A DNA stretch of 64,000 bases from Sinohyriopsis cumingii (Eukaryota; Mollusca; Bivalvia; Unionida; Unionidae). A program made the position numbers and the translations under genes. Each line of letters begins with the position of its first letter. Positions within the stretch are counted from its first letter, which is position 1. Of this stretch, positions 1-64,000 are shown in pieces. The stretch spans positions 52,445,574 to 52,509,573 of the forward strand of contig CM068842.1 in assembly GCA_028554795.2 (NCBI GenBank), given 5' to 3'. The notes beneath the pieces are model-generated. The model was given only the letters and a program-made list of their open reading frames with translations, searched no databases and was not told where the DNA came from.

Positions 1-1260
1 CGATAGTTTAAAGTTTTTGTTATGTAGAAACAAAATCTAAACAGTGATCCTGGAATACATGCAATGAACGTTGAAAGCTTGACATGGATTACATCATCAT
101 AAAGGAAAATATAATGAACCAATAATAATGCAATAGCACAACGTGTCATACTACTTATAATCGTCAAAGAACACAAGATCTACCCTTGGATATAGTAGAC
201 AATATTTTGGCCTTAGTCCAAGACGAAGCAGATTTGGAACAAGAACTTCCTACTAGTATAGTAGACAATCAGATGAGTGAAGAACAATATAAAATATTGA
301 TATTCAAATTAATGAAGACAAAAAAATATTTATTTTTATTCATTCATTCATTATATTAGTTACAATTTAGGTCGTATAGTTATTCTTTATGAACAATTAG
401 ATTTTCTAGCCTTTTCTTTAAACAAAATGGAATTTATTCATGAGTTGGAATTTAAAATTATTGAAACTGGAGAAAAGTTAACAAAGGCAATAATGCGGAA
501 GAGATATTGTTTGCAGAATTGCAATAAGATACCATACAACTTGGTTACAATTCTACCAATAACGTTGTTGATATTCGTTGTAATTGTTATCCTCCAAATT
601 ATCGATATATTTACATCCAATTACCAAAGGTTTTGTACTAAGACATGATGATTGATTACTTTTATTAAAGTGAGTACAGTTTTGTGTTATACCGGCTCAA
701 AAACGTATCCAAATTGAAAAAATATTTTGCAAGCATTATAGAAAAGAATTTTAAGCATCTATTGTATATGAGACAGAAAGATGTTGAATTGTTATTTCAT
801 TTATTACAAAATAAACGTTTATTATTTATGTTTTGCATAACAATAACTAATACATAAATAAACAATTACATTTAAACAGTTATTCAAATATATTTCAGAA
901 AGAAAAATCCCGAATATAATTCGGGAAATGTGCACATCCATAATAAGACACACATGGCTTTATTACGAAAAGCAAGCAACAATTACTACCATAGACATGC
1001 ATGGTACCCATTTGTTTTTCTTTTAAATACTAGTGTAAGAAATAGAAAACAAAACAATACTGATATGTTACATTGCTAACATATTAGGTGGAATCCATTA
1101 GCCAAGAAGCAAAGGATGTACTTTTTAGTATCTTTAAAGTAGAGGTATTATCACTATATGGTCTTAAACTATGTGATAGAAAAGAGTGGGGGAAAAAAAA
1201 CAAGTTTAGTAACATTCAACAAATAATTTATTTCCCTAGAATAAAAGCTGAAAAGTTAAA
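1..1260. other. AT-rich region, no recognisable gene
   Basis: Short open frames occur on both strands (for example a 73-residue frame at 427-648 and one of 91 residues at 1,088-1,363), but none shows a family motif, biased composition or splice context. A plus-strand stretch at about 175-330 reads as an acidic, coding-like segment containing two similar phrases around 'atagtagacaat' (near 197 and 259). This could be a decayed transposase fragment, but I cannot assign it. I see no RNA gene or clear repeat. Confidence 0.5.
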
Positions 1261-1600
1261 AGAACGTACAGTAACGCGAATTACATCCCAAATAGTCCTA
1301 GAACTTCTAACACGAGTCCTGATGAATAAACTTCTGAACAAACTTGAGTGGTATTTCAAATAAAATGCAATGCTGCAAATGTTTAGGTGCCAGTAGTGGC
1401 CTGTAGTCTCGAATGTACTAACAGACTAAAGTGAAATGATGGGCAAACAGTCTTTAATGAATCACAATAATATATAATCCAAAAAGTCCTTGTTTGAATT
1501 CGCTATAATTCCAAGTTATTGTATCTGTCCAAGAATATTATTGAGCACTTTGTAATTCCAAGAATAATAATTTTAATAAATAATTAAAGTCTTTTCTCCA
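1260..1600 (+). repeat. Diverged direct repeat, copy 1
   Basis: This segment resembles 2,075-2,410 in the same orientation, about 815 bp downstream. Shared landmarks in order are 'ccaaatagtccta', a 'caaataaa' block, 'atataatccaaaa', 'gaattc.ctataattccaa', 'gcactttgtaatt' and 'aataataattttaataaat'. The copies differ by many substitutions and small indels, so the duplication is old. No open frame is conserved between them. It is either an old local duplication or two insertions of one AT-rich element. Confidence 0.7.
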
Positions 1601-2074
1601 AAAAAATGAACACAAAAATGAGACTGATTATGAATCAATATATTACAGCGCAAATGAACAATTTCTTGATAAACAAGACTATAAAATCCTCTACTTGACC
1701 TAAGTCACAATTAGCATTTTCTGGAAATACTGTTTTAATGGACTTTACAATTCTCGAACAATCTTTTTCTTAAGTTATAATACAGAGTGTAAAAAAAATT
1801 GGCACATCAGAATTTGATGGGAAATTTCCAGTGATATGGGATCAGATTGAGATAAACATGTTGTTTACAAAAATCAAAATCAATAATTATGGTAAGGTAG
1901 AAAATGGACTTGATTTTCGACAAGGTCAGCGATAAACTTCAATTTTATATAACCCATTAAGATGGAAAAGTAGGAAACAATGCAAATTAAATATACATAA
2001 CAAAGAACTAAAATTAATATATTATTATTATGAATCTGTATTCTTAAGCTAAGTAACAGAAAAGAGCGAAAAAT

Positions 2075-2410
2075 TAAAAAGTTACAGTATTGTGAACTAA
2101 CTGCCAAATAGTCCTACAAATTATATCACAAGACCAAATGTAGTAAGTTCAAACTGAATTCCGATGGTGTTCCAAATAAATTATTATATTGAATGCGTTG
2201 GTGTGCATGTACTCTCGAAAGTGTGATGTGCTAATGGCATGGAATGTAGTACTGTGGTAAGTCTTTTGTTTTATCACAATAAAATATAATCCAAAACTTT
2301 TCTTGACTGAATTCACTATAATTCCAAATTAAAGTTTGTAGTCCAAGAATAACATTAAGCACTTTGTAATTTCAGTGAATAATAATTTTAATAAATAAAT
2401 ATAAAAAGCT
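2075..2410 (+). repeat. Diverged direct repeat, copy 2
   Basis: This is the partner of the segment at 1,260-1,600, with the same landmark blocks in the same order. The shared tail is the AT-rich 'aataataattttaataaataa' type run. The two copies flank about 475 bp of AT-rich DNA without a recognisable gene. Confidence 0.7.
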
Positions 2411-3600
2411 ATAACACAAAAAACAGCCAGGATGTAGGTCAGTTGCCTATCTAAGACATTCAAAGTTGTCAACAAGTTTGGAATTTAAAAGTGAAAAACT
2501 AATATTCTATATTCAGATATAAGTAAACAGGTTTATTGCCACCAATAATAATCCAAATATTTAAACTATACAAGTACAGAAATATTAGCTATGTATCATG
2601 TTATTTACAAAATGAATATCACTGGTCAGGTACAGCATTAACTTGATTTTGAACAGTGGTTAAATACAAAATACAGATATATATAACATACAATCATTGA
2701 AAAATGGCCAATGTACAATACAGTCATATACATAACAATTATCTACATAAGAATTTACAACAATGATCAAAATTAAAGCATTATTTACAAACACTACAAA
2801 AAATGAACAAAGAATATGTATTATTTACAGAAATTTATATAATTGTCAAGAAAATTAACAAAAATGTTTCAAACGAATGTATTATTTAGAGAAAAGTACA
2901 AAACCTATGATCGTATAATGACACACATTTGTGTCAATGAGGCATACATTGTTTGTTTTATTGAGTACTTCGATAAATGATCAAAACAGTCAATTGGGAT
3001 GTGATTTCTCCTTGTATCATTTTTCATTAAGTCACTGCACAGCAACCTTTTTAATATTTCCTGGAAGTTCTTGACGAGTTACATGTTTTCAATTGTCACT
3101 CTTACTGTTTCACCAAACAGGTTTCAGGATGGGTGCAAATGACGATGGTGGTCACAGGGAGGAGGGGTAGTATGGCAACCATATCAAGTGGGTTAGCCAC
3201 AAAATAAATTAAAGACAATGCGTGATATACAGTATAATAATCTTTACAATTGTACAATCATAGCTAGGTGAGTAAGGAGGTGGGTAACAAAAGCCTATTA
3301 ACATACCAACCAATTAAAACGTGATGAATCTATGATATACCATCAATGATCAAAGTCTGGAGAAGAACTTAAAGGTATACTTGGATTCCCTGAAACAGAC
3401 AACATTCTGAGGACAAACTTTCTTCGGCATTTATTCCGCTGTATTCAGCCAGTGTCATATGCATGGGATCCAACTCTGACATATTGGAGGGACAGAGCAG
3501 ACATCATTGCCACACACTGCATATGCAGCAAAAGTTGAAGTGGGTGGCAATGCCAACAGGCTGCAATGAATATAACTAAAGGCTAGACAACACATTAAGA
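2411..3600. other. AT-rich non-coding stretch with recurring TTATTTACA motif
   Basis: Between about 2,600 and 2,900 the phrase 'ttatttaca' or close variants recurs irregularly (near 2,601, 2,780, 2,820 and 2,880) in very AT-rich DNA, like a decayed tandem array. From about 3,100 the base composition becomes more balanced, which may mark the edge of the decayed virus-like block that follows. No gene was recognised. Confidence 0.4.
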
Positions 3601-5395
3601 GGGGTCTTAGTGAGAACTAACCTTAGCCACAGGTCACACAAAGTCACAAACGACTTTATCGGGATAAAGCTGGAGAGAGAGAACATAACCGACTCATCCC
3701 AGTGATGGTCATAAACGTACATTTAGATAAATGTAAGGCACCATAACATACAAGCAGCACATATCACTGCAACCCGGAGAACCGGGAGACCGCTCATGCA
3801 CCTTGGAGTCAACCATCCATGCCAGCACCCAGATGGCAAACACCAATACCAGTTCCCAAGCAGTCACCCACATTGTCCCAAACTGCCATTGTAGCAAACG
3901 AGGTCATCCTACCCCAAATCCCTGTGTGACAATCCACGTGAGTACACGAATATCTAACACTTTTCTTTGATACGGAAGGCGGAACTGTAAGAGATAGAGA
4001 CAGCTAAATCGAAGTGGACTATCAAGATCCTGTATCGCTTGACCATCTGCAAGAATATGGCCTCTCCATCTTCATCAAATAATGGTCCCTGGCATATTAG
4101 ACATTTTAAAACAGGAGATAAGAAGGAAGGGAGTCAAGATTAATCTTAGCGTAGAAGACATGACAGAAAATTCCACATAGGAAGAAGTTATCTCTAAACC
4201 AGCCTACTTATCAATCAACCGATCGGAAGTATCGGCAGATGACTTTGAGGGAAGAAACGCCGCTGTTATTACTAAGATAGAGGAATGATTCGGAAAGTTT
4301 ACGACCAGTGGTTCAGATTGTTGACTAGAGAGGTGTGAGTCGATGAAGCTATACATTTCAGAGTATCGGCCATTTTGTGGCTGAATGCATATTCTCACAC
4401 CCATGTCGATCCCCGAAAGGGCATTTATAAACGGAGAAAATCAGCACATCTGATGGCTTCAATGGGTCATCCTATATCTCTCCCAAGACAATGCCCACTG
4501 TGTCAGCAAGTATGATAGCTACTGGAGAATGTTATTCTTTGATAATCTTAAACCAATGAGGGTATCATACATCACAATGTTTGAGAGCCTCAAACTATCT
4601 ATTGCCGTCATTGTTTTTGAATGGGAAAACATGCTGTACACTATAAACATTTCAGAAAAGGTTCTGGAAAAGATAGTCAACTTTTCGAAGACGAAAATTA
4701 TTACTTGATCTGGATTAAGGATCTTTCCCGAAACCAATAAGCATAACATTAGAAAGCACATGTACTGCCGATGTATCGACCCCTTCTTATACCAGACCTT
4801 TTCCAGGACAACATTAAAGATTGTATAGATAATTGTGCAAAGCCACACAGGACTGTGTTACCAGAGCCCAGAAAGAATACGCTATACTTTAAATATCTCG
4901 TTAGTCATGCTGACACTAAGACTCTTAACTCGCCTGTGAAAAAGAAGAGACAACCATCATTGATATTTATAAAACTGCCAGCCACACCCCATGCGGCTTT
5001 TGCTATATAGTCTGTCAATGTGACTGTACAACACCCCCGTCACGTATATAAGAAACGATATGGTAGCCAAACTTATTGAAAGCCTCAGTGAAGACACTCT
5101 AAAAACACCCCCAAGTACATAGCAAACGATGTGGCAGCCAAACTTATTGAAAACCTCAGTGAAGACATGTATTTGCCAGCCCTTGCACTTCAGTTCTGGT
5201 GTAAGCCTACACCAAGGCCTGTCATATTTGCAGAAAGCATTTAGGTAAGGACCACGTGAGAGACCACTGTCAATGACTGGCTGATTCAGAGGAGCCTCCA
5301 ATGATAGCTGTAACATCCAGAAGAGAAGCAATCCCTAAAAAAAAAAAATTCCGGTCATATTTCACAACCTGTAAAACTATGAGGACCACCTGCTG
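3600..5395 (+). pseudogene. Probable N-terminal remnant of Polinton/adintovirus-type DNA polymerase (relic A)
   Basis: The base composition is more balanced than the flanks and the plus strand reads coding-like in short blocks, all interrupted by stops and frame changes. It directly precedes a recognisable polymerase remnant at 5,396-6,640 on the same strand, so it most plausibly represents the N-terminal and exonuclease part of the same gene. I could not identify individual exonuclease motifs. A local ~72-bp tandem duplication (5,031-5,167) lies inside it. The open frames on the minus strand here (4,519-4,848 and 4,957-5,331) look like shadows. The assignment rests mainly on position. Confidence 0.35.
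5031..5167 (+). repeat. ~72-bp tandem duplication
   Basis: Two adjacent units (about 5,031-5,104 and 5,105-5,167) share 'acaccccc', 'aaacgat.tgg.agccaaac' and 'cctcagtgaagaca' in the same order. The offset is 71-74 bp, with a 3-bp indel near the start. It sits inside the decayed polymerase region and would have added about 24 codons if it arose while the gene was coding. Confidence 0.8.
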
Positions 5396-6640
5396 ATGGT
5401 AGCCTTGGGAAAGGCCTCATCATCAGACAGCAATGCCATCCTCAATAACATGGAAAGGTATTTGACTTTCTTCCTAGGTCACTTCCAGTTTGTAGAGAGC
5501 TACCAGTTCCTACGACGCAGCCTAGCAAAGCTGGCATTTAATCATTCTCAGGATGCATTCTGCATAACGCACATGTATATCGAAGACAATGTTACCCTTC
5601 TGACTGCCAGGAGTCTATATCTGTATGAGTATATAGATGGCTTAAACATGTCTGATGAAATGTAACTACCCCATTTCGAGGCTTTCTAAAGCAGTACGTG
5701 TAACACAGTCAAAACCTCTGAGAACTACAAGCACGTCCACTGCATTTAGGATTAGGACTATTAACCAGCTTGAGCTGCTCAGACACTGACATGCACCAGT
5801 TTGTCGAGAGAGGAACTTGAGGCAGTATACGGTATGCAAAAGCTAACCCCAATTGCTCATGCTACTACCCATGAAAACCTACCAGCTAGAATGTTTCCTT
5901 TGATGGTAATCTCTATGGCTGGATGCTTATGCAGACCCTACCCATTCTGACAATTTTGACGCATTGATCCAGAATTGGTAGAAAAAAGGTTAGGTAGTGT
6001 ACCCACTGACGCACACAAGAGCTACCTTCTCGAGGTTGACCTGGAATATTCAGAAGACTTATGTGACAGTCATGGCGGCTACCATCTAGCCCCAGAGTCT
6101 TTTATTGTATTGAAAAACTGGCAATCCAAATACCAGAGAGATCTTTTTAATGAGCTGGAAGGTTGTTATACTGGCTGCACAAAGCTTTTACCCCCCCCCC
6201 CCCTTCATCTGCTAAGGAAAGAGCAATAGGTCGTTTACCACCAGAACCTCCAAATCTATACCAGACTTGGGATGCACATCACCAAGATACATCCATCGCT
6301 AGGATTTAACCAGAGTTACTGGATCACACTCTACATCCAAAAGAATAAGGGCCTCTATGCCAAGGATTACTTAAAATTGCTAAATGATTCCATCTTTGAC
6401 AAAATCTGCAGAAGCACATCCACATTAATCTAGTCTGGTCCAGAGGTTGAGAAGAAAATCTGCAAAGCCCGATCGCTGACAAAACATTTCAATCCATGAA
6501 AACCTCATGGCCGTCCGTTCTACTTAAACCCAGATTTAAGCTCAACCGTCAAGACTATATGGGCCCGGCTGTCTTTGATCAGTCAATGTAGGACTTTGTT
6601 TATACCACAACCAGGTAACAGGTTGGACTTATACCCCAAG
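5396..6640 (+). pseudogene. Protein-primed family B DNA polymerase remnant, Polinton/Maverick-adintovirus type (relic A)
   Basis: In an active element this enzyme would copy the linear genome from a terminal-protein primer. The plus strand carries, in family order, a segment ending in a 'LYLYEYIDGL' block (near 5,610-5,650; the family has a conserved YEYxD signature), a 'DTDMHQFVERG'-like block (near 5,780-5,815), a 'GNLYGWMLMQ' block (near 5,900-5,935) corresponding to palm motif A, and later blocks resembling the region up to motif B. At least three frames and many stops are needed to follow it, and a 10-C run at 6,190-6,199 sits at one frame change. I do not see a clear motif C. It differs in sequence from relic B at 17.6-20.0 kb, so it comes from another lineage of the same broad family. 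It is a fossil and not expressed as an enzyme. Confidence 0.7.
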
Positions 6641-7394
6641 ATGTACTCCATCCAGTGGGCTGATAGACTGAGCCTCTATGGGCTAAAGGCATACCATTAT
6701 CAACCATCATGGTAGACCTCTGGCATCAGTTATACCTTGAATGAGATTTTGATAACAATGAGTTCCATAATACTAGCTCACCCATCCGTAGCAAGAGTCA
6801 CTAAATCAAGGCATGTAGCCCGCTGAATACCAACAATTGAATTACGACCAGTGGGGTAATAACCAGAGCATATGATCATGCCAAAAGGACCAATGAAACT
6901 GTATCTTTAGCCCCCCAAACTATTATTTATGAAGAAATCAATATCCCGATTGGTCACAAATACGACCAAGACATACTGTTTTGAGTATGTGCCTGGCCAA
7001 GCGTTTGCTCCTGTTAATGGAGGTCCAACAGAACTACAGTATACTGAGCAATATTGTTCCATATGTTGGAGCCATGTCAGTATCATCATCGCCATACGTG
7101 GCTTGGTCCGCTACAGCGATGACTATGCAAGCAGCACGGAGCTGACGATGTTCATGAGGAACACAACCGACAATGCTGACGAGGACCAGTTTACTATGAA
7201 AAACATTAGGAATGCCATCAATGCCACTTTTAGCCTGGACTTCAAAATACTAAATGGGCTGTGGGACGTGCATGGCAACTCTAATGCGTCATCCCGCTGA
7301 CTTGTCCCAGTTTCTGTTGGTGTCAAGCACACAGCTGATCTGCAAAAACTGCAAAGACGCCATATTCTGTGACAATGCTGCAGATGAAGACAAG
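6641..7394 (+). pseudogene. Coding-like relic of unknown function downstream of polymerase relic A
   Basis: A plus-strand frame of 123 codons (6,929-7,300) and the sequence upstream have balanced composition like the polymerase relic, and probably belong to the same decayed element. The product has no motif I recognise. It could be the polymerase C-terminus or an adjacent gene of the element. An open frame on the opposite strand (7,123-7,332) is likely a shadow. Confidence 0.3.
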
Positions 7395-7640
7395 GTCATT
7401 CTCTCAATGCTCATCCTGTCATACATACCATTCCCGAAAGGTTTAGGGTAATTATTGCTAATACAAGTGACACAAATATGTAATCTGAGAGAAGAAAGTG
7501 TAATCTACAGCATATAGGTCATTCTCTCTATACTCATCCTGTCATACATACCATCCCCGAGAGGTTTAGTGTAATTATTGCTAATACAAGTGACAAAAAT
7601 ATGTAATCTGAGAGTAGAAAGTGTATTCTACAGTATATAT
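7395..7640 (+). repeat. 123-bp tandem duplication
   Basis: Two head-to-tail units, 7,395-7,517 and 7,518-7,640, align along their full length. They begin with 'gtcattctctc' and end with 'gtgta.tctacag.atat', with roughly ten substitutions between them. The first unit overlaps the end of a small plus-strand frame (7,254-7,451). It marks the 3' edge of the decayed element. Confidence 0.9.
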
Positions 7641-8530
7641 TAATACAGTAATTACATTACACTGTATGAAAAATGTAGATTTATTCTTACTACAAACCTG
7701 GTTTTGTAGTTAGTCAAATTTCTTGTTAAATAGGCAAAATCCATGTGAATTAGAACCAGAATACAAAACACAAAGCACACTGACAAATTATTTAGATTCA
7801 ACACTCACCTTTTTGTCTAATCTAACATATTCTGAAGTTTTAACAGATCCATCTTCCCTAGCATTTTCAGTCATTTAACATCCACAAATCACACTATTAA
7901 ATCCAATTTTGCTTAGCATCTAGTTCCATTTTCTAGTAAAGTATACACTGGTCGAATACCTAATCATGTTGTCAATCTATTGAATATGTGCTACAAAGTG
8001 TCAAATTGAAGAAACCAGTCCATTTTCTTGGAAAGTGTCACATACAGTTGCCTTTAAAAAGAAGAAAAGGAAAGCACATATACGTCTAGGATGACTGGTG
8101 CTATTTTCCTATTCGTATGCACCAGTCATTTTTTAAGAAAATTATCAAATTATATGATGAGTAGAATTAAAGAGATGATAATAAAAGTGTCAAACACAAC
8201 TTTTTATTGATTTTTTCAATTGTATTTTAATGAACCAAAGGCACAATCCAGATACAGATATACGTGATTTGGAGAAAAAACGTTTGATTGATTCTAACTA
8301 TATTTTAAGATTTGTATTGAATTCATAAAGTTTTAGAAATAATTAATTTAATTTTCTTTTAATTCAAATTTAATTCATTTCTTTTAAATGAATTGTGGCT
8401 ATTTTTACTAAATTGTATTTATATATTCATTATATTGAAATTATTTATCTTTTTTGGCATAAATTTGTGACGTGATGTAATTTGGATTTTTAACGTAGCT
8501 TTAAAACAAATTCAGTAATTTCGATACGAT
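7641..8530. other. AT-rich intergenic stretch, nothing recognised
   Basis: No open frame with a recognisable product, no RNA gene and no obvious repeat. Poly-A and poly-T tracts are common. Confidence 0.5.
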
Positions 8531-8534
8531 GTCT

Positions 8535-8790
8535 GCAATGTGTCAGTTTATAGTGATGTCTAGCACTGGGGCATCATTATCATACCGCAGACATGTAGCA
8601 TGATGTCCCATCCAGTTACATTATCCTGACACCAGGCCGAATAGTCCTAACACTAACCTCTTAATGCTGAGCGCCAAGGAAGGCAGCTGTTAGTACAATT
8701 TTTTAAAAATAAGTCTTTGGTATGACTCGGTCGGGGATCGAATCCATGACCTTCCGTATCCGTGGCGCAAATGTATGGGAAATGTCCTAA
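8535..8790 (-). mobile_element. tRNA-derived SINE, family A (minus strand)
   Basis: On the minus strand the tRNA-like head lies at the right end, with a B-box-like 'ggattcgatccc' (complement near 8,730-8,745). It is followed by a body containing 'taccaaagactta', 'cgctcagcattaag' and 'gtcaggataatgtaactgg'. The same body is found at 16,119-16,505 (plus) and 32,050-32,205 (minus). Such elements are transcribed by RNA polymerase III and mobilised by a LINE partner. Confidence 0.8.
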
Positions 8791-8799
8791 ATCTGTTTA

Positions 8800-9099
8800 A
8801 AATGAAATTTAATTGTTTTTTTTAAAATGTGAATTCTTCATTATTTTTTCAATAAAAAATGAAAGATAGCTCTTTGTTTTACCTAAACTAAATTTTACTG
8901 ATTTTTAAAGAAAAAATATTTTAGAAATAATCCTATATTTTATTTAAATTTTAATTATTTCTACTAAATATTTAGTTATTTATATTTTTATGTAAATTCT
9001 AATTATTTCATTGATACTGTATTTTGAAAGAAGAAGAGTCAATATATGCAGCTATTTAAAGAAACATATATCATATATTTCATGTACGAGTGTTTCTTA
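8800..9099. other. AT-rich spacer
   Basis: Very AT-rich sequence without a recognisable gene or element. The region just before the minisatellite (about 9,063-9,099) may be a degenerate extra unit of it. Confidence 0.4.
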
Positions 9100-9246
9100 T
9101 ATTTAAAGAGGACCACAATATACATGTACTATATTATATTTAAAGAGGACTACAATATACATGTACTACATTATATTGAAAGAGGACTACACCATACAGG
9201 TACTATATTATATTTAAAGGAGAACATAGCATACATTTAATGTATG
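9100..9246 (+). repeat. 37-bp minisatellite, about four units
   Basis: Units start at 9,100, 9,137, 9,174 and 9,211. Each begins 'tattTaaagagga' and the first three end 'tac.atatta' or 'tactacatta'; the fourth is partial and diverged. The open frame across it (9,046-9,240) is a by-product of the repeat. Confidence 0.9.
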
Positions 9247-9344
9247 ACAAATTTCACAAAATCAGGCATCTGATCAATGCAGAAAGAATAGTATGACATA
9301 TTAAACATGTATTGTATGCATTTAATATACGAATAACCATTTAA

Positions 9345-10105
9345 AGTCCACAGAAGGGGTCTACCTGCACACGCGATCAGACGGCAGACTGTTCAACCTG
9401 GCACGACTGAAGGCAAAGAGCAAAGTGCGTGAAGCAACCATCAGGGACATGCTCTTCGCAGACGATGTTGCTCTAGACACTCGCACAGAAGCTTAGCTAC
9501 AGCGCCTGATGGACTGCTTTGCTAAAGCATGCGATGAGTTTGGGCTGACCATCAGCCTAATGAAAACAAACGTGATGGCACAGGACGCGGACCCCCAAGC
9601 ATCATCATCAACAACTATGAACCTGAGGTAGTCAGTCAGTTCACGTACCTCGGATCTACCATCACCAACAACTTCTCGCTCTATGCTGAGCTCAACAAGC
9701 GGACTGGAAAGGCATCAACAACTCTCTTCAGGTTGTCGCAGAGAGTGTGTAACAACAGCATGCTGACCCTGAACACTATGATATCCTTGTACTGTGCTTG
9801 CGTGCTTAGCACTCGCCAGTACGCCAGTGAAACCTCGACTCTGTACACCTCACCAGAGAAAAGACTAAGCGCCTTTCACATGCAATGCCTCCGACGCAAA
9901 CTCAGGATCACATGGAGTGATCGAGTAACAAACAATGAGGTACCTGAACGTGCCAAGATTCCCAGCATGGTCACACTCCGCCGAAACGTGGCATCAGATG
10001 GCTGGACCATGTACGTCGGATAGATGACGGATGGATCCCCAAAGACATTTTTGTTTCGAAACTTGCCTCTGGCAAAAGGTCGATCGGACGGCCACATCTA
10101 TATAA
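9345..10105 (+). pseudogene. Non-LTR retrotransposon reverse transcriptase, 3' fragment
   Basis: The plus strand encodes the palm and thumb part of a LINE reverse transcriptase. The catalytic 'MLFADDVAL' block is intact (FADD codons at 9,455-9,466). It is followed by 'GLTISLMKTNVMAQD' and a 'QFTYLGSTITNN'-type block near 9,637-9,671. Downstream is the C-terminal region with 'MLTLNTMISLYCACVLS' and 'CLRRKLRITWSDRVTNNEV' (in the open frame 9,733-10,023). A stop falls just after FADD (near 9,494) and at least two frameshifts follow. The 5' half (endonuclease and fingers) is absent, as expected from 5' truncation on insertion. It is a dead copy of a common animal LINE; the exact clade cannot be fixed by eye. 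Confidence 0.88.
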
Positions 10106-12260
10106 AAAAAAAAACATTATTACATTTAAAAGTCAAATGGAAAAACAAATGTTTATTTCCTTTTTTGATAATGAAATTCTAAAACTTAATTAAAGTCTTC
10201 CAATTTTTCACCTAATTTTACAAGTCATGTGCAAGAATCTATACTAATTATTAATTTTGCTATATAATAACATTTAAATTTTACAATTTCTAACTAATCA
10301 TGTGGGGCTGGAGCCCTCAAAATCCTTTGAAATGGGAGAAGGGGATAGAGAACTCTATATTATTTAATAATAGTACTGCTCGGGTCGGGAGAGAGGGCTA
10401 CCACAGTGAGAGAAAAAAATGTGATGATAACATCCTGAAGGTGGAAAAGTATATGCAGATGATCACTCTTTAGACTGAAAGTATCCACCATTCACCCATC
10501 TTGATCTTGCATCAGAGAGACCATTGGAAACGTGATTCTACTACCACCCGGTGCAAAGACCATTCCATGTGAGTCATAATCTGGACAGATTTTCAGTATG
10601 TTTCTTTTGTGGACGTTCAAGACTCCGCTCGAAGAGAATGAGTATACAGACCAAGAGTTGTGTATATGTAATGGTTATTCATTATATCTGAACTATAATG
10701 GGCTTGGGTTGCGTTTCTGCATACAGCGTTACCATAAGTGGTTTATTTACGTCTTAAGCTATTTTAAAATACTGAATGTGATTCACCAAACGCTGCTCAA
10801 GCAAAGTACTTGCAGTATGAAAACCGATTATTTTAAGCTCTCTGGCCACGGATTGCACAAAAAACCCAGCATAATTATAGAGTCAAGTCAGATAGTATTA
10901 TCATAACAAGTTTTGTCAGGAAGCTGTCCACTTTTTGGGAGCAACCTTCAGCTGTCAAGGCATGTGAAATTGCATTCCTTTTACATTATCCGTGTTATGT
11001 GATATAATATATTGTTTATATATTGGATATTCCAGAATTTATTCAAAATTTTACCGTCGGACCTTTGTCTAATTAAGAATTGTTATTAGACAGACTATGT
11101 TTCAAGTTAGTCATTTTGTAATTGAACAGATTACTTTAATTCCTTCATATATGACATGTAGTAAATGATGAGAAATATGCTCTCGTTCTTATAATCAAGT
11201 GCGATTATTCTTTTCCTAGTTATTATAATAATAATAATCTCGTACTATAGTTCTGATGAAATGATTTAATCTGTAACAAGCACTTTCACGTGCATGCATG
11301 AATATTGCATATCACTGCATTTGTACTTGACAGTTTTTCATGTACTATCCAGCTCTAGTCATCGTATTTTCAGCTAATTATGAATGGGAAGTTAGAGGAT
11401 TTAGTGGGGTTTTACCTCTGTACTACTATCGGTGGTGATAGTGATTCTGAAGACAATAGTGAGGGACCAAAGCTTCAGGAGGAACGAGTCTACAGCTAAT
11501 AAGTGGGCTCTTGAGTGATCCTTTCGTAGACTGGGATAAAGCTGGCCTTGTTTGGTGGTTCCGTGACCATTTGATGAGGATAGTAGAACTAGCAATTATT
11601 CCTCATCGTCAACTGGATGCCATGACTTGTATGTTTCATAATTAAAATAATTATTCAGCATAACTATATGAGTGAAAATAATAAATTATTCAGTAATCAC
11701 TATATGAGTGTACATGAAATCAACATATTCAATATTACTATGCCAGTAAAGAATGAAATATGTATATACGATATTCTTGCTTATACGTTGATCATTTATA
11801 CTAAAAATATTATTAATGCACAGTAGAGGTTTTCTTATAAGCAAGATATAAAAAATCTGACCATACTTCCTCAGCCATTAAAGGCAAACTTGCATTGCTT
11901 TCTCAATTCACAATGTTTTGATGAAGCTGCTAATTAGAGAAATATGACCTTAGTCTTTGAGGGTGTAAAAGCAGTACTGATTTGTTTTCCCTAGTGGACA
12001 ACCTGTAGCACTAGTGTTGTTTCTCTCTTTACACTATATAACTAGCGCGCCATGACACTTGTTCAAAGCCATGTTGAGCCCTTTGATCAAACCGCGCAAC
12101 TGACACCTGTTCAGCTGCAGCAATCCGTTGAGGAGATTTTAATGTCTGAATGATCAAAATATCTCATACAGACCTCAGACTCAACCACTACATAAATAAC
12201 GGTTGAAGAATAGTCAGTTCAGTGTATTTTGCCTCTCAGATATCATACATCGCGAGTTGC
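10106..12260. other. Intergenic region without recognisable genes
   Basis: A 102-codon plus-strand frame (10,598-10,906) and a 64-codon minus frame (11,401-11,595) show no known motif. A short ~42-bp near-duplication around 'ttattcag..ta.ctatatgagtg' occurs at about 11,650-11,715. No SINE head or RNA gene was seen. Confidence 0.45.
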
Positions 12261-12269
12261 TAAACTTAC

Positions 12270-12960
12270 GTACTTTCATCGATACGAGGAAAACGAAAAT
12301 GTAATGATTACGAAGGTGCATTTAATATAAAGGTTATAGATTTTTACAGAGAAAATAACAATAATTCTGCAGAATGTGAAATTGGTGTGTCAGAAAAACA
12401 GGCGTGTAACAGGTGCAAGTAAAAGTCAGTTCTATTTAATATTGCCAGACACCTGAAGACAATTCAAACAATGGAAAGCCCTTACGCAAAATGGGAGTTT
12501 GGTTTGAAAGAGTGTGTTTTAGAGCAGTGTGTTTCGGACTTATTTAATGCAGTCTGTGAAACACAAGCTCCGGTCACATCAAAATACCTAGATGTGATCC
12601 CTGGCAGCAACATGTCAGTACTACAACCATTAGATGCTTGCCTAAACAAGCCAATCAAGGCAAAAATTCGTAAATAGTGTCAAAATTAAGCTAGTATATC
12701 ATTAGGTGTGTAATGTGTGGGACGAAATTCCAAATGAGATGATGGTATAAGAAATTAGGTATTTCCAATGAAATGAACGGGACATAGGATGACAAACTAG
12801 TCAGTGATTTCATTTCAGACAAGGAATCCGAGTTAGACGATGTTTACTACAACCAGATGACAGTAGAGGAATTCAGAGTTTTATTTGGTAACTCTGACAC
12901 TGATGATGAATTCTTGGACTTTGAATCACATGATATTTGTGAGTCACGAAAGAGTGGAGT
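12270..12960 (+). pseudogene. Tigger/pogo-like (Tc1-mariner superfamily) transposase remnant with internal deletion
   Basis: Two ends of a pogo/Tigger-type transposase are recognisable. Near 12,320-12,400 is a helix-turn-helix-like block ending in a 'GVSEKQ' phrase, typical of the N-terminal DNA-binding domain. At 12,600-12,675 is 'SVLQPLDACLNKP', the conserved block just after the last catalytic acidic residue of the DDE core. Downstream (12,745-12,930) is the usual C-terminal tail, with a 'GISN' block and an acidic 'DTDDEFLDFES' segment. Almost the whole DDE catalytic core is missing and stops interrupt the tail, so this is a non-functional internally deleted copy. The open frame 12,471-12,677 covers the junction. 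Confidence 0.75.
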
Positions 12961-13570
12961 TTGTTTATTAAAATACTTTTGGAATTAATATATTACATGA
13001 TACTGTGAATCGCATCATTCTAGATTATCATTTCTGTAGGACATAAATTCAATGTATGGATATAAATACTTGGATTAAAAATGGTAAATGGTATGGATTT
13101 CATTACATGAAGATGGACAAAATGTAAGTTGTCAATCTGTTTGTATATATTCAACCCAATACCACAAATGTATTTATTCTACATTGGTTTTATCTCTATT
13201 TGTCCTATCCAGCTATACAGTTTCCCCCAAGTGCAACTCCGAATCGCTGACCAAGTATCACCCTTTGCAGACAGATTTGAATTGCAAAAAATACCACCTC
13301 AACATAGGGTCATAAAGAAATTTGCTTTCTGTAGCCCTAAAATGGATGGGTTTGACTTATAATAGAATTGACTTATAAATTAGTTTATATGGTATCCAAC
13401 TTGTGAACGAAACATTACTTGCATTCTAGTAAAAATTCTATACTTTGATAACTCTTAGTGACATTATTATTATGCCTTTATCATAATATATTATGTATAG
13501 TTATTTTTTGTCAATTTGTTTTATTACATAACAACTACGAAAAGAACTATGTCATTGAATATTTACTTTC
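12961..13570. other. AT-rich spacer, nothing recognised
   Basis: Short overlapping frames (13,088-13,362) have no recognisable product. The sequence may include the 3' flank of the Tigger remnant. Confidence 0.4.
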
Positions 13571-13574
13571 AAAA

Positions 13575-13710
13575 CCATACATACATACAGACAGACAGTC
13601 AGTCAGACAGATATACATACATACATTCATACAGACAGACAGACAGACAGACATACATACATACATACAGACAGAAAGGCATACAGACAGACAGACAGAC
13701 AGACACAAAC
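13575..13710 (+). repeat. Compound tetranucleotide microsatellite (CATA/CAGA)n
   Basis: Interleaved runs of 'cata' and 'caga' with occasional 'gtcagtcag' interruptions. The Thr/Asp/Gln-rich open frames across it (13,458-13,743) are repeat artefacts. Confidence 0.97.
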
Positions 13711-13721
13711 ATACAACTACA

Positions 13722-13975
13722 TGAGCCCCATGTAGACAAGTAGTCTAAGGTACCCAACTTTACAGATCAACATCTCACACGCATTCGTGTGGGTCTGAGT
13801 CCCACACTCGGTCAGTGCATGTGAAAAAGCTTGCTATTATCCTCCTGTGACTTGGTGATTCTTCATGGGAGTTTTCCGGGTTCTTCCCCCAAAATATATA
13901 CCGACCACCATGTATAGCCCACCATGTGCTGAAAAATGTTGTTCAACACCCCCACCCCCGATCATACTTAGATAA
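13722..13975 (+). mobile_element. tRNA-derived SINE, family B (diverged copy)
   Basis: The head starts 'gagccccatgtag.caagtagtctaagg', equivalent to the 'ggccccaagtggccgagaggtctaag' head of the copy at 51,568. A B-box-like 'ggtctgagtccc' follows near 13,793. The body includes 'gtgaaaaagcttgct', 'cttggtgattcttc.tgggagttttccgggtt' and ends near 'gttcaacacccccac', all of which have counterparts in the copy at 51,568-51,800. Confidence 0.8.
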
Positions 13976-14199
13976 AAAAAATATAGACTCAGATATTCTA
14001 CAAAACGTTATACAACAAACTAGCATAATAAAATGATTGTAAATTTAATATTTAGAATAAATACATAACTGAACAGAATAGTGTAATCAAAAGATAATGT
14101 AAGTAAATTTTCTACAAGCAACTATATATGCATCGAATTACATTACATCTCACTGAACTTGATTATTATGAATGATATTTAGCACCTCTGTATCTTTAC

Positions 14200-14216
14200 G
14201 AGAGAAAGAGAGAGAG

Positions 14217-14251
<35 letters not shown>

Positions 14252-14267
14252 GTAGTAGTAGTAGTTA
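14200..14267 (+). repeat. (GA)n/(GAAA)n microsatellite followed by (GTA)n
   Basis: A run of 'ga', then about nine 'gaaa' units, then 'gtagtagtagtag'. Confidence 0.97.
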
Positions 14268-14274
14268 CATATGG

Positions 14275-14500
14275 CAGCTGAGGTCATATGATTTTATATA
14301 GACAAAATGGCGGAGAATGTATAGGGTCTTAAAAGAAATTAACATGGGAAGGCCACTTGGGGGTCAATGGAAAATTATCTTGAGTCACATCACGGTACTA
14401 GACACTAGGGAAAAATGGGAATAGTGTTACAAGTGGCTGACCTCAATCGGGCAGAAACTTGTTAAGTGTACTTGCTGACCTCAAAACGCGCTACTGTTGG
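14275..14500 (+). repeat. Dispersed repeat DR1 (plus copy)
   Basis: This segment is similar in inverse orientation to 27,585-27,800 (and its duplicate at 44,506-44,721). Shared landmarks are 'ttttatatagacaaaatggc', 'gtatagggtct', 'aagaaattaacatgggaagg', 'gggaaaaatggga' and 'caagtggctgacctcaa'. It also resembles coding DNA: the minus-strand copy at 27.7 kb keeps a 67-codon frame, while this one has stops. The family is unknown to me; it could be a fragment of a larger transposon. Confidence 0.8.
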
Positions 14501-14507
14501 TATGTTG

Positions 14508-14750
14508 TTGTTGTTGTTAATGGGTTTAACACCATTTTCAGCACAAGATAGGCTATAAATGGCAGCCAGTATTAATGGTGGAGGAAGAACCTGGGAAAAC
14601 CTCAGAAAGAACCACTGATCCATCAGAAGCTACCGGCAAGCTTTCTTACATATCCACATTGGCCGAGCCCAAGACTTGAACCCACACAGACAGAGGTGCT
14701 GTAGGTAGGTATGGAAAAGGCTATCCGAAGTTAACATATGGCATCGCACC
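14508..14750 (-). mobile_element. tRNA-derived SINE, family B (minus strand)
   Basis: It reads on the minus strand. The 3' end is at 14,508-14,530 ('gttgttgttgttaatgggtttaacacca' on plus), the body carries 'ccactgatccatcagaagctacc' and 'ggcagccagtattaatggtg', and the B-box complement is 'acttgaacccacacag' near 14,672. It matches the plus copy at 51,568-51,800. The head is diverged. Confidence 0.85.
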
Positions 14751-14759
14751 GGTCATCTC

Positions 14760-15690
14760 CTCTTCCTCAAACTACATCTGACAATGGTACCGTACATAAA
14801 GACTCTTCAGACAGCCTTGCCTCTCCACATAAAAATCCTTCTTTTCCAAATAAACGTATCTGTTATCTTCGCCAACATTCCCCATATTAGGGTTGACTAC
14901 TCAACATTTGTCCACATCTTGTCACGAGAACAGGTGAAATTAATGAGGTGGATAAGACGAAAGATGGAGAGAATTATTTTAAATGGGATTTAGTTTATTT
15001 TCTTTCCTCTTCGCGAGAATTCATACTGGTAACAGTACTTTCAGCACCTTCTTCCTTATCTCAAGTAGAGAATTTTAGACAGAGACAGAAAGAAGAACTG
15101 GAGAAATCTTTATAACAGCAGCGAGAAGCAAAACAAGCCTTTGTCATTCAACAGCAACATCAAGAAAAGGAAAGAAGAAGAGAAGAAAGAGTGCAAAGGT
15201 GAGAAGAAGGAAGGTGAAAGTCAAACGGTAACGATGATAATAGATATTTTGGCAGAGTTTAGGTCTCTGAGACAAATGTATCAGACTTCTTTAACTCGAC
15301 CCAAGAGAAAAAGACCTTCCTGAGCCAAATATTCCAACCCAGTCATCACGACCTCTACGATGACTACCCCTGATAGGCAATTGGCAGCAGCAGCGACCAC
15401 TACCAGGTCATAAGTTTGTTTCTAAAACACAAACATCCAATGGTCCTTTTCAGGGCCATCCACCTGTCAAGAAAAGAGTGACTACTCAAAGTTTGCCAAA
15501 TCAAGTTAAGCTTAAATCCCTTGTTTTCTCATGATGATTGAATGATGTACGTGTTTGAGTGCATGAGTGTAGGTCCTTATTATAAAAATTAAGACCAAGA
15601 GACACTTACGTTTTCTGTCTTTTTCGAAATCACAATGAAATTTCACAACACACTCACCAAAAGTTCATTTTCCTTTTCTTTCAATCTCTG
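14760..15690 (+). other. Coding-like stretch rich in Lys/Glu/Gln, unassigned
   Basis: The plus strand at about 15,060-15,325 reads as a strongly charged, coiled-coil-like segment in two alternating frames (a Q/E/R-rich block near 15,100-15,200 and the open frame 15,141-15,323 with repeated K/E runs). It ends at a stop near 15,323. It may be a gag-like or structural gene remnant of a transposon, perhaps linked to polymerase relic B to the right. No catalytic motif is visible. Confidence 0.35.
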
Positions 15691-15694
15691 TTTT

Positions 15695-16105
15695 TCATTT
15701 TTTGAATTTATTCACTGCCACATGCTTTTCCTCTTCTTCACCTTCTCTTTCTTGACTGGTATGGGTTTTTCTTCCTTTTCGGAGGGTTTTCTTCATTTTC
15801 TGAAGCCTTCTCCTCCTCTTTATTCTTGGATTGGGTCTCTTTTTCCTAGGGCACTCTGAAGACAAATGTTCATTCTCCTGACAATGATAACAGACATCTT
15901 GTCCGTTTTCTCTCTTTACTCCTGTCTTGCTTTGATGTTGTGGACATTCTGTAGTCCAGTGTCCTTTATGCTGACAGGTATAGCAAGTATCTTTACTTTT
16001 ATCTAGAAAGGAGGAGTAGTAGTCCGTTGCCTTCTCTGAAGTAAACCTTCGTATGACGTTTCGCAAAGCTTCGACCAGAAGCTTAATCATTCTTGGCTCT
16101 TCCAT
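15695..16105 (-). CDS. CCHC zinc-knuckle protein fragment (Gag/nucleocapsid-like)
   Basis: A 136-codon minus-strand open frame contains two classical zinc knuckles of the form C-x2-C-x4-H-x4-C: C41, C44, H49, C54 ('CYTCQHKGHWTTEC') and C72, C75, H80, C85 ('CYHCQENEHLSSEC'). Such pairs bind single-stranded nucleic acid and are typical of retrotransposon Gag proteins and of some cellular RNA-binding proteins. The C-terminal third is a long basic/acidic tail (runs of K/R, then EGEEEE). No protease or reverse transcriptase follows downstream on the minus strand. A family A SINE begins within about 15 bp upstream of the first ATG, so the original 5' part may have been separated by that insertion. 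It is most likely the end of a transposon gene; a host origin cannot be excluded. Confidence 0.6.
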   Translation of the reverse strand: MEEPRMIKLLVEALRNVIRRFTSEKATDYYSSFLDKSKDTCYTCQHKGHWTTECPQHQSKTGVKRENGQDVCYHCQENEHLSSECPRKKRPNPRIKRRRRLQKMKKTLRKGRKTHTSQEREGEEEEKHVAVNKFKK

Positions 16106-16118
16106 CTTTTTGACTGAC

Positions 16119-16372
16119 TGCTCCGATGGCCTAGTGATTAGAGCGTCCGTCTCGGATGCGAGAGGTCATCGGTTTGAACCTTGGTCGAGTGATACCAAAG
16201 ACTTATAAAAATGGTACTTAAAGCTGCCTCACTAGGCGCTCAGCATTAAGAGGTCAGTGTTAGGACTGGTCAGCCTGGTGTCAGGATAAAGTGATTGGGT
16301 GAGACATGATTCTACATGTCTCCGGCTTGATTCCCCAGTGCTAGTCATCACTTTAAACTGCTACACTCCACA

Positions 16373-16415
<43 letters not shown>

Positions 16416-16505
16416 TCTTGAGAGTTGAATGAATACTCTTAGGCAAGGCACTAGCCTTAAATATCGGGTACATTGTGTGTAAAATCTAGTCATTCAGAAT
16501 GGTTT
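16119..16505 (+). mobile_element. tRNA-derived SINE, family A (best copy)
   Basis: The tRNA-like head has an A-box-like 'tggcctagtgattaga' (16,127-16,142) and a B-box-like 'ggtttgaacct' (near 16,171-16,181). The body contains 'gataccaaagacttata', 'aggcgctcagcattaagagg' and 'gtgtcaggataaagtgattgg'. A (TC)n(AC)n microsatellite lies at 16,374-16,413, and the tail has 'cttaggcaaggcac' and 'attcagaatggttt'. It is the longest copy of this family here. Confidence 0.88.
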
Positions 16506-17559
16506 CATTGAGAAAGGAGCAGGAAGTATGAGGCCACTACGTGACGTATCGCCTCACACAGTAACTGAAGTCTTGGCTAAAATCCTTGCAATTCTGAAGA
16601 CGAAAGAAGTGAGGTCTGAATCAACACCTTCCACATATGTTCCCTGGCCAAAAGAATCTACTTCAAACCAAAGACAACCAGTAGCACCCGGAAGTATTAC
16701 CACATTCAAAAAATGTAAAAACACTCCTCCAGAAACGTTAGAACAATGGCCTACACTTACACGGTGAAATTAAAAGATTTCATGTCCCATGTACCGCTGT
16801 AGAAATCAATTTAGAGTCTTCACCAATTTCTGGGATTCTTTGTTTACCACACTGAATTGACAATGCCAAGCAAATGAAGATGATTGTTTGATACTCCTCA
16901 ATGATCATGATTTAGTTTAGCAGCCCGGCAGAACTGATACCATCCAAAGTCATCGACAAGATTCAACACGTTCAGCAATCCAGCAACTAAATTCACATCA
17001 CCGATCAAAAAGCCACACTTTACATGACCCACGTTTCCCCTCCGAAAGGGAGCTGCACAAAAGTGTTACTGGTAGAAGACTTTCGCAGCACCAAGCTCAG
17101 CATCGTCCAAATTAACAACACTCAAGATCACCCAGCCATCGTCTTTGATTGGACATATGCCGACAAGAACGACACAGTAAAATGGAGAAGATTCTGGGAG
17201 AGCATTCGACAAACAGACTGAGCCAAACAACGCAAATAAGCAGAACACCTGTTACAGAAGGCTTGTCAAACCAATAACATGGTTTGCGGCATTCCCGAAA
17301 TGCAAACACTGCAAAACATTTAAGTTCCACGCTACACGTTAAAAGTCCACCTTCAAGAGGTGCGTGGACCTCTGGCGTTTCATGGCAAAGATTTCACAGA
17401 TGTAAAATACATTCATATCAATCATCGCCATTACCAGGATCAACGGATTCCATGGATACTCTTACTACTGTGAGAAATGCGATCTTGGGTTTCACAATCC
17501 ATAGCAACACATTAACTGAGAACAGAAATGTCGGGTTGTTTTGCCTCTAAACCCTATGT
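16506..17559 (+). pseudogene. Coding-like relic, probable 5' part of the polymerase-B element (relic B)
   Basis: A chain of plus-strand frames (16,528-16,767; 17,024-17,221; 17,284-17,550) has balanced composition and leads into the recognisable polymerase at 17.6-20.0 kb on the same strand. No domain can be named with certainty. It may be the polymerase N-terminal extension or an upstream gene of the same element. It lies mostly to the left of the 16.9-kb duplicated unit and so is present only once. Confidence 0.4.
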
Positions 17560-20016
17560 TCATGAAGGTCAATAACGAATTCATTGCTCAGTTTATCAAC
17601 AAAAGAAGCGACGTCATATTTGTCACCGAATTGTGGACTTACAAAATGAATGCTTCATTAAAAAATACCAATCAAAATAGGAGAAGGAGGAGGATGAAAA
17701 GAAGAGAGGAAATTTCAAATTTGGAATGCATGCAATAAACCGGTTTTCACATTTCTAATTTCTGCATGGCTCATCGAGCTTGCTAGAAGAGCATTCAAGA
17801 AAGTATCTGTTTTCATTGCCCTCACTGTAGCCAGACTCCTGGAGGAAGTGAAATAAAATGTTTTGAGGACCTAACACGCTTGCGATTTCGCCCGATGCAT
17901 CTTAGACCCTATCAACTAAACGTGGAGTCAAGAGCACATTGAATGTTACGGAGACTGTCATCGCTGTTACGTTGATGGCTTACAATTTCTCGTGATGCGA
18001 TGGACAATTTCTTCTGACACACTATACAGAACAAGGCACCAAATGTCCTCAAGTCACTATGAGCCAAAATCATCGCTATGCAAGTGTGAGAAACATAGTT
18101 TAAAGATTCCATGAGTTACTTAGCAAGGCCTTTAAGTCGAATGCATAAAACATTTGGAATGACAGAAATGGCCAAAGTATATTTTCCATTCTTTTTCAAT
18201 ACCAAAGCCACTCAAACACAAAGACTTGAAACTTTTGTCTGACTACTACGATTACGACCATGACAACATGCGTTCCAACGTTGACATTTTACTCTGTTGA
18301 TGCGGAAAGTTTCGAGAACTTTTTATAGAGCACGGATGGATCGATCCATTGAAAGAAGCCTGCAACATCGCCAAAGCGTGTTCCGTAGTGTACAACTAGC
18401 GATTCATACCCGAGAGCACCATTGCCATATAAGTCCTCAAACTTCTGAATTCATCGAGCGTCGATAATAGGTCAGGGCTCTGTCCTGAATACATTAGTTG
18501 TGTAAAATAGGAAGACAAATGGATATAACATGCCAACAACGGAGGATGTAAAAAGAAAGCAACGGAGGATGTAAAAAGAAAATTGGAGCATATTTCTTGG
18601 ACAGTTGGGACTTAGAAGACCCCAAGATCGTGTACGAGATTATGGGATGCTTACTTGTCAACGACGATTGAAGGTAAAACCATAAAGATACAGAATTACT
18701 GAAATATGGGAACACAAGTACGACCGCCGTTTGAATACCGATCCCGAGTTTAAACGCATCTTCGAAAGTTACAACCTAGTGGATCCTCAAAACCCACAAT
18801 ATAGTTTGTTTAGAGGACGAACGAATGCCACATGTTTGCTGTACCATGCGGACGAGAAGAAAAGAGAAGAAATCAAATACCTGGACATGTGTCCCCTGTA
18901 TCCTTGGGTGTGCAAAATATAGTCAGCTTGCAGCAGGGCACCCACAATTGCTGATGGAACACATCGACTTGAAGAACATACAACATATGAAGGATTGATT
19001 AAATACAAAGTCTTGCCTCTGACCCACTTGTACCATCCGGTCTTACCGTACGATTGAACATAGGTCAGTGTGGAATTCATTCTAGCTCTTTATTTGTAAT
19101 ACCAATTATTAGAAGTGTACGAAATTTACCCCCTTTCCCAAGACAGAAGAGCAACAAAAGGGCGACGGCAGTTAGAAAGGCATTTTCTCAAAATATGTGG
19201 ATGCCTTTTTGAAAGTCAAACAAGAAGCCAGTGTCTATCCTTCCTGGAATTAGACTCCCGAAGACCAAGACATTTTTCAAAGAGAAGTACCGTTCTATAG
19301 AGGACATCACTTTAGGCTACGTGAGAAAAAAAAACAACAACGAAGGAAGACATTATTTTGCCAAAATCATGTTGAATTGCCTGTGGAGCAATATGGCACA
19401 ACGAACGTCTTTACCTAAGACGGAGTACATGGCAGAGCCATGTCGCAACTATGACATGATTTTCGACAACAGTAAATATATGAAACACATGGACGTCGTT
19501 CGCCAAAATCTGATCCTGGTGAATTACGAAAAATGACCAGAGTTTGTACAGGCCAGCAAGTTTGGAAATGTCATAAATACACCCTAAAAATGATGACCCA
19601 TGCTCGCTTAAAAACTGTACGAAGACTGACACCAGTTAGGACATCGCGTCCTGTACAATGACACGGACAGCTGCGTATACATCCATTGCCCTGGTCGTCC
19701 TCACCCGGAAACTAAAGGAAACCGTTTAGGAACCTGGACGGATGACCACTCCGAAAACAAAATTCTGACTTTGGCTAGCGGAAGTCCTAAAACTTACGGC
19801 TACGAATACAGAGACAAACGAGAAGAATTGCACACCGACTGCAAAGTAAAAGGATTGACGCTGAATCATCGAATGAGTCAACTGGAGAACTTTGGCGTGC
19901 CGAAAGAAGCTTTGCAGTCTTCAGAGGATCAAGACTGTAGAGTGACCACCTACGAGCCACACGAAACTGCACGTTTATCCACTCACAAAATCGTCAGCCG
20001 AGCTTTGGAAAAATAA
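17560..20016 (+). pseudogene. Protein-primed family B DNA polymerase remnant, Polinton type (relic B, copy 1)
   Basis: A decayed polymerase with recognisable family order. Near 17,978-18,016 is an exonuclease-like block ending 'CDGQFLL', broken by one stop. At 18,731-18,922 is 'FRGRTNAT' followed by 'YLDMCPLYPW', the motif A region (residues 50-59 of that frame; the usual Ser of the S-L-Y-P core is Pro). At 19,231-19,536 is a motif B-like 'MLNCLWSNMAQRT' block. A 129-codon open stretch at 19,630-20,016 contains an intact motif C, 'YNDTDS' (19,654-19,671), then 'LGTWTDD' and 'CKVKGLTLNH', typical of the thumb. Protein-primed polymerases of this type replicate Polinton/adintovirus genomes. At least four frame changes and several stops separate the pieces, so no enzyme is made. 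The 16.9-kb duplication breakpoint cuts this gene at 17,766-17,769. Confidence 0.85.
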
Positions 20017-20479
20017 ATAACCAATACAATCGTCTACCAGAAGCGTGTGCGTCTTCTCAAACACTTCTCTTTACTGTATGAGCAGGCCGATATTGGCCAG
20101 TATATAAATGGGAAAACTTCCAAGACCGACACTTCATTGTGACTACAAAATGCCAAGAAAGAAAGATAAATCATTTTACACACACACAAGTTCAGTGATA
20201 AACACGAGTACGATGCCATGCTTAATGCCCTGCGAAGCTATCGATTCAGCACGACATGGGCATTTTCTCTAGTACTATCACTATGTCCACCAAAGAAAGT
20301 ATTGCTATCCATGTAAAACCTTCGGATGTAAAGTGGTGCTGTTTATTTCTGTCCACCTGTCAGCGGACTGGATGCTACACTGCAGCTAAATTTTTGTCAT
20401 TAAATACCTAAGTCCACCACCCTACGAATATATTTCATGCCTGATTAAACTACTTCGGGTACCATCACCACCTCAACGA
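20017..20479 (+). other. 3' end of polymerase relic B and spacer
   Basis: It starts after the stop at 20,014-20,016. Coding-like composition continues for about 350 bp in shifting frames, consistent with the polymerase C-terminus, but nothing can be named. Confidence 0.4.
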
Positions 20480-20906
20480 AATGCACACTTCACAGAGGAA
20501 TGCACGTTCTGTGCGGCTTTGACTGGCTAGTGCGACTTTGAAAGTAGATTCCAAATATTCAAAGGAAAGTGCCAAATATATGGGAGGACCTACACCCGAA
20601 GAATTAGCCAGAGCTGAATTTATCTACTTGGGAGAAGGAGACAAAGTCAAGTGTTCAGTTGGGGTATGTCACTTCACGAGAGCAGATGGACAAGGCTTAC
20701 CTGGCGCATTCTCGTTAGACTCTGCACTGTCACTACCTGACCCAAATAATTTGTCTATCACCTTCTACAAGAATCCTGTCTGGCTAGGAGTTACAAGTTG
20801 GACAACACCATTGACTCATCAGAGTCAAGTATATAAGCCCAATTTGAAAAATAATATTCAAAGATTGCCATGCCAATTGCAAGAAAAGATCTACCAGGAA
20901 GTTTGA
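20480..20906 (+). pseudogene. BIR (inhibitor-of-apoptosis) domain-like fragment, copy 1
   Basis: The open frame 20,538-20,906 (122 codons) contains 'PTPEELARAEFIYLGEGDKVKC' spread over residues 19-40. This fits the central part of the baculoviral IAP repeat, where a proline-rich lead, 'LA.aGF.y.G..D.V.C' and a zinc-binding CxxC normally follow. Here the cysteines are spaced C-x4-C and the expected downstream His and Cys are not evident, so the zinc site is damaged. The last 60 residues are unlike any IAP I know. BIR proteins block caspases in animals, are expanded in molluscs and are also carried by several DNA viruses. It lies 0.5 kb downstream of the polymerase relic on the same strand, suggesting but not proving that the two shared one element. 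Confidence 0.6.
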
Positions 20907-22719
20907 ATTGGGCTTGCAAGAGAAAAGGCTAAATTTGGGACTGGAACTTTTTGTGTCAAGAAATTCACAACAGGAAAGTGAATAGAGTGAACAGAGTAAT
21001 TAGATTTCTCTGGATCAAGACTTTGTTCTTTGGCATATTCCTCTTTAAATCATTTACATTAGAAGATTTCCATGTCATTCTACCCTCATTGGTAGTGGTC
21101 AGATAATAGTCTCTACATCGATCATTTCAATTTTGGGACAAAACTGTGAATAGCTAAAGACCTTCACAATTTTCCTGTCATGGGTATAAAACTTTGCTAC
21201 CATTCCATGACCTTTTTCAGTAGCTTTTCCTTCCTTAGAAGGAAATCAATAACCACATTCAGACTTTGGGAGATAACCAAAACATTTTACAAGACCGTTT
21301 CCCTTGAATTTTGGACTAAAGCTTTATTGACTTTGGATGCTTACGAAAATGTGTGTAGCTTGTGACCTACACCCTCACTGGAAAGATGTACAGTGTTGGG
21401 CTCAATGCTTGGATGCAAGGAGTGGCTTACTAAGATAAAGACATTTGTTATTGATTCCAGAAATGAGATGGATTAAAAACCTAAAGTGAAAATATGAAAT
21501 TTAAACCCGTGTTAGCCAAAGTTACAGAATAGACCAGATAGAGCAAAACCAAATTCAGGACAGTAGTAGCAGTACCGTAGTCAACATCGACACGAATGAA
21601 ATGCTATTCTGGGAGGAAACATTAGACTGTCAATAGTGTAGAGACAACATCGACACGAATGAAACGGCATTCTGGGAGGAATAATTAGACTGTCAATAGT
21701 GTAGAGACTAAAATAAGATTACTGAGAGTCATATAATTTCTAGGACACCACACATTCATCGAAAATGTTGTACAGTGACTTGTATGTATTGGACTGTGAT
21801 CATTTTGCTTTGCATGTTAGCAATGCATGGGATTCTTTGGTTCTTATGTATTTTCGTATTTCGTGTCAAATGGCAATTTTTAACTCAGTAAATGTGTATT
21901 GAACAGTGTAAAATCTTTTCCTTATCTATGCTGTTTGCAAAAATTCTGAAAACCATTGTTATGGCTACATGTTCCTCTTCTACTGTGTCCTCTTCCCTCA
22001 ATGTTATTGATGAAAAGTTATACTGTTAGTTGGGAGAGAATGTATCTTCGCCATCCCTTTAATCTATTTGATCGCTCGTCCACCCCAAAACACCTTGTGT
22101 TGTGTTACAGAGTGGCAATCGGCTTATAGATTGTCACTCTGTTTGACCAAACATTGGATGTGTTGTCGGTCCTGTCGAAAGCCTTTCACATTCATGTGAA
22201 AATAACTCAATCAGCACTGAAAGAAATCATAGATATTTTGTTGAATGTTGTTTTTTTGTTGTCACTATCGAGTTCAAGTATCATTCGTCAATGGTTAGCA
22301 AAACTCAATGAAAAATCAAATTAAACTGTTCAGTTAAAGAGATAGTACTATAACCCTTTGGCTTATTGACGGTCAGCACCAATTCAGTCGATTTCGGGTT
22401 ATAGAGGTCCATGCCATAAAGTCATCTCAGGATCACTTTGGTTATTAGGTTGGAACCCTTTCATATATATAAAACTGAAGACATCACATCATGCTTATAC
22501 CGGCTCTATTTTTCCAAATAAAATGCATCTAATGATTTGAAGAGCAGAGCAAAAGGGATAGATAATACTTCTTTTTCGTTAAGAAGCGGAGTTGATCAAA
22601 TGGAAAAGTTGAAAAGTTGCAATTTTTTAAAATTGATTTAATAAGTTATTAAGTTGAAGAAAAACAATATTACACAGAGCCTTAATAACCATGCGGAGAC
22701 ATCTCAGAATTAATATATA
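20907..22719. other. Non-coding stretch with a 63-bp tandem repeat
   Basis: No gene recognised. It includes the tandem repeat at 21,583-21,708, annotated separately. The 61-codon frame at 21,180-21,365 shows no motif. Confidence 0.4.
21583..21708 (+). repeat. 63-bp tandem duplication, copy 1
   Basis: Units 21,583-21,645 and 21,646-21,708 both begin 'aacatcgacacgaatgaaa' and end 'actgtcaatagtgtagagac', with only a few substitutions. The unit length is 21 codons and both units read 'NIDTNE..FWEE' in the same frame, so the duplication may have occurred within coding sequence that has since gained stops. Confidence 0.92.
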
Positions 22720-24290
22720 TGATCATTGGGGCGACTTCTCCTGACACCTGGGATGAGTTCTCCCAGGGCGAGTTCTCCATGGGTTGAGTTCTTGCAGAGC
22801 GAGTTCTCCATAATTCGTTCGATATTTTGCAAGATTTAGATTCGGACATAGAAGTTTCTGAGATTGAATCGTCAGAAGAAGAGGCTGTTAACAGCGATGG
22901 TGATAGAGTTCTTGCGGATCTAGCAGATTGGGCGATCATCTTCGGCCTGTCCAAATCAATGATTTTAGTGGACCAAATCCCGGACCTAGAACGAACATGG
23001 ATAAGAAAAAAAAGAGAAATTGATTTATTTTAATGTGTTATTTCCAGTGGAACTGTACTCGGACATTGCAAACAAAACCTAAAGCATATGCCCAAAAATG
23101 CATCTTGGTATCACCAAAGAAAAGGTGGTATCCAACACCAGACGAAATAAAAGCTCTGATTGGGGCTCATTTTATTATGGAAGTCCTTCCAGCACCAGTC
23201 CAAAATATGTATTGGTATAAGGACAAAGTTTTCCATACTTCCTGCATTGAACTGAAATTTAGTTGTGCAAGACACAGAAATATTTTCATGTGACTGACAC
23301 CAGCAACAAACACCTCGAAGAACATCTGGTCACGACAAACTGGCACACATTCGACCAATATTGGAGTGTAACCGCAACACATGCACTATAGAATAAAAAC
23401 CACGTTGTGACGTGTCGATTGACGAAGGAATGATTGGATTTTCAGGATGACTGGGCTTTAATCAGTACGTGCCTTTAAAACCGACAAAGAGAACAAAGAG
23501 AATTGAATCTTGGATAAAGGGTTGTTCTTGATTTGATGGAACATTTATTTCGTTTTGGACACCTTGTCTATATCAACAGTTATTTTTATAACTACAGACC
23601 TATTTCTTCAGCTTTGACAAAAAGGTACGTATGGCTGCAGAACAGTTAGATCAAATCGAAAGGGTCTTCCATCTGGATTACAAAAAGTAAAGCTGAAGGA
23701 GTAGGGCCAAAGCAAAATGAAACAAAAAAGAAACATGAGAGTTACAGTTTGGTGTGACAAGAAGAATATCACTATACTGTGTTCCAACCGTGATGGTGAG
23801 GCCACATCTGTTAGCCAGAAGCAGAAAGATGGTTCCATCAAAGATATTCCATGTCCACTCCCAGTCAAACTTCAAATGTCCATGAATGGAGTAGACCATG
23901 GCGGATCAAATGCGAGCAACTGGTAGAAAGTCCTTGATATGGTGGAAGTATCTGGGTTCTTTTTCCTTTTCGATATATCAATAGTAAATTCATATTTGCT
24001 GGTGAAAGAATCGCGGAACCATAACATCGTCACCAAAAACAACAGGGAAAGAGCTAGAACCTAGTTGGAATTTAGAATGAATCTTGCACATCAACTACTT
24101 GGAGGATTTGTAGGTGAAAGGAAAAGAGAAGTAGAAGTTCAACCCCCACATCAGCAAGGTTTTCTTAATGGGCAGTGGTCATGCCAAAGACAAAAAACTG
24201 CAAAATGTGTTCACTGAACAAAGTTCGATCTGAACCACCAGCAGGATGTGAACAATGCCAAGTAAAAGTATGTGCAAATTAAGATTTTCT
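22720..24290 (+). pseudogene. piggyBac-type transposase remnant, copy 1
   Basis: Three separated parts of a piggyBac transposase are readable on the plus strand. The N-terminal part is acidic (22,827-23,033, with 'DSDIEVSEIESSEEE'). Next is the start of the conserved domain with 'WYPTPDEIKALIGAHFIM' (23,033-23,293). The third part begins at 23,717, contains 'PCPLPVKLQMSMNGVDHGGS' and continues into the hydrophobic 'FFLFDISIVNSYLL'-like segment (near 23,953-24,002). The middle of the catalytic domain is heavily degraded (23,300-23,700), and the C-terminal cysteine-rich zinc-binding region is only a trace near 24,200-24,270. Stops and frameshifts make it inactive. A short array of 'gagttctcc' phrases (22,756-22,811) lies just upstream. 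Terminal repeats with flanking TTAA were not identified. Confidence 0.85.
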
Positions 24291-27200
24291 GGTTTATTTC
24301 AATGAAATTAAGGGATAATATCATATTTCTAAAAATGTTGCACATAATTTTGTAAGTAGTGGATAACTGAGTTGTGAAAGACTTGGACAAATATGAAGAA
24401 AAAAAAACAGATCACTGTGTAGACAAATTCCTTTAGAATAATTGGTGAAAATTTCGTGGATTTTTATTGCATATAAGAAGAGAAATTAAGGTAAGGGTGA
24501 ATGCATGTGCATGATGTTTACAAAATTTACCAAATAGGTAAAAACTCTCTGGGGCACAAGCAGTTAGACACATCTCACTGTTGCTGGGGCATGGCATCAG
24601 TGATACTGATAACAGTGCTGGGGCTGGATAAGTTAAAAGATAGAATTGGTTCATCATAGAATCAAGTGATCATTTGAAGTCACTGCCTTGTACAACTTCA
24701 TAACCTGCTTATTTCCTGTTCACTAAAACTTCAATGTGGCTGTTATTGGTGGTCCTTTCGCTTTTTCTTCTCCAAACTCTCTACTGTCTCACCTCTTTCG
24801 GCCCTCAAACTTTGTTTGGGTAGGTGAATACATAAGTATGTAGATACTTAGATAAATAGGTAGGTAGATACATCCGTGGTTCTATTTCCCCTTTTAAAAT
24901 AAACAGAGAAGCCAAATCTTCTGTTAGATATCCTACTAGGAATAGATCATTACTCCCATCTGGTTATGTCAGTTATCGTCCTATCGGAATTCAAACAGAT
25001 ACAAAAGGCTATCTGGTCAAGCCAAACATGGCAGACCATAAACAAACCTAGTTTCATAAGATTAATGTACTTCCTAATGGCTATTTCATCACTGACTCAC
25101 ATTAACATCATACAAGACATAACAGTTCCGTTCTCATCTCATTTACACAAATGAATGTATGAAATTCATTATATGGCTTAAATACGTTATTTTCAGTGAA
25201 TACACACATTCAAGTCTTTAGAATACATGAAATCTCACTTTAGAGCTTAACAACGTTAATTTCAGTCAATATGCACTGAAGTTTTTATCATATGTGAAAT
25301 CATCTAAGATCAGAGAAGTCACACAGATTCTCGTAACTCATATCAACTAAAGTAATGCATGAAATTTTAGAATACCTGATTCCTATAACAATCAAGATCA
25401 CAAATTCAAACAATTCGTCAAACTTATATAAAGAAGAGCATTGTACGAATTCAGATAGATGAACACAGTATTACTCATATCAAGAAAACTGATCTGTGGA
25501 CTAAAACAAATAAATTCATGCAAACATAAGCAAATAAATTTAAGTAAATCATTATATTGGTATCAATGAATTACATGAGATTGATGCAAATACTTTGTGC
25601 TTTCAAGCTTTGCTCACTTCTACCACCAGAATTGTGTACGTTGACTTTCCAGACATCCAGTCCCTTGGATAAATGTTTTATGAGAGAATTTCTTCTAAAT
25701 TCAATCTTAGAGTCTCCTATATTTTATCCTCTTGCAGGAAAACGTAGACTAAATTTTGCAATGAGGCATATGAAAACCAAGAAATTTCATGTGGGAAACA
25801 TGCCCCTTATTTAGTGTAACCAATCAGGATTAAATATATCAACTGCCTTTTATAACTAGGCACCAAAATTGCGGTCAGCCTGACTTCTAGATTTCCAAAT
25901 AACTAATTCTGGACAATCTCAACTCTTGACATTTTTTATACAATGATCGAAGTTAACCTTTTCCTTCCAGTCTGACTGTTAAATAAACAAAGGCCTAATT
26001 AAGAATCCCTTCCTTTCATGACATACATTAAAAATCATTGCAGTATAGTGATTTAACATGCACCTGTCCCCATAAATCTAATTAATTGTTCTCTTGCCCA
26101 AATTAATGTGCTCTTTATAGATCAGCAGAAATCTGAACCCTTACAATAACTATTCTGAAAAAGATGAAAAAACATAAAGATGGTTTTGTGAACATTATAG
26201 TTATCTTTTATCTATAGCTAGGAAATGTAGTGTGTATCAATAACCAAAAGAATGAAATAAATGAAGTCGAGTGTGACTCCACAGTGTTGTGAACCTTGTA
26301 AATATGTTTGTTTTTAAAAAAAATGGCTGACTTGTTGATTTGTATTGGAGAAGCTTCTCGTTTTGAATAAAAATGTAGTTTAGTGTGTGTGTGTCTTCTT
26401 TTCTCATAAAAAATAAATCTCCCTACTATAATGTGTGCTTGTTATTTGAGGGTTTCATGATCTGAATATAAAGTGGTGTGAGTATAAAGACAGACTAACT
26501 TTGCTTGTGTAATAGAGTGTGTTTGGTATGTTTGGTGATTGTACGTAAATTGTTTGGTATTTTTAAAATGGTTTCATTTCCCAAAAATTGTTTTTTGTTT
26601 GTAATAGTGTCTTTGTATGTAAGTGTATTGGTATGTAAAAAGTTGAAAAGAGGGTTTCTATTAGTTCCATACTACTATCTCTTTTGGATGTTCTGTATGT
26701 GATGCGTAGTTTGTGTGAGGGGGTATGTTTCTTCAAATTGGTGCTTCAGGCATATAAAGTGAAGCATTTGCCTGTCTGGATTGACTTGTCTCAGTGACGT
26801 GTCTCATTGACAACCTCATTGTCTCACCGACAAGGAATGAACAGAATGTTTTGGTGGAGGTTGAGTATGTTCTAGAAACAATAATGGTCTATTGGAGGTA
26901 CCAAGCCAGTCTTGTGTTGGTGACAAAGTAAGTGGCAACTGTATAAAGCAAGGGAACTTGTCAAAGAGTTATGGTTGGTGAAGATATTAAAGGGTTCTTC
27001 ACCTTTCAACACTGTTGAGTGGGTAAATTGAAAGAGGCTTTAGATTTCATGGCACTGTCAGAATTTTTTATTATTAAGGAGATATTAGTCTGAACAGATT
27101 GGTCTTACCTACCAATAATAAGTGTGATTTGGGGAGCATATGCTTTAAAGATGATAAAAAAAAACATGTGAGAAAAGTGATGGAAAAGGAAGTGGTAATG

Positions 27201-27584
27201 ATAAAGGTTACCTTGGCAAAAGAGATAAAGTTAAAAGAAAATAGAGAAAAAAGCAGAATTTAACATGTTAAATGAAAACTGGATGAAGGTGCAGGAGCAT
27301 AAAAAGTTAAGAGCAATGGGACATCCATAAAGAAGAGAAAAAGAAAGGAACAGTACTAGACAAACTGAGGAGATGGTGGAAGAAGTGGACGAAATAGAAG
27401 AAACCAATGGCTCTTTTCAGGGCCCCTCCTATGCCTCAAATCGATATACTCATTGCCCACCAAAATTGTCTTTATTTTGTGTAAGTATTTGTTCGCATGT
27501 GTGTCTATGCTTTGTTTGTACCTATAAACCCTTTGGTCCCTATAAATCTATTCCACATAACCTTTTCCATACCTACCTAGAGTA
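24291..27584. other. Non-coding region, no gene recognised
   Basis: AT-rich sequence with scattered short frames of fewer than 90 codons. A degenerate ~68-bp tandem array lies at about 25,150-25,310, and a (GT)n run at 26,382-26,394. No exon with good coding character was found. Confidence 0.45.
25150..25310 (+). repeat. Degenerate ~68-bp tandem repeat, copy 1
   Basis: The phrase 'gaat..atgaaat' followed by 'gcttaa.a.cgtta.tttcagt.aata' occurs at 25,153 and 25,221, and a third weaker unit starts near 25,290. Confidence 0.6.
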
Positions 27585-27800
27585 ACACATTTTGAGATCA
27601 ACTTGAACACTGTTACTAAGTTCTGATCCAATTGAGGTCAGCCACTTGTAACCCTGTTCCCATTTTTCCCCAGTATCCAATACTGTAATGTCACTTATAG
27701 TAATTTTCCACTGACCCCTTAGTGGCCTTCCCATGTTAATTTCTTATCAGACCCTATACATTTTGCTGCCATTTTCTCTATATAAAACCGTAAAACTTCT
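27585..27800 (-). repeat. Dispersed repeat DR1 (minus copy, unit 1)
   Basis: It is the inverse of 14,275-14,500. On the minus strand it belongs to a 67-codon frame (27,719-27,922) whose inner part reads 'LRFYIEKMAAKCIGSDKK' and ends 'TWEGH'. The frame extends to the right of the shared block, so this copy may preserve more of the parent element than the 14-kb copy. Confidence 0.8.
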
Positions 27801-27922
27801 GAGAGCATACAAGCACCTTTAGCATTGCTGATTAAAGCTGCCCCACCCACTGCTGACAAGTCAACCAACTTCTTGGAACATGTACTATACATTTCATGTG
27901 AATAATTTTCATCTTTCATCAA

Positions 27923-28975
27923 CCAAGATTTGTAATGCTCTACTGCTCATGTCAAACTCTATCTTGGAATTCTGAAAGCTAATTGGATTGGCAATCGTCT
28001 CAAGTGAATCAAATGGTGTTGACAATACTTTGTGCACATTTTTAGTTAGTCTCGTGACATCCTTTGATTGAAAGATATGTTACAATAAACATTTTTAAAA
28101 AAAATAGTATTTGAAGAAATTGTTTGTTGAATTTTATTTCAGTACTCAAATATATGAATGGAAAACATACATAAATATTTAATAAATGTCTCTTTGCAAA
28201 TTCAAATTAAAACATGATGGTATATGATGTAACATGATAATCAGGTCATGACCTCATTGTGGATCTATATTTAGCTCATGTGCTATACATTATATAGTGA
28301 CTTGTAATATCTACCAGCGGCACTTAAATGGACTGCCATTTTTCTTCTTTTTATTACCGTTATGAGACTGAACTTCTGCTATTAAAGTTTAAGTACTATC
28401 AAGTACTTTTGATTGAACAAAATTTTCATTTTCAGGCATTTTCAAGCCTTGACACTGCCATAGTAAAATTCAAACACTTTCAATATTTTCAAGGATCTGT
28501 ATCAACCTTGTGGTAGGTGAACCCAGTCCCATCCAATATCCCCACTTAGGATCGACTAGAGTCCAAGGGGTGGGTGGGTTGTCTGCTGCTTAATGAGACA
28601 AGTGGGATAATGAACTCAATAACTAGAGGCAGAAACCAGCAGCCCGAGCAGAGAAGGGTAACTGACCTAACCTTCTGCTGTCTTGTGAAATCCTGGTCCC
28701 AGGAAAATGACTGTACGAGCTCCAGGCCAATCACAGAGTGCAGGAGCAACAGAAAATCTGGATGAGAGGAAGTCTCAGAAAGTCGACTGGGGAGAATCTT
28801 CGTGATGGGTACTGAACCTTGTGTTTGGAATGTATTCAGCACCTAATTCTATTTGAGTCGTCAATATCTATGGTTATCCTCCACGAGAATAACAGTTCAT
28901 ATTTTATCTGTATTACATTATACCACATTATTTATATTAGTCATTTTTGCAGAATACTTTTTCTTGTTTCAGTCT
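27923..28975. other. Non-coding stretch, nothing firm
   Basis: A 98-codon minus frame (28,546-28,842) overlaps a 63-codon plus frame (28,574-28,765) in a segment with more balanced composition than the flanks. This could be a decayed retroelement piece, but no motif supports it. Confidence 0.35.
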
Positions 28976-28979
28976 CAGT

Positions 28980-29260
28980 AACATTTACCTTTGACCTATT
29001 GACCCAAAAGTGATAGGCTCCTCTTTGTCTCAAATGCAGGACATCCACAAAGAGTGGTCATAGATCTTTCTTATCTTAAATGCAAGCAATTAACACATTC
29101 TGGTCTAGGTATCTGATGTACAAGTCAAGTTACTGTGTTGAAATAGTTTCCCTGCATTAGTCCCTATGACCTTTGACCTCTGAGCTTCAAATCCCTTGGA
29201 TTCTTTCTTGCCTGAAATGCAATCTACTAACAAAAGGCTGGATATGGTAGATGGTGGTGA
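28980..29260 (+). repeat. Dispersed 'TTTGACCT' repeat, two diverged ~180-bp units, copy 1
   Basis: 'cctttgacctattgacc' near 28,987 and 'cctttgacctctgagc' near 29,168 begin two segments that share 'tctt.tctcaaatgca' or 'cttgcctgaaatgcaa' style continuations. I recognise the general style as a dispersed or tandem repeat of molluscan genomes; the family name is not known to me. Confidence 0.55.
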
Positions 29261-30931
29261 ACTTCTTCCTGATCACTATGGCACTACCCAGGGACATAAC
29301 CCTGGGGCAACAGCAGGTTAGCAAGAAAGAGAAGTGTATTATTCAGCTATCAAGTAACTCAGTGAGGGGTTAAAAATTTAATACTGGAAAAAAATAATAA
29401 CCTAAAATTGTCTCCTAATTCCATATCCCTATTTTGTGTCTAACCCAAGGGACAGAAGCAGTAAAGGAAAAAAAGGGAAGTTTGGGAATATAAAATATTG
29501 CAAATTTATAGTGAACTGGATAAAAAGTTTAATAAAACAAGAGTGGAATAAAAAAATGCACACCCAGATCTACACTTACATATTGTGTTCGTTGATCATG
29601 GTGTTTCCTTTCTGTTCAAACTTATATGCTGATTAAAAAGATGAGCCAGTATGTCTAAACACGATACAACTGCAGACTGTAGTTGGATGCAAATAAAAGC
29701 AATTTTCAAGATCAGGCCTGGAGATCATAAAACCCATGACTTAGGTTTGACAATTTGTCTGAATCATCAATCACAAAGGATGTTACTTTGGTAAGCTAGT
29801 TTAAAACTGGCTGATATTAGACACCCAATCTCAGACTCAGGTTCCAAGTTTTCTAATCACAAGACCAGGTCTCATATTCAAGTAATTCCACAATGATTGT
29901 TATACTGTTACATAATTTCACTCAATATTTAACTACATTCATCAACTAAATAAATTGCAATTTTCCAATTTTTCATACACAAATTACTTTGTTCATTTTT
30001 ATATATAAAAGATCGAGACTAGGTGAGTACTCCTGTTAAGGACATTTGTGAATCATGGGTAGTCTTATTTAAGAAACATTCCTGAAATTTCTCCTTAAAC
30101 TGAGTATATGTACTATCTGTGTCAACAAGTATAGATAAAAACAAAAGCTAAAACTTGTTAGCTGTTTGAAAGTGTGCTCATTTATGCTGATGGGAAGAGG
30201 TTAAAATTCATCAATTTGTGGGATATCCCTATGGATAAATTAAACACTTTCCCAGAAACAAACAAAAAATATTGATCAAAGGACTTAATGTACAGGTTTT
30301 CAAACTTTTTTGTGTGGAAATTCTTGATTGCAATAAGACAGGCACAGCAAGAACATTTTAACAAATTCAAAAAAATCAATTTAATTAATTTTTAGATGTT
30401 TAGTGAAATCTGAGAAAGAATAATACTGGTATTTATCTATTGGACAATCAACTGCTTAAGTGATTCCTGGAATAAGTACACGACAACAGTTATCCCAAAT
30501 GGTCCACAAACCTTTTGTTATCTGAATCAACAATGTTTAAATACCATTAAAAGGCAGTATGCAAAACAATGATTAAACAAAATATTTGTTTAAGTATTAA
30601 AAAAAGAGTCATTCCCAACAAAGATTCAATACAGACAAAAGAAATTCATATTTATGTTTTGATTCTGATATAAACTTTTACTTCTTGATAAAAATGGAAT
30701 AATCTGTTTTGGGTTAAAGCAACTCTACTTAATGTCATTCATTTTTATATCAATACCTTTGTTCCTTTAAGATCTCCCCTACAGAAGATAATTACATCAT
30801 GGGATTGTGCATAATTTTGCCATGTATCCGGTGACACTGTATTTTTCAGTTACAAAAATAAAAAAAATTTAATATTTAGATGGAAGACTTTTTTCTTGCA
30901 ATGAACATGTTCAGACTGGTATAATTGTCTT
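29261..30931. other. AT-rich non-coding region
   Basis: No gene recognised. If the exon at 30,932-31,225 is real, this stretch holds its 3' untranslated region and downstream flank; a weak polyadenylation-signal variant (attaaa on the minus strand) lies near 30,869-30,874. Confidence 0.4.
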
Positions 30932-31225
30932 TCAATCTGAGAACCAGTCACTCCATTCCCAATCTTCAGATCGATATACTCTCCAAATATAGAAACAATT
31001 CACCATAATTATTTGCAAAATTCGTCCAAGAACAATATCTTGTGGCCAGATTTGATCCAATGCAGCACTCCACCATGATGGTTCCGCAGCCAGACTGCTA
31101 CATTGGTTAAACAAACGTATTGTCGATTGTGTTACCATGAATATGATAGCAAATTTTACAATCAGTGGAGATCGCCATGGTAACACTATAGGGGCTGCAT
31201 CTTCTTCTTCTAACGACTTTTCTGA
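30932..31225 (-). CDS. Candidate 3'-terminal coding exon of a membrane protein gene, copy 1
   Basis: On the minus strand a good splice acceptor lies immediately upstream: a run of about ten pyrimidines, then 'ccag' (complement of 31,226-31,229). It opens into 97 uninterrupted codons ending in TGA at 30,932-30,934. The predicted segment starts 'SEKSLEEEDAAP', has two hydrophobic stretches ('LIVKFAIIFMVTQSTIRLF' and 'IVLGRILQIIMVNCFYIW') separated by a Trp-rich polar loop, and ends with the acidic, aromatic 'EDWEWSDWFSD'. The composition is that of a real conserved protein, unlike the surrounding frames. The open frame continues upstream to 31,627, but there it runs through a SINE, so that part is not coding. 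I do not recognise the family and did not find other exons. Confidence 0.55.
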   Translation of the reverse strand, partial: SEKSLEEEDAAPIVLPWRSPLIVKFAIIFMVTQSTIRLFNQCSSLAAEPSWWSAALDQIWPQDIVLGRILQIIMVNCFYIWRVYRSEDWEWSDWFSD

Positions 31226-31447
31226 CTGGAAAAAAAAAAGATATCGAATTAGAAAATTGCTGATTTCTATTATTATAACATAAAAGCACGTAAAATCAAC
31301 AGATACTGATATTGTATCCTTGATGTTAACCCACCTTTTATATACTGCATTTATATCTCGTGTAACAATGATATGTTCCTTATGCTTGGTAGTGAGAAAA
31401 GAGTAAGATATCCTGAACGAGACATGACTTTGATAGAGGAAGGATGT

Positions 31448-31640
31448 GAAAACATTGGGTGTGTGTGTGGGTGTGTGGGGGGTTAATGGCACTTTCAACA
31501 CATTATTGGCTATTTCATGCCAAAGTATCTTTCCCAAAGACGCAGGCAGCAAACCCTGGCTGGCCTGCAAGGGCTCTGAACCCACAACATGTGGATGAGT
31601 CGGATGCTCATACAACTGAACTACCACAGTTCCCTATTCG
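31448..31640 (-). mobile_element. tRNA-derived SINE, family C (minus strand, copy 1)
   Basis: On the minus strand an A-box-like 'gtagttcagttgtatgagc' (complement near 31,605-31,623) and a B-box-like 'gggttcagagccct' (near 31,568-31,582) define a tRNA-like head. It is followed by 'tttgggaaagata' and a (AC)n tail (plus-strand GT run at 31,457-31,478). The apparent 231-codon minus frame runs through it. Confidence 0.7.
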
Positions 31641-31841
31641 AGGCAGAAAAGTCTTACACATGGTCATTTGCAGCTGATTTGAAGCATCTTTTTTTTGTGA
31701 TCTTTGCTGTACTCAAACATTAGAATTCACAGACTGCTTCAGTACAGGTTTTCTTTCTTTTTTTCTTTTACAAAACAATTTTTGGTTTGCAAATTATATA
31801 TTTATTTTGTAATTCAACGAGTAAGAATAACATTCATATAT

Positions 31842-31944
31842 CATAGTGTGCCAAGTTCAAATGCTTGATAAATCCATAATGATCTGGATACTGGGATTTT
31901 ATTTCCTTCATGTTCTGGCAAACATTTGAACTTGGCACACTATG
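31842..31944 (+). repeat. Perfect 22-bp inverted repeat with 59-nt loop, copy 1
   Basis: Arm 31,842-31,863 (starting 'catagtgtgccaag') is the exact reverse complement of 31,923-31,944. The loop is AT-rich. It could be the complete or partial footprint of a small foldback transposon (MITE) or a transcribed hairpin. No obvious target-site duplication flanks it. Confidence 0.95.
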
Positions 31945-32049
31945 CTTCACCTAACAGGTTTAATAATTATATCCTGGAACTAAGGTATGAGTATGAGTGT
32001 TGGAATGTTTTTTTTATAAAAAAATTCAGTCATATCGCTACAATGTTTC

Positions 32050-32205
32050 CAGTGTGACAGTTTATAGTGATGTCTAGCTCTTAATGCTGAGCGCCAAGTG
32101 AGGCAGCTTAAGTACCATTTTTTTAAGTCTTTGGTATGACTTGGCCGGGGTTTGAACCTGCAACCTCCCGCATCTGCAGCAGAGGTATGAAAACTTGAGC
32201 TACTA
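32050..32205 (-). mobile_element. tRNA-derived SINE, family A (minus strand, copy 1)
   Basis: On plus it reads 'cttaatgctgagcgccaagtgaggcag', 'aagtctttggtatgac' and 'ggggtttgaacctgcaacctc'. This is the reverse of the 16,119 copy's head and proximal body. It has a short internal deletion relative to the 8.5-kb copy, jumping from 'gatgtctagc' to 'tcttaatgctg'. Confidence 0.82.
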
Positions 32206-32239
32206 GTGACAGGTACATTGCGAAGGGCCTGCTCACTGC

Positions 32240-33660
32240 AATTTGCTTGTCATGATCTGTAATAGAGGGACTTGGACATACTGAGATACCACAAATAGAG
32301 AATGGATAATCAGGGGATATTAATCCTCTGAAAGATGATCTGCAAAGCTGGAAAATCAACTCATTCAACAAATATTGTGATGCATAATAAATCTGGTTGA
32401 AATCTCTAATTAAAAGTTATGCTGCAGAAACCAAAGTTAAGAGAGACAGGCAATCAGGGGCCATAACTCTTCTAACACGGGAAATAAAATTCATTTAAGG
32501 TGTCATCAGCAAATGCATGCAAAATTCAACTGAGATCCAACAAATCCATAGTAAAGATGGCGCTCTAAAGTTTCATATTTTCCGTAGGGTTAGGATTTTA
32601 AAGAAAAAGAATTTCCCCAGCTTTCCTTACTGGTTATACTGGCTATTTAAAAAAGACCTTTTATATCTTAGGCATAATTAAAAGAACCTTTAATTCACTT
32701 TATTTTGGTGTATGATGGACGGGTGTAATATGGGTTATAGAGTATACAGCTTGGCCTTACTTCAAATGTGCTCCTTTCAAAAAAGTGCAAGCTCTACTTG
32801 GTCATTTTCACTTCCTGAACTTAAGAGGTAAATTGTATAAAAAGAGCTGATAACTTTTTTTTACATTTTATATATTTGGTAATTCATTCATTGCACTTTC
32901 AGAAGCTGGTATTGTCTAATCTGGCAAAATTCATTTTCCCTATTTTAATAGCTGCTATGTATAGTGTACTTTAGACTAATTCAGACTGATTTTTTAACAC
33001 AAGGGAGCAGTTATTTTAATTAGCAATGTGCTTAAATCATGTAAAATTTCCAAAAGTACAATATCCAAAGAAATATCATCTACATTACATTACTGTAGCA
33101 TATAGGTATGCCAACATTCTCTCCACTGTGCATGTTTTAAATGCAAACTACTTCACCTTACATACGTCACTCTCTCTAAAGTACATATTAATTGGTGAGC
33201 ACCCCCAAAGTAAAACTGCAGAAACTAAAATCAACAGGGCAGGCAATCAGGGGGCATAACCCTTGTAAATGATATTGTGGATTGCTGAAAATCCAACAAA
33301 CCTTTGTGACGTTTTGCTGCATAAAGCAATGTAAGAAGGACATATATATCAGGCAACATAACACTGTAAATCCTTGAAAATGAACTCATTCAACATCTGA
33401 TGAATATAAAGCCAGGTACCAAACATAGTTGAAATCAAACAAACCTTAGTAAAGTTTTGTTGAAAAAACCCAAGTCAAGTGCACAGGCAATCTGGGAGTA
33501 TAACTCTTGAACTTGACAACACAGATGTAAATGAAACCATTTAGAGGTCTCATCAATATAAAACTGCATACAGAATTTCATTGAAATCCACAATCTTGCT
33601 AAAATTATGCTGCAGAAAAGAAGTATGGGTAATCCTGTAGATATGTCTTGGAACATTGGA
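32240..33660 (+). repeat. Degenerate dispersed/tandem repeat array DR3, copy 1
   Basis: A set of phrases recurs several times at roughly 110-150 bp spacing in parts of this stretch: 'gttgaaat', 'caacaaac..ttgt', 'gctgcagaaacc', 'caggcaatcaggg' and 'cataac.ct'. Clear examples are near 32,400-32,480, 33,215-33,260, 33,330-33,380, 33,430-33,510 and 33,590-33,640. The middle (about 32,560-33,200) is less repetitive. I recognise the style from molluscan genomes, but the unit and family are not named here. Confidence 0.7.
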
Positions 33661-33919
33661 AATCAAACTCAAGGTCTCAATAAATAAAAAAAAACAATCT
33701 TAATTCAGTTAATATTTAACAAACGTGGATAAAGATATGCAGTGGAAACCAGCAGCAAGAGATGGGCAAACACCCCCCAAAATGTGGTATCGATATTAGG
33801 GGAGGGATACCCCCATCACGAAGTGCCGTTTTTGCAATCCTGTCCTAACAAAAATGTAAGACAGTCAAGGACAAAAATGAGATGAATTACCATCAGCCAA
33901 AAAGGATACATTTTGTAGT

Positions 33920-34011
33920 TGGGGCTTAAAAAGATGTGGAATTTTTTCTTACCAAAGGCCATTTAGAGGCTTGTATATAAGCCTGGTTGGAGCACACAAA
34001 AAAGCAAAAGG

Positions 34012-34042
<31 letters not shown>

Positions 34043-34092
34043 TAATAATAATGATAATAATAATAATAATAATAATAATGATAATAATAATG

Positions 34093-34132
<40 letters not shown>

Positions 34133-34632
34133 TAATAATAATGATAATAATAATAATAATAATAATAATGATAATAATAATGAGGACTTTGTATAGACAA
34201 CACCTGTATGATAAAAAACATATAATGATATGATTACAAAAACAAACACCATGAAATTAGAAAACATTAACAAAACATGCTGAGAATATTTAAGGTAGGA
34301 AACATTATTAGGTCTTTAAGTTTGTTCTTGCAGTCGAAATAAGTGAGTTTTGAGAGCCCTCTTGAATGGGATCATGACTACACCCAAGTCAGTGATGTTT
34401 TATATGCTATTTCACTGGTAATTATTAAGTTTGCAAGTTGAACTTTTTCATGTGCATGAACATACCCACTGGCGAATCAGTGTGAAAAAAACTTTTCGAG
34501 ATTCAGAAGCTGTTCAATCTGAATTTTAATTTGTAATCAAGCACTGCCCCAACAAGTCAATTCTGGGTGCTAAAACAAACACCCTTAATGGGTACGAGGG
34601 GGGGCCCAGGCAAGTGCACCCATTTAACACCT
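33920..34632 (+). repeat. Dispersed repeat DR2 with internal ATA/ATG microsatellite, copy 1
   Basis: It is the inverse of 63,640-64,000. Shared blocks in order are 'ttaccaaaggcca', 'gaggcttgtatata', 'cctggttggagca', 'gcaaaagga', 'gtttgcaagttga', 'gattcag', 'tgggtgctaaaa' and 'ggcccaggcaagtgcaccc'. Here the repeat is expanded by a 173-bp trinucleotide array after 'gcaaaag' and by extra sequence. The family is unknown; it may be a non-autonomous transposon. Confidence 0.88.
34011..34183 (+). repeat. (GAT AAT AAT...)n trinucleotide microsatellite, copy 1
   Basis: An ATA/AAT run with 'gat' interruptions in an irregular but defined order. All frames are open across it, giving artefactual poly-Asn, poly-Ile, poly-Leu and poly-Tyr ORFs on both strands. 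Confidence 0.98.
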
Positions 34633-34646
34633 TTTCAGTCACTCGA

Positions 34647-34690
34647 GGGGGCCCCAAGTGGCCGAGAGGTCTAAGCACTCTCCGTTATGG
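34647..34690 (+). mobile_element. Truncated family B SINE head at the duplication junction
   Basis: The SINE head 'gggggccccaagtggccgag' continues to 'ctccgttatgg' and is then cut off; the next base (34,691) belongs to the middle of polymerase relic B. The uninterrupted version of this SINE is at 51,568-51,800, so this is the novel joint created by the duplication. Confidence 0.93.
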
Positions 34691-36937
34691 CTCATCGAGC
34701 TTGCTAGAAGAGCATTCAAGAAAGTATCTGTTTTCATTGCCCTCACTGTAGCCAGACTCCTGGAGGAAGTGAAATAAAATGTTTTGAGGACCTAACACGC
34801 TTGCGATTTCGCCCGATGCATCTTAGACCCTATCAACTAAACGTGGAGTCAAGAGCACATTGAATGTTACGGAGACTGTCATCGCTGTTACGTTGATGGC
34901 TTACAATTTCTCGTGATGCGATGGACAATTTCTTCTGACACACTATACAGAACAAGGCACCAAATGTCCTCAAGTCACTATGAGCCAAAATCATCGCTAT
35001 GCAAGTGTGAGAAACATAGTTTAAAGATTCCATGAGTTACTTAGCAAGGCCTTTAAGTCGAATGCATAAAACATTTGGAATGACAGAAATGGCCAAAGTA
35101 TATTTTCCATTCTTTTTCAATACCAAAGCCACTCAAACACAAAGACTTGAAACTTTTGTCTGACTACTACGATTACGACCATGACAACATGCGTTCCAAC
35201 GTTGACATTTTACTCTGTTGATGCGGAAAGTTTCGAGAACTTTTTATAGAGCACGGATGGATCGATCCATTGAAAGAAGCCTGCAACATCGCCAAAGCGT
35301 GTTCCGTAGTGTACAACTAGCGATTCATACCCGAGAGCACCATTGCCATATAAGTCCTCAAACTTCTGAATTCATCGAGCGTCGATAATAGGTCAGGGCT
35401 CTGTCCTGAATACATTAGTTGTGTAAAATAGGAAGACAAATGGATATAACATGCCAACAACGGAGGATGTAAAAAGAAAGCAACGGAGGATGTAAAAAGA
35501 AAATTGGAGCATATTTCTTGGACAGTTGGGACTTAGAAGACCCCAAGATCGTGTACGAGATTATGGGATGCTTACTTGTCAACGACGATTGAAGGTAAAA
35601 CCATAAAGATACAGAATTACTGAAATATGGGAACACAAGTACGACCGCCGTTTGAATACCGATCCCGAGTTTAAACGCATCTTCGAAAGTTACAACCTAG
35701 TGGATCCTCAAAACCCACAATATAGTTTGTTTAGAGGACGAACGAATGCCACATGTTTGCTGTACCATGCGGACGAGAAGAAAAGAGAAGAAATCAAATA
35801 CCTGGACATGTGTCCCCTGTATCCTTGGGTGTGCAAAATATAGTCAGCTTGCAGCAGGGCACCCACAATTGCTGATGGAACACATCGACTTGAAGAACAT
35901 ACAACATATGAAGGATTGATTAAATACAAAGTCTTGCCTCTGACCCACTTGTACCATCCGGTCTTACCGTACGATTGAACATAGGTCAGTGTGGAATTCA
36001 TTCTAGCTCTTTATTTGTAATACCAATTATTAGAAGTGTACGAAATTTACCCCCTTTCCCAAGACAGAAGAGCAACAAAAGGGCGACGGCAGTTAGAAAG
36101 GCATTTTCTCAAAATATGTGGATGCCTTTTTGAAAGTCAAACAAGAAGCCAGTGTCTATCCTTCCTGGAATTAGACTCCCGAAGACCAAGACATTTTTCA
36201 AAGAGAAGTACCGTTCTATAGAGGACATCACTTTAGGCTACGTGAGAAAAAAAAACAACAACGAAGGAAGACATTATTTTGCCAAAATCATGTTGAATTG
36301 CCTGTGGAGCAATATGGCACAACGAACGTCTTTACCTAAGACGGAGTACATGGCAGAGCCATGTCGCAACTATGACATGATTTTCGACAACAGTAAATAT
36401 ATGAAACACATGGACGTCGTTCGCCAAAATCTGATCCTGGTGAATTACGAAAAATGACCAGAGTTTGTACAGGCCAGCAAGTTTGGAAATGTCATAAATA
36501 CACCCTAAAAATGATGACCCATGCTCGCTTAAAAACTGTACGAAGACTGACACCAGTTAGGACATCGCGTCCTGTACAATGACACGGACAGCTGCGTATA
36601 CATCCATTGCCCTGGTCGTCCTCACCCGGAAACTAAAGGAAACCGTTTAGGAACCTGGACGGATGACCACTCCGAAAACAAAATTCTGACTTTGGCTAGC
36701 GGAAGTCCTAAAACTTACGGCTACGAATACAGAGACAAACGAGAAGAATTGCACACCGACTGCAAAGTAAAAGGATTGACGCTGAATCATCGAATGAGTC
36801 AACTGGAGAACTTTGGCGTGCCGAAAGAAGCTTTGCAGTCTTCAGAGGATCAAGACTGTAGAGTGACCACCTACGAGCCACACGAAACTGCACGTTTATC
36901 CACTCACAAAATCGTCAGCCGAGCTTTGGAAAAATAA
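34691..36937 (+). pseudogene. Protein-primed family B DNA polymerase remnant, relic B, copy 2 (5' truncated)
   Basis: It is identical to the corresponding part of copy 1 but lacks everything before 17,770 of that copy, because the duplication breakpoint lies inside the gene. Motif A-like block in 35,652-35,843; motif B-like block in 36,152-36,457; intact motif C (YNDTDS) at 36,575-36,592. All frame breaks are shared with copy 1, so the gene was already dead before duplication. Confidence 0.85.
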
Positions 36938-37400
36938 ATAACCAATACAATCGTCTACCAGAAGCGTGTGCGTCTTCTCAAACACTTCTCTTTACTGTAT
37001 GAGCAGGCCGATATTGGCCAGTATATAAATGGGAAAACTTCCAAGACCGACACTTCATTGTGACTACAAAATGCCAAGAAAGAAAGATAAATCATTTTAC
37101 ACACACACAAGTTCAGTGATAAACACGAGTACGATGCCATGCTTAATGCCCTGCGAAGCTATCGATTCAGCACGACATGGGCATTTTCTCTAGTACTATC
37201 ACTATGTCCACCAAAGAAAGTATTGCTATCCATGTAAAACCTTCGGATGTAAAGTGGTGCTGTTTATTTCTGTCCACCTGTCAGCGGACTGGATGCTACA
37301 CTGCAGCTAAATTTTTGTCATTAAATACCTAAGTCCACCACCCTACGAATATATTTCATGCCTGATTAAACTACTTCGGGTACCATCACCACCTCAACGA

Positions 37401-37827
37401 AATGCACACTTCACAGAGGAATGCACGTTCTGTGCGGCTTTGACTGGCTAGTGCGACTTTGAAAGTAGATTCCAAATATTCAAAGGAAAGTGCCAAATAT
37501 ATGGGAGGACCTACACCCGAAGAATTAGCCAGAGCTGAATTTATCTACTTGGGAGAAGGAGACAAAGTCAAGTGTTCAGTTGGGGTATGTCACTTCACGA
37601 GAGCAGATGGACAAGGCTTACCTGGCGCATTCTCGTTAGACTCTGCACTGTCACTACCTGACCCAAATAATTTGTCTATCACCTTCTACAAGAATCCTGT
37701 CTGGCTAGGAGTTACAAGTTGGACAACACCATTGACTCATCAGAGTCAAGTATATAAGCCCAATTTGAAAAATAATATTCAAAGATTGCCATGCCAATTG
37801 CAAGAAAAGATCTACCAGGAAGTTTGA
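37401..37827 (+). pseudogene. BIR (inhibitor-of-apoptosis) domain-like fragment, copy 2
   Basis: Identical duplicate of 20,480-20,906, with the same open frame at 37,459-37,827 and the same altered C-x4-C cysteine spacing. Confidence 0.6.
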
Positions 37828-38503
37828 ATTGGGCTTGCAAGAGAAAAGGCTAAATTTGGGACTGGAACTTTTTGTGTCAAGAAATTCACAACAGGAAAGT
37901 GAATAGAGTGAACAGAGTAATTAGATTTCTCTGGATCAAGACTTTGTTCTTTGGCATATTCCTCTTTAAATCATTTACATTAGAAGATTTCCATGTCATT
38001 CTACCCTCATTGGTAGTGGTCAGATAATAGTCTCTACATCGATCATTTCAATTTTGGGACAAAACTGTGAATAGCTAAAGACCTTCACAATTTTCCTGTC
38101 ATGGGTATAAAACTTTGCTACCATTCCATGACCTTTTTCAGTAGCTTTTCCTTCCTTAGAAGGAAATCAATAACCACATTCAGACTTTGGGAGATAACCA
38201 AAACATTTTACAAGACCGTTTCCCTTGAATTTTGGACTAAAGCTTTATTGACTTTGGATGCTTACGAAAATGTGTGTAGCTTGTGACCTACACCCTCACT
38301 GGAAAGATGTACAGTGTTGGGCTCAATGCTTGGATGCAAGGAGTGGCTTACTAAGATAAAGACATTTGTTATTGATTCCAGAAATGAGATGGATTAAAAA
38401 CCTAAAGTGAAAATATGAAATTTAAACCCGTGTTAGCCAAAGTTACAGAATAGACCAGATAGAGCAAAACCAAATTCAGGACAGTAGTAGCAGTACCGTA
38501 GTC

Positions 38504-38629
38504 AACATCGACACGAATGAAATGCTATTCTGGGAGGAAACATTAGACTGTCAATAGTGTAGAGACAACATCGACACGAATGAAACGGCATTCTGGGAGG
38601 AATAATTAGACTGTCAATAGTGTAGAGAC
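38504..38629 (+). repeat. 63-bp tandem duplication, copy 2
   Basis: Duplicate of 21,583-21,708. Both 63-bp units and their internal differences are retained. Confidence 0.92.
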
Positions 38630-39640
38630 TAAAATAAGATTACTGAGAGTCATATAATTTCTAGGACACCACACATTCATCGAAAATGTTGTACAGTGAC
38701 TTGTATGTATTGGACTGTGATCATTTTGCTTTGCATGTTAGCAATGCATGGGATTCTTTGGTTCTTATGTATTTTCGTATTTCGTGTCAAATGGCAATTT
38801 TTAACTCAGTAAATGTGTATTGAACAGTGTAAAATCTTTTCCTTATCTATGCTGTTTGCAAAAATTCTGAAAACCATTGTTATGGCTACATGTTCCTCTT
38901 CTACTGTGTCCTCTTCCCTCAATGTTATTGATGAAAAGTTATACTGTTAGTTGGGAGAGAATGTATCTTCGCCATCCCTTTAATCTATTTGATCGCTCGT
39001 CCACCCCAAAACACCTTGTGTTGTGTTACAGAGTGGCAATCGGCTTATAGATTGTCACTCTGTTTGACCAAACATTGGATGTGTTGTCGGTCCTGTCGAA
39101 AGCCTTTCACATTCATGTGAAAATAACTCAATCAGCACTGAAAGAAATCATAGATATTTTGTTGAATGTTGTTTTTTTGTTGTCACTATCGAGTTCAAGT
39201 ATCATTCGTCAATGGTTAGCAAAACTCAATGAAAAATCAAATTAAACTGTTCAGTTAAAGAGATAGTACTATAACCCTTTGGCTTATTGACGGTCAGCAC
39301 CAATTCAGTCGATTTCGGGTTATAGAGGTCCATGCCATAAAGTCATCTCAGGATCACTTTGGTTATTAGGTTGGAACCCTTTCATATATATAAAACTGAA
39401 GACATCACATCATGCTTATACCGGCTCTATTTTTCCAAATAAAATGCATCTAATGATTTGAAGAGCAGAGCAAAAGGGATAGATAATACTTCTTTTTCGT
39501 TAAGAAGCGGAGTTGATCAAATGGAAAAGTTGAAAAGTTGCAATTTTTTAAAATTGATTTAATAAGTTATTAAGTTGAAGAAAAACAATATTACACAGAG
39601 CCTTAATAACCATGCGGAGACATCTCAGAATTAATATATA

Positions 39641-41211
39641 TGATCATTGGGGCGACTTCTCCTGACACCTGGGATGAGTTCTCCCAGGGCGAGTTCTCCA
39701 TGGGTTGAGTTCTTGCAGAGCGAGTTCTCCATAATTCGTTCGATATTTTGCAAGATTTAGATTCGGACATAGAAGTTTCTGAGATTGAATCGTCAGAAGA
39801 AGAGGCTGTTAACAGCGATGGTGATAGAGTTCTTGCGGATCTAGCAGATTGGGCGATCATCTTCGGCCTGTCCAAATCAATGATTTTAGTGGACCAAATC
39901 CCGGACCTAGAACGAACATGGATAAGAAAAAAAAGAGAAATTGATTTATTTTAATGTGTTATTTCCAGTGGAACTGTACTCGGACATTGCAAACAAAACC
40001 TAAAGCATATGCCCAAAAATGCATCTTGGTATCACCAAAGAAAAGGTGGTATCCAACACCAGACGAAATAAAAGCTCTGATTGGGGCTCATTTTATTATG
40101 GAAGTCCTTCCAGCACCAGTCCAAAATATGTATTGGTATAAGGACAAAGTTTTCCATACTTCCTGCATTGAACTGAAATTTAGTTGTGCAAGACACAGAA
40201 ATATTTTCATGTGACTGACACCAGCAACAAACACCTCGAAGAACATCTGGTCACGACAAACTGGCACACATTCGACCAATATTGGAGTGTAACCGCAACA
40301 CATGCACTATAGAATAAAAACCACGTTGTGACGTGTCGATTGACGAAGGAATGATTGGATTTTCAGGATGACTGGGCTTTAATCAGTACGTGCCTTTAAA
40401 ACCGACAAAGAGAACAAAGAGAATTGAATCTTGGATAAAGGGTTGTTCTTGATTTGATGGAACATTTATTTCGTTTTGGACACCTTGTCTATATCAACAG
40501 TTATTTTTATAACTACAGACCTATTTCTTCAGCTTTGACAAAAAGGTACGTATGGCTGCAGAACAGTTAGATCAAATCGAAAGGGTCTTCCATCTGGATT
40601 ACAAAAAGTAAAGCTGAAGGAGTAGGGCCAAAGCAAAATGAAACAAAAAAGAAACATGAGAGTTACAGTTTGGTGTGACAAGAAGAATATCACTATACTG
40701 TGTTCCAACCGTGATGGTGAGGCCACATCTGTTAGCCAGAAGCAGAAAGATGGTTCCATCAAAGATATTCCATGTCCACTCCCAGTCAAACTTCAAATGT
40801 CCATGAATGGAGTAGACCATGGCGGATCAAATGCGAGCAACTGGTAGAAAGTCCTTGATATGGTGGAAGTATCTGGGTTCTTTTTCCTTTTCGATATATC
40901 AATAGTAAATTCATATTTGCTGGTGAAAGAATCGCGGAACCATAACATCGTCACCAAAAACAACAGGGAAAGAGCTAGAACCTAGTTGGAATTTAGAATG
41001 AATCTTGCACATCAACTACTTGGAGGATTTGTAGGTGAAAGGAAAAGAGAAGTAGAAGTTCAACCCCCACATCAGCAAGGTTTTCTTAATGGGCAGTGGT
41101 CATGCCAAAGACAAAAAACTGCAAAATGTGTTCACTGAACAAAGTTCGATCTGAACCACCAGCAGGATGTGAACAATGCCAAGTAAAAGTATGTGCAAAT
41201 TAAGATTTTCT
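39641..41211 (+). pseudogene. piggyBac-type transposase remnant, copy 2
   Basis: Identical duplicate of 22,720-24,290, with the same N-terminal acidic frame (39,748-39,954), conserved block (39,954-40,214), degraded middle and 'MNGVD' block (in 40,638-40,847). It arose by the segmental duplication and not by transposition. Confidence 0.85.
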
Positions 41212-44200
41212 GGTTTATTTCAATGAAATTAAGGGATAATATCATATTTCTAAAAATGTTGCACATAATTTTGTAAGTAGTGGATAACTGAGTTGTGAAA
41301 GACTTGGACAAATATGAAGAAAAAAAAACAGATCACTGTGTAGACAAATTCCTTTAGAATAATTGGTGAAAATTTCGTGGATTTTTATTGCATATAAGAA
41401 GAGAAATTAAGGTAAGGGTGAATGCATGTGCATGATGTTTACAAAATTTACCAAATAGGTAAAAACTCTCTGGGGCACAAGCAGTTAGACACATCTCACT
41501 GTTGCTGGGGCATGGCATCAGTGATACTGATAACAGTGCTGGGGCTGGATAAGTTAAAAGATAGAATTGGTTCATCATAGAATCAAGTGATCATTTGAAG
41601 TCACTGCCTTGTACAACTTCATAACCTGCTTATTTCCTGTTCACTAAAACTTCAATGTGGCTGTTATTGGTGGTCCTTTCGCTTTTTCTTCTCCAAACTC
41701 TCTACTGTCTCACCTCTTTCGGCCCTCAAACTTTGTTTGGGTAGGTGAATACATAAGTATGTAGATACTTAGATAAATAGGTAGGTAGATACATCCGTGG
41801 TTCTATTTCCCCTTTTAAAATAAACAGAGAAGCCAAATCTTCTGTTAGATATCCTACTAGGAATAGATCATTACTCCCATCTGGTTATGTCAGTTATCGT
41901 CCTATCGGAATTCAAACAGATACAAAAGGCTATCTGGTCAAGCCAAACATGGCAGACCATAAACAAACCTAGTTTCATAAGATTAATGTACTTCCTAATG
42001 GCTATTTCATCACTGACTCACATTAACATCATACAAGACATAACAGTTCCGTTCTCATCTCATTTACACAAATGAATGTATGAAATTCATTATATGGCTT
42101 AAATACGTTATTTTCAGTGAATACACACATTCAAGTCTTTAGAATACATGAAATCTCACTTTAGAGCTTAACAACGTTAATTTCAGTCAATATGCACTGA
42201 AGTTTTTATCATATGTGAAATCATCTAAGATCAGAGAAGTCACACAGATTCTCGTAACTCATATCAACTAAAGTAATGCATGAAATTTTAGAATACCTGA
42301 TTCCTATAACAATCAAGATCACAAATTCAAACAATTCGTCAAACTTATATAAAGAAGAGCATTGTACGAATTCAGATAGATGAACACAGTATTACTCATA
42401 TCAAGAAAACTGATCTGTGGACTAAAACAAATAAATTCATGCAAACATAAGCAAATAAATTTAAGTAAATCATTATATTGGTATCAATGAATTACATGAG
42501 ATTGATGCAAATACTTTGTGCTTTCAAGCTTTGCTCACTTCTACCACCAGAATTGTGTACGTTGACTTTCCAGACATCCAGTCCCTTGGATAAATGTTTT
42601 ATGAGAGAATTTCTTCTAAATTCAATCTTAGAGTCTCCTATATTTTATCCTCTTGCAGGAAAACGTAGACTAAATTTTGCAATGAGGCATATGAAAACCA
42701 AGAAATTTCATGTGGGAAACATGCCCCTTATTTAGTGTAACCAATCAGGATTAAATATATCAACTGCCTTTTATAACTAGGCACCAAAATTGCGGTCAGC
42801 CTGACTTCTAGATTTCCAAATAACTAATTCTGGACAATCTCAACTCTTGACATTTTTTATACAATGATCGAAGTTAACCTTTTCCTTCCAGTCTGACTGT
42901 TAAATAAACAAAGGCCTAATTAAGAATCCCTTCCTTTCATGACATACATTAAAAATCATTGCAGTATAGTGATTTAACATGCACCTGTCCCCATAAATCT
43001 AATTAATTGTTCTCTTGCCCAAATTAATGTGCTCTTTATAGATCAGCAGAAATCTGAACCCTTACAATAACTATTCTGAAAAAGATGAAAAAACATAAAG
43101 ATGGTTTTGTGAACATTATAGTTATCTTTTATCTATAGCTAGGAAATGTAGTGTGTATCAATAACCAAAAGAATGAAATAAATGAAGTCGAGTGTGACTC
43201 CACAGTGTTGTGAACCTTGTAAATATGTTTGTTTTTAAAAAAAATGGCTGACTTGTTGATTTGTATTGGAGAAGCTTCTCGTTTTGAATAAAAATGTAGT
43301 TTAGTGTGTGTGTGTCTTCTTTTCTCATAAAAAATAAATCTCCCTACTATAATGTGTGCTTGTTATTTGAGGGTTTCATGATCTGAATATAAAGTGGTGT
43401 GAGTATAAAGACAGACTAACTTTGCTTGTGTAATAGAGTGTGTTTGGTATGTTTGGTGATTGTACGTAAATTGTTTGGTATTTTTAAAATGGTTTCATTT
43501 CCCAAAAATTGTTTTTTGTTTGTAATAGTGTCTTTGTATGTAAGTGTATTGGTATGTAAAAAGTTGAAAAGAGGGTTTCTATTAGTTCCATACTACTATC
43601 TCTTTTGGATGTTCTGTATGTGATGCGTAGTTTGTGTGAGGGGGTATGTTTCTTCAAATTGGTGCTTCAGGCATATAAAGTGAAGCATTTGCCTGTCTGG
43701 ATTGACTTGTCTCAGTGACGTGTCTCATTGACAACCTCATTGTCTCACCGACAAGGAATGAACAGAATGTTTTGGTGGAGGTTGAGTATGTTCTAGAAAC
43801 AATAATGGTCTATTGGAGGTACCAAGCCAGTCTTGTGTTGGTGACAAAGTAAGTGGCAACTGTATAAAGCAAGGGAACTTGTCAAAGAGTTATGGTTGGT
43901 GAAGATATTAAAGGGTTCTTCACCTTTCAACACTGTTGAGTGGGTAAATTGAAAGAGGCTTTAGATTTCATGGCACTGTCAGAATTTTTTATTATTAAGG
44001 AGATATTAGTCTGAACAGATTGGTCTTACCTACCAATAATAAGTGTGATTTGGGGAGCATATGCTTTAAAGATGATAAAAAAAAACATGTGAGAAAAGTG
44101 ATGGAAAAGGAAGTGGTAATGATAAAGGTTACCTTGGCAAAAGAGATAAAGTTAAAAGAAAATAGAGAAAAAAGCAGAATTTAACATGTTAAATGAAAAC

Positions 44201-44505
44201 TGGATGAAGGTGCAGGAGCATAAAAAGTTAAGAGCAATGGGACATCCATAAAGAAGAGAAAAAGAAAGGAACAGTACTAGACAAACTGAGGAGATGGTGG
44301 AAGAAGTGGACGAAATAGAAGAAACCAATGGCTCTTTTCAGGGCCCCTCCTATGCCTCAAATCGATATACTCATTGCCCACCAAAATTGTCTTTATTTTG
44401 TGTAAGTATTTGTTCGCATGTGTGTCTATGCTTTGTTTGTACCTATAAACCCTTTGGTCCCTATAAATCTATTCCACATAACCTTTTCCATACCTACCTA
44501 GAGTA
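41212..44505. other. Non-coding region of unit 2
   Basis: Duplicate of 24,291-27,584. No gene recognised; the degenerate 68-bp array recurs at about 42,071-42,231. Confidence 0.45.
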
Positions 44506-44721
44506 ACACATTTTGAGATCAACTTGAACACTGTTACTAAGTTCTGATCCAATTGAGGTCAGCCACTTGTAACCCTGTTCCCATTTTTCCCCAGTATCCA
44601 ATACTGTAATGTCACTTATAGTAATTTTCCACTGACCCCTTAGTGGCCTTCCCATGTTAATTTCTTATCAGACCCTATACATTTTGCTGCCATTTTCTCT
44701 ATATAAAACCGTAAAACTTCT
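44506..44721 (-). repeat. Dispersed repeat DR1 (minus copy, unit 2)
   Basis: Duplicate of 27,585-27,800. The associated 67-codon minus frame lies at 44,640-44,843. Confidence 0.8.
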
Positions 44722-45900
44722 GAGAGCATACAAGCACCTTTAGCATTGCTGATTAAAGCTGCCCCACCCACTGCTGACAAGTCAACCAACTTCTTGGAAC
44801 ATGTACTATACATTTCATGTGAATAATTTTCATCTTTCATCAACCAAGATTTGTAATGCTCTACTGCTCATGTCAAACTCTATCTTGGAATTCTGAAAGC
44901 TAATTGGATTGGCAATCGTCTCAAGTGAATCAAATGGTGTTGACAATACTTTGTGCACATTTTTAGTTAGTCTCGTGACATCCTTTGATTGAAAGATATG
45001 TTACAATAAACATTTTTAAAAAAAATAGTATTTGAAGAAATTGTTTGTTGAATTTTATTTCAGTACTCAAATATATGAATGGAAAACATACATAAATATT
45101 TAATAAATGTCTCTTTGCAAATTCAAATTAAAACATGATGGTATATGATGTAACATGATAATCAGGTCATGACCTCATTGTGGATCTATATTTAGCTCAT
45201 GTGCTATACATTATATAGTGACTTGTAATATCTACCAGCGGCACTTAAATGGACTGCCATTTTTCTTCTTTTTATTACCGTTATGAGACTGAACTTCTGC
45301 TATTAAAGTTTAAGTACTATCAAGTACTTTTGATTGAACAAAATTTTCATTTTCAGGCATTTTCAAGCCTTGACACTGCCATAGTAAAATTCAAACACTT
45401 TCAATATTTTCAAGGATCTGTATCAACCTTGTGGTAGGTGAACCCAGTCCCATCCAATATCCCCACTTAGGATCGACTAGAGTCCAAGGGGTGGGTGGGT
45501 TGTCTGCTGCTTAATGAGACAAGTGGGATAATGAACTCAATAACTAGAGGCAGAAACCAGCAGCCCGAGCAGAGAAGGGTAACTGACCTAACCTTCTGCT
45601 GTCTTGTGAAATCCTGGTCCCAGGAAAATGACTGTACGAGCTCCAGGCCAATCACAGAGTGCAGGAGCAACAGAAAATCTGGATGAGAGGAAGTCTCAGA
45701 AAGTCGACTGGGGAGAATCTTCGTGATGGGTACTGAACCTTGTGTTTGGAATGTATTCAGCACCTAATTCTATTTGAGTCGTCAATATCTATGGTTATCC
45801 TCCACGAGAATAACAGTTCATATTTTATCTGTATTACATTATACCACATTATTTATATTAGTCATTTTTGCAGAATACTTTTTCTTGTTTCAGTCTCAGT

Positions 45901-46181
45901 AACATTTACCTTTGACCTATTGACCCAAAAGTGATAGGCTCCTCTTTGTCTCAAATGCAGGACATCCACAAAGAGTGGTCATAGATCTTTCTTATCTTAA
46001 ATGCAAGCAATTAACACATTCTGGTCTAGGTATCTGATGTACAAGTCAAGTTACTGTGTTGAAATAGTTTCCCTGCATTAGTCCCTATGACCTTTGACCT
46101 CTGAGCTTCAAATCCCTTGGATTCTTTCTTGCCTGAAATGCAATCTACTAACAAAAGGCTGGATATGGTAGATGGTGGTGA
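45901..46181 (+). repeat. Dispersed 'TTTGACCT' repeat, copy 2
   Basis: Duplicate of 28,980-29,260. Confidence 0.55.
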
Positions 46182-47852
46182 ACTTCTTCCTGATCACTAT
46201 GGCACTACCCAGGGACATAACCCTGGGGCAACAGCAGGTTAGCAAGAAAGAGAAGTGTATTATTCAGCTATCAAGTAACTCAGTGAGGGGTTAAAAATTT
46301 AATACTGGAAAAAAATAATAACCTAAAATTGTCTCCTAATTCCATATCCCTATTTTGTGTCTAACCCAAGGGACAGAAGCAGTAAAGGAAAAAAAGGGAA
46401 GTTTGGGAATATAAAATATTGCAAATTTATAGTGAACTGGATAAAAAGTTTAATAAAACAAGAGTGGAATAAAAAAATGCACACCCAGATCTACACTTAC
46501 ATATTGTGTTCGTTGATCATGGTGTTTCCTTTCTGTTCAAACTTATATGCTGATTAAAAAGATGAGCCAGTATGTCTAAACACGATACAACTGCAGACTG
46601 TAGTTGGATGCAAATAAAAGCAATTTTCAAGATCAGGCCTGGAGATCATAAAACCCATGACTTAGGTTTGACAATTTGTCTGAATCATCAATCACAAAGG
46701 ATGTTACTTTGGTAAGCTAGTTTAAAACTGGCTGATATTAGACACCCAATCTCAGACTCAGGTTCCAAGTTTTCTAATCACAAGACCAGGTCTCATATTC
46801 AAGTAATTCCACAATGATTGTTATACTGTTACATAATTTCACTCAATATTTAACTACATTCATCAACTAAATAAATTGCAATTTTCCAATTTTTCATACA
46901 CAAATTACTTTGTTCATTTTTATATATAAAAGATCGAGACTAGGTGAGTACTCCTGTTAAGGACATTTGTGAATCATGGGTAGTCTTATTTAAGAAACAT
47001 TCCTGAAATTTCTCCTTAAACTGAGTATATGTACTATCTGTGTCAACAAGTATAGATAAAAACAAAAGCTAAAACTTGTTAGCTGTTTGAAAGTGTGCTC
47101 ATTTATGCTGATGGGAAGAGGTTAAAATTCATCAATTTGTGGGATATCCCTATGGATAAATTAAACACTTTCCCAGAAACAAACAAAAAATATTGATCAA
47201 AGGACTTAATGTACAGGTTTTCAAACTTTTTTGTGTGGAAATTCTTGATTGCAATAAGACAGGCACAGCAAGAACATTTTAACAAATTCAAAAAAATCAA
47301 TTTAATTAATTTTTAGATGTTTAGTGAAATCTGAGAAAGAATAATACTGGTATTTATCTATTGGACAATCAACTGCTTAAGTGATTCCTGGAATAAGTAC
47401 ACGACAACAGTTATCCCAAATGGTCCACAAACCTTTTGTTATCTGAATCAACAATGTTTAAATACCATTAAAAGGCAGTATGCAAAACAATGATTAAACA
47501 AAATATTTGTTTAAGTATTAAAAAAAGAGTCATTCCCAACAAAGATTCAATACAGACAAAAGAAATTCATATTTATGTTTTGATTCTGATATAAACTTTT
47601 ACTTCTTGATAAAAATGGAATAATCTGTTTTGGGTTAAAGCAACTCTACTTAATGTCATTCATTTTTATATCAATACCTTTGTTCCTTTAAGATCTCCCC
47701 TACAGAAGATAATTACATCATGGGATTGTGCATAATTTTGCCATGTATCCGGTGACACTGTATTTTTCAGTTACAAAAATAAAAAAAATTTAATATTTAG
47801 ATGGAAGACTTTTTTCTTGCAATGAACATGTTCAGACTGGTATAATTGTCTT
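46182..47852. other. AT-rich non-coding region of unit 2
   Basis: Duplicate of 29,261-30,931. No gene recognised. Confidence 0.4.
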
Positions 47853-48146
47853 TCAATCTGAGAACCAGTCACTCCATTCCCAATCTTCAGATCGATATAC
47901 TCTCCAAATATAGAAACAATTCACCATAATTATTTGCAAAATTCGTCCAAGAACAATATCTTGTGGCCAGATTTGATCCAATGCAGCACTCCACCATGAT
48001 GGTTCCGCAGCCAGACTGCTACATTGGTTAAACAAACGTATTGTCGATTGTGTTACCATGAATATGATAGCAAATTTTACAATCAGTGGAGATCGCCATG
48101 GTAACACTATAGGGGCTGCATCTTCTTCTTCTAACGACTTTTCTGA
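47853..48146 (-). CDS. Candidate 3'-terminal coding exon of a membrane protein gene, copy 2
   Basis: Identical duplicate of the exon at 30,932-31,225, with the same polypyrimidine tract and acceptor. If the duplication is real and the parent gene lies on the minus strand, its upstream exons would be expected to the right of each unit or within it. Whether this copy or the first is spliced to them cannot be told here. Confidence 0.5.
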   Translation of the reverse strand, partial: SEKSLEEEDAAPIVLPWRSPLIVKFAIIFMVTQSTIRLFNQCSSLAAEPSWWSAALDQIWPQDIVLGRILQIIMVNCFYIWRVYRSEDWEWSDWFSD

Positions 48147-48368
48147 CTGGAAAAAAAAAAGATATCGAATTAGAAAATTGCTGATTTCTATTATTATAAC
48201 ATAAAAGCACGTAAAATCAACAGATACTGATATTGTATCCTTGATGTTAACCCACCTTTTATATACTGCATTTATATCTCGTGTAACAATGATATGTTCC
48301 TTATGCTTGGTAGTGAGAAAAGAGTAAGATATCCTGAACGAGACATGACTTTGATAGAGGAAGGATGT

Positions 48369-48561
48369 GAAAACATTGGGTGTGTGTGTGGGTGTGTGGG
48401 GGGTTAATGGCACTTTCAACACATTATTGGCTATTTCATGCCAAAGTATCTTTCCCAAAGACGCAGGCAGCAAACCCTGGCTGGCCTGCAAGGGCTCTGA
48501 ACCCACAACATGTGGATGAGTCGGATGCTCATACAACTGAACTACCACAGTTCCCTATTCG
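48369..48561 (-). mobile_element. tRNA-derived SINE, family C (minus strand, copy 2)
   Basis: Duplicate of 31,448-31,640. Confidence 0.7.
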
Positions 48562-48762
48562 AGGCAGAAAAGTCTTACACATGGTCATTTGCAGCTGATT
48601 TGAAGCATCTTTTTTTTGTGATCTTTGCTGTACTCAAACATTAGAATTCACAGACTGCTTCAGTACAGGTTTTCTTTCTTTTTTTCTTTTACAAAACAAT
48701 TTTTGGTTTGCAAATTATATATTTATTTTGTAATTCAACGAGTAAGAATAACATTCATATAT

Positions 48763-48865
48763 CATAGTGTGCCAAGTTCAAATGCTTGATAAATCCATAA
48801 TGATCTGGATACTGGGATTTTATTTCCTTCATGTTCTGGCAAACATTTGAACTTGGCACACTATG
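48763..48865 (+). repeat. Perfect 22-bp inverted repeat with 59-nt loop, copy 2
   Basis: Duplicate of 31,842-31,944. Arms are at 48,763-48,784 and 48,844-48,865. Confidence 0.95.
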
Positions 48866-48970
48866 CTTCACCTAACAGGTTTAATAATTATATCCTGGAA
48901 CTAAGGTATGAGTATGAGTGTTGGAATGTTTTTTTTATAAAAAAATTCAGTCATATCGCTACAATGTTTC

Positions 48971-49126
48971 CAGTGTGACAGTTTATAGTGATGTCTAGCT
49001 CTTAATGCTGAGCGCCAAGTGAGGCAGCTTAAGTACCATTTTTTTAAGTCTTTGGTATGACTTGGCCGGGGTTTGAACCTGCAACCTCCCGCATCTGCAG
49101 CAGAGGTATGAAAACTTGAGCTACTA
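48971..49126 (-). mobile_element. tRNA-derived SINE, family A (minus strand, copy 2)
   Basis: Duplicate of 32,050-32,205. Confidence 0.82.
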
Positions 49127-49160
49127 GTGACAGGTACATTGCGAAGGGCCTGCTCACTGC

Positions 49161-50581
49161 AATTTGCTTGTCATGATCTGTAATAGAGGGACTTGGACAT
49201 ACTGAGATACCACAAATAGAGAATGGATAATCAGGGGATATTAATCCTCTGAAAGATGATCTGCAAAGCTGGAAAATCAACTCATTCAACAAATATTGTG
49301 ATGCATAATAAATCTGGTTGAAATCTCTAATTAAAAGTTATGCTGCAGAAACCAAAGTTAAGAGAGACAGGCAATCAGGGGCCATAACTCTTCTAACACG
49401 GGAAATAAAATTCATTTAAGGTGTCATCAGCAAATGCATGCAAAATTCAACTGAGATCCAACAAATCCATAGTAAAGATGGCGCTCTAAAGTTTCATATT
49501 TTCCGTAGGGTTAGGATTTTAAAGAAAAAGAATTTCCCCAGCTTTCCTTACTGGTTATACTGGCTATTTAAAAAAGACCTTTTATATCTTAGGCATAATT
49601 AAAAGAACCTTTAATTCACTTTATTTTGGTGTATGATGGACGGGTGTAATATGGGTTATAGAGTATACAGCTTGGCCTTACTTCAAATGTGCTCCTTTCA
49701 AAAAAGTGCAAGCTCTACTTGGTCATTTTCACTTCCTGAACTTAAGAGGTAAATTGTATAAAAAGAGCTGATAACTTTTTTTTACATTTTATATATTTGG
49801 TAATTCATTCATTGCACTTTCAGAAGCTGGTATTGTCTAATCTGGCAAAATTCATTTTCCCTATTTTAATAGCTGCTATGTATAGTGTACTTTAGACTAA
49901 TTCAGACTGATTTTTTAACACAAGGGAGCAGTTATTTTAATTAGCAATGTGCTTAAATCATGTAAAATTTCCAAAAGTACAATATCCAAAGAAATATCAT
50001 CTACATTACATTACTGTAGCATATAGGTATGCCAACATTCTCTCCACTGTGCATGTTTTAAATGCAAACTACTTCACCTTACATACGTCACTCTCTCTAA
50101 AGTACATATTAATTGGTGAGCACCCCCAAAGTAAAACTGCAGAAACTAAAATCAACAGGGCAGGCAATCAGGGGGCATAACCCTTGTAAATGATATTGTG
50201 GATTGCTGAAAATCCAACAAACCTTTGTGACGTTTTGCTGCATAAAGCAATGTAAGAAGGACATATATATCAGGCAACATAACACTGTAAATCCTTGAAA
50301 ATGAACTCATTCAACATCTGATGAATATAAAGCCAGGTACCAAACATAGTTGAAATCAAACAAACCTTAGTAAAGTTTTGTTGAAAAAACCCAAGTCAAG
50401 TGCACAGGCAATCTGGGAGTATAACTCTTGAACTTGACAACACAGATGTAAATGAAACCATTTAGAGGTCTCATCAATATAAAACTGCATACAGAATTTC
50501 ATTGAAATCCACAATCTTGCTAAAATTATGCTGCAGAAAAGAAGTATGGGTAATCCTGTAGATATGTCTTGGAACATTGGA
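49161..50581 (+). repeat. Degenerate dispersed/tandem repeat array DR3, copy 2
   Basis: Duplicate of 32,240-33,660. Confidence 0.7.
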
Positions 50582-50840
50582 AATCAAACTCAAGGTCTCA
50601 ATAAATAAAAAAAAACAATCTTAATTCAGTTAATATTTAACAAACGTGGATAAAGATATGCAGTGGAAACCAGCAGCAAGAGATGGGCAAACACCCCCCA
50701 AAATGTGGTATCGATATTAGGGGAGGGATACCCCCATCACGAAGTGCCGTTTTTGCAATCCTGTCCTAACAAAAATGTAAGACAGTCAAGGACAAAAATG
50801 AGATGAATTACCATCAGCCAAAAAGGATACATTTTGTAGT

Positions 50841-50932
50841 TGGGGCTTAAAAAGATGTGGAATTTTTTCTTACCAAAGGCCATTTAGAGGCTTGTATATA
50901 AGCCTGGTTGGAGCACACAAAAAAGCAAAAGG

Positions 50933-50963
<31 letters not shown>

Positions 50964-51013
50964 TAATAATAATGATAATAATAATAATAATAATAATAAT
51001 GATAATAATAATG

Positions 51014-51053
<40 letters not shown>

Positions 51054-51553
51054 TAATAATAATGATAATAATAATAATAATAATAATAATGATAATAATA
51101 ATGAGGACTTTGTATAGACAACACCTGTATGATAAAAAACATATAATGATATGATTACAAAAACAAACACCATGAAATTAGAAAACATTAACAAAACATG
51201 CTGAGAATATTTAAGGTAGGAAACATTATTAGGTCTTTAAGTTTGTTCTTGCAGTCGAAATAAGTGAGTTTTGAGAGCCCTCTTGAATGGGATCATGACT
51301 ACACCCAAGTCAGTGATGTTTTATATGCTATTTCACTGGTAATTATTAAGTTTGCAAGTTGAACTTTTTCATGTGCATGAACATACCCACTGGCGAATCA
51401 GTGTGAAAAAAACTTTTCGAGATTCAGAAGCTGTTCAATCTGAATTTTAATTTGTAATCAAGCACTGCCCCAACAAGTCAATTCTGGGTGCTAAAACAAA
51501 CACCCTTAATGGGTACGAGGGGGGGCCCAGGCAAGTGCACCCATTTAACACCT
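50841..51553 (+). repeat. Dispersed repeat DR2, copy 2
   Basis: Duplicate of 33,920-34,632, including the trinucleotide array at 50,932-51,104 with the same length and the same pattern of interruptions. Confidence 0.88.
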
Positions 51554-51567
51554 TTTCAGTCACTCGA

Positions 51568-51800
51568 GGGGGCCCCAAGTGGCCGAGAGGTCTAAGCACT
51601 CTCCGTTATGGATCACTGCCATCTCACCTCTGTCTGTGTGGGTTTGAGTGTAGGATTCCGCTAATGTGGGTATGTGAGAAAGCTTACCTGTAGCTTCTTG
51701 TGGGTCAGTGGTTCTTCCTGGGGTTTTCCTGGATTTTACTTCACCATTAATACTGGCTGCCATTGTATGCTAAAAAATGGCGTTAAACCCCACAACAACA
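51568..51800 (+). mobile_element. tRNA-derived SINE, family B (full-length copy)
   Basis: The head is 'gggggccccaagtggccgag' with an A-box-like 'gtggccgagaggtct' and a B-box-like 'gggtttgagtgta' (near 51,640-51,652). The body has 'gtgagaaagcttacctgtag' and 'gtcagtggttcttcctgggg', and it ends near 'gcgttaaaccccacaacaac'. It crosses the right edge of the duplicated unit (51,608-51,611) without interruption. Confidence 0.9.
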
Positions 51801-51849
51801 ACATCAGTCACTTGAGAACCACTACAGGCAATTAAGAAATATTTTCATC

Positions 51850-53060
51850 ATGTGATTGTGTCAAACAGCAGCTATAATGATGTCAGGAAGCTCACGTGGA
51901 ATTTACAGAAGGTACAGAGCAGTTATTTTAACCAAATGTCGAACCAACCCAAAAAAATTGTCACAGCAACTGAGGCAACACAAAATACTCTTGAGACATT
52001 ACTTGATGATATTGCTGGCCTTCTTCAACCACCACATGAAGTACAACCACCATCACGAGGTAAAACCAACACAATAAATTTACTGAGGAGGGTATTGCTG
52101 CTATTAGCGAAAAAGACCAAATATTTTATATGCTGGGACTGAATACAACAATAAAATAAAATTATGTAAAACCTGAATATGTTGTCACTCTAATCAGATC
52201 AAAGGAAGAAAAAAAGAAAACTTAAATCTTTAACCGAGCGGTAGATGAACTTAGTGCAAAAGAAGAACAAAAAACTGAAGAAATGGATTGTCAACTTGAA
52301 AAAATAGAAGAAAGCAGAAAATCAGGTGTAAAAACTAGATCTGAATTAAGAAAGGAACAGGAAAAGCTGCATAGAAAGCACCTCTGATTGCACTCTCCTG
52401 AACCACAACCAGATCCGCAAGATGGATCATCTGAAGAAACAACTGGAAGTGGCTTTGCCACTCACGATGTGCAAACACAATGATATCGTAAAAAAGAAAC
52501 CTCCCTCATGATTTATGATAAACTTTGTCCCAATAATGTCATCACTGATGTTGATAGATTCTGACTGGTGGAAGATGAGCCAGTAATAATTCCCATTAAA
52601 TCATCAATGAGGCAGTTGCTATTTGTCACCATTTAATTAGTGGTGATATCATGGATAGCAGCATTGGTTGGGCACTAATCTATGAAATTACCGATGATTA
52701 TTTCAGTGGTTGATCAATTAGATTGGTGATAACAAAATAACATGATTATACACAATGCCCAGCATGGTCCTGAAAATGTCAGGGTGATAAATTCATGATT
52801 ACCGGTTTATAAAGCAATCTATGGAGATGGATTCAGTGATGATATTGAATGTTTGTTCAGAAGGATAGCCCAAAAAGCTATTCTGATTAAAAAAACAATT
52901 AGAAATGAAAGACATTGAAGTTGTTCATGATACGGGTATTGGCACTGTTGGTGATGTCGCCGGTAAGTATTTTCAGCGGTCAAATTCAGACTCGCACGAA
53001 AAGTACAAAGAAAACCACAGCCAGTAAAACTGCCCAGCACCTATGTGATGCCAGAAAATA
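51850..53060 (+). pseudogene. Polinton/adintovirus-like structural-protein relic 1
   Basis: Coding-like plus-strand sequence is broken by many stops and frameshifts. It contains a Glu/Lys/Gln-rich coiled-coil-like part (near 52,235-52,400), a Pro/Asp/Ser-rich linker, then a 'VEDEPVIIPIKSSMRQLL' block (near 52,565-52,620) and a basic stretch near 52,970-53,030. No enzymatic motif is seen. It lies at the head of a run of relics that includes ATPase, PLA2-like and integrase genes, so a virion-protein origin is inferred from context. The family is not certain. Confidence 0.4.
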
Positions 53061-53289
53061 TCAGTAAAATAATAAATAAAGCTGCAAATTAATGACTGAC
53101 AGAAATAGCTGGCACACCGTCAAAACAAGCCGTCACCGATATAGAACAAATATAGCCGCAAACCTAAATGTGGGTAGTGGTCAGGTATGTCGTCGCTAAT
53201 CAACCACTTACTGATCGGCATTAAAACATCATTTTAGACAACAGCGAATACAATAAAAACTGTTCAAACATGTATCTGAGCCCGCATTT

Positions 53290-54290
53290 GACATGGTCAC
53301 ACCAGTACTCAAGGACGAGTCAGTGCATGATTATCAATATTATTCTTATGAAGCATTAAAACCGAACCAACGTGGACAAATCGAACTACAAGTTCAAGAT
53401 ACATCCAGGTATTTCATGCCAGCCGAGGCATTAACTGAAGTTCAGGGTAAATTTGAAAACTATCAAACAAACAAGAATTCATAAGATATCTTTGGTACAG
53501 AGCACACCTGATATGGAGAGAGCCAAGTTGGGTCCATTGCTTACCCAGCCATCGTAAAGAAAAAAGATCAAGAGAATATACATTACGGTCAGTGTCTGAA
53601 CAGTGTGTTTCTGATAGAATAATTATCGCAGAAATAGCGAAGGATAAAAAAATACACATATAGATCTGAGAAGGCTTTTTGAGAAATATATACCTGAATA
53701 TCCATATGACGATCTTATACAAAAATTCATTGTGACAGGCGAGGTCCGATGTTGATAAAAACCTCTGATAGGATCAGTAATTTGCCATGGAGCGAGGTTT
53801 AGAATAGATGATGTAGCATTCAAAAAACATTTCTTTTTACTTATTAAGATCACGATGACCAACTTCCTGTTTTGAACATCAATAAAATGCGGCAGTATCT
53901 CAATGGTATAACTGATGAATATTTTTCCAAAAATCTCTGCTGCATGGGGCAAAATAAGAGGCCCTCCAGATATTATCTGGCATAACGATCCAACAGGTGG
54001 TAGTCGTCATGTAACGCCGGGTATAGTTAATATCACGTTGATGATTTCTGTAAATTTCGTATATGACGCAGTTGATGGTAGTTATACTGCATCTGGAATA
54101 CAGATGGGGCAGGACTAGCAGGCATATGTTCTTTACAGCTTTTCTCTGGAGATCCCACCGGGCTATTTGACTGTGTCAGTGCCTGTTAATCCTGTTTATT
54201 TACCATGTCATAATCCGTCATTGTCACAAATACGTTTTCGTCTAACTGACCAGGATGGTAATGTATTGGACATGTGTGGTAAGAATTAAT
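53290..54290 (+). pseudogene. Polinton/adintovirus-like structural-protein relic 2 (capsid-like)
   Basis: An open frame of 63 codons (53,293-53,484) begins 'MVTPVLKDESVHDYQYYSYE' and includes a 'YFMPAEALTEVQGKF' block. Further fragments follow in other frames, ending with 'RFRLTDQDGNVLDMCG' (near 54,232-54,280). The order, with an early 'aromatic-rich, P..a.leveG' block and a final 'LTDQdG' block, resembles a conserved capsid-associated protein common in invertebrate Polinton-like elements. Which capsid component it is, I cannot say. Many breaks make it non-functional. Confidence 0.45.
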
Positions 54291-54429
54291 TGTTAGTTTG
54301 TATATGTGTGAAAGATCATGACAACCCACCATAAACCACCACCCCACCCCCCCGAAAAAAATAGTGCACTCCGCAGAAAAAAATAACATAACATTTTTTT
54401 TGTGTGTGTGGATACTGGTGACATTTATA

Positions 54430-54775
54430 TTCCACCTTGGAATTCTTAGTAGATTACAACACAAGGATTTTAGCTGTCTCACACGTGCACTTACTCTTCT
54501 CAATGGCACTTGCCAGTGGAACACATTTAGCTATATCGCGTTCTTCGTTGACTAAACCCGCCAAGGACAACTAAATCTCTTCCTGGAGTAATTTGATATC
54601 ACAATATTCTTCCGCTGGTGTATATCTACCCTCTTCCTGTCTCTGCTGTATCATATCAAAATCATTGTCGATTTTTTTCAACATCAATTTGAACTGCTCA
54701 ACCATCTTGTTGTAATTTTTCAATCAAAGAAATAATGGTGTTAATATTTTCTTGGTTCATTTTACAGTAAATGTA
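54430..54775 (-). pseudogene. Small coding-like relic downstream of the ATPase
   Basis: On the minus strand a start near 54,760 opens a short run ('MNQENINTIISLIEKLQQDG'), followed by broken frames with an acidic, helical character ending near 54,430. It lies just downstream of the ATPase relic on the same strand. No domain was recognised. Confidence 0.3.
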
Positions 54776-54779
54776 TTTC

Positions 54780-55400
54780 TTTATTAAAAGATTTTATCGA
54801 GAACAATTCGATAACGTGTTGCTGGATCATGTAAACTTATTGTGATGAATCCATGCAGGTTTTTTTTCAAACATGGTGAAGAGAGTTCCTAAACTTATTT
54901 ACGTCCATGTCGCAGGGGCACTAAGTCGGATGAATATTGCAATGTATGTGTGTCAACACCATTAGAAATAAGCACAAACAAATAATACAGTTATCTCTGA
55001 TCACTTTGGGGATTTGAGTGTACTGCTGTGTAATGTAAATAACATGTTTTTATGTCTGCCTTGTGAAAATATTCTGGCTGGATTTGTTTATTTGTCAAGC
55101 ATGACATCATCGTAAACCATAAGATTATCCCCCACTCCCTTACGATCTTCGATGGACGGTGCATCAATGATGTCATTGATCAATTCAAAAACATTATTAT
55201 CATCATAGTCATCCTTTACACTTTCATTAAATTCCTTAAGAACATTAATTGCATCGTTGGCCATCTACGCATTGTGCCACTGAATAAAGTTTATTCCATT
55301 TGAGCCGCCTCAGTAACAGGTTGAGTAACAACTTAGCTTTACAGACCCAAATGGACCAATTATAATGACTCAAATATAATTTGGTAACACTGGATGATGC
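54780..55400 (-). pseudogene. FtsK/HerA-type genome-packaging ATPase relic (A32-like)
   Basis: On the minus strand a damaged P-loop-like 'GPFGSVK' lies at 55,337-55,358. It is followed by an open segment from 55,264 with an acidic helical stretch. Next is a Walker B-like 'LMVYDDVMLD' (complement of 55,094-55,123), then a 'SQGRHKN' block and, after a frameshift, 'YITQQYTQIPKVIRDN', which matches the sensor region of packaging ATPases. In Polintons, adintoviruses and other large DNA viruses this enzyme pumps genomic DNA into the capsid. It has a stop after Walker B and at least one frameshift, and the P-loop has lost a conserved Gly. It is transcribed opposite to its plus-strand neighbours, which flank it on both sides. 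Confidence 0.65.
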
Positions 55401-55904
55401 TTGACTGGTACTTACTTGCATGTCGCTGAAAAGTCAATCATGCTCATATTGTACAAATACAGTATTATTTATGATCATGAATTTATATTGTGCTCAATGC
55501 AAGACAGTCATGGATACAACTGGGTAAAATGCAACTACAAAAAATTTCAGGCGAGCACTTACAGTTTAGTGTATAAAATGAAGCATGCCAAATATAAGTT
55601 TGTACTGGGTGACATGGTGACTGGCAGTGATATTGCTGCGATACTCAGGAAATTACCAGGAAAGCAATGGGCTAAATACCCAGGGAAAAAACATCTTCCT
55701 GGATATAATTATTATGGTCCTGGAACCCGATTTGATATAAGACTTGACAAACAAAATCAACCTAACCCAGGTGAATTTCCAGTAAATGCGATTGACCAAG
55801 CATGCCATACTCATGACATCATGTATAAAAGCAGGGCTATGCAACAACGACATATCGAAGACGTCAGTTGGGTTGATTCACATGTTAAGGTTGATAAAAA
55901 CTAA
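55401..55904 (+). CDS. Phospholipase A2-like (parvovirus-VP1/Polinton type) protein, open frame
   Basis: A 167-codon plus-strand frame. Residues 98-142 hold the PLA2-like core: 'HLPGYNYYGPGT', matching the calcium-binding loop, and 'ACHTHDIMY', giving the catalytic HDxxY (H138, D139, Y142). In viral capsids such domains help breach the endosomal membrane, and stand-alone versions are frequent in Polinton/adintovirus-like elements. The first 60 residues have no counterpart and overlap the ATPase relic region on the other strand, so the true start is probably a later ATG (M60 or M72). The C-terminus is cut at residue 167, where a stop follows 'HVKVDKN', and a short helical tail expected in the family seems truncated. 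The core is strikingly intact compared with its neighbours, but activity cannot be inferred. Confidence 0.75.
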   Translation: MTGTYLHVAEKSIMLILYKYSIIYDHEFILCSMQDSHGYNWVKCNYKKFQASTYSLVYKMKHAKYKFVLGDMVTGSDIAAILRKLPGKQWAKYPGKKHLPGYNYYGPGTRFDIRLDKQNQPNPGEFPVNAIDQACHTHDIMYKSRAMQQRHIEDVSWVDSHVKVDKN

Positions 55905-55989
55905 AAATATAAGAGAATCACTCACGAACTGGTTGATAAGATCGTCCAAGAGTGGTAAGTTAGCCGTCACACTGGCAATTAATTTCCAG

Positions 55990-57000
55990 ATAATCATAAT
56001 AATGGAGTCAATTTATTATAGTCCACCAGGATATTTAAAGGGTACAGCAGCGATTAGTAAACTCACGGATTCAGCAGCTGTCACATATGCTGTTGTCGAA
56101 GATTGGTTGTCATGACAGGGCAATATGGCAAATTTATATGTGATGTCCCAAAACGATTCAGCATGGACGGACTGATGTCAGCACACCCAATGAAGTTCAT
56201 CAGGCAGATATACTGTTTTTACAATAGATGACATTGGCACATCATGTAAACGGCGCACATACAAATACGTGTTGACGGTCGTAGACGTTGCAAGTAGATA
56301 CAAAGAAGCGGAACCGCTATCAACTAAAACAGCAACTGAACTAGCAGCCTTGCTTGAACGAATTTATTCCTGTGTTGGCCTGCAATGGCCACAGTTGCTA
56401 CAGGTTGATCCTTGCAAACAATTTCTCAGTGTAGTAACATCGCTGATGTAACAACATAACATTAAAATCAGTTGTGGACACACCGCATCACATTGTGATC
56501 AGGCAATCATGGAATGATTTAATCAAAAACTTGCTGAGAGATTGTTTGGATATCAGTAAGCCCAAGAATTACTGACCAAGGGCAGATCTTGTGAATGGGT
56601 TGCGAAACTATCTCATGTGATAACTGCATTAAACAATGAAGTCACACGTGAAATTGTTATGAAGCCAATCTATGCAATCGTGGAGAAACACATCCCGCGC
56701 TGGTGCGACTCAGCCATGAGCCACTCACAGCATGCAGTGCTGGGCAGCAACGTGACAGTCAGGTATTTAAATGAACCTGGTGAACTTGAGGGTGGTAAAG
56801 CACGAGCAACCGATGTCGTCTGGAGAGTAACCACACATAAAATTCGCAAGTGGTAAGATCTACTAGAAGGAATGCAATCTACAGACTAGATTAAATAGCT
56901 CCTCAATATGGATTTGTCCATCAACAATTACAAGTAATTCCTGAAAATACACTATTACCACAGGTTGGATTCGTGCCAGAAAAAGAAGCTAGCACTCCTA
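55990..57000 (+). pseudogene. Polinton-type retroviral-like integrase (rve) relic
   Basis: Plus-strand pieces lie in order. An N-terminal block is at 56,010-56,115 (in the frame 55,786-56,115, with 'YYSPPGYLKGTAAI'). The catalytic core has 'LTVVDVASRYKEAE' (first Asp, in 56,269-56,451) and 'LLQVDPCKQF' (second Asp), with the third acidic residue at 56,511-56,513 in an 'AIME' block directly followed by a stop. An 'EWVAKLSHVITALNNEVTR' helix and a C-terminal SH3/chromo-like block 'VRYLNEPGELEGG' follow (in 56,617-56,856). Such integrases insert the double-stranded genome of Polintons/Mavericks and adintoviruses. All three catalytic acidic residues can be seen, but stops and frameshifts break the gene at four or more places. 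Confidence 0.88.
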
Positions 57001-57179
57001 CAGCTGTTACATTCAAGACATGTCAGTGTGACATTTTCGAGTGTGTGGTCATGAGCACTATTGATCATGTTAACGGTAAATCGTCATACGACATTAGGAA
57101 ATTCTGCACAACGGTATTGTGTTTCAGCAGGCGCGGTAATTATTTTGTTTCTGCTTCAGCGTCATGATAAATTCAACAT

Positions 57180-57600
57180 CATGATCAAACTGGCAGTGGT
57201 TGTTTTTTTTTTTCTTCTCGTGCATAACCTGTTAATTTTTTCTTTATGGTGCCATTTCTTGGCATGCCAGTGGTGGGTGATCCAGTTGATGGAGTGTCAC
57301 AGACAATCTTAGAATTGTCAATGACAATTCTGCGCCGGTGAAATATTTTTATAACTCTTGATACTGCCAAATATACTAAATTTGACCATTCGATCTGATC
57401 ACTAACAAGCCAGATAATGATATCTGAAATTGCTAGCCCCTGCGACGAATGAAATGTTATTGCATATCCTAGAGTCCAAAAGGATGCCTGCAACTTTGTT
57501 GCCGCTAGAGCCTGCTCAACAACCTATGTGGGAACTTCAATGCTATCATTAAGACTGAGCCTTTGTTGTGTATCCATTCCTGGAATCATGACTGTAATAT
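57180..57600 (-). pseudogene. Superfamily 1 helicase relic, C-terminal part
   Basis: A 102-codon minus-strand frame (57,185-57,493) contains 'GYAITFHSSQGLAI' (residues 9-22), which fits SF1 motif V, and 'VYLAVSRV' (residues 40-47), which fits motif VI with its arginine finger R46. These are typical of RecD/Pif1/UvrD-like helicases. The tail is basic. Upstream coding-like sequence continues to about 57,600, where a non-coding insertion separates it from the remaining helicase motifs at 59.29-59.74 kb. Confidence 0.68.
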
Positions 57601-59289
57601 TTTGTCTATTTGTATCCACTAGATGATAACACAGTGGAACTGGCTGTGTCAGCAATTTTTCCTGTTGTAGCTCAAATAGTCTACGCTGAAGTGAATCAAG
57701 GATGTTATTTCATGATACATTACAAACTGTTAACATCGACCTCTGCTATGAGCGACCACCTATCATTTCCGACCACAATTGTAATGCACGGATCGATTTT
57801 ATTATATAAATGCTCTGTCGTGAGCAACCACCTGCTGAATGCGACCAGTGGCCATGATGTCTTGGCAAAATATGCATTCTGACACTATGAAAAACCGCAT
57901 TGCAAACACGAGGACAACTCCACCGACCTTTATTTAATCCAATGGCCACTTTTATGTGCTATAAAAATATAGACTGGATACTGGTATCTGAAATTTTGTG
58001 GGTATACTTATATTGTTTTATATTTTCTATTGTAAACCAGACTAAAGTATATGTAGATTATTCCAGCACTCAGCCTTATTTTGTGTGTGTGTGGGTGGGG
58101 GTATCATAGCTACCGCCGATATGTAGGAGTAGGACCCAGCTCTATCAACATCTGTATCATGAGAACAGAGGCAGACACCACTGACTTTTGTCTAATCATT
58201 TGTGACAACGATCGCTTCAATAGTAAAGATTGTTCTAATAAAAAAAAACATGCATAAGAAAAGGGAGTCTGCCCACTGATTTGTATATAGTGGCAGATGG
58301 CACAGTCCGTAAACCAGGCTAATGTACATGTTGCAAATTTGCCACTGTAGTGCCGAAGTTAAGGTAGTGGTCCTTTATATTGTCTTTAGAGTTACTCCAT
58401 ATTGCCCATGGGTGAATAAGATCTTAGTCTATTTAACTAGCAAGTGACAATCAAGGAGGGATTTTATCGATGACGTTAAAGGCTTGTGATATTTGTTATT
58501 TTTAATACCCCTGATGTTATAGTGATTACATCCCCAACACCAAGCTGTCATCTATTCAAGTTGGTGCTACCGCCGGTTTGCACACTTTGTTTATAGAATT
58601 AATCCCTGTATGTCTTCTTTGAATTAAGCCGTTGACTTTTTTCTCCGAGTAAATGATTCAATTTCTGGATGAGATAACTGTTTCTTTTTATTTCATTAAT
58701 TGTTAGATATGAAATGCACATGCATATATTTTTCATATTTTCCCAAAGCCTAGTCAAAACCGTTTTGACAGTCGATATTACAACTAAACACTCTTAATGT
58801 TGACACCTAGTACCTCGATAACAATGGAAGAACTTCCAGCTAAAACGAGACAACTAAAACGCTGTCGAGAATAATTATTGTAACTGAAAGAAGTGAAGAA
58901 GAGTAGACCACTCGCAAACTAGTGGTTTAAACATTGTAAACCAAATTTAGGGTGTTACAAAGGAAAAGGAGTAAATCAGAAACAATTTCATATGCTATAA
59001 CATGTACATGTGATCTTCAAATGCAAATGTAATTTCATGTTTAATGATAGAATTACATTTTCTATTGCTATATAAATATTTTCAGATGAATGCATACGCT
59101 ATTTTAGCAGGAACTATTAAGACAGAATAGAATATATGTACAGTGATTGTGGTTATTTCTTTAAATTGTTCAGAAACTGGACCTTGAAAAACTGGTCTTT
59201 GTGCACAAACCTGTTATGAGAGACCACCTGTCTTGACAGCCCGTTTTTTGTTGGCAGAAGGGGTGATCTCTCATAACAGGTTTTACTGT
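57601..59289. mobile_element. Probable insertion separating helicase pieces, with 'GACCACCT' foldback motifs
   Basis: Sequence between two parts of one minus-strand helicase lacks coding character. Phrases of the type 'ctgctatgagcgaccacct' (57,744-57,762), 'tgagcaaccacctgctg' (near 57,822) and 'ctgttatgagagaccacct' (59,211-59,229) recur, the last as an arm of a hairpin. This pattern suggests one or more non-autonomous DNA transposons (MITE-like). Exact ends were not resolved, and a genuine intron is the alternative. Confidence 0.4.
59207..59283 (+). repeat. 22-bp inverted repeat (one mismatch), 33-nt loop
   Basis: Arm 59,207-59,228 ('aaacctgttatgagag...') pairs with 59,262-59,283 ('...ctctcataacaggttt') with one mismatch. 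It lies at the right edge of the presumed insertion in the helicase relic. Confidence 0.9.
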
Positions 59290-59818
59290 ACAACTCAGAT
59301 CTTGAGGGTGTCATAAATTCCACAAATCCAGCGTGAACGTTTCTGGAATTATGCTGTGCAATATCTCACCTTGAATCTTGCCAGGATGAAGTCTAATTAA
59401 CATGTTCAGCTCACGTAATGATTCATTGTTGGATCAATGATGATGCAACATTTCCTCATAAGCGTCGATGTAGTTGTTTTAGCCAGGTGTATGGCGATTT
59501 TCCTGTAAATCGATGCAAATGATAACTACCATGTTTTTTTTAGACAGCCAATTGAGAAAGAATTTTAATTTTAATATGTCTTTTGAGACCATGCATATTT
59601 CGTTCCAAATTATGATTTTAGGAAGATATTTATCACATATCCACATGATACATGCATGAGTTAACTCCCCATTCTTTCATCTCTCTGGCAAGCCTGTGAG
59701 TTGGCGTTAATACAATCATGTTAATAAATTTATTGCATGTGCTATTTTATCAGAACCATCAGGATCATTAAGATAAACTATTTTATGTCTCGTGATTGGA
59801 TCATTCACTGATGCACTC
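59290..59818 (-). pseudogene. Superfamily 1 helicase relic, motor domain 1 part
   Basis: On the minus strand 'INMIVLTPTHRL' (complement of about 59,694-59,736) corresponds to motif Ia. 'PKIIIWNEICMV' (near 59,588-59,622) corresponds to motif II (Walker B), with Asp of the DE pair replaced by Asn. A faint motif I candidate ('DPDGSDKIAHAI', near 59,740-59,780) has lost its glycines. Several stops are present. It continues on the far side of the SINE at 59,819-59,905 and matches the C-terminal piece at 57.2-57.6 kb in strand and order. Confidence 0.6.
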
Positions 59819-59905
59819 GGGGCCCCATGTGGCCGAGTGACCTAAAGCGCTTTCAGTTCTAGATCACTGCCATCTCATCTCTTCTGCGTGGGTTCAATTA
59901 CATAT
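59819..59905 (+). mobile_element. tRNA-derived SINE, family B (short copy inside the helicase relic)
   Basis: It comprises the head 'ggggccccatgtggccgag', an A-box-like segment, 'agatcactgccatctcatctc' and 'gcgtgggttcaatta' as a degenerate B box. Only the tRNA-like part is present. It is inserted in opposite orientation to the coding relic around it. Confidence 0.85.
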
Positions 59906-61630
59906 TTGTTCACGCTTTATTCTCCAATGACCCCAACGTGTTGACTAAGCCAACATTATCATCTTTAATGTCATCGCAGTCGATAAATGGTTTCACATGA
60001 TCTATTTTTGATCGACTTGTGCAAAAAGAATTCGTGGCTACTCTAACAGCGTTCTTTGGAAATCTGTTAATCATCGATAACAGGTTTATTGACAAATATG
60101 CATCAAAGATCTCAAATGAGTAAACTACGGTGAATCACCATCATGGTAGCTAACGAATGTGCCAATATTTGTACCGTCGTGCAAATTTGCACTTGGCTGT
60201 GACATCAATACAACGTATTTGCGATCACAAAATCTAGTTCTGCCGGGTCCATATGTAATCTTGTACAGTGGCATTTACTATTAGATTATGCAAAAGATGT
60301 AAACTTACCAATACTTTTTCTGCACATATCTTTATCATCTCGCGGTAGCCAAACTGTCTTTGCTGGCCTATATGATATTATCGCAGACATTACAGTTAAC
60401 TATGTGAGAATCTTCGCATCAAGCATATACCGTAATAGCACTATTGGAGCCTAACCACGGTGATATTTTCCACAGCAATCATTGAAATTAATGTTGGTAT
60501 CTAGTTTATTAAAATGACCACCAAACCAGACATGTTTAACCAGATGAGTATTTGTTGAAAACACAAACGATTCAATCTCGGAAAATCGAGTCAGATCGTA
60601 GTTGACAGGCAGTAGACCGTTTATTGCTACTTTGGTCATTTCATGTGTTGGATGACCAAATCGTGAAATATACTGTTTACAATCGCCATATCCAAGAAAA
60701 CTAGCAGGATATAAAGTAACATTATCAACAGAGATTATGTCGGATGGATTATAGTTTGTGTTTCTGAAACCGTCAGGTCCAAGCTCAAAATAAAATCGTG
60801 ATATATCATAGAGAAATTCTATTGGATTAGGACGCCATACATTTTTTGTTGTGCTATATATGCAACAACAGATGTGATTGTAAAACAGTTATTGAGTAAT
60901 TCATCTAGGTTTGTACATCATTGTGATATTTTACCGCAATTTGTTTCATTGCAAGTTGGAGTGATTCTTTCCAATAAAATTTACCCAATGGTAGTACGAA
61001 CTGATCAAATAATTCACCATCAGCATCATCAGCTAATCCATCACTGTGAAATAGCCAGAACCATTGAGAGTCATTGTTACTAATATTATAAATCTCCTAA
61101 AAATACCACTGTGATAAAATCTAGTTGTTTTTTCTAGTGGAAATGTTGTTACTGCTTCAGTCCATGCATAAGCATTATGATCCACTATCATTATTGGACA
61201 GCCTCGTGTTAATATTTGTTGAAAACATTGTTAGTTTTTTTTTTACTACTATCAGAAACGTCAATGTTTTTTCCAACACTGGGATGTCATTTATGCTAGC
61301 ACCATTGATAACACTATTGGCCCATTCAGTTATATTTTTTATTTCTGATTCTGTTAGTCTATTTCCTAGTTTATTATTCATAAAATGTTCTGTTACCCTG
61401 TAAGCCACACAATTTAACACATCATTTCTCATTGGGGTAAAGGCATTGATATCAGGATCATTTAAACAGTCGAGTGCATAAACAACAGCAGATACTGGAT
61501 ACACATGCGTATAGTATGGCTGGTCAATACGTGTCATTGTACCTGGTTTAGAATTTTTTCCACCGTGACAATGCTGTTGTGTCATCATGATTCTTTGACA
61601 GGGCCAAATGTATCCCAGATAATCCATATT
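59906..61630 (-). pseudogene. Large coding-like relic, probable N-terminal region of the helicase protein
   Basis: The minus strand is coding-like across this span in changing frames. It includes an open frame of 150 codons (61,175-61,627) and another of 62 codons (60,451-60,639) containing 'NGLLPVNYDLTRFSEIESF' and 'HVWFGGHFN'. The region is continuous in strand and composition with the helicase motif pieces to the left, so it may be the N-terminal (possibly primase or origin-binding) region of one large replication protein. I do not recognise a catalytic motif in it, so only the 'helicase-linked' status is inferred. Confidence 0.45.
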
Positions 61631-62107
61631 TGTCTATTTTGGCTCCAATGTTCAACAATAAACTTTATCCTGAACAGAAATCATTTTTCATCTGCAAGAT
61701 TATTAATAACAGTCGCTGGAAGATTGTCATTTAATGAAAATACCATCGTGATCCATTTGTAATGTTGATCAAACATTGAGCAGCACCATCACAGAGGAAC
61801 TCGTATTTTGGCCATTCTGATATAATCATGTAATTGTAATTCAAATGGAGGACATTTTTTCTTATCTGTTAATCTACTGAAATCAATTCTGGTGGTGTAT
61901 ACTGGTCCAGTAATTGCTAATCTTTTTTTTCTCTTGTTCAAAAAACATATTTGATTTTATCTCAGGTTCAATTGCAACCTATCTCTCAAATTCCTTTGAT
62001 GTTTCTAACGTTTGAATCTGATTTTCTACATTTTCATGTGCAATTTTTTTACCTTGGGAACTCTGGTTTTATCCCAATGAGATTATAATACCGTTGAAGC
62101 AATTGTT
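61631..62107. other. Spacer between divergent relics
   Basis: It lies between the start of the minus-strand helicase relic and the plus-strand zinc-ribbon relic, so it may hold decayed divergent promoters. AT-rich; no motif seen. Confidence 0.35.
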
Positions 62108-62431
62108 TTGCTACAGTCCACACTTGCTCATTATATAATTAAGGCAAGTTTTTCTCTGATTGAACATTATCCTGGAATATTATATAAAATGTCACGAGCA
62201 AACAATAGTTATCAGTGTCTTATGATGGGGTCAACAACCCACTGTGAAAAACCTTGCTGTGATGAGTATTTCTCTAATCATCTAGTGAGTGACAGGCAAG
62301 GTAGTTCTGTACCAAAATCATGCGTGAAATGTGGAAAGGGGGTGAGGGGAAAAACTGAACCTTGTATTTCTTGTGGTGGCAGAAAATATAGAGCATTACA
62401 GCGATATTATGAATTACAAAAATCTTTCTGA
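62108..62431 (+). CDS. Small zinc-ribbon-like protein, open frame
   Basis: A 107-codon plus-strand frame; the ATG at 62,189 ('MSRANNSYQCLMM') is the likelier start. It has two CxxC pairs, 'SCVKCGKG' and 'PCISCGGR', spaced by about 12 residues in a basic setting, giving a zinc-ribbon-like unit. An additional 'CEKPCCDEY' cluster lies upstream. The frame shifts at about 62,410 into a Lys-rich helical segment (62,373-62,657 frame), so the original protein was longer. The HNH block follows 350 bp downstream on the same strand and may be part of the same gene. Confidence 0.5.
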   Translation: MLQSTLAHYIIKASFSLIEHYPGILYKMSRANNSYQCLMMGSTTHCEKPCCDEYFSNHLVSDRQGSSVPKSCVKCGKGVRGKTEPCISCGGRKYRALQRYYELQKSF

Positions 62432-62639
62432 TGATATTAAAATAAAAGACACCAAGGATTATCTTAGTAAAATTTCCCTGAAAAATAAATTACTACTAAA
62501 GGAAAATAAATTTATATACAAATGGAGCAAGTTAACAATGATATTATTAATGTTGATGAGTTTAAACAACATCAGGTGTTCACTAACAACGAGGCTAACA
62601 GAGCTGGTGTTATCAATAAATGTCATATTTAAAAAAAAC

Positions 62640-62890
62640 TCTCAACATTATCACTAACATGGGTTACCTTAGGATCGCTATTGGAATTCCTGGCAGTGAA
62701 AAAATAAATAAAAAGATATCTTTCATACAGATTTGTTCATGAGCATTTTAATGGCATTATGAATGACGGTCTTGTTATTGACCATATTAATTCCGTTAGA
62801 ACAGATAATCATGTAGAAAACCTGCAAGCCATCTCACAAAGAGAGAATGCAAATGAGGAAAATCCAGCAAAAACAAAAATAATGTCCAGT
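62640..62890 (+). pseudogene. HNH endonuclease relic (HNH_3 type)
   Basis: On the plus strand 'GYLRIAIGIPGSEK' (62,659-62,700) is followed, after a frameshift, by 'FVHEHFNGIMNDG', 'VIDHIN' (DHIN codons at 62,780-62,791) and 'NHVENLQAISQRENAN'. This is the classical order of HNH nucleases of phage, giant-virus and homing-endonuclease type. The central Asp-His and the later Asn are present. A stop follows near 62,890. The upstream half of the protein is broken. These nucleases cut double-stranded DNA; in an invertebrate genome their presence usually signals viral or selfish DNA. Confidence 0.72.
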
Positions 62891-63639
62891 TAGTATAAAT
62901 CTAGATAAGGGAGAGAGAATAAATGGACTTTTTGTCATCATCAGTTGCCAGAATATATTTGGATATAGAGTCGAAATCAGTTTATTACGTAGCAAATGGT
63001 ATTACTAATTCAGCAACTTCACAGCGTTATAATTAAAAAATACAATTTCAGTATATACAGTAATGTAACATATTTTTTTACCCACAGCCGACTATCTGAA
63101 AAAGCTGAACATCTCACTCATAACATAGATGTCCCCAGTCATGTGTTGACCTGTGCTAAAAATAACACTGCTAACATTAGAATGCCTAGTGACGCTTTGA
63201 CCTGCAAACAATAACACACAATTCCCATTCCATTGCATTAATATGCCCATGCTCAAGGTAAATGAATATCAGTTATACATGTCACAACTGGTGTAATCTG
63301 TATTAAAAAAACGGGGATAATAATATAAGAAATTATAAATTCTATAAGTGCGCAGTTACTGATAATTTCTTTGTAAGCTTGTGCATACTGATAAATTCTC
63401 TGCAATCTGTTGTGAACAGCACTGCTAGTATAGTTTATGTATTTATTTCAGCTGTATATTTGTAAGTAGAGCCCATTGGTTAGCACAGATGGACACTCTT
63501 TATCTCAATCATGTTGTGGAAACTTCCTTCAGGTTAAAGTCTCAGCACAAGGGATACATAATATTTGTTGGCATTAGTAAAAAAAAAATTATAAGCCAGG
63601 GTGTGGCCACAAGCAACTGAAAAGATATTAAATGGGTAA
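62891..63639. other. AT-rich spacer, nothing recognised
   Basis: A 72-codon plus frame at 62,996-63,214 has no motif, although two similar phrases ('...DVPSHVLTC' and '...MPSDALTC') occur in it. It may be the decayed end of the virus-like block. Confidence 0.35.
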
Positions 63640-64000
63640 TTTGTAAAACTTGACCCGGGTGCACTTGCCTGGGCCCCCCTCAAACCCAGTATGGGTGTTA
63701 GTTTTTTAGCACCCAGGGTTCACAAGGGTGTGTGTGTGTGCTTCAATAAAAATTAAAATTTAGCCTGGACTACACTCTGAATCTCTAAAATTTTGTTTTG
63801 TACCAGGCAATTTGCTAGGGGGTGTGTTCACCCACATGACAAAACTCAACTTGCAAACTTAAATAGCATATGAAACATCACTCAATTAAGTGTGGTCATC
63901 TCCTTTTGCTGTTTTTTGTTGTTGCTCCAACCAGGTTTATATACAAGCCTCTGATTGGCCTTTGGTAACAAATAAACTGACATATCTTTTTAGACCTCAT
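63640..64000 (-). repeat. Dispersed repeat DR2 (minus copy, cut by window end)
   Basis: It is the reverse complement of the repeat at 33,920-34,632, with the same block order but without the long trinucleotide array. At the equivalent site there is only 'gcaaaaggagatga'. A short (GT)n run lies at 63,729-63,741. Confidence 0.88.

What the first reader, a model, noticed from the sequence alone, without database searches (positions are those of the whole stretch)
51850..63250. Fossil virus-like block combining Polinton-type genes with an SF1 helicase and an HNH nuclease
Within about 11.4 kb lie capsid-like relics, a packaging-ATPase-like relic, a PLA2-like ORF and an rve integrase, followed by pieces of an SF1 helicase and a zinc-ribbon/HNH module. 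The first set is typical of Polinton/adintovirus elements; the second set is more typical of larger DNA viruses. Either this is one element with an unusual gene set (replacing or adding to polymerase B, which is not seen here), or two elements lie side by side.
Basis: partly seen in the sequence, partly recalled or inferred. Interest (0 to 1): 0.8.

Follow-up and report, generated by a model that had tools for sequence, protein, structure and literature searches.

The report
Fossil integrating virus with helicase replicase
A decayed virus-like DNA element of about 13 kb lies in a eukaryotic genome, apparently a single element that carried a retrovirus-type integrase and probably copied itself with a polymerase-helicase resembling that of the Tetrahymena Tlr1 element instead of the usual Polinton polymerase.

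Summary
The block is real and looks like ONE decayed element. Profile support: PLA2-like and HNH clearly; rve integrase and SF1 helicase C-terminus below curated cut-offs. The 'capsid-like' ORF belongs to a conserved family (3 relatives, 60-70% identical) but capsid identity was not shown. No packaging ATPase was found. The 'missing polymerase' has a likely answer: the minus-strand gene (57188-61633) has SF1 helicase motifs and, upstream, a conserved stretch with a polymerase-B-like motif A. That is the order of the 'Tlr1-like helicase' (polymerase palm plus SF1 helicase), which replaces PolB in the Tlr1 element and some Polinton-like viruses. So the 'unusual' gene set fits a described combination, here as a fossil in a genome that looks animal (host not identified). 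The palm rests on one motif; a preset four-motif test failed at motif C. Target duplications, other copies and host were not testable: the window stops at the right terminus and the genome search did not complete. A separate PolB-like relic lies outside the repeats.

The parts
50848..51560 (+). left terminal inverted repeat (carries a later AAT/GAT-type microsatellite and extra sequence)
   Evidence: 82.6% over 92 nt and 71.7% over 258 nt to the right repeat, inverted; gapped local alignment score 267 versus at most 72.8 in 100 base shuffles of the right end
63616..63992 (-). right terminal inverted repeat; the outer end is cut by the window end
   Evidence: apart from a SINE, the only similarity of 51616-64000 to the rest of the window better than E 1e-10 (low-complexity filter on)
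51569..51803 (+). SINE-like repeat inserted at the inner edge of the left repeat, flanked by TCAGTCACT[C/T]GAG (12 of 13 bases match); a later insertion, not a gene of the element
   Evidence: similar to 14506-14698 (78%) and 59819-59894 (83%); flanks printed; tRNA-like head and orientation are my reading, ARAGORN found no tRNA
53257..53481 (+). capsid-like ORF piece: N-terminal part of a conserved protein family (capsid identity not shown)
   Evidence: relatives P0015-P0017, 60-70% identity; no meaningful Pfam match
53912..54286 (+). two further pieces in one frame with one stop between, perhaps part of the same or a second virion protein
   Evidence: reading of frames only; no Pfam match to either piece; weak
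55477..55980 (+). PLA2-like gene; many relatives have an N-terminal DUF5679 domain; broken by changes of frame
   Evidence: PF08398 E 2.7e-8; 11 of 12 candidates matched at 60-67% identity, 6 of 11 with PF18930 precomputed; tblastn pieces in different frames
56194..56853 (+). rve-type integrase relic, in pieces
   Evidence: PF00665 E 1.8e-6, below cut-off, for 56194-56448; IS481 transposase model E 1.2e-4, far below its cut-off; 56560-56853 assigned by position only, no family match of note
57188..61633 (-). replicase relic in several frames: N piece 61178-61633, palm-like piece 60454-60888, motif-C-like stretch near 60038 (by eye), helicase Ia 59667-59704, II/III-like 59482-59676 (by eye), VI 57290-57523
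59819..59894 (+). second SINE piece, lying between the palm-like and helicase parts of the replicase
   Evidence: 83% identical to 51569-51644
62081..62890 (+). zinc-ribbon-like ORF and HNH_3 nuclease piece, on the strand opposite to the replicase
   Evidence: HNH_3 E 2.5e-10 and PHROG HNH families to 7.4e-11 for 62708-62890; zinc ribbon by eye, no Pfam match

Best explanation
This is one decayed, integrated element of the Polinton supergroup, at least 13,145 bp long and bounded by terminal inverted repeats. Left-side genes on the + strand (capsid-like, PLA2-like, rve integrase) face a large minus-strand replicase, and an HNH gene lies near the right repeat. When alive it most likely inserted itself with the rve integrase acting on the inverted repeats. 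It copied its linear genome with a single polymerase-helicase of the Tlr1-like kind (polymerase-B palm followed by an SF1 helicase) in place of the usual protein-primed PolB. It probably made particles, with the PLA2 protein serving membrane passage as it does in parvoviruses (recalled). It then decayed in place and took SINE and microsatellite insertions. Shown: one repeat pair around all genes, PLA2/rve/SF1/HNH homology, decay. Inferred: palm domain, capsid role, all activities.
For: Enclosing inverted repeats and no second long pair inside (longest 32 nt at 72%, ungapped). Pfam and PHROG matches. Patterns for motifs A, Ia and VI lie in that order on the minus strand, none on the other strand of 57000-62000; in 2000 random first-order Markov sequences A occurred in 50, Ia in 0, VI in 0 (patterns written after seeing the sequence). 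The palm-like piece has 3 relatives among 7 candidates (E 1.1e-19 to 7.6e-11) that keep D and YP of motif A as invariant columns. A comparison with the window's other PolB-like piece aligns a 16-residue stretch holding motif A (E 0.04, probability 1.3%). Literature: Tlr1 has an rve integrase and, instead of PolB, a large protein with a C-terminal SF1 helicase and palm motifs, in which the first Asp of motif C is changed (PMC11071308). The gene sets are complementary: the left set lacks a replicase, the right set lacks integrase and capsid.
Against: No Tlr1-like helicase sequence could be fetched, so the palm assignment is motif-level. The script's four-motif test came out negative because the preset motif-C pattern did not match, though that pattern turned up in 479 of 2000 random sequences; the stretch read by eye as motif C (VRVATNSF) lacks both Asp residues. 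No PDB match with the palm alignment, no Pfam or PHROG match of note for the palm piece, both AlphaFold models unusable. II/III-like piece: no helicase match. No relatives confirmed in IMG/VR or GTDB contigs. No packaging ATPase. The HNH is not fused to the helicase C-terminus as in described cases. Nearly 2 kb separates the II/III-like piece from the motif VI piece. At 13.1 kb it is shorter than the 15-40 kb given for most Polintons (PMC7805220 passage). The element end and target duplication are cut off by the window end.
Confidence: 0.68

Rival explanations
1. Two elements: a Polinton-type relic (capsid-like, PLA2, integrase) into which, or beside which, a separate helicase/HNH element inserted between about 57.0 and 63.6 kb.
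For: All genes are broken, so order alone cannot prove unity; the two halves are on opposite strands; the replicase interval contains a foreign insertion (SINE piece at 59819-59894) and a hairpin (59207-59283).
Against: No inverted repeats of note flank the helicase/HNH part (ungapped search). The single long repeat pair encloses both halves. Neither half alone has both a replicase and an integrase, and the combination is the described Tlr1 set.
Confidence: 0.15
2. One element, but the replicase is a plain SF1 helicase (Pif1/RecD/Dda-like) without a polymerase domain; the upstream conserved stretch is something else and the polymerase was lost or never present.
For: Only the helicase C-terminal piece has profile support (weak PDB match E 0.66); no profile matches the palm-like piece; the preset motif-C pattern failed.
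Against: Conserved D....YP motif with three relatives, in the right order and on the same strand as the helicase motifs.
Confidence: 0.12
3. A classical Polinton/adintovirus that lost its PolB, or whose PolB is the relic at 18686-20013, with the helicase acquired from elsewhere.
For: A PolB motif-like relic (LDMCPLYP and YNDTDS, by eye) lies in the same window; rve integrases are typical of animal Polintons.
Against: That relic is outside the inverted repeats, about 14 kb from the left repeat before the duplication, with a piggyBac-type piece between.
Confidence: 0.05

Closest known systems
Tlr1 element of Tetrahymena thermophila (Polinton-like virus with Tlr1-like helicase)
   Same: rve integrase together with a large palm plus C-terminal SF1 helicase protein instead of PolB, virion-type genes (PMC11071308 and PMC4642659, passages and one section)
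   Different: There the helicase carries a C-terminal GIY-YIG nuclease (PMC12721341 passage); here an HNH is a separate gene on the other strand; PLA2-like gene here; probable animal host rather than a ciliate; packaging ATPase, present in Tlr1, not found
Polinton/Maverick and adintovirus elements of animals
   Same: rve integrase, long inverted repeats, animal-type setting
   Different: Defining PolB is not found inside the repeats; 13.1 kb is shorter than the 15-40 kb given for most Polintons (PMC7805220 passage)
Transpovirons
   Same: Tlr1-like SF1 helicase with polymerase palm (PMC11071308 section 10)
   Different: They are capsidless (PMC10328495 passage), and no rve integrase is mentioned for them in the passages seen; the present element has an rve integrase
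OmPLV of Oxyrrhis marina
   Same: SF1 helicase and PolB on one protein in an endogenised Polinton-like virus with inverted repeats of 230-860 nt
   Different: Helicase is N-terminal to PolB there, rve integrase not detected, tyrosine recombinase instead (PMC12721341 passages)

Membership tests
Tlr1-like helicase elements (Polinton-like viruses) | SF1 helicase at the C-terminal part of a large replicase | tested here: met
   VI piece (Pfam below cut-off, PHROG 6.3e-5), Ia pattern, both on one strand in order
Tlr1-like helicase elements (Polinton-like viruses) | protein-primed PolB palm upstream of the helicase on the same protein | tested here: inconclusive
   Motif A conserved in 3 relatives; preset motif-C pattern failed; no profile or structure support
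Tlr1-like helicase elements (Polinton-like viruses) | homing nuclease (HNH or GIY-YIG) at the C-terminus of the helicase in described members | tested here: not met
   HNH_3 lies at 62708-62890 on the opposite strand, beyond the N-terminal end of the replicase pieces
Tlr1 element | rve integrase | tested here: met
   PF00665 E 1.8e-6 (28.6 bits, cut-off 32.6)
[quoted passage not shown]
   Conserved family found, no meaningful Pfam match, model pLDDT 36.8
Polinton supergroup | FtsK/HerA packaging ATPase | tested here: not met
   No Walker A on the capsid side in six frames of 51400-64000; decay makes absence weak evidence
Polinton/Maverick proper | protein-primed PolB with DTDS motif inside the element | tested here: not met
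   No DTDS among the matches in six frames of 51400-64000; the PolB-like relic is outside
Polinton/Maverick proper | terminal inverted repeats | tested here: met
Polinton/Maverick proper | 6-bp target-site duplication | not testable with these tools
   Window ends 8 bases beyond the aligned right repeat; the genome search did not complete

The most novel reading that the evidence does not exclude
The element represents an unrecognised lineage of integrating DNA viruses of animals that replicate with a Tlr1-like polymerase-helicase instead of PolB, combined with an rve integrase, a PLA2 protein with a DUF5679 domain, and a free-standing HNH nuclease. In the papers and passages I saw, this replicase is described from a ciliate, algal viruses, mimivirus-associated transpovirons and metagenomes, so this would extend it to animals (a tree legend listing Hydra leaves room for an earlier animal case, PMC3671162).
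Probability: 0.35. Interest if true: 0.65.

Novelty: new variant of a known kind. Interest (0 to 1): 0.45.

Why it matters
Animal Polintons and adintoviruses are defined by PolB plus integrase. An element in an animal-type genome that keeps the integrase but swaps the replicase for a Tlr1-like polymerase-helicase would show that replication modules were exchanged within this virus supergroup in animals too. It would also warn that surveys using PolB as bait miss such elements.

Tried and rejected
Relatives were sought in IMG/VR with three single pieces and three alignments: none confirmed. Two degenerate helicase patterns in IMG/VR brought three contigs. In L001 and L002 the match lies between the listed ORFs of what look like phage contigs (by eye). 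In L003 it lies in a 421-residue ORF that reads, by eye, as a phage SF1 helicase. tblastn of the proteins then held (P0001-P0017) against L001-L003 gave nothing better than E 0.15. GTDB contigs with two alignments: none (the second scan is allowed when the first finds nothing). Phage records with PLA2 relative P0005 and with the PolB-like piece: no match. Structure prediction of the palm-like piece (mean pLDDT 32.7) and the capsid-like relatives (36.8) was too poor, so no fold search was run. PDB sequence searches: nothing for the palm alignment and the II/III piece; Csm2 at E 0.18-0.21 for the N piece, taken as chance; a helicase (entries named ATP-dependent DNA helicase or TPR domain protein) at E 0.66 for the VI piece; for the PolB-like piece 20 sequences, 19 of them repetitive designed Pizza proteins, rejected as an artefact of repeats. 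Rfam: nothing at gathering cut-offs. ARAGORN: no tRNA. I considered the HelPol polymerase (PMC11071296) and rejected it: the name is not helicase-polymerase but that of an exotic DNA polymerase. A giant-virus insertion was considered and rejected because of the single repeat pair and small size.
Full report
What is there. The 64-kb window reads as eukaryotic nuclear DNA; its host is not given. SINE-like repeats and a microsatellite, a piggyBac-type transposase piece (PF13843, E 0.0015, below cut-off) and a CCHC zinc-knuckle ORF (PF00098, E 2.9e-9) fit an animal. The SINE reminds me of molluscan SINEs, but that is recalled and no call shows it.

Boundaries. Self-comparison shows an inverted pair, 50848-50933 against 63901-63992 (82.6% over 92 nt) and 51295-51542 against 63657-63899 (71.7% over 258 nt). 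A gapped local alignment joins them into one repeat, 50848-51560 and 63616-63992, score 267 against a maximum of 72.8 in 100 base shuffles of the right end. The left copy is longer because it holds a microsatellite and extra sequence. Apart from a SINE, this is the only similarity better than E 1e-10 between 51616-64000 and the rest of the window. Inside 51600-63700 the longest inverted pair is 32 nt at 72% (ungapped, so a gapped pair could be missed). So one repeat pair encloses everything in the finding, whose interval (51850-63250) lies inside it. The window ends 8 bases beyond the aligned right end, so the true terminus and any target duplication cannot be read.

Genes on the left, + strand. 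53257-53481 belongs to a protein family with 3 relatives out of 3 candidates (E 3.0e-24 to 3.2e-19; 60-70% identity). The PLA2-like ORF is sound: PF08398 E 2.7e-8, 11 of 12 candidates matched at 60-67% identity, 6 of the 11 with a precomputed DUF5679 domain (PF18930), confirmed in the 3 I rescanned. In the window the gene is spread over 55477-55980 in more than one frame. The rve piece scores E 1.8e-6, slightly below the curated cut-off, with a far-below-cut-off match to an IS481 transposase model (E 1.2e-4). A packaging ATPase was not found.

The replicase, minus strand. The piece 57188-57523 has SF1 helicase motif VI (Pfam UvrD_C_2 E 0.011; PHROG 6.3e-5 and 3.7e-4; NCBIfam RecD2 E 0.019; the curated cut-offs are not reached). 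The motif-Ia pattern occurs once in the window with none in 100 shuffles; it was written from this very piece, so the count says only that the pattern is rare. A piece at 59482-59676 reads like motifs II and III by eye but has no profile or PDB support. Upstream, 60454-60888 has 3 relatives among 7 candidates (E 1.1e-19, 3.9e-19, 7.6e-11); D and YP in D....YP are invariant in the four rows. This is the form of motif A of family-B polymerases (recalled). A profile comparison with the PolB-like relic elsewhere in the window aligns a 16-residue stretch holding this motif, weakly (E 0.04, probability 1.3%). In a script over 57000-62000, patterns for A, Ia and VI were found in that order on this strand and none on the other; in 2000 random Markov sequences A occurred in 50, C in 479, Ia and VI in none. 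The script's full test (A, C, Ia, VI in order) came out negative because the motif-C pattern did not match; VRVATNSF stands at the right place by eye, but lacks both Asp residues. The patterns were written after seeing the sequence.

The key comparison. PMC11071308 (a passage of section 4 and all of section 10) describes Tlr1-like helicases: large proteins with a protein-primed polymerase palm and a C-terminal SF1 helicase, which stand in for PolB in Polinton-like viruses and transpovirons. The Tlr1 element combines such a helicase with an rve integrase. In these proteins the first Asp of motif C is changed, and HNH or GIY-YIG nucleases occur at the C-terminus of different members. The present block has the same combination of integrase and SF1 helicase, and the same order of palm-like motif and helicase. 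It differs in that the HNH (E 2.5e-10) is a separate gene on the + strand at 62708-62890, and in the PLA2 gene. I therefore read the block as one element that works like Tlr1. I do not file it as a proven member: the palm is inconclusive, the ATPase was not found and the nuclease is placed differently. It is not a Polinton in the strict sense, since no DTDS-type PolB was found within the repeats.

How it most likely worked. Inferred steps: the linear genome was integrated by the rve integrase acting on the inverted repeats; the polymerase-helicase copied it; virion proteins packaged it, and the PLA2 may have helped membrane passage. Shown steps: one repeat pair, the homologies named, and decay by stops, frame changes, a SINE-like repeat at 51569-51803 with a 13-base flank repeat matching at 12, another such piece at 59819-59894 and a microsatellite.

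Relatives elsewhere. All 17 database relatives sit on short contigs, the longest per protein 543 to 1685 bases, from ENA, NCBI or JGI collections; the only source name given is 'hypothetical protein'. None was confirmed in IMG/VR (6 protein or alignment scans), in GTDB contigs (2 scans), or, for one PLA2 relative, in phage records. The own genome could not be searched: 17 identical requests did not complete.

Literature. Ten paper searches listed no paper that, in the titles, abstract starts and passages I saw, describes a Tlr1-like helicase element in an animal genome. The legend of the helicase and 6F-protein trees in PMC3671162 lists Hydra among species for the two trees at once, so an animal sequence may have been included. 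Most subscription papers are not in the library, and the 2016 paper on these fusions was not held. The claim of novelty is therefore weak.

Context. Positions 17766-34686 are repeated exactly from 34687 to 51607 (16,921-bp period; the only mismatch in the 16,929-bp alignment falls in the 8-base overlap at the junction). The duplication ends at 51615, inside the SINE of the left repeat, so the left repeat also exists as an extra copy at 33927-34639. This is either a very recent tandem duplication or an assembly artefact. A PolB-like relic (LDMCPLYP in 18686-18919 and YNDTDS in 19630-20013, by eye, no Pfam match) with a BIR-like ORF beside it (PF00653 E 0.001, below cut-off) lies outside the repeats; the duplication start 17766 may fall within its gene.

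Noticed in passing
17766-34694 and 34687-51615: Exact tandem duplication of 16,921 bp with about 8 bases of shared sequence (ATGGMTCA) at the junction; one mismatch, inside that overlap. Very recent, or an assembly artefact.
   Followed up: partly
18686-20013 (+) and copy at 35607-36934: PolB-like relic with LDMCPLYP and YNDTDS motifs (by eye), outside the element; the duplication start at 17766 may lie inside this gene.
   Followed up: partly
20523-20903 (+): BIR (inhibitor of apoptosis)-like ORF, E 0.001, below cut-off, next to the PolB-like relic; possibly a gene of a second Polinton-type element.
   Followed up: partly
23024-23290 (+): piggyBac-type transposase piece (PF13843, E 0.0015, below cut-off).
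   Followed up: no
15698-16165 (-): ORF with two CCHC zinc knuckles (PF00098, E 2.9e-9), gag-like, left of the PolB-like relic.
   Followed up: no
57524-59481: Nearly 2 kb between the II/III-like and VI helicase pieces, longer than I would expect for the domain, with a 22-nt 95% hairpin at 59207-59283; probably further insertions into the replicase.
   Followed up: no
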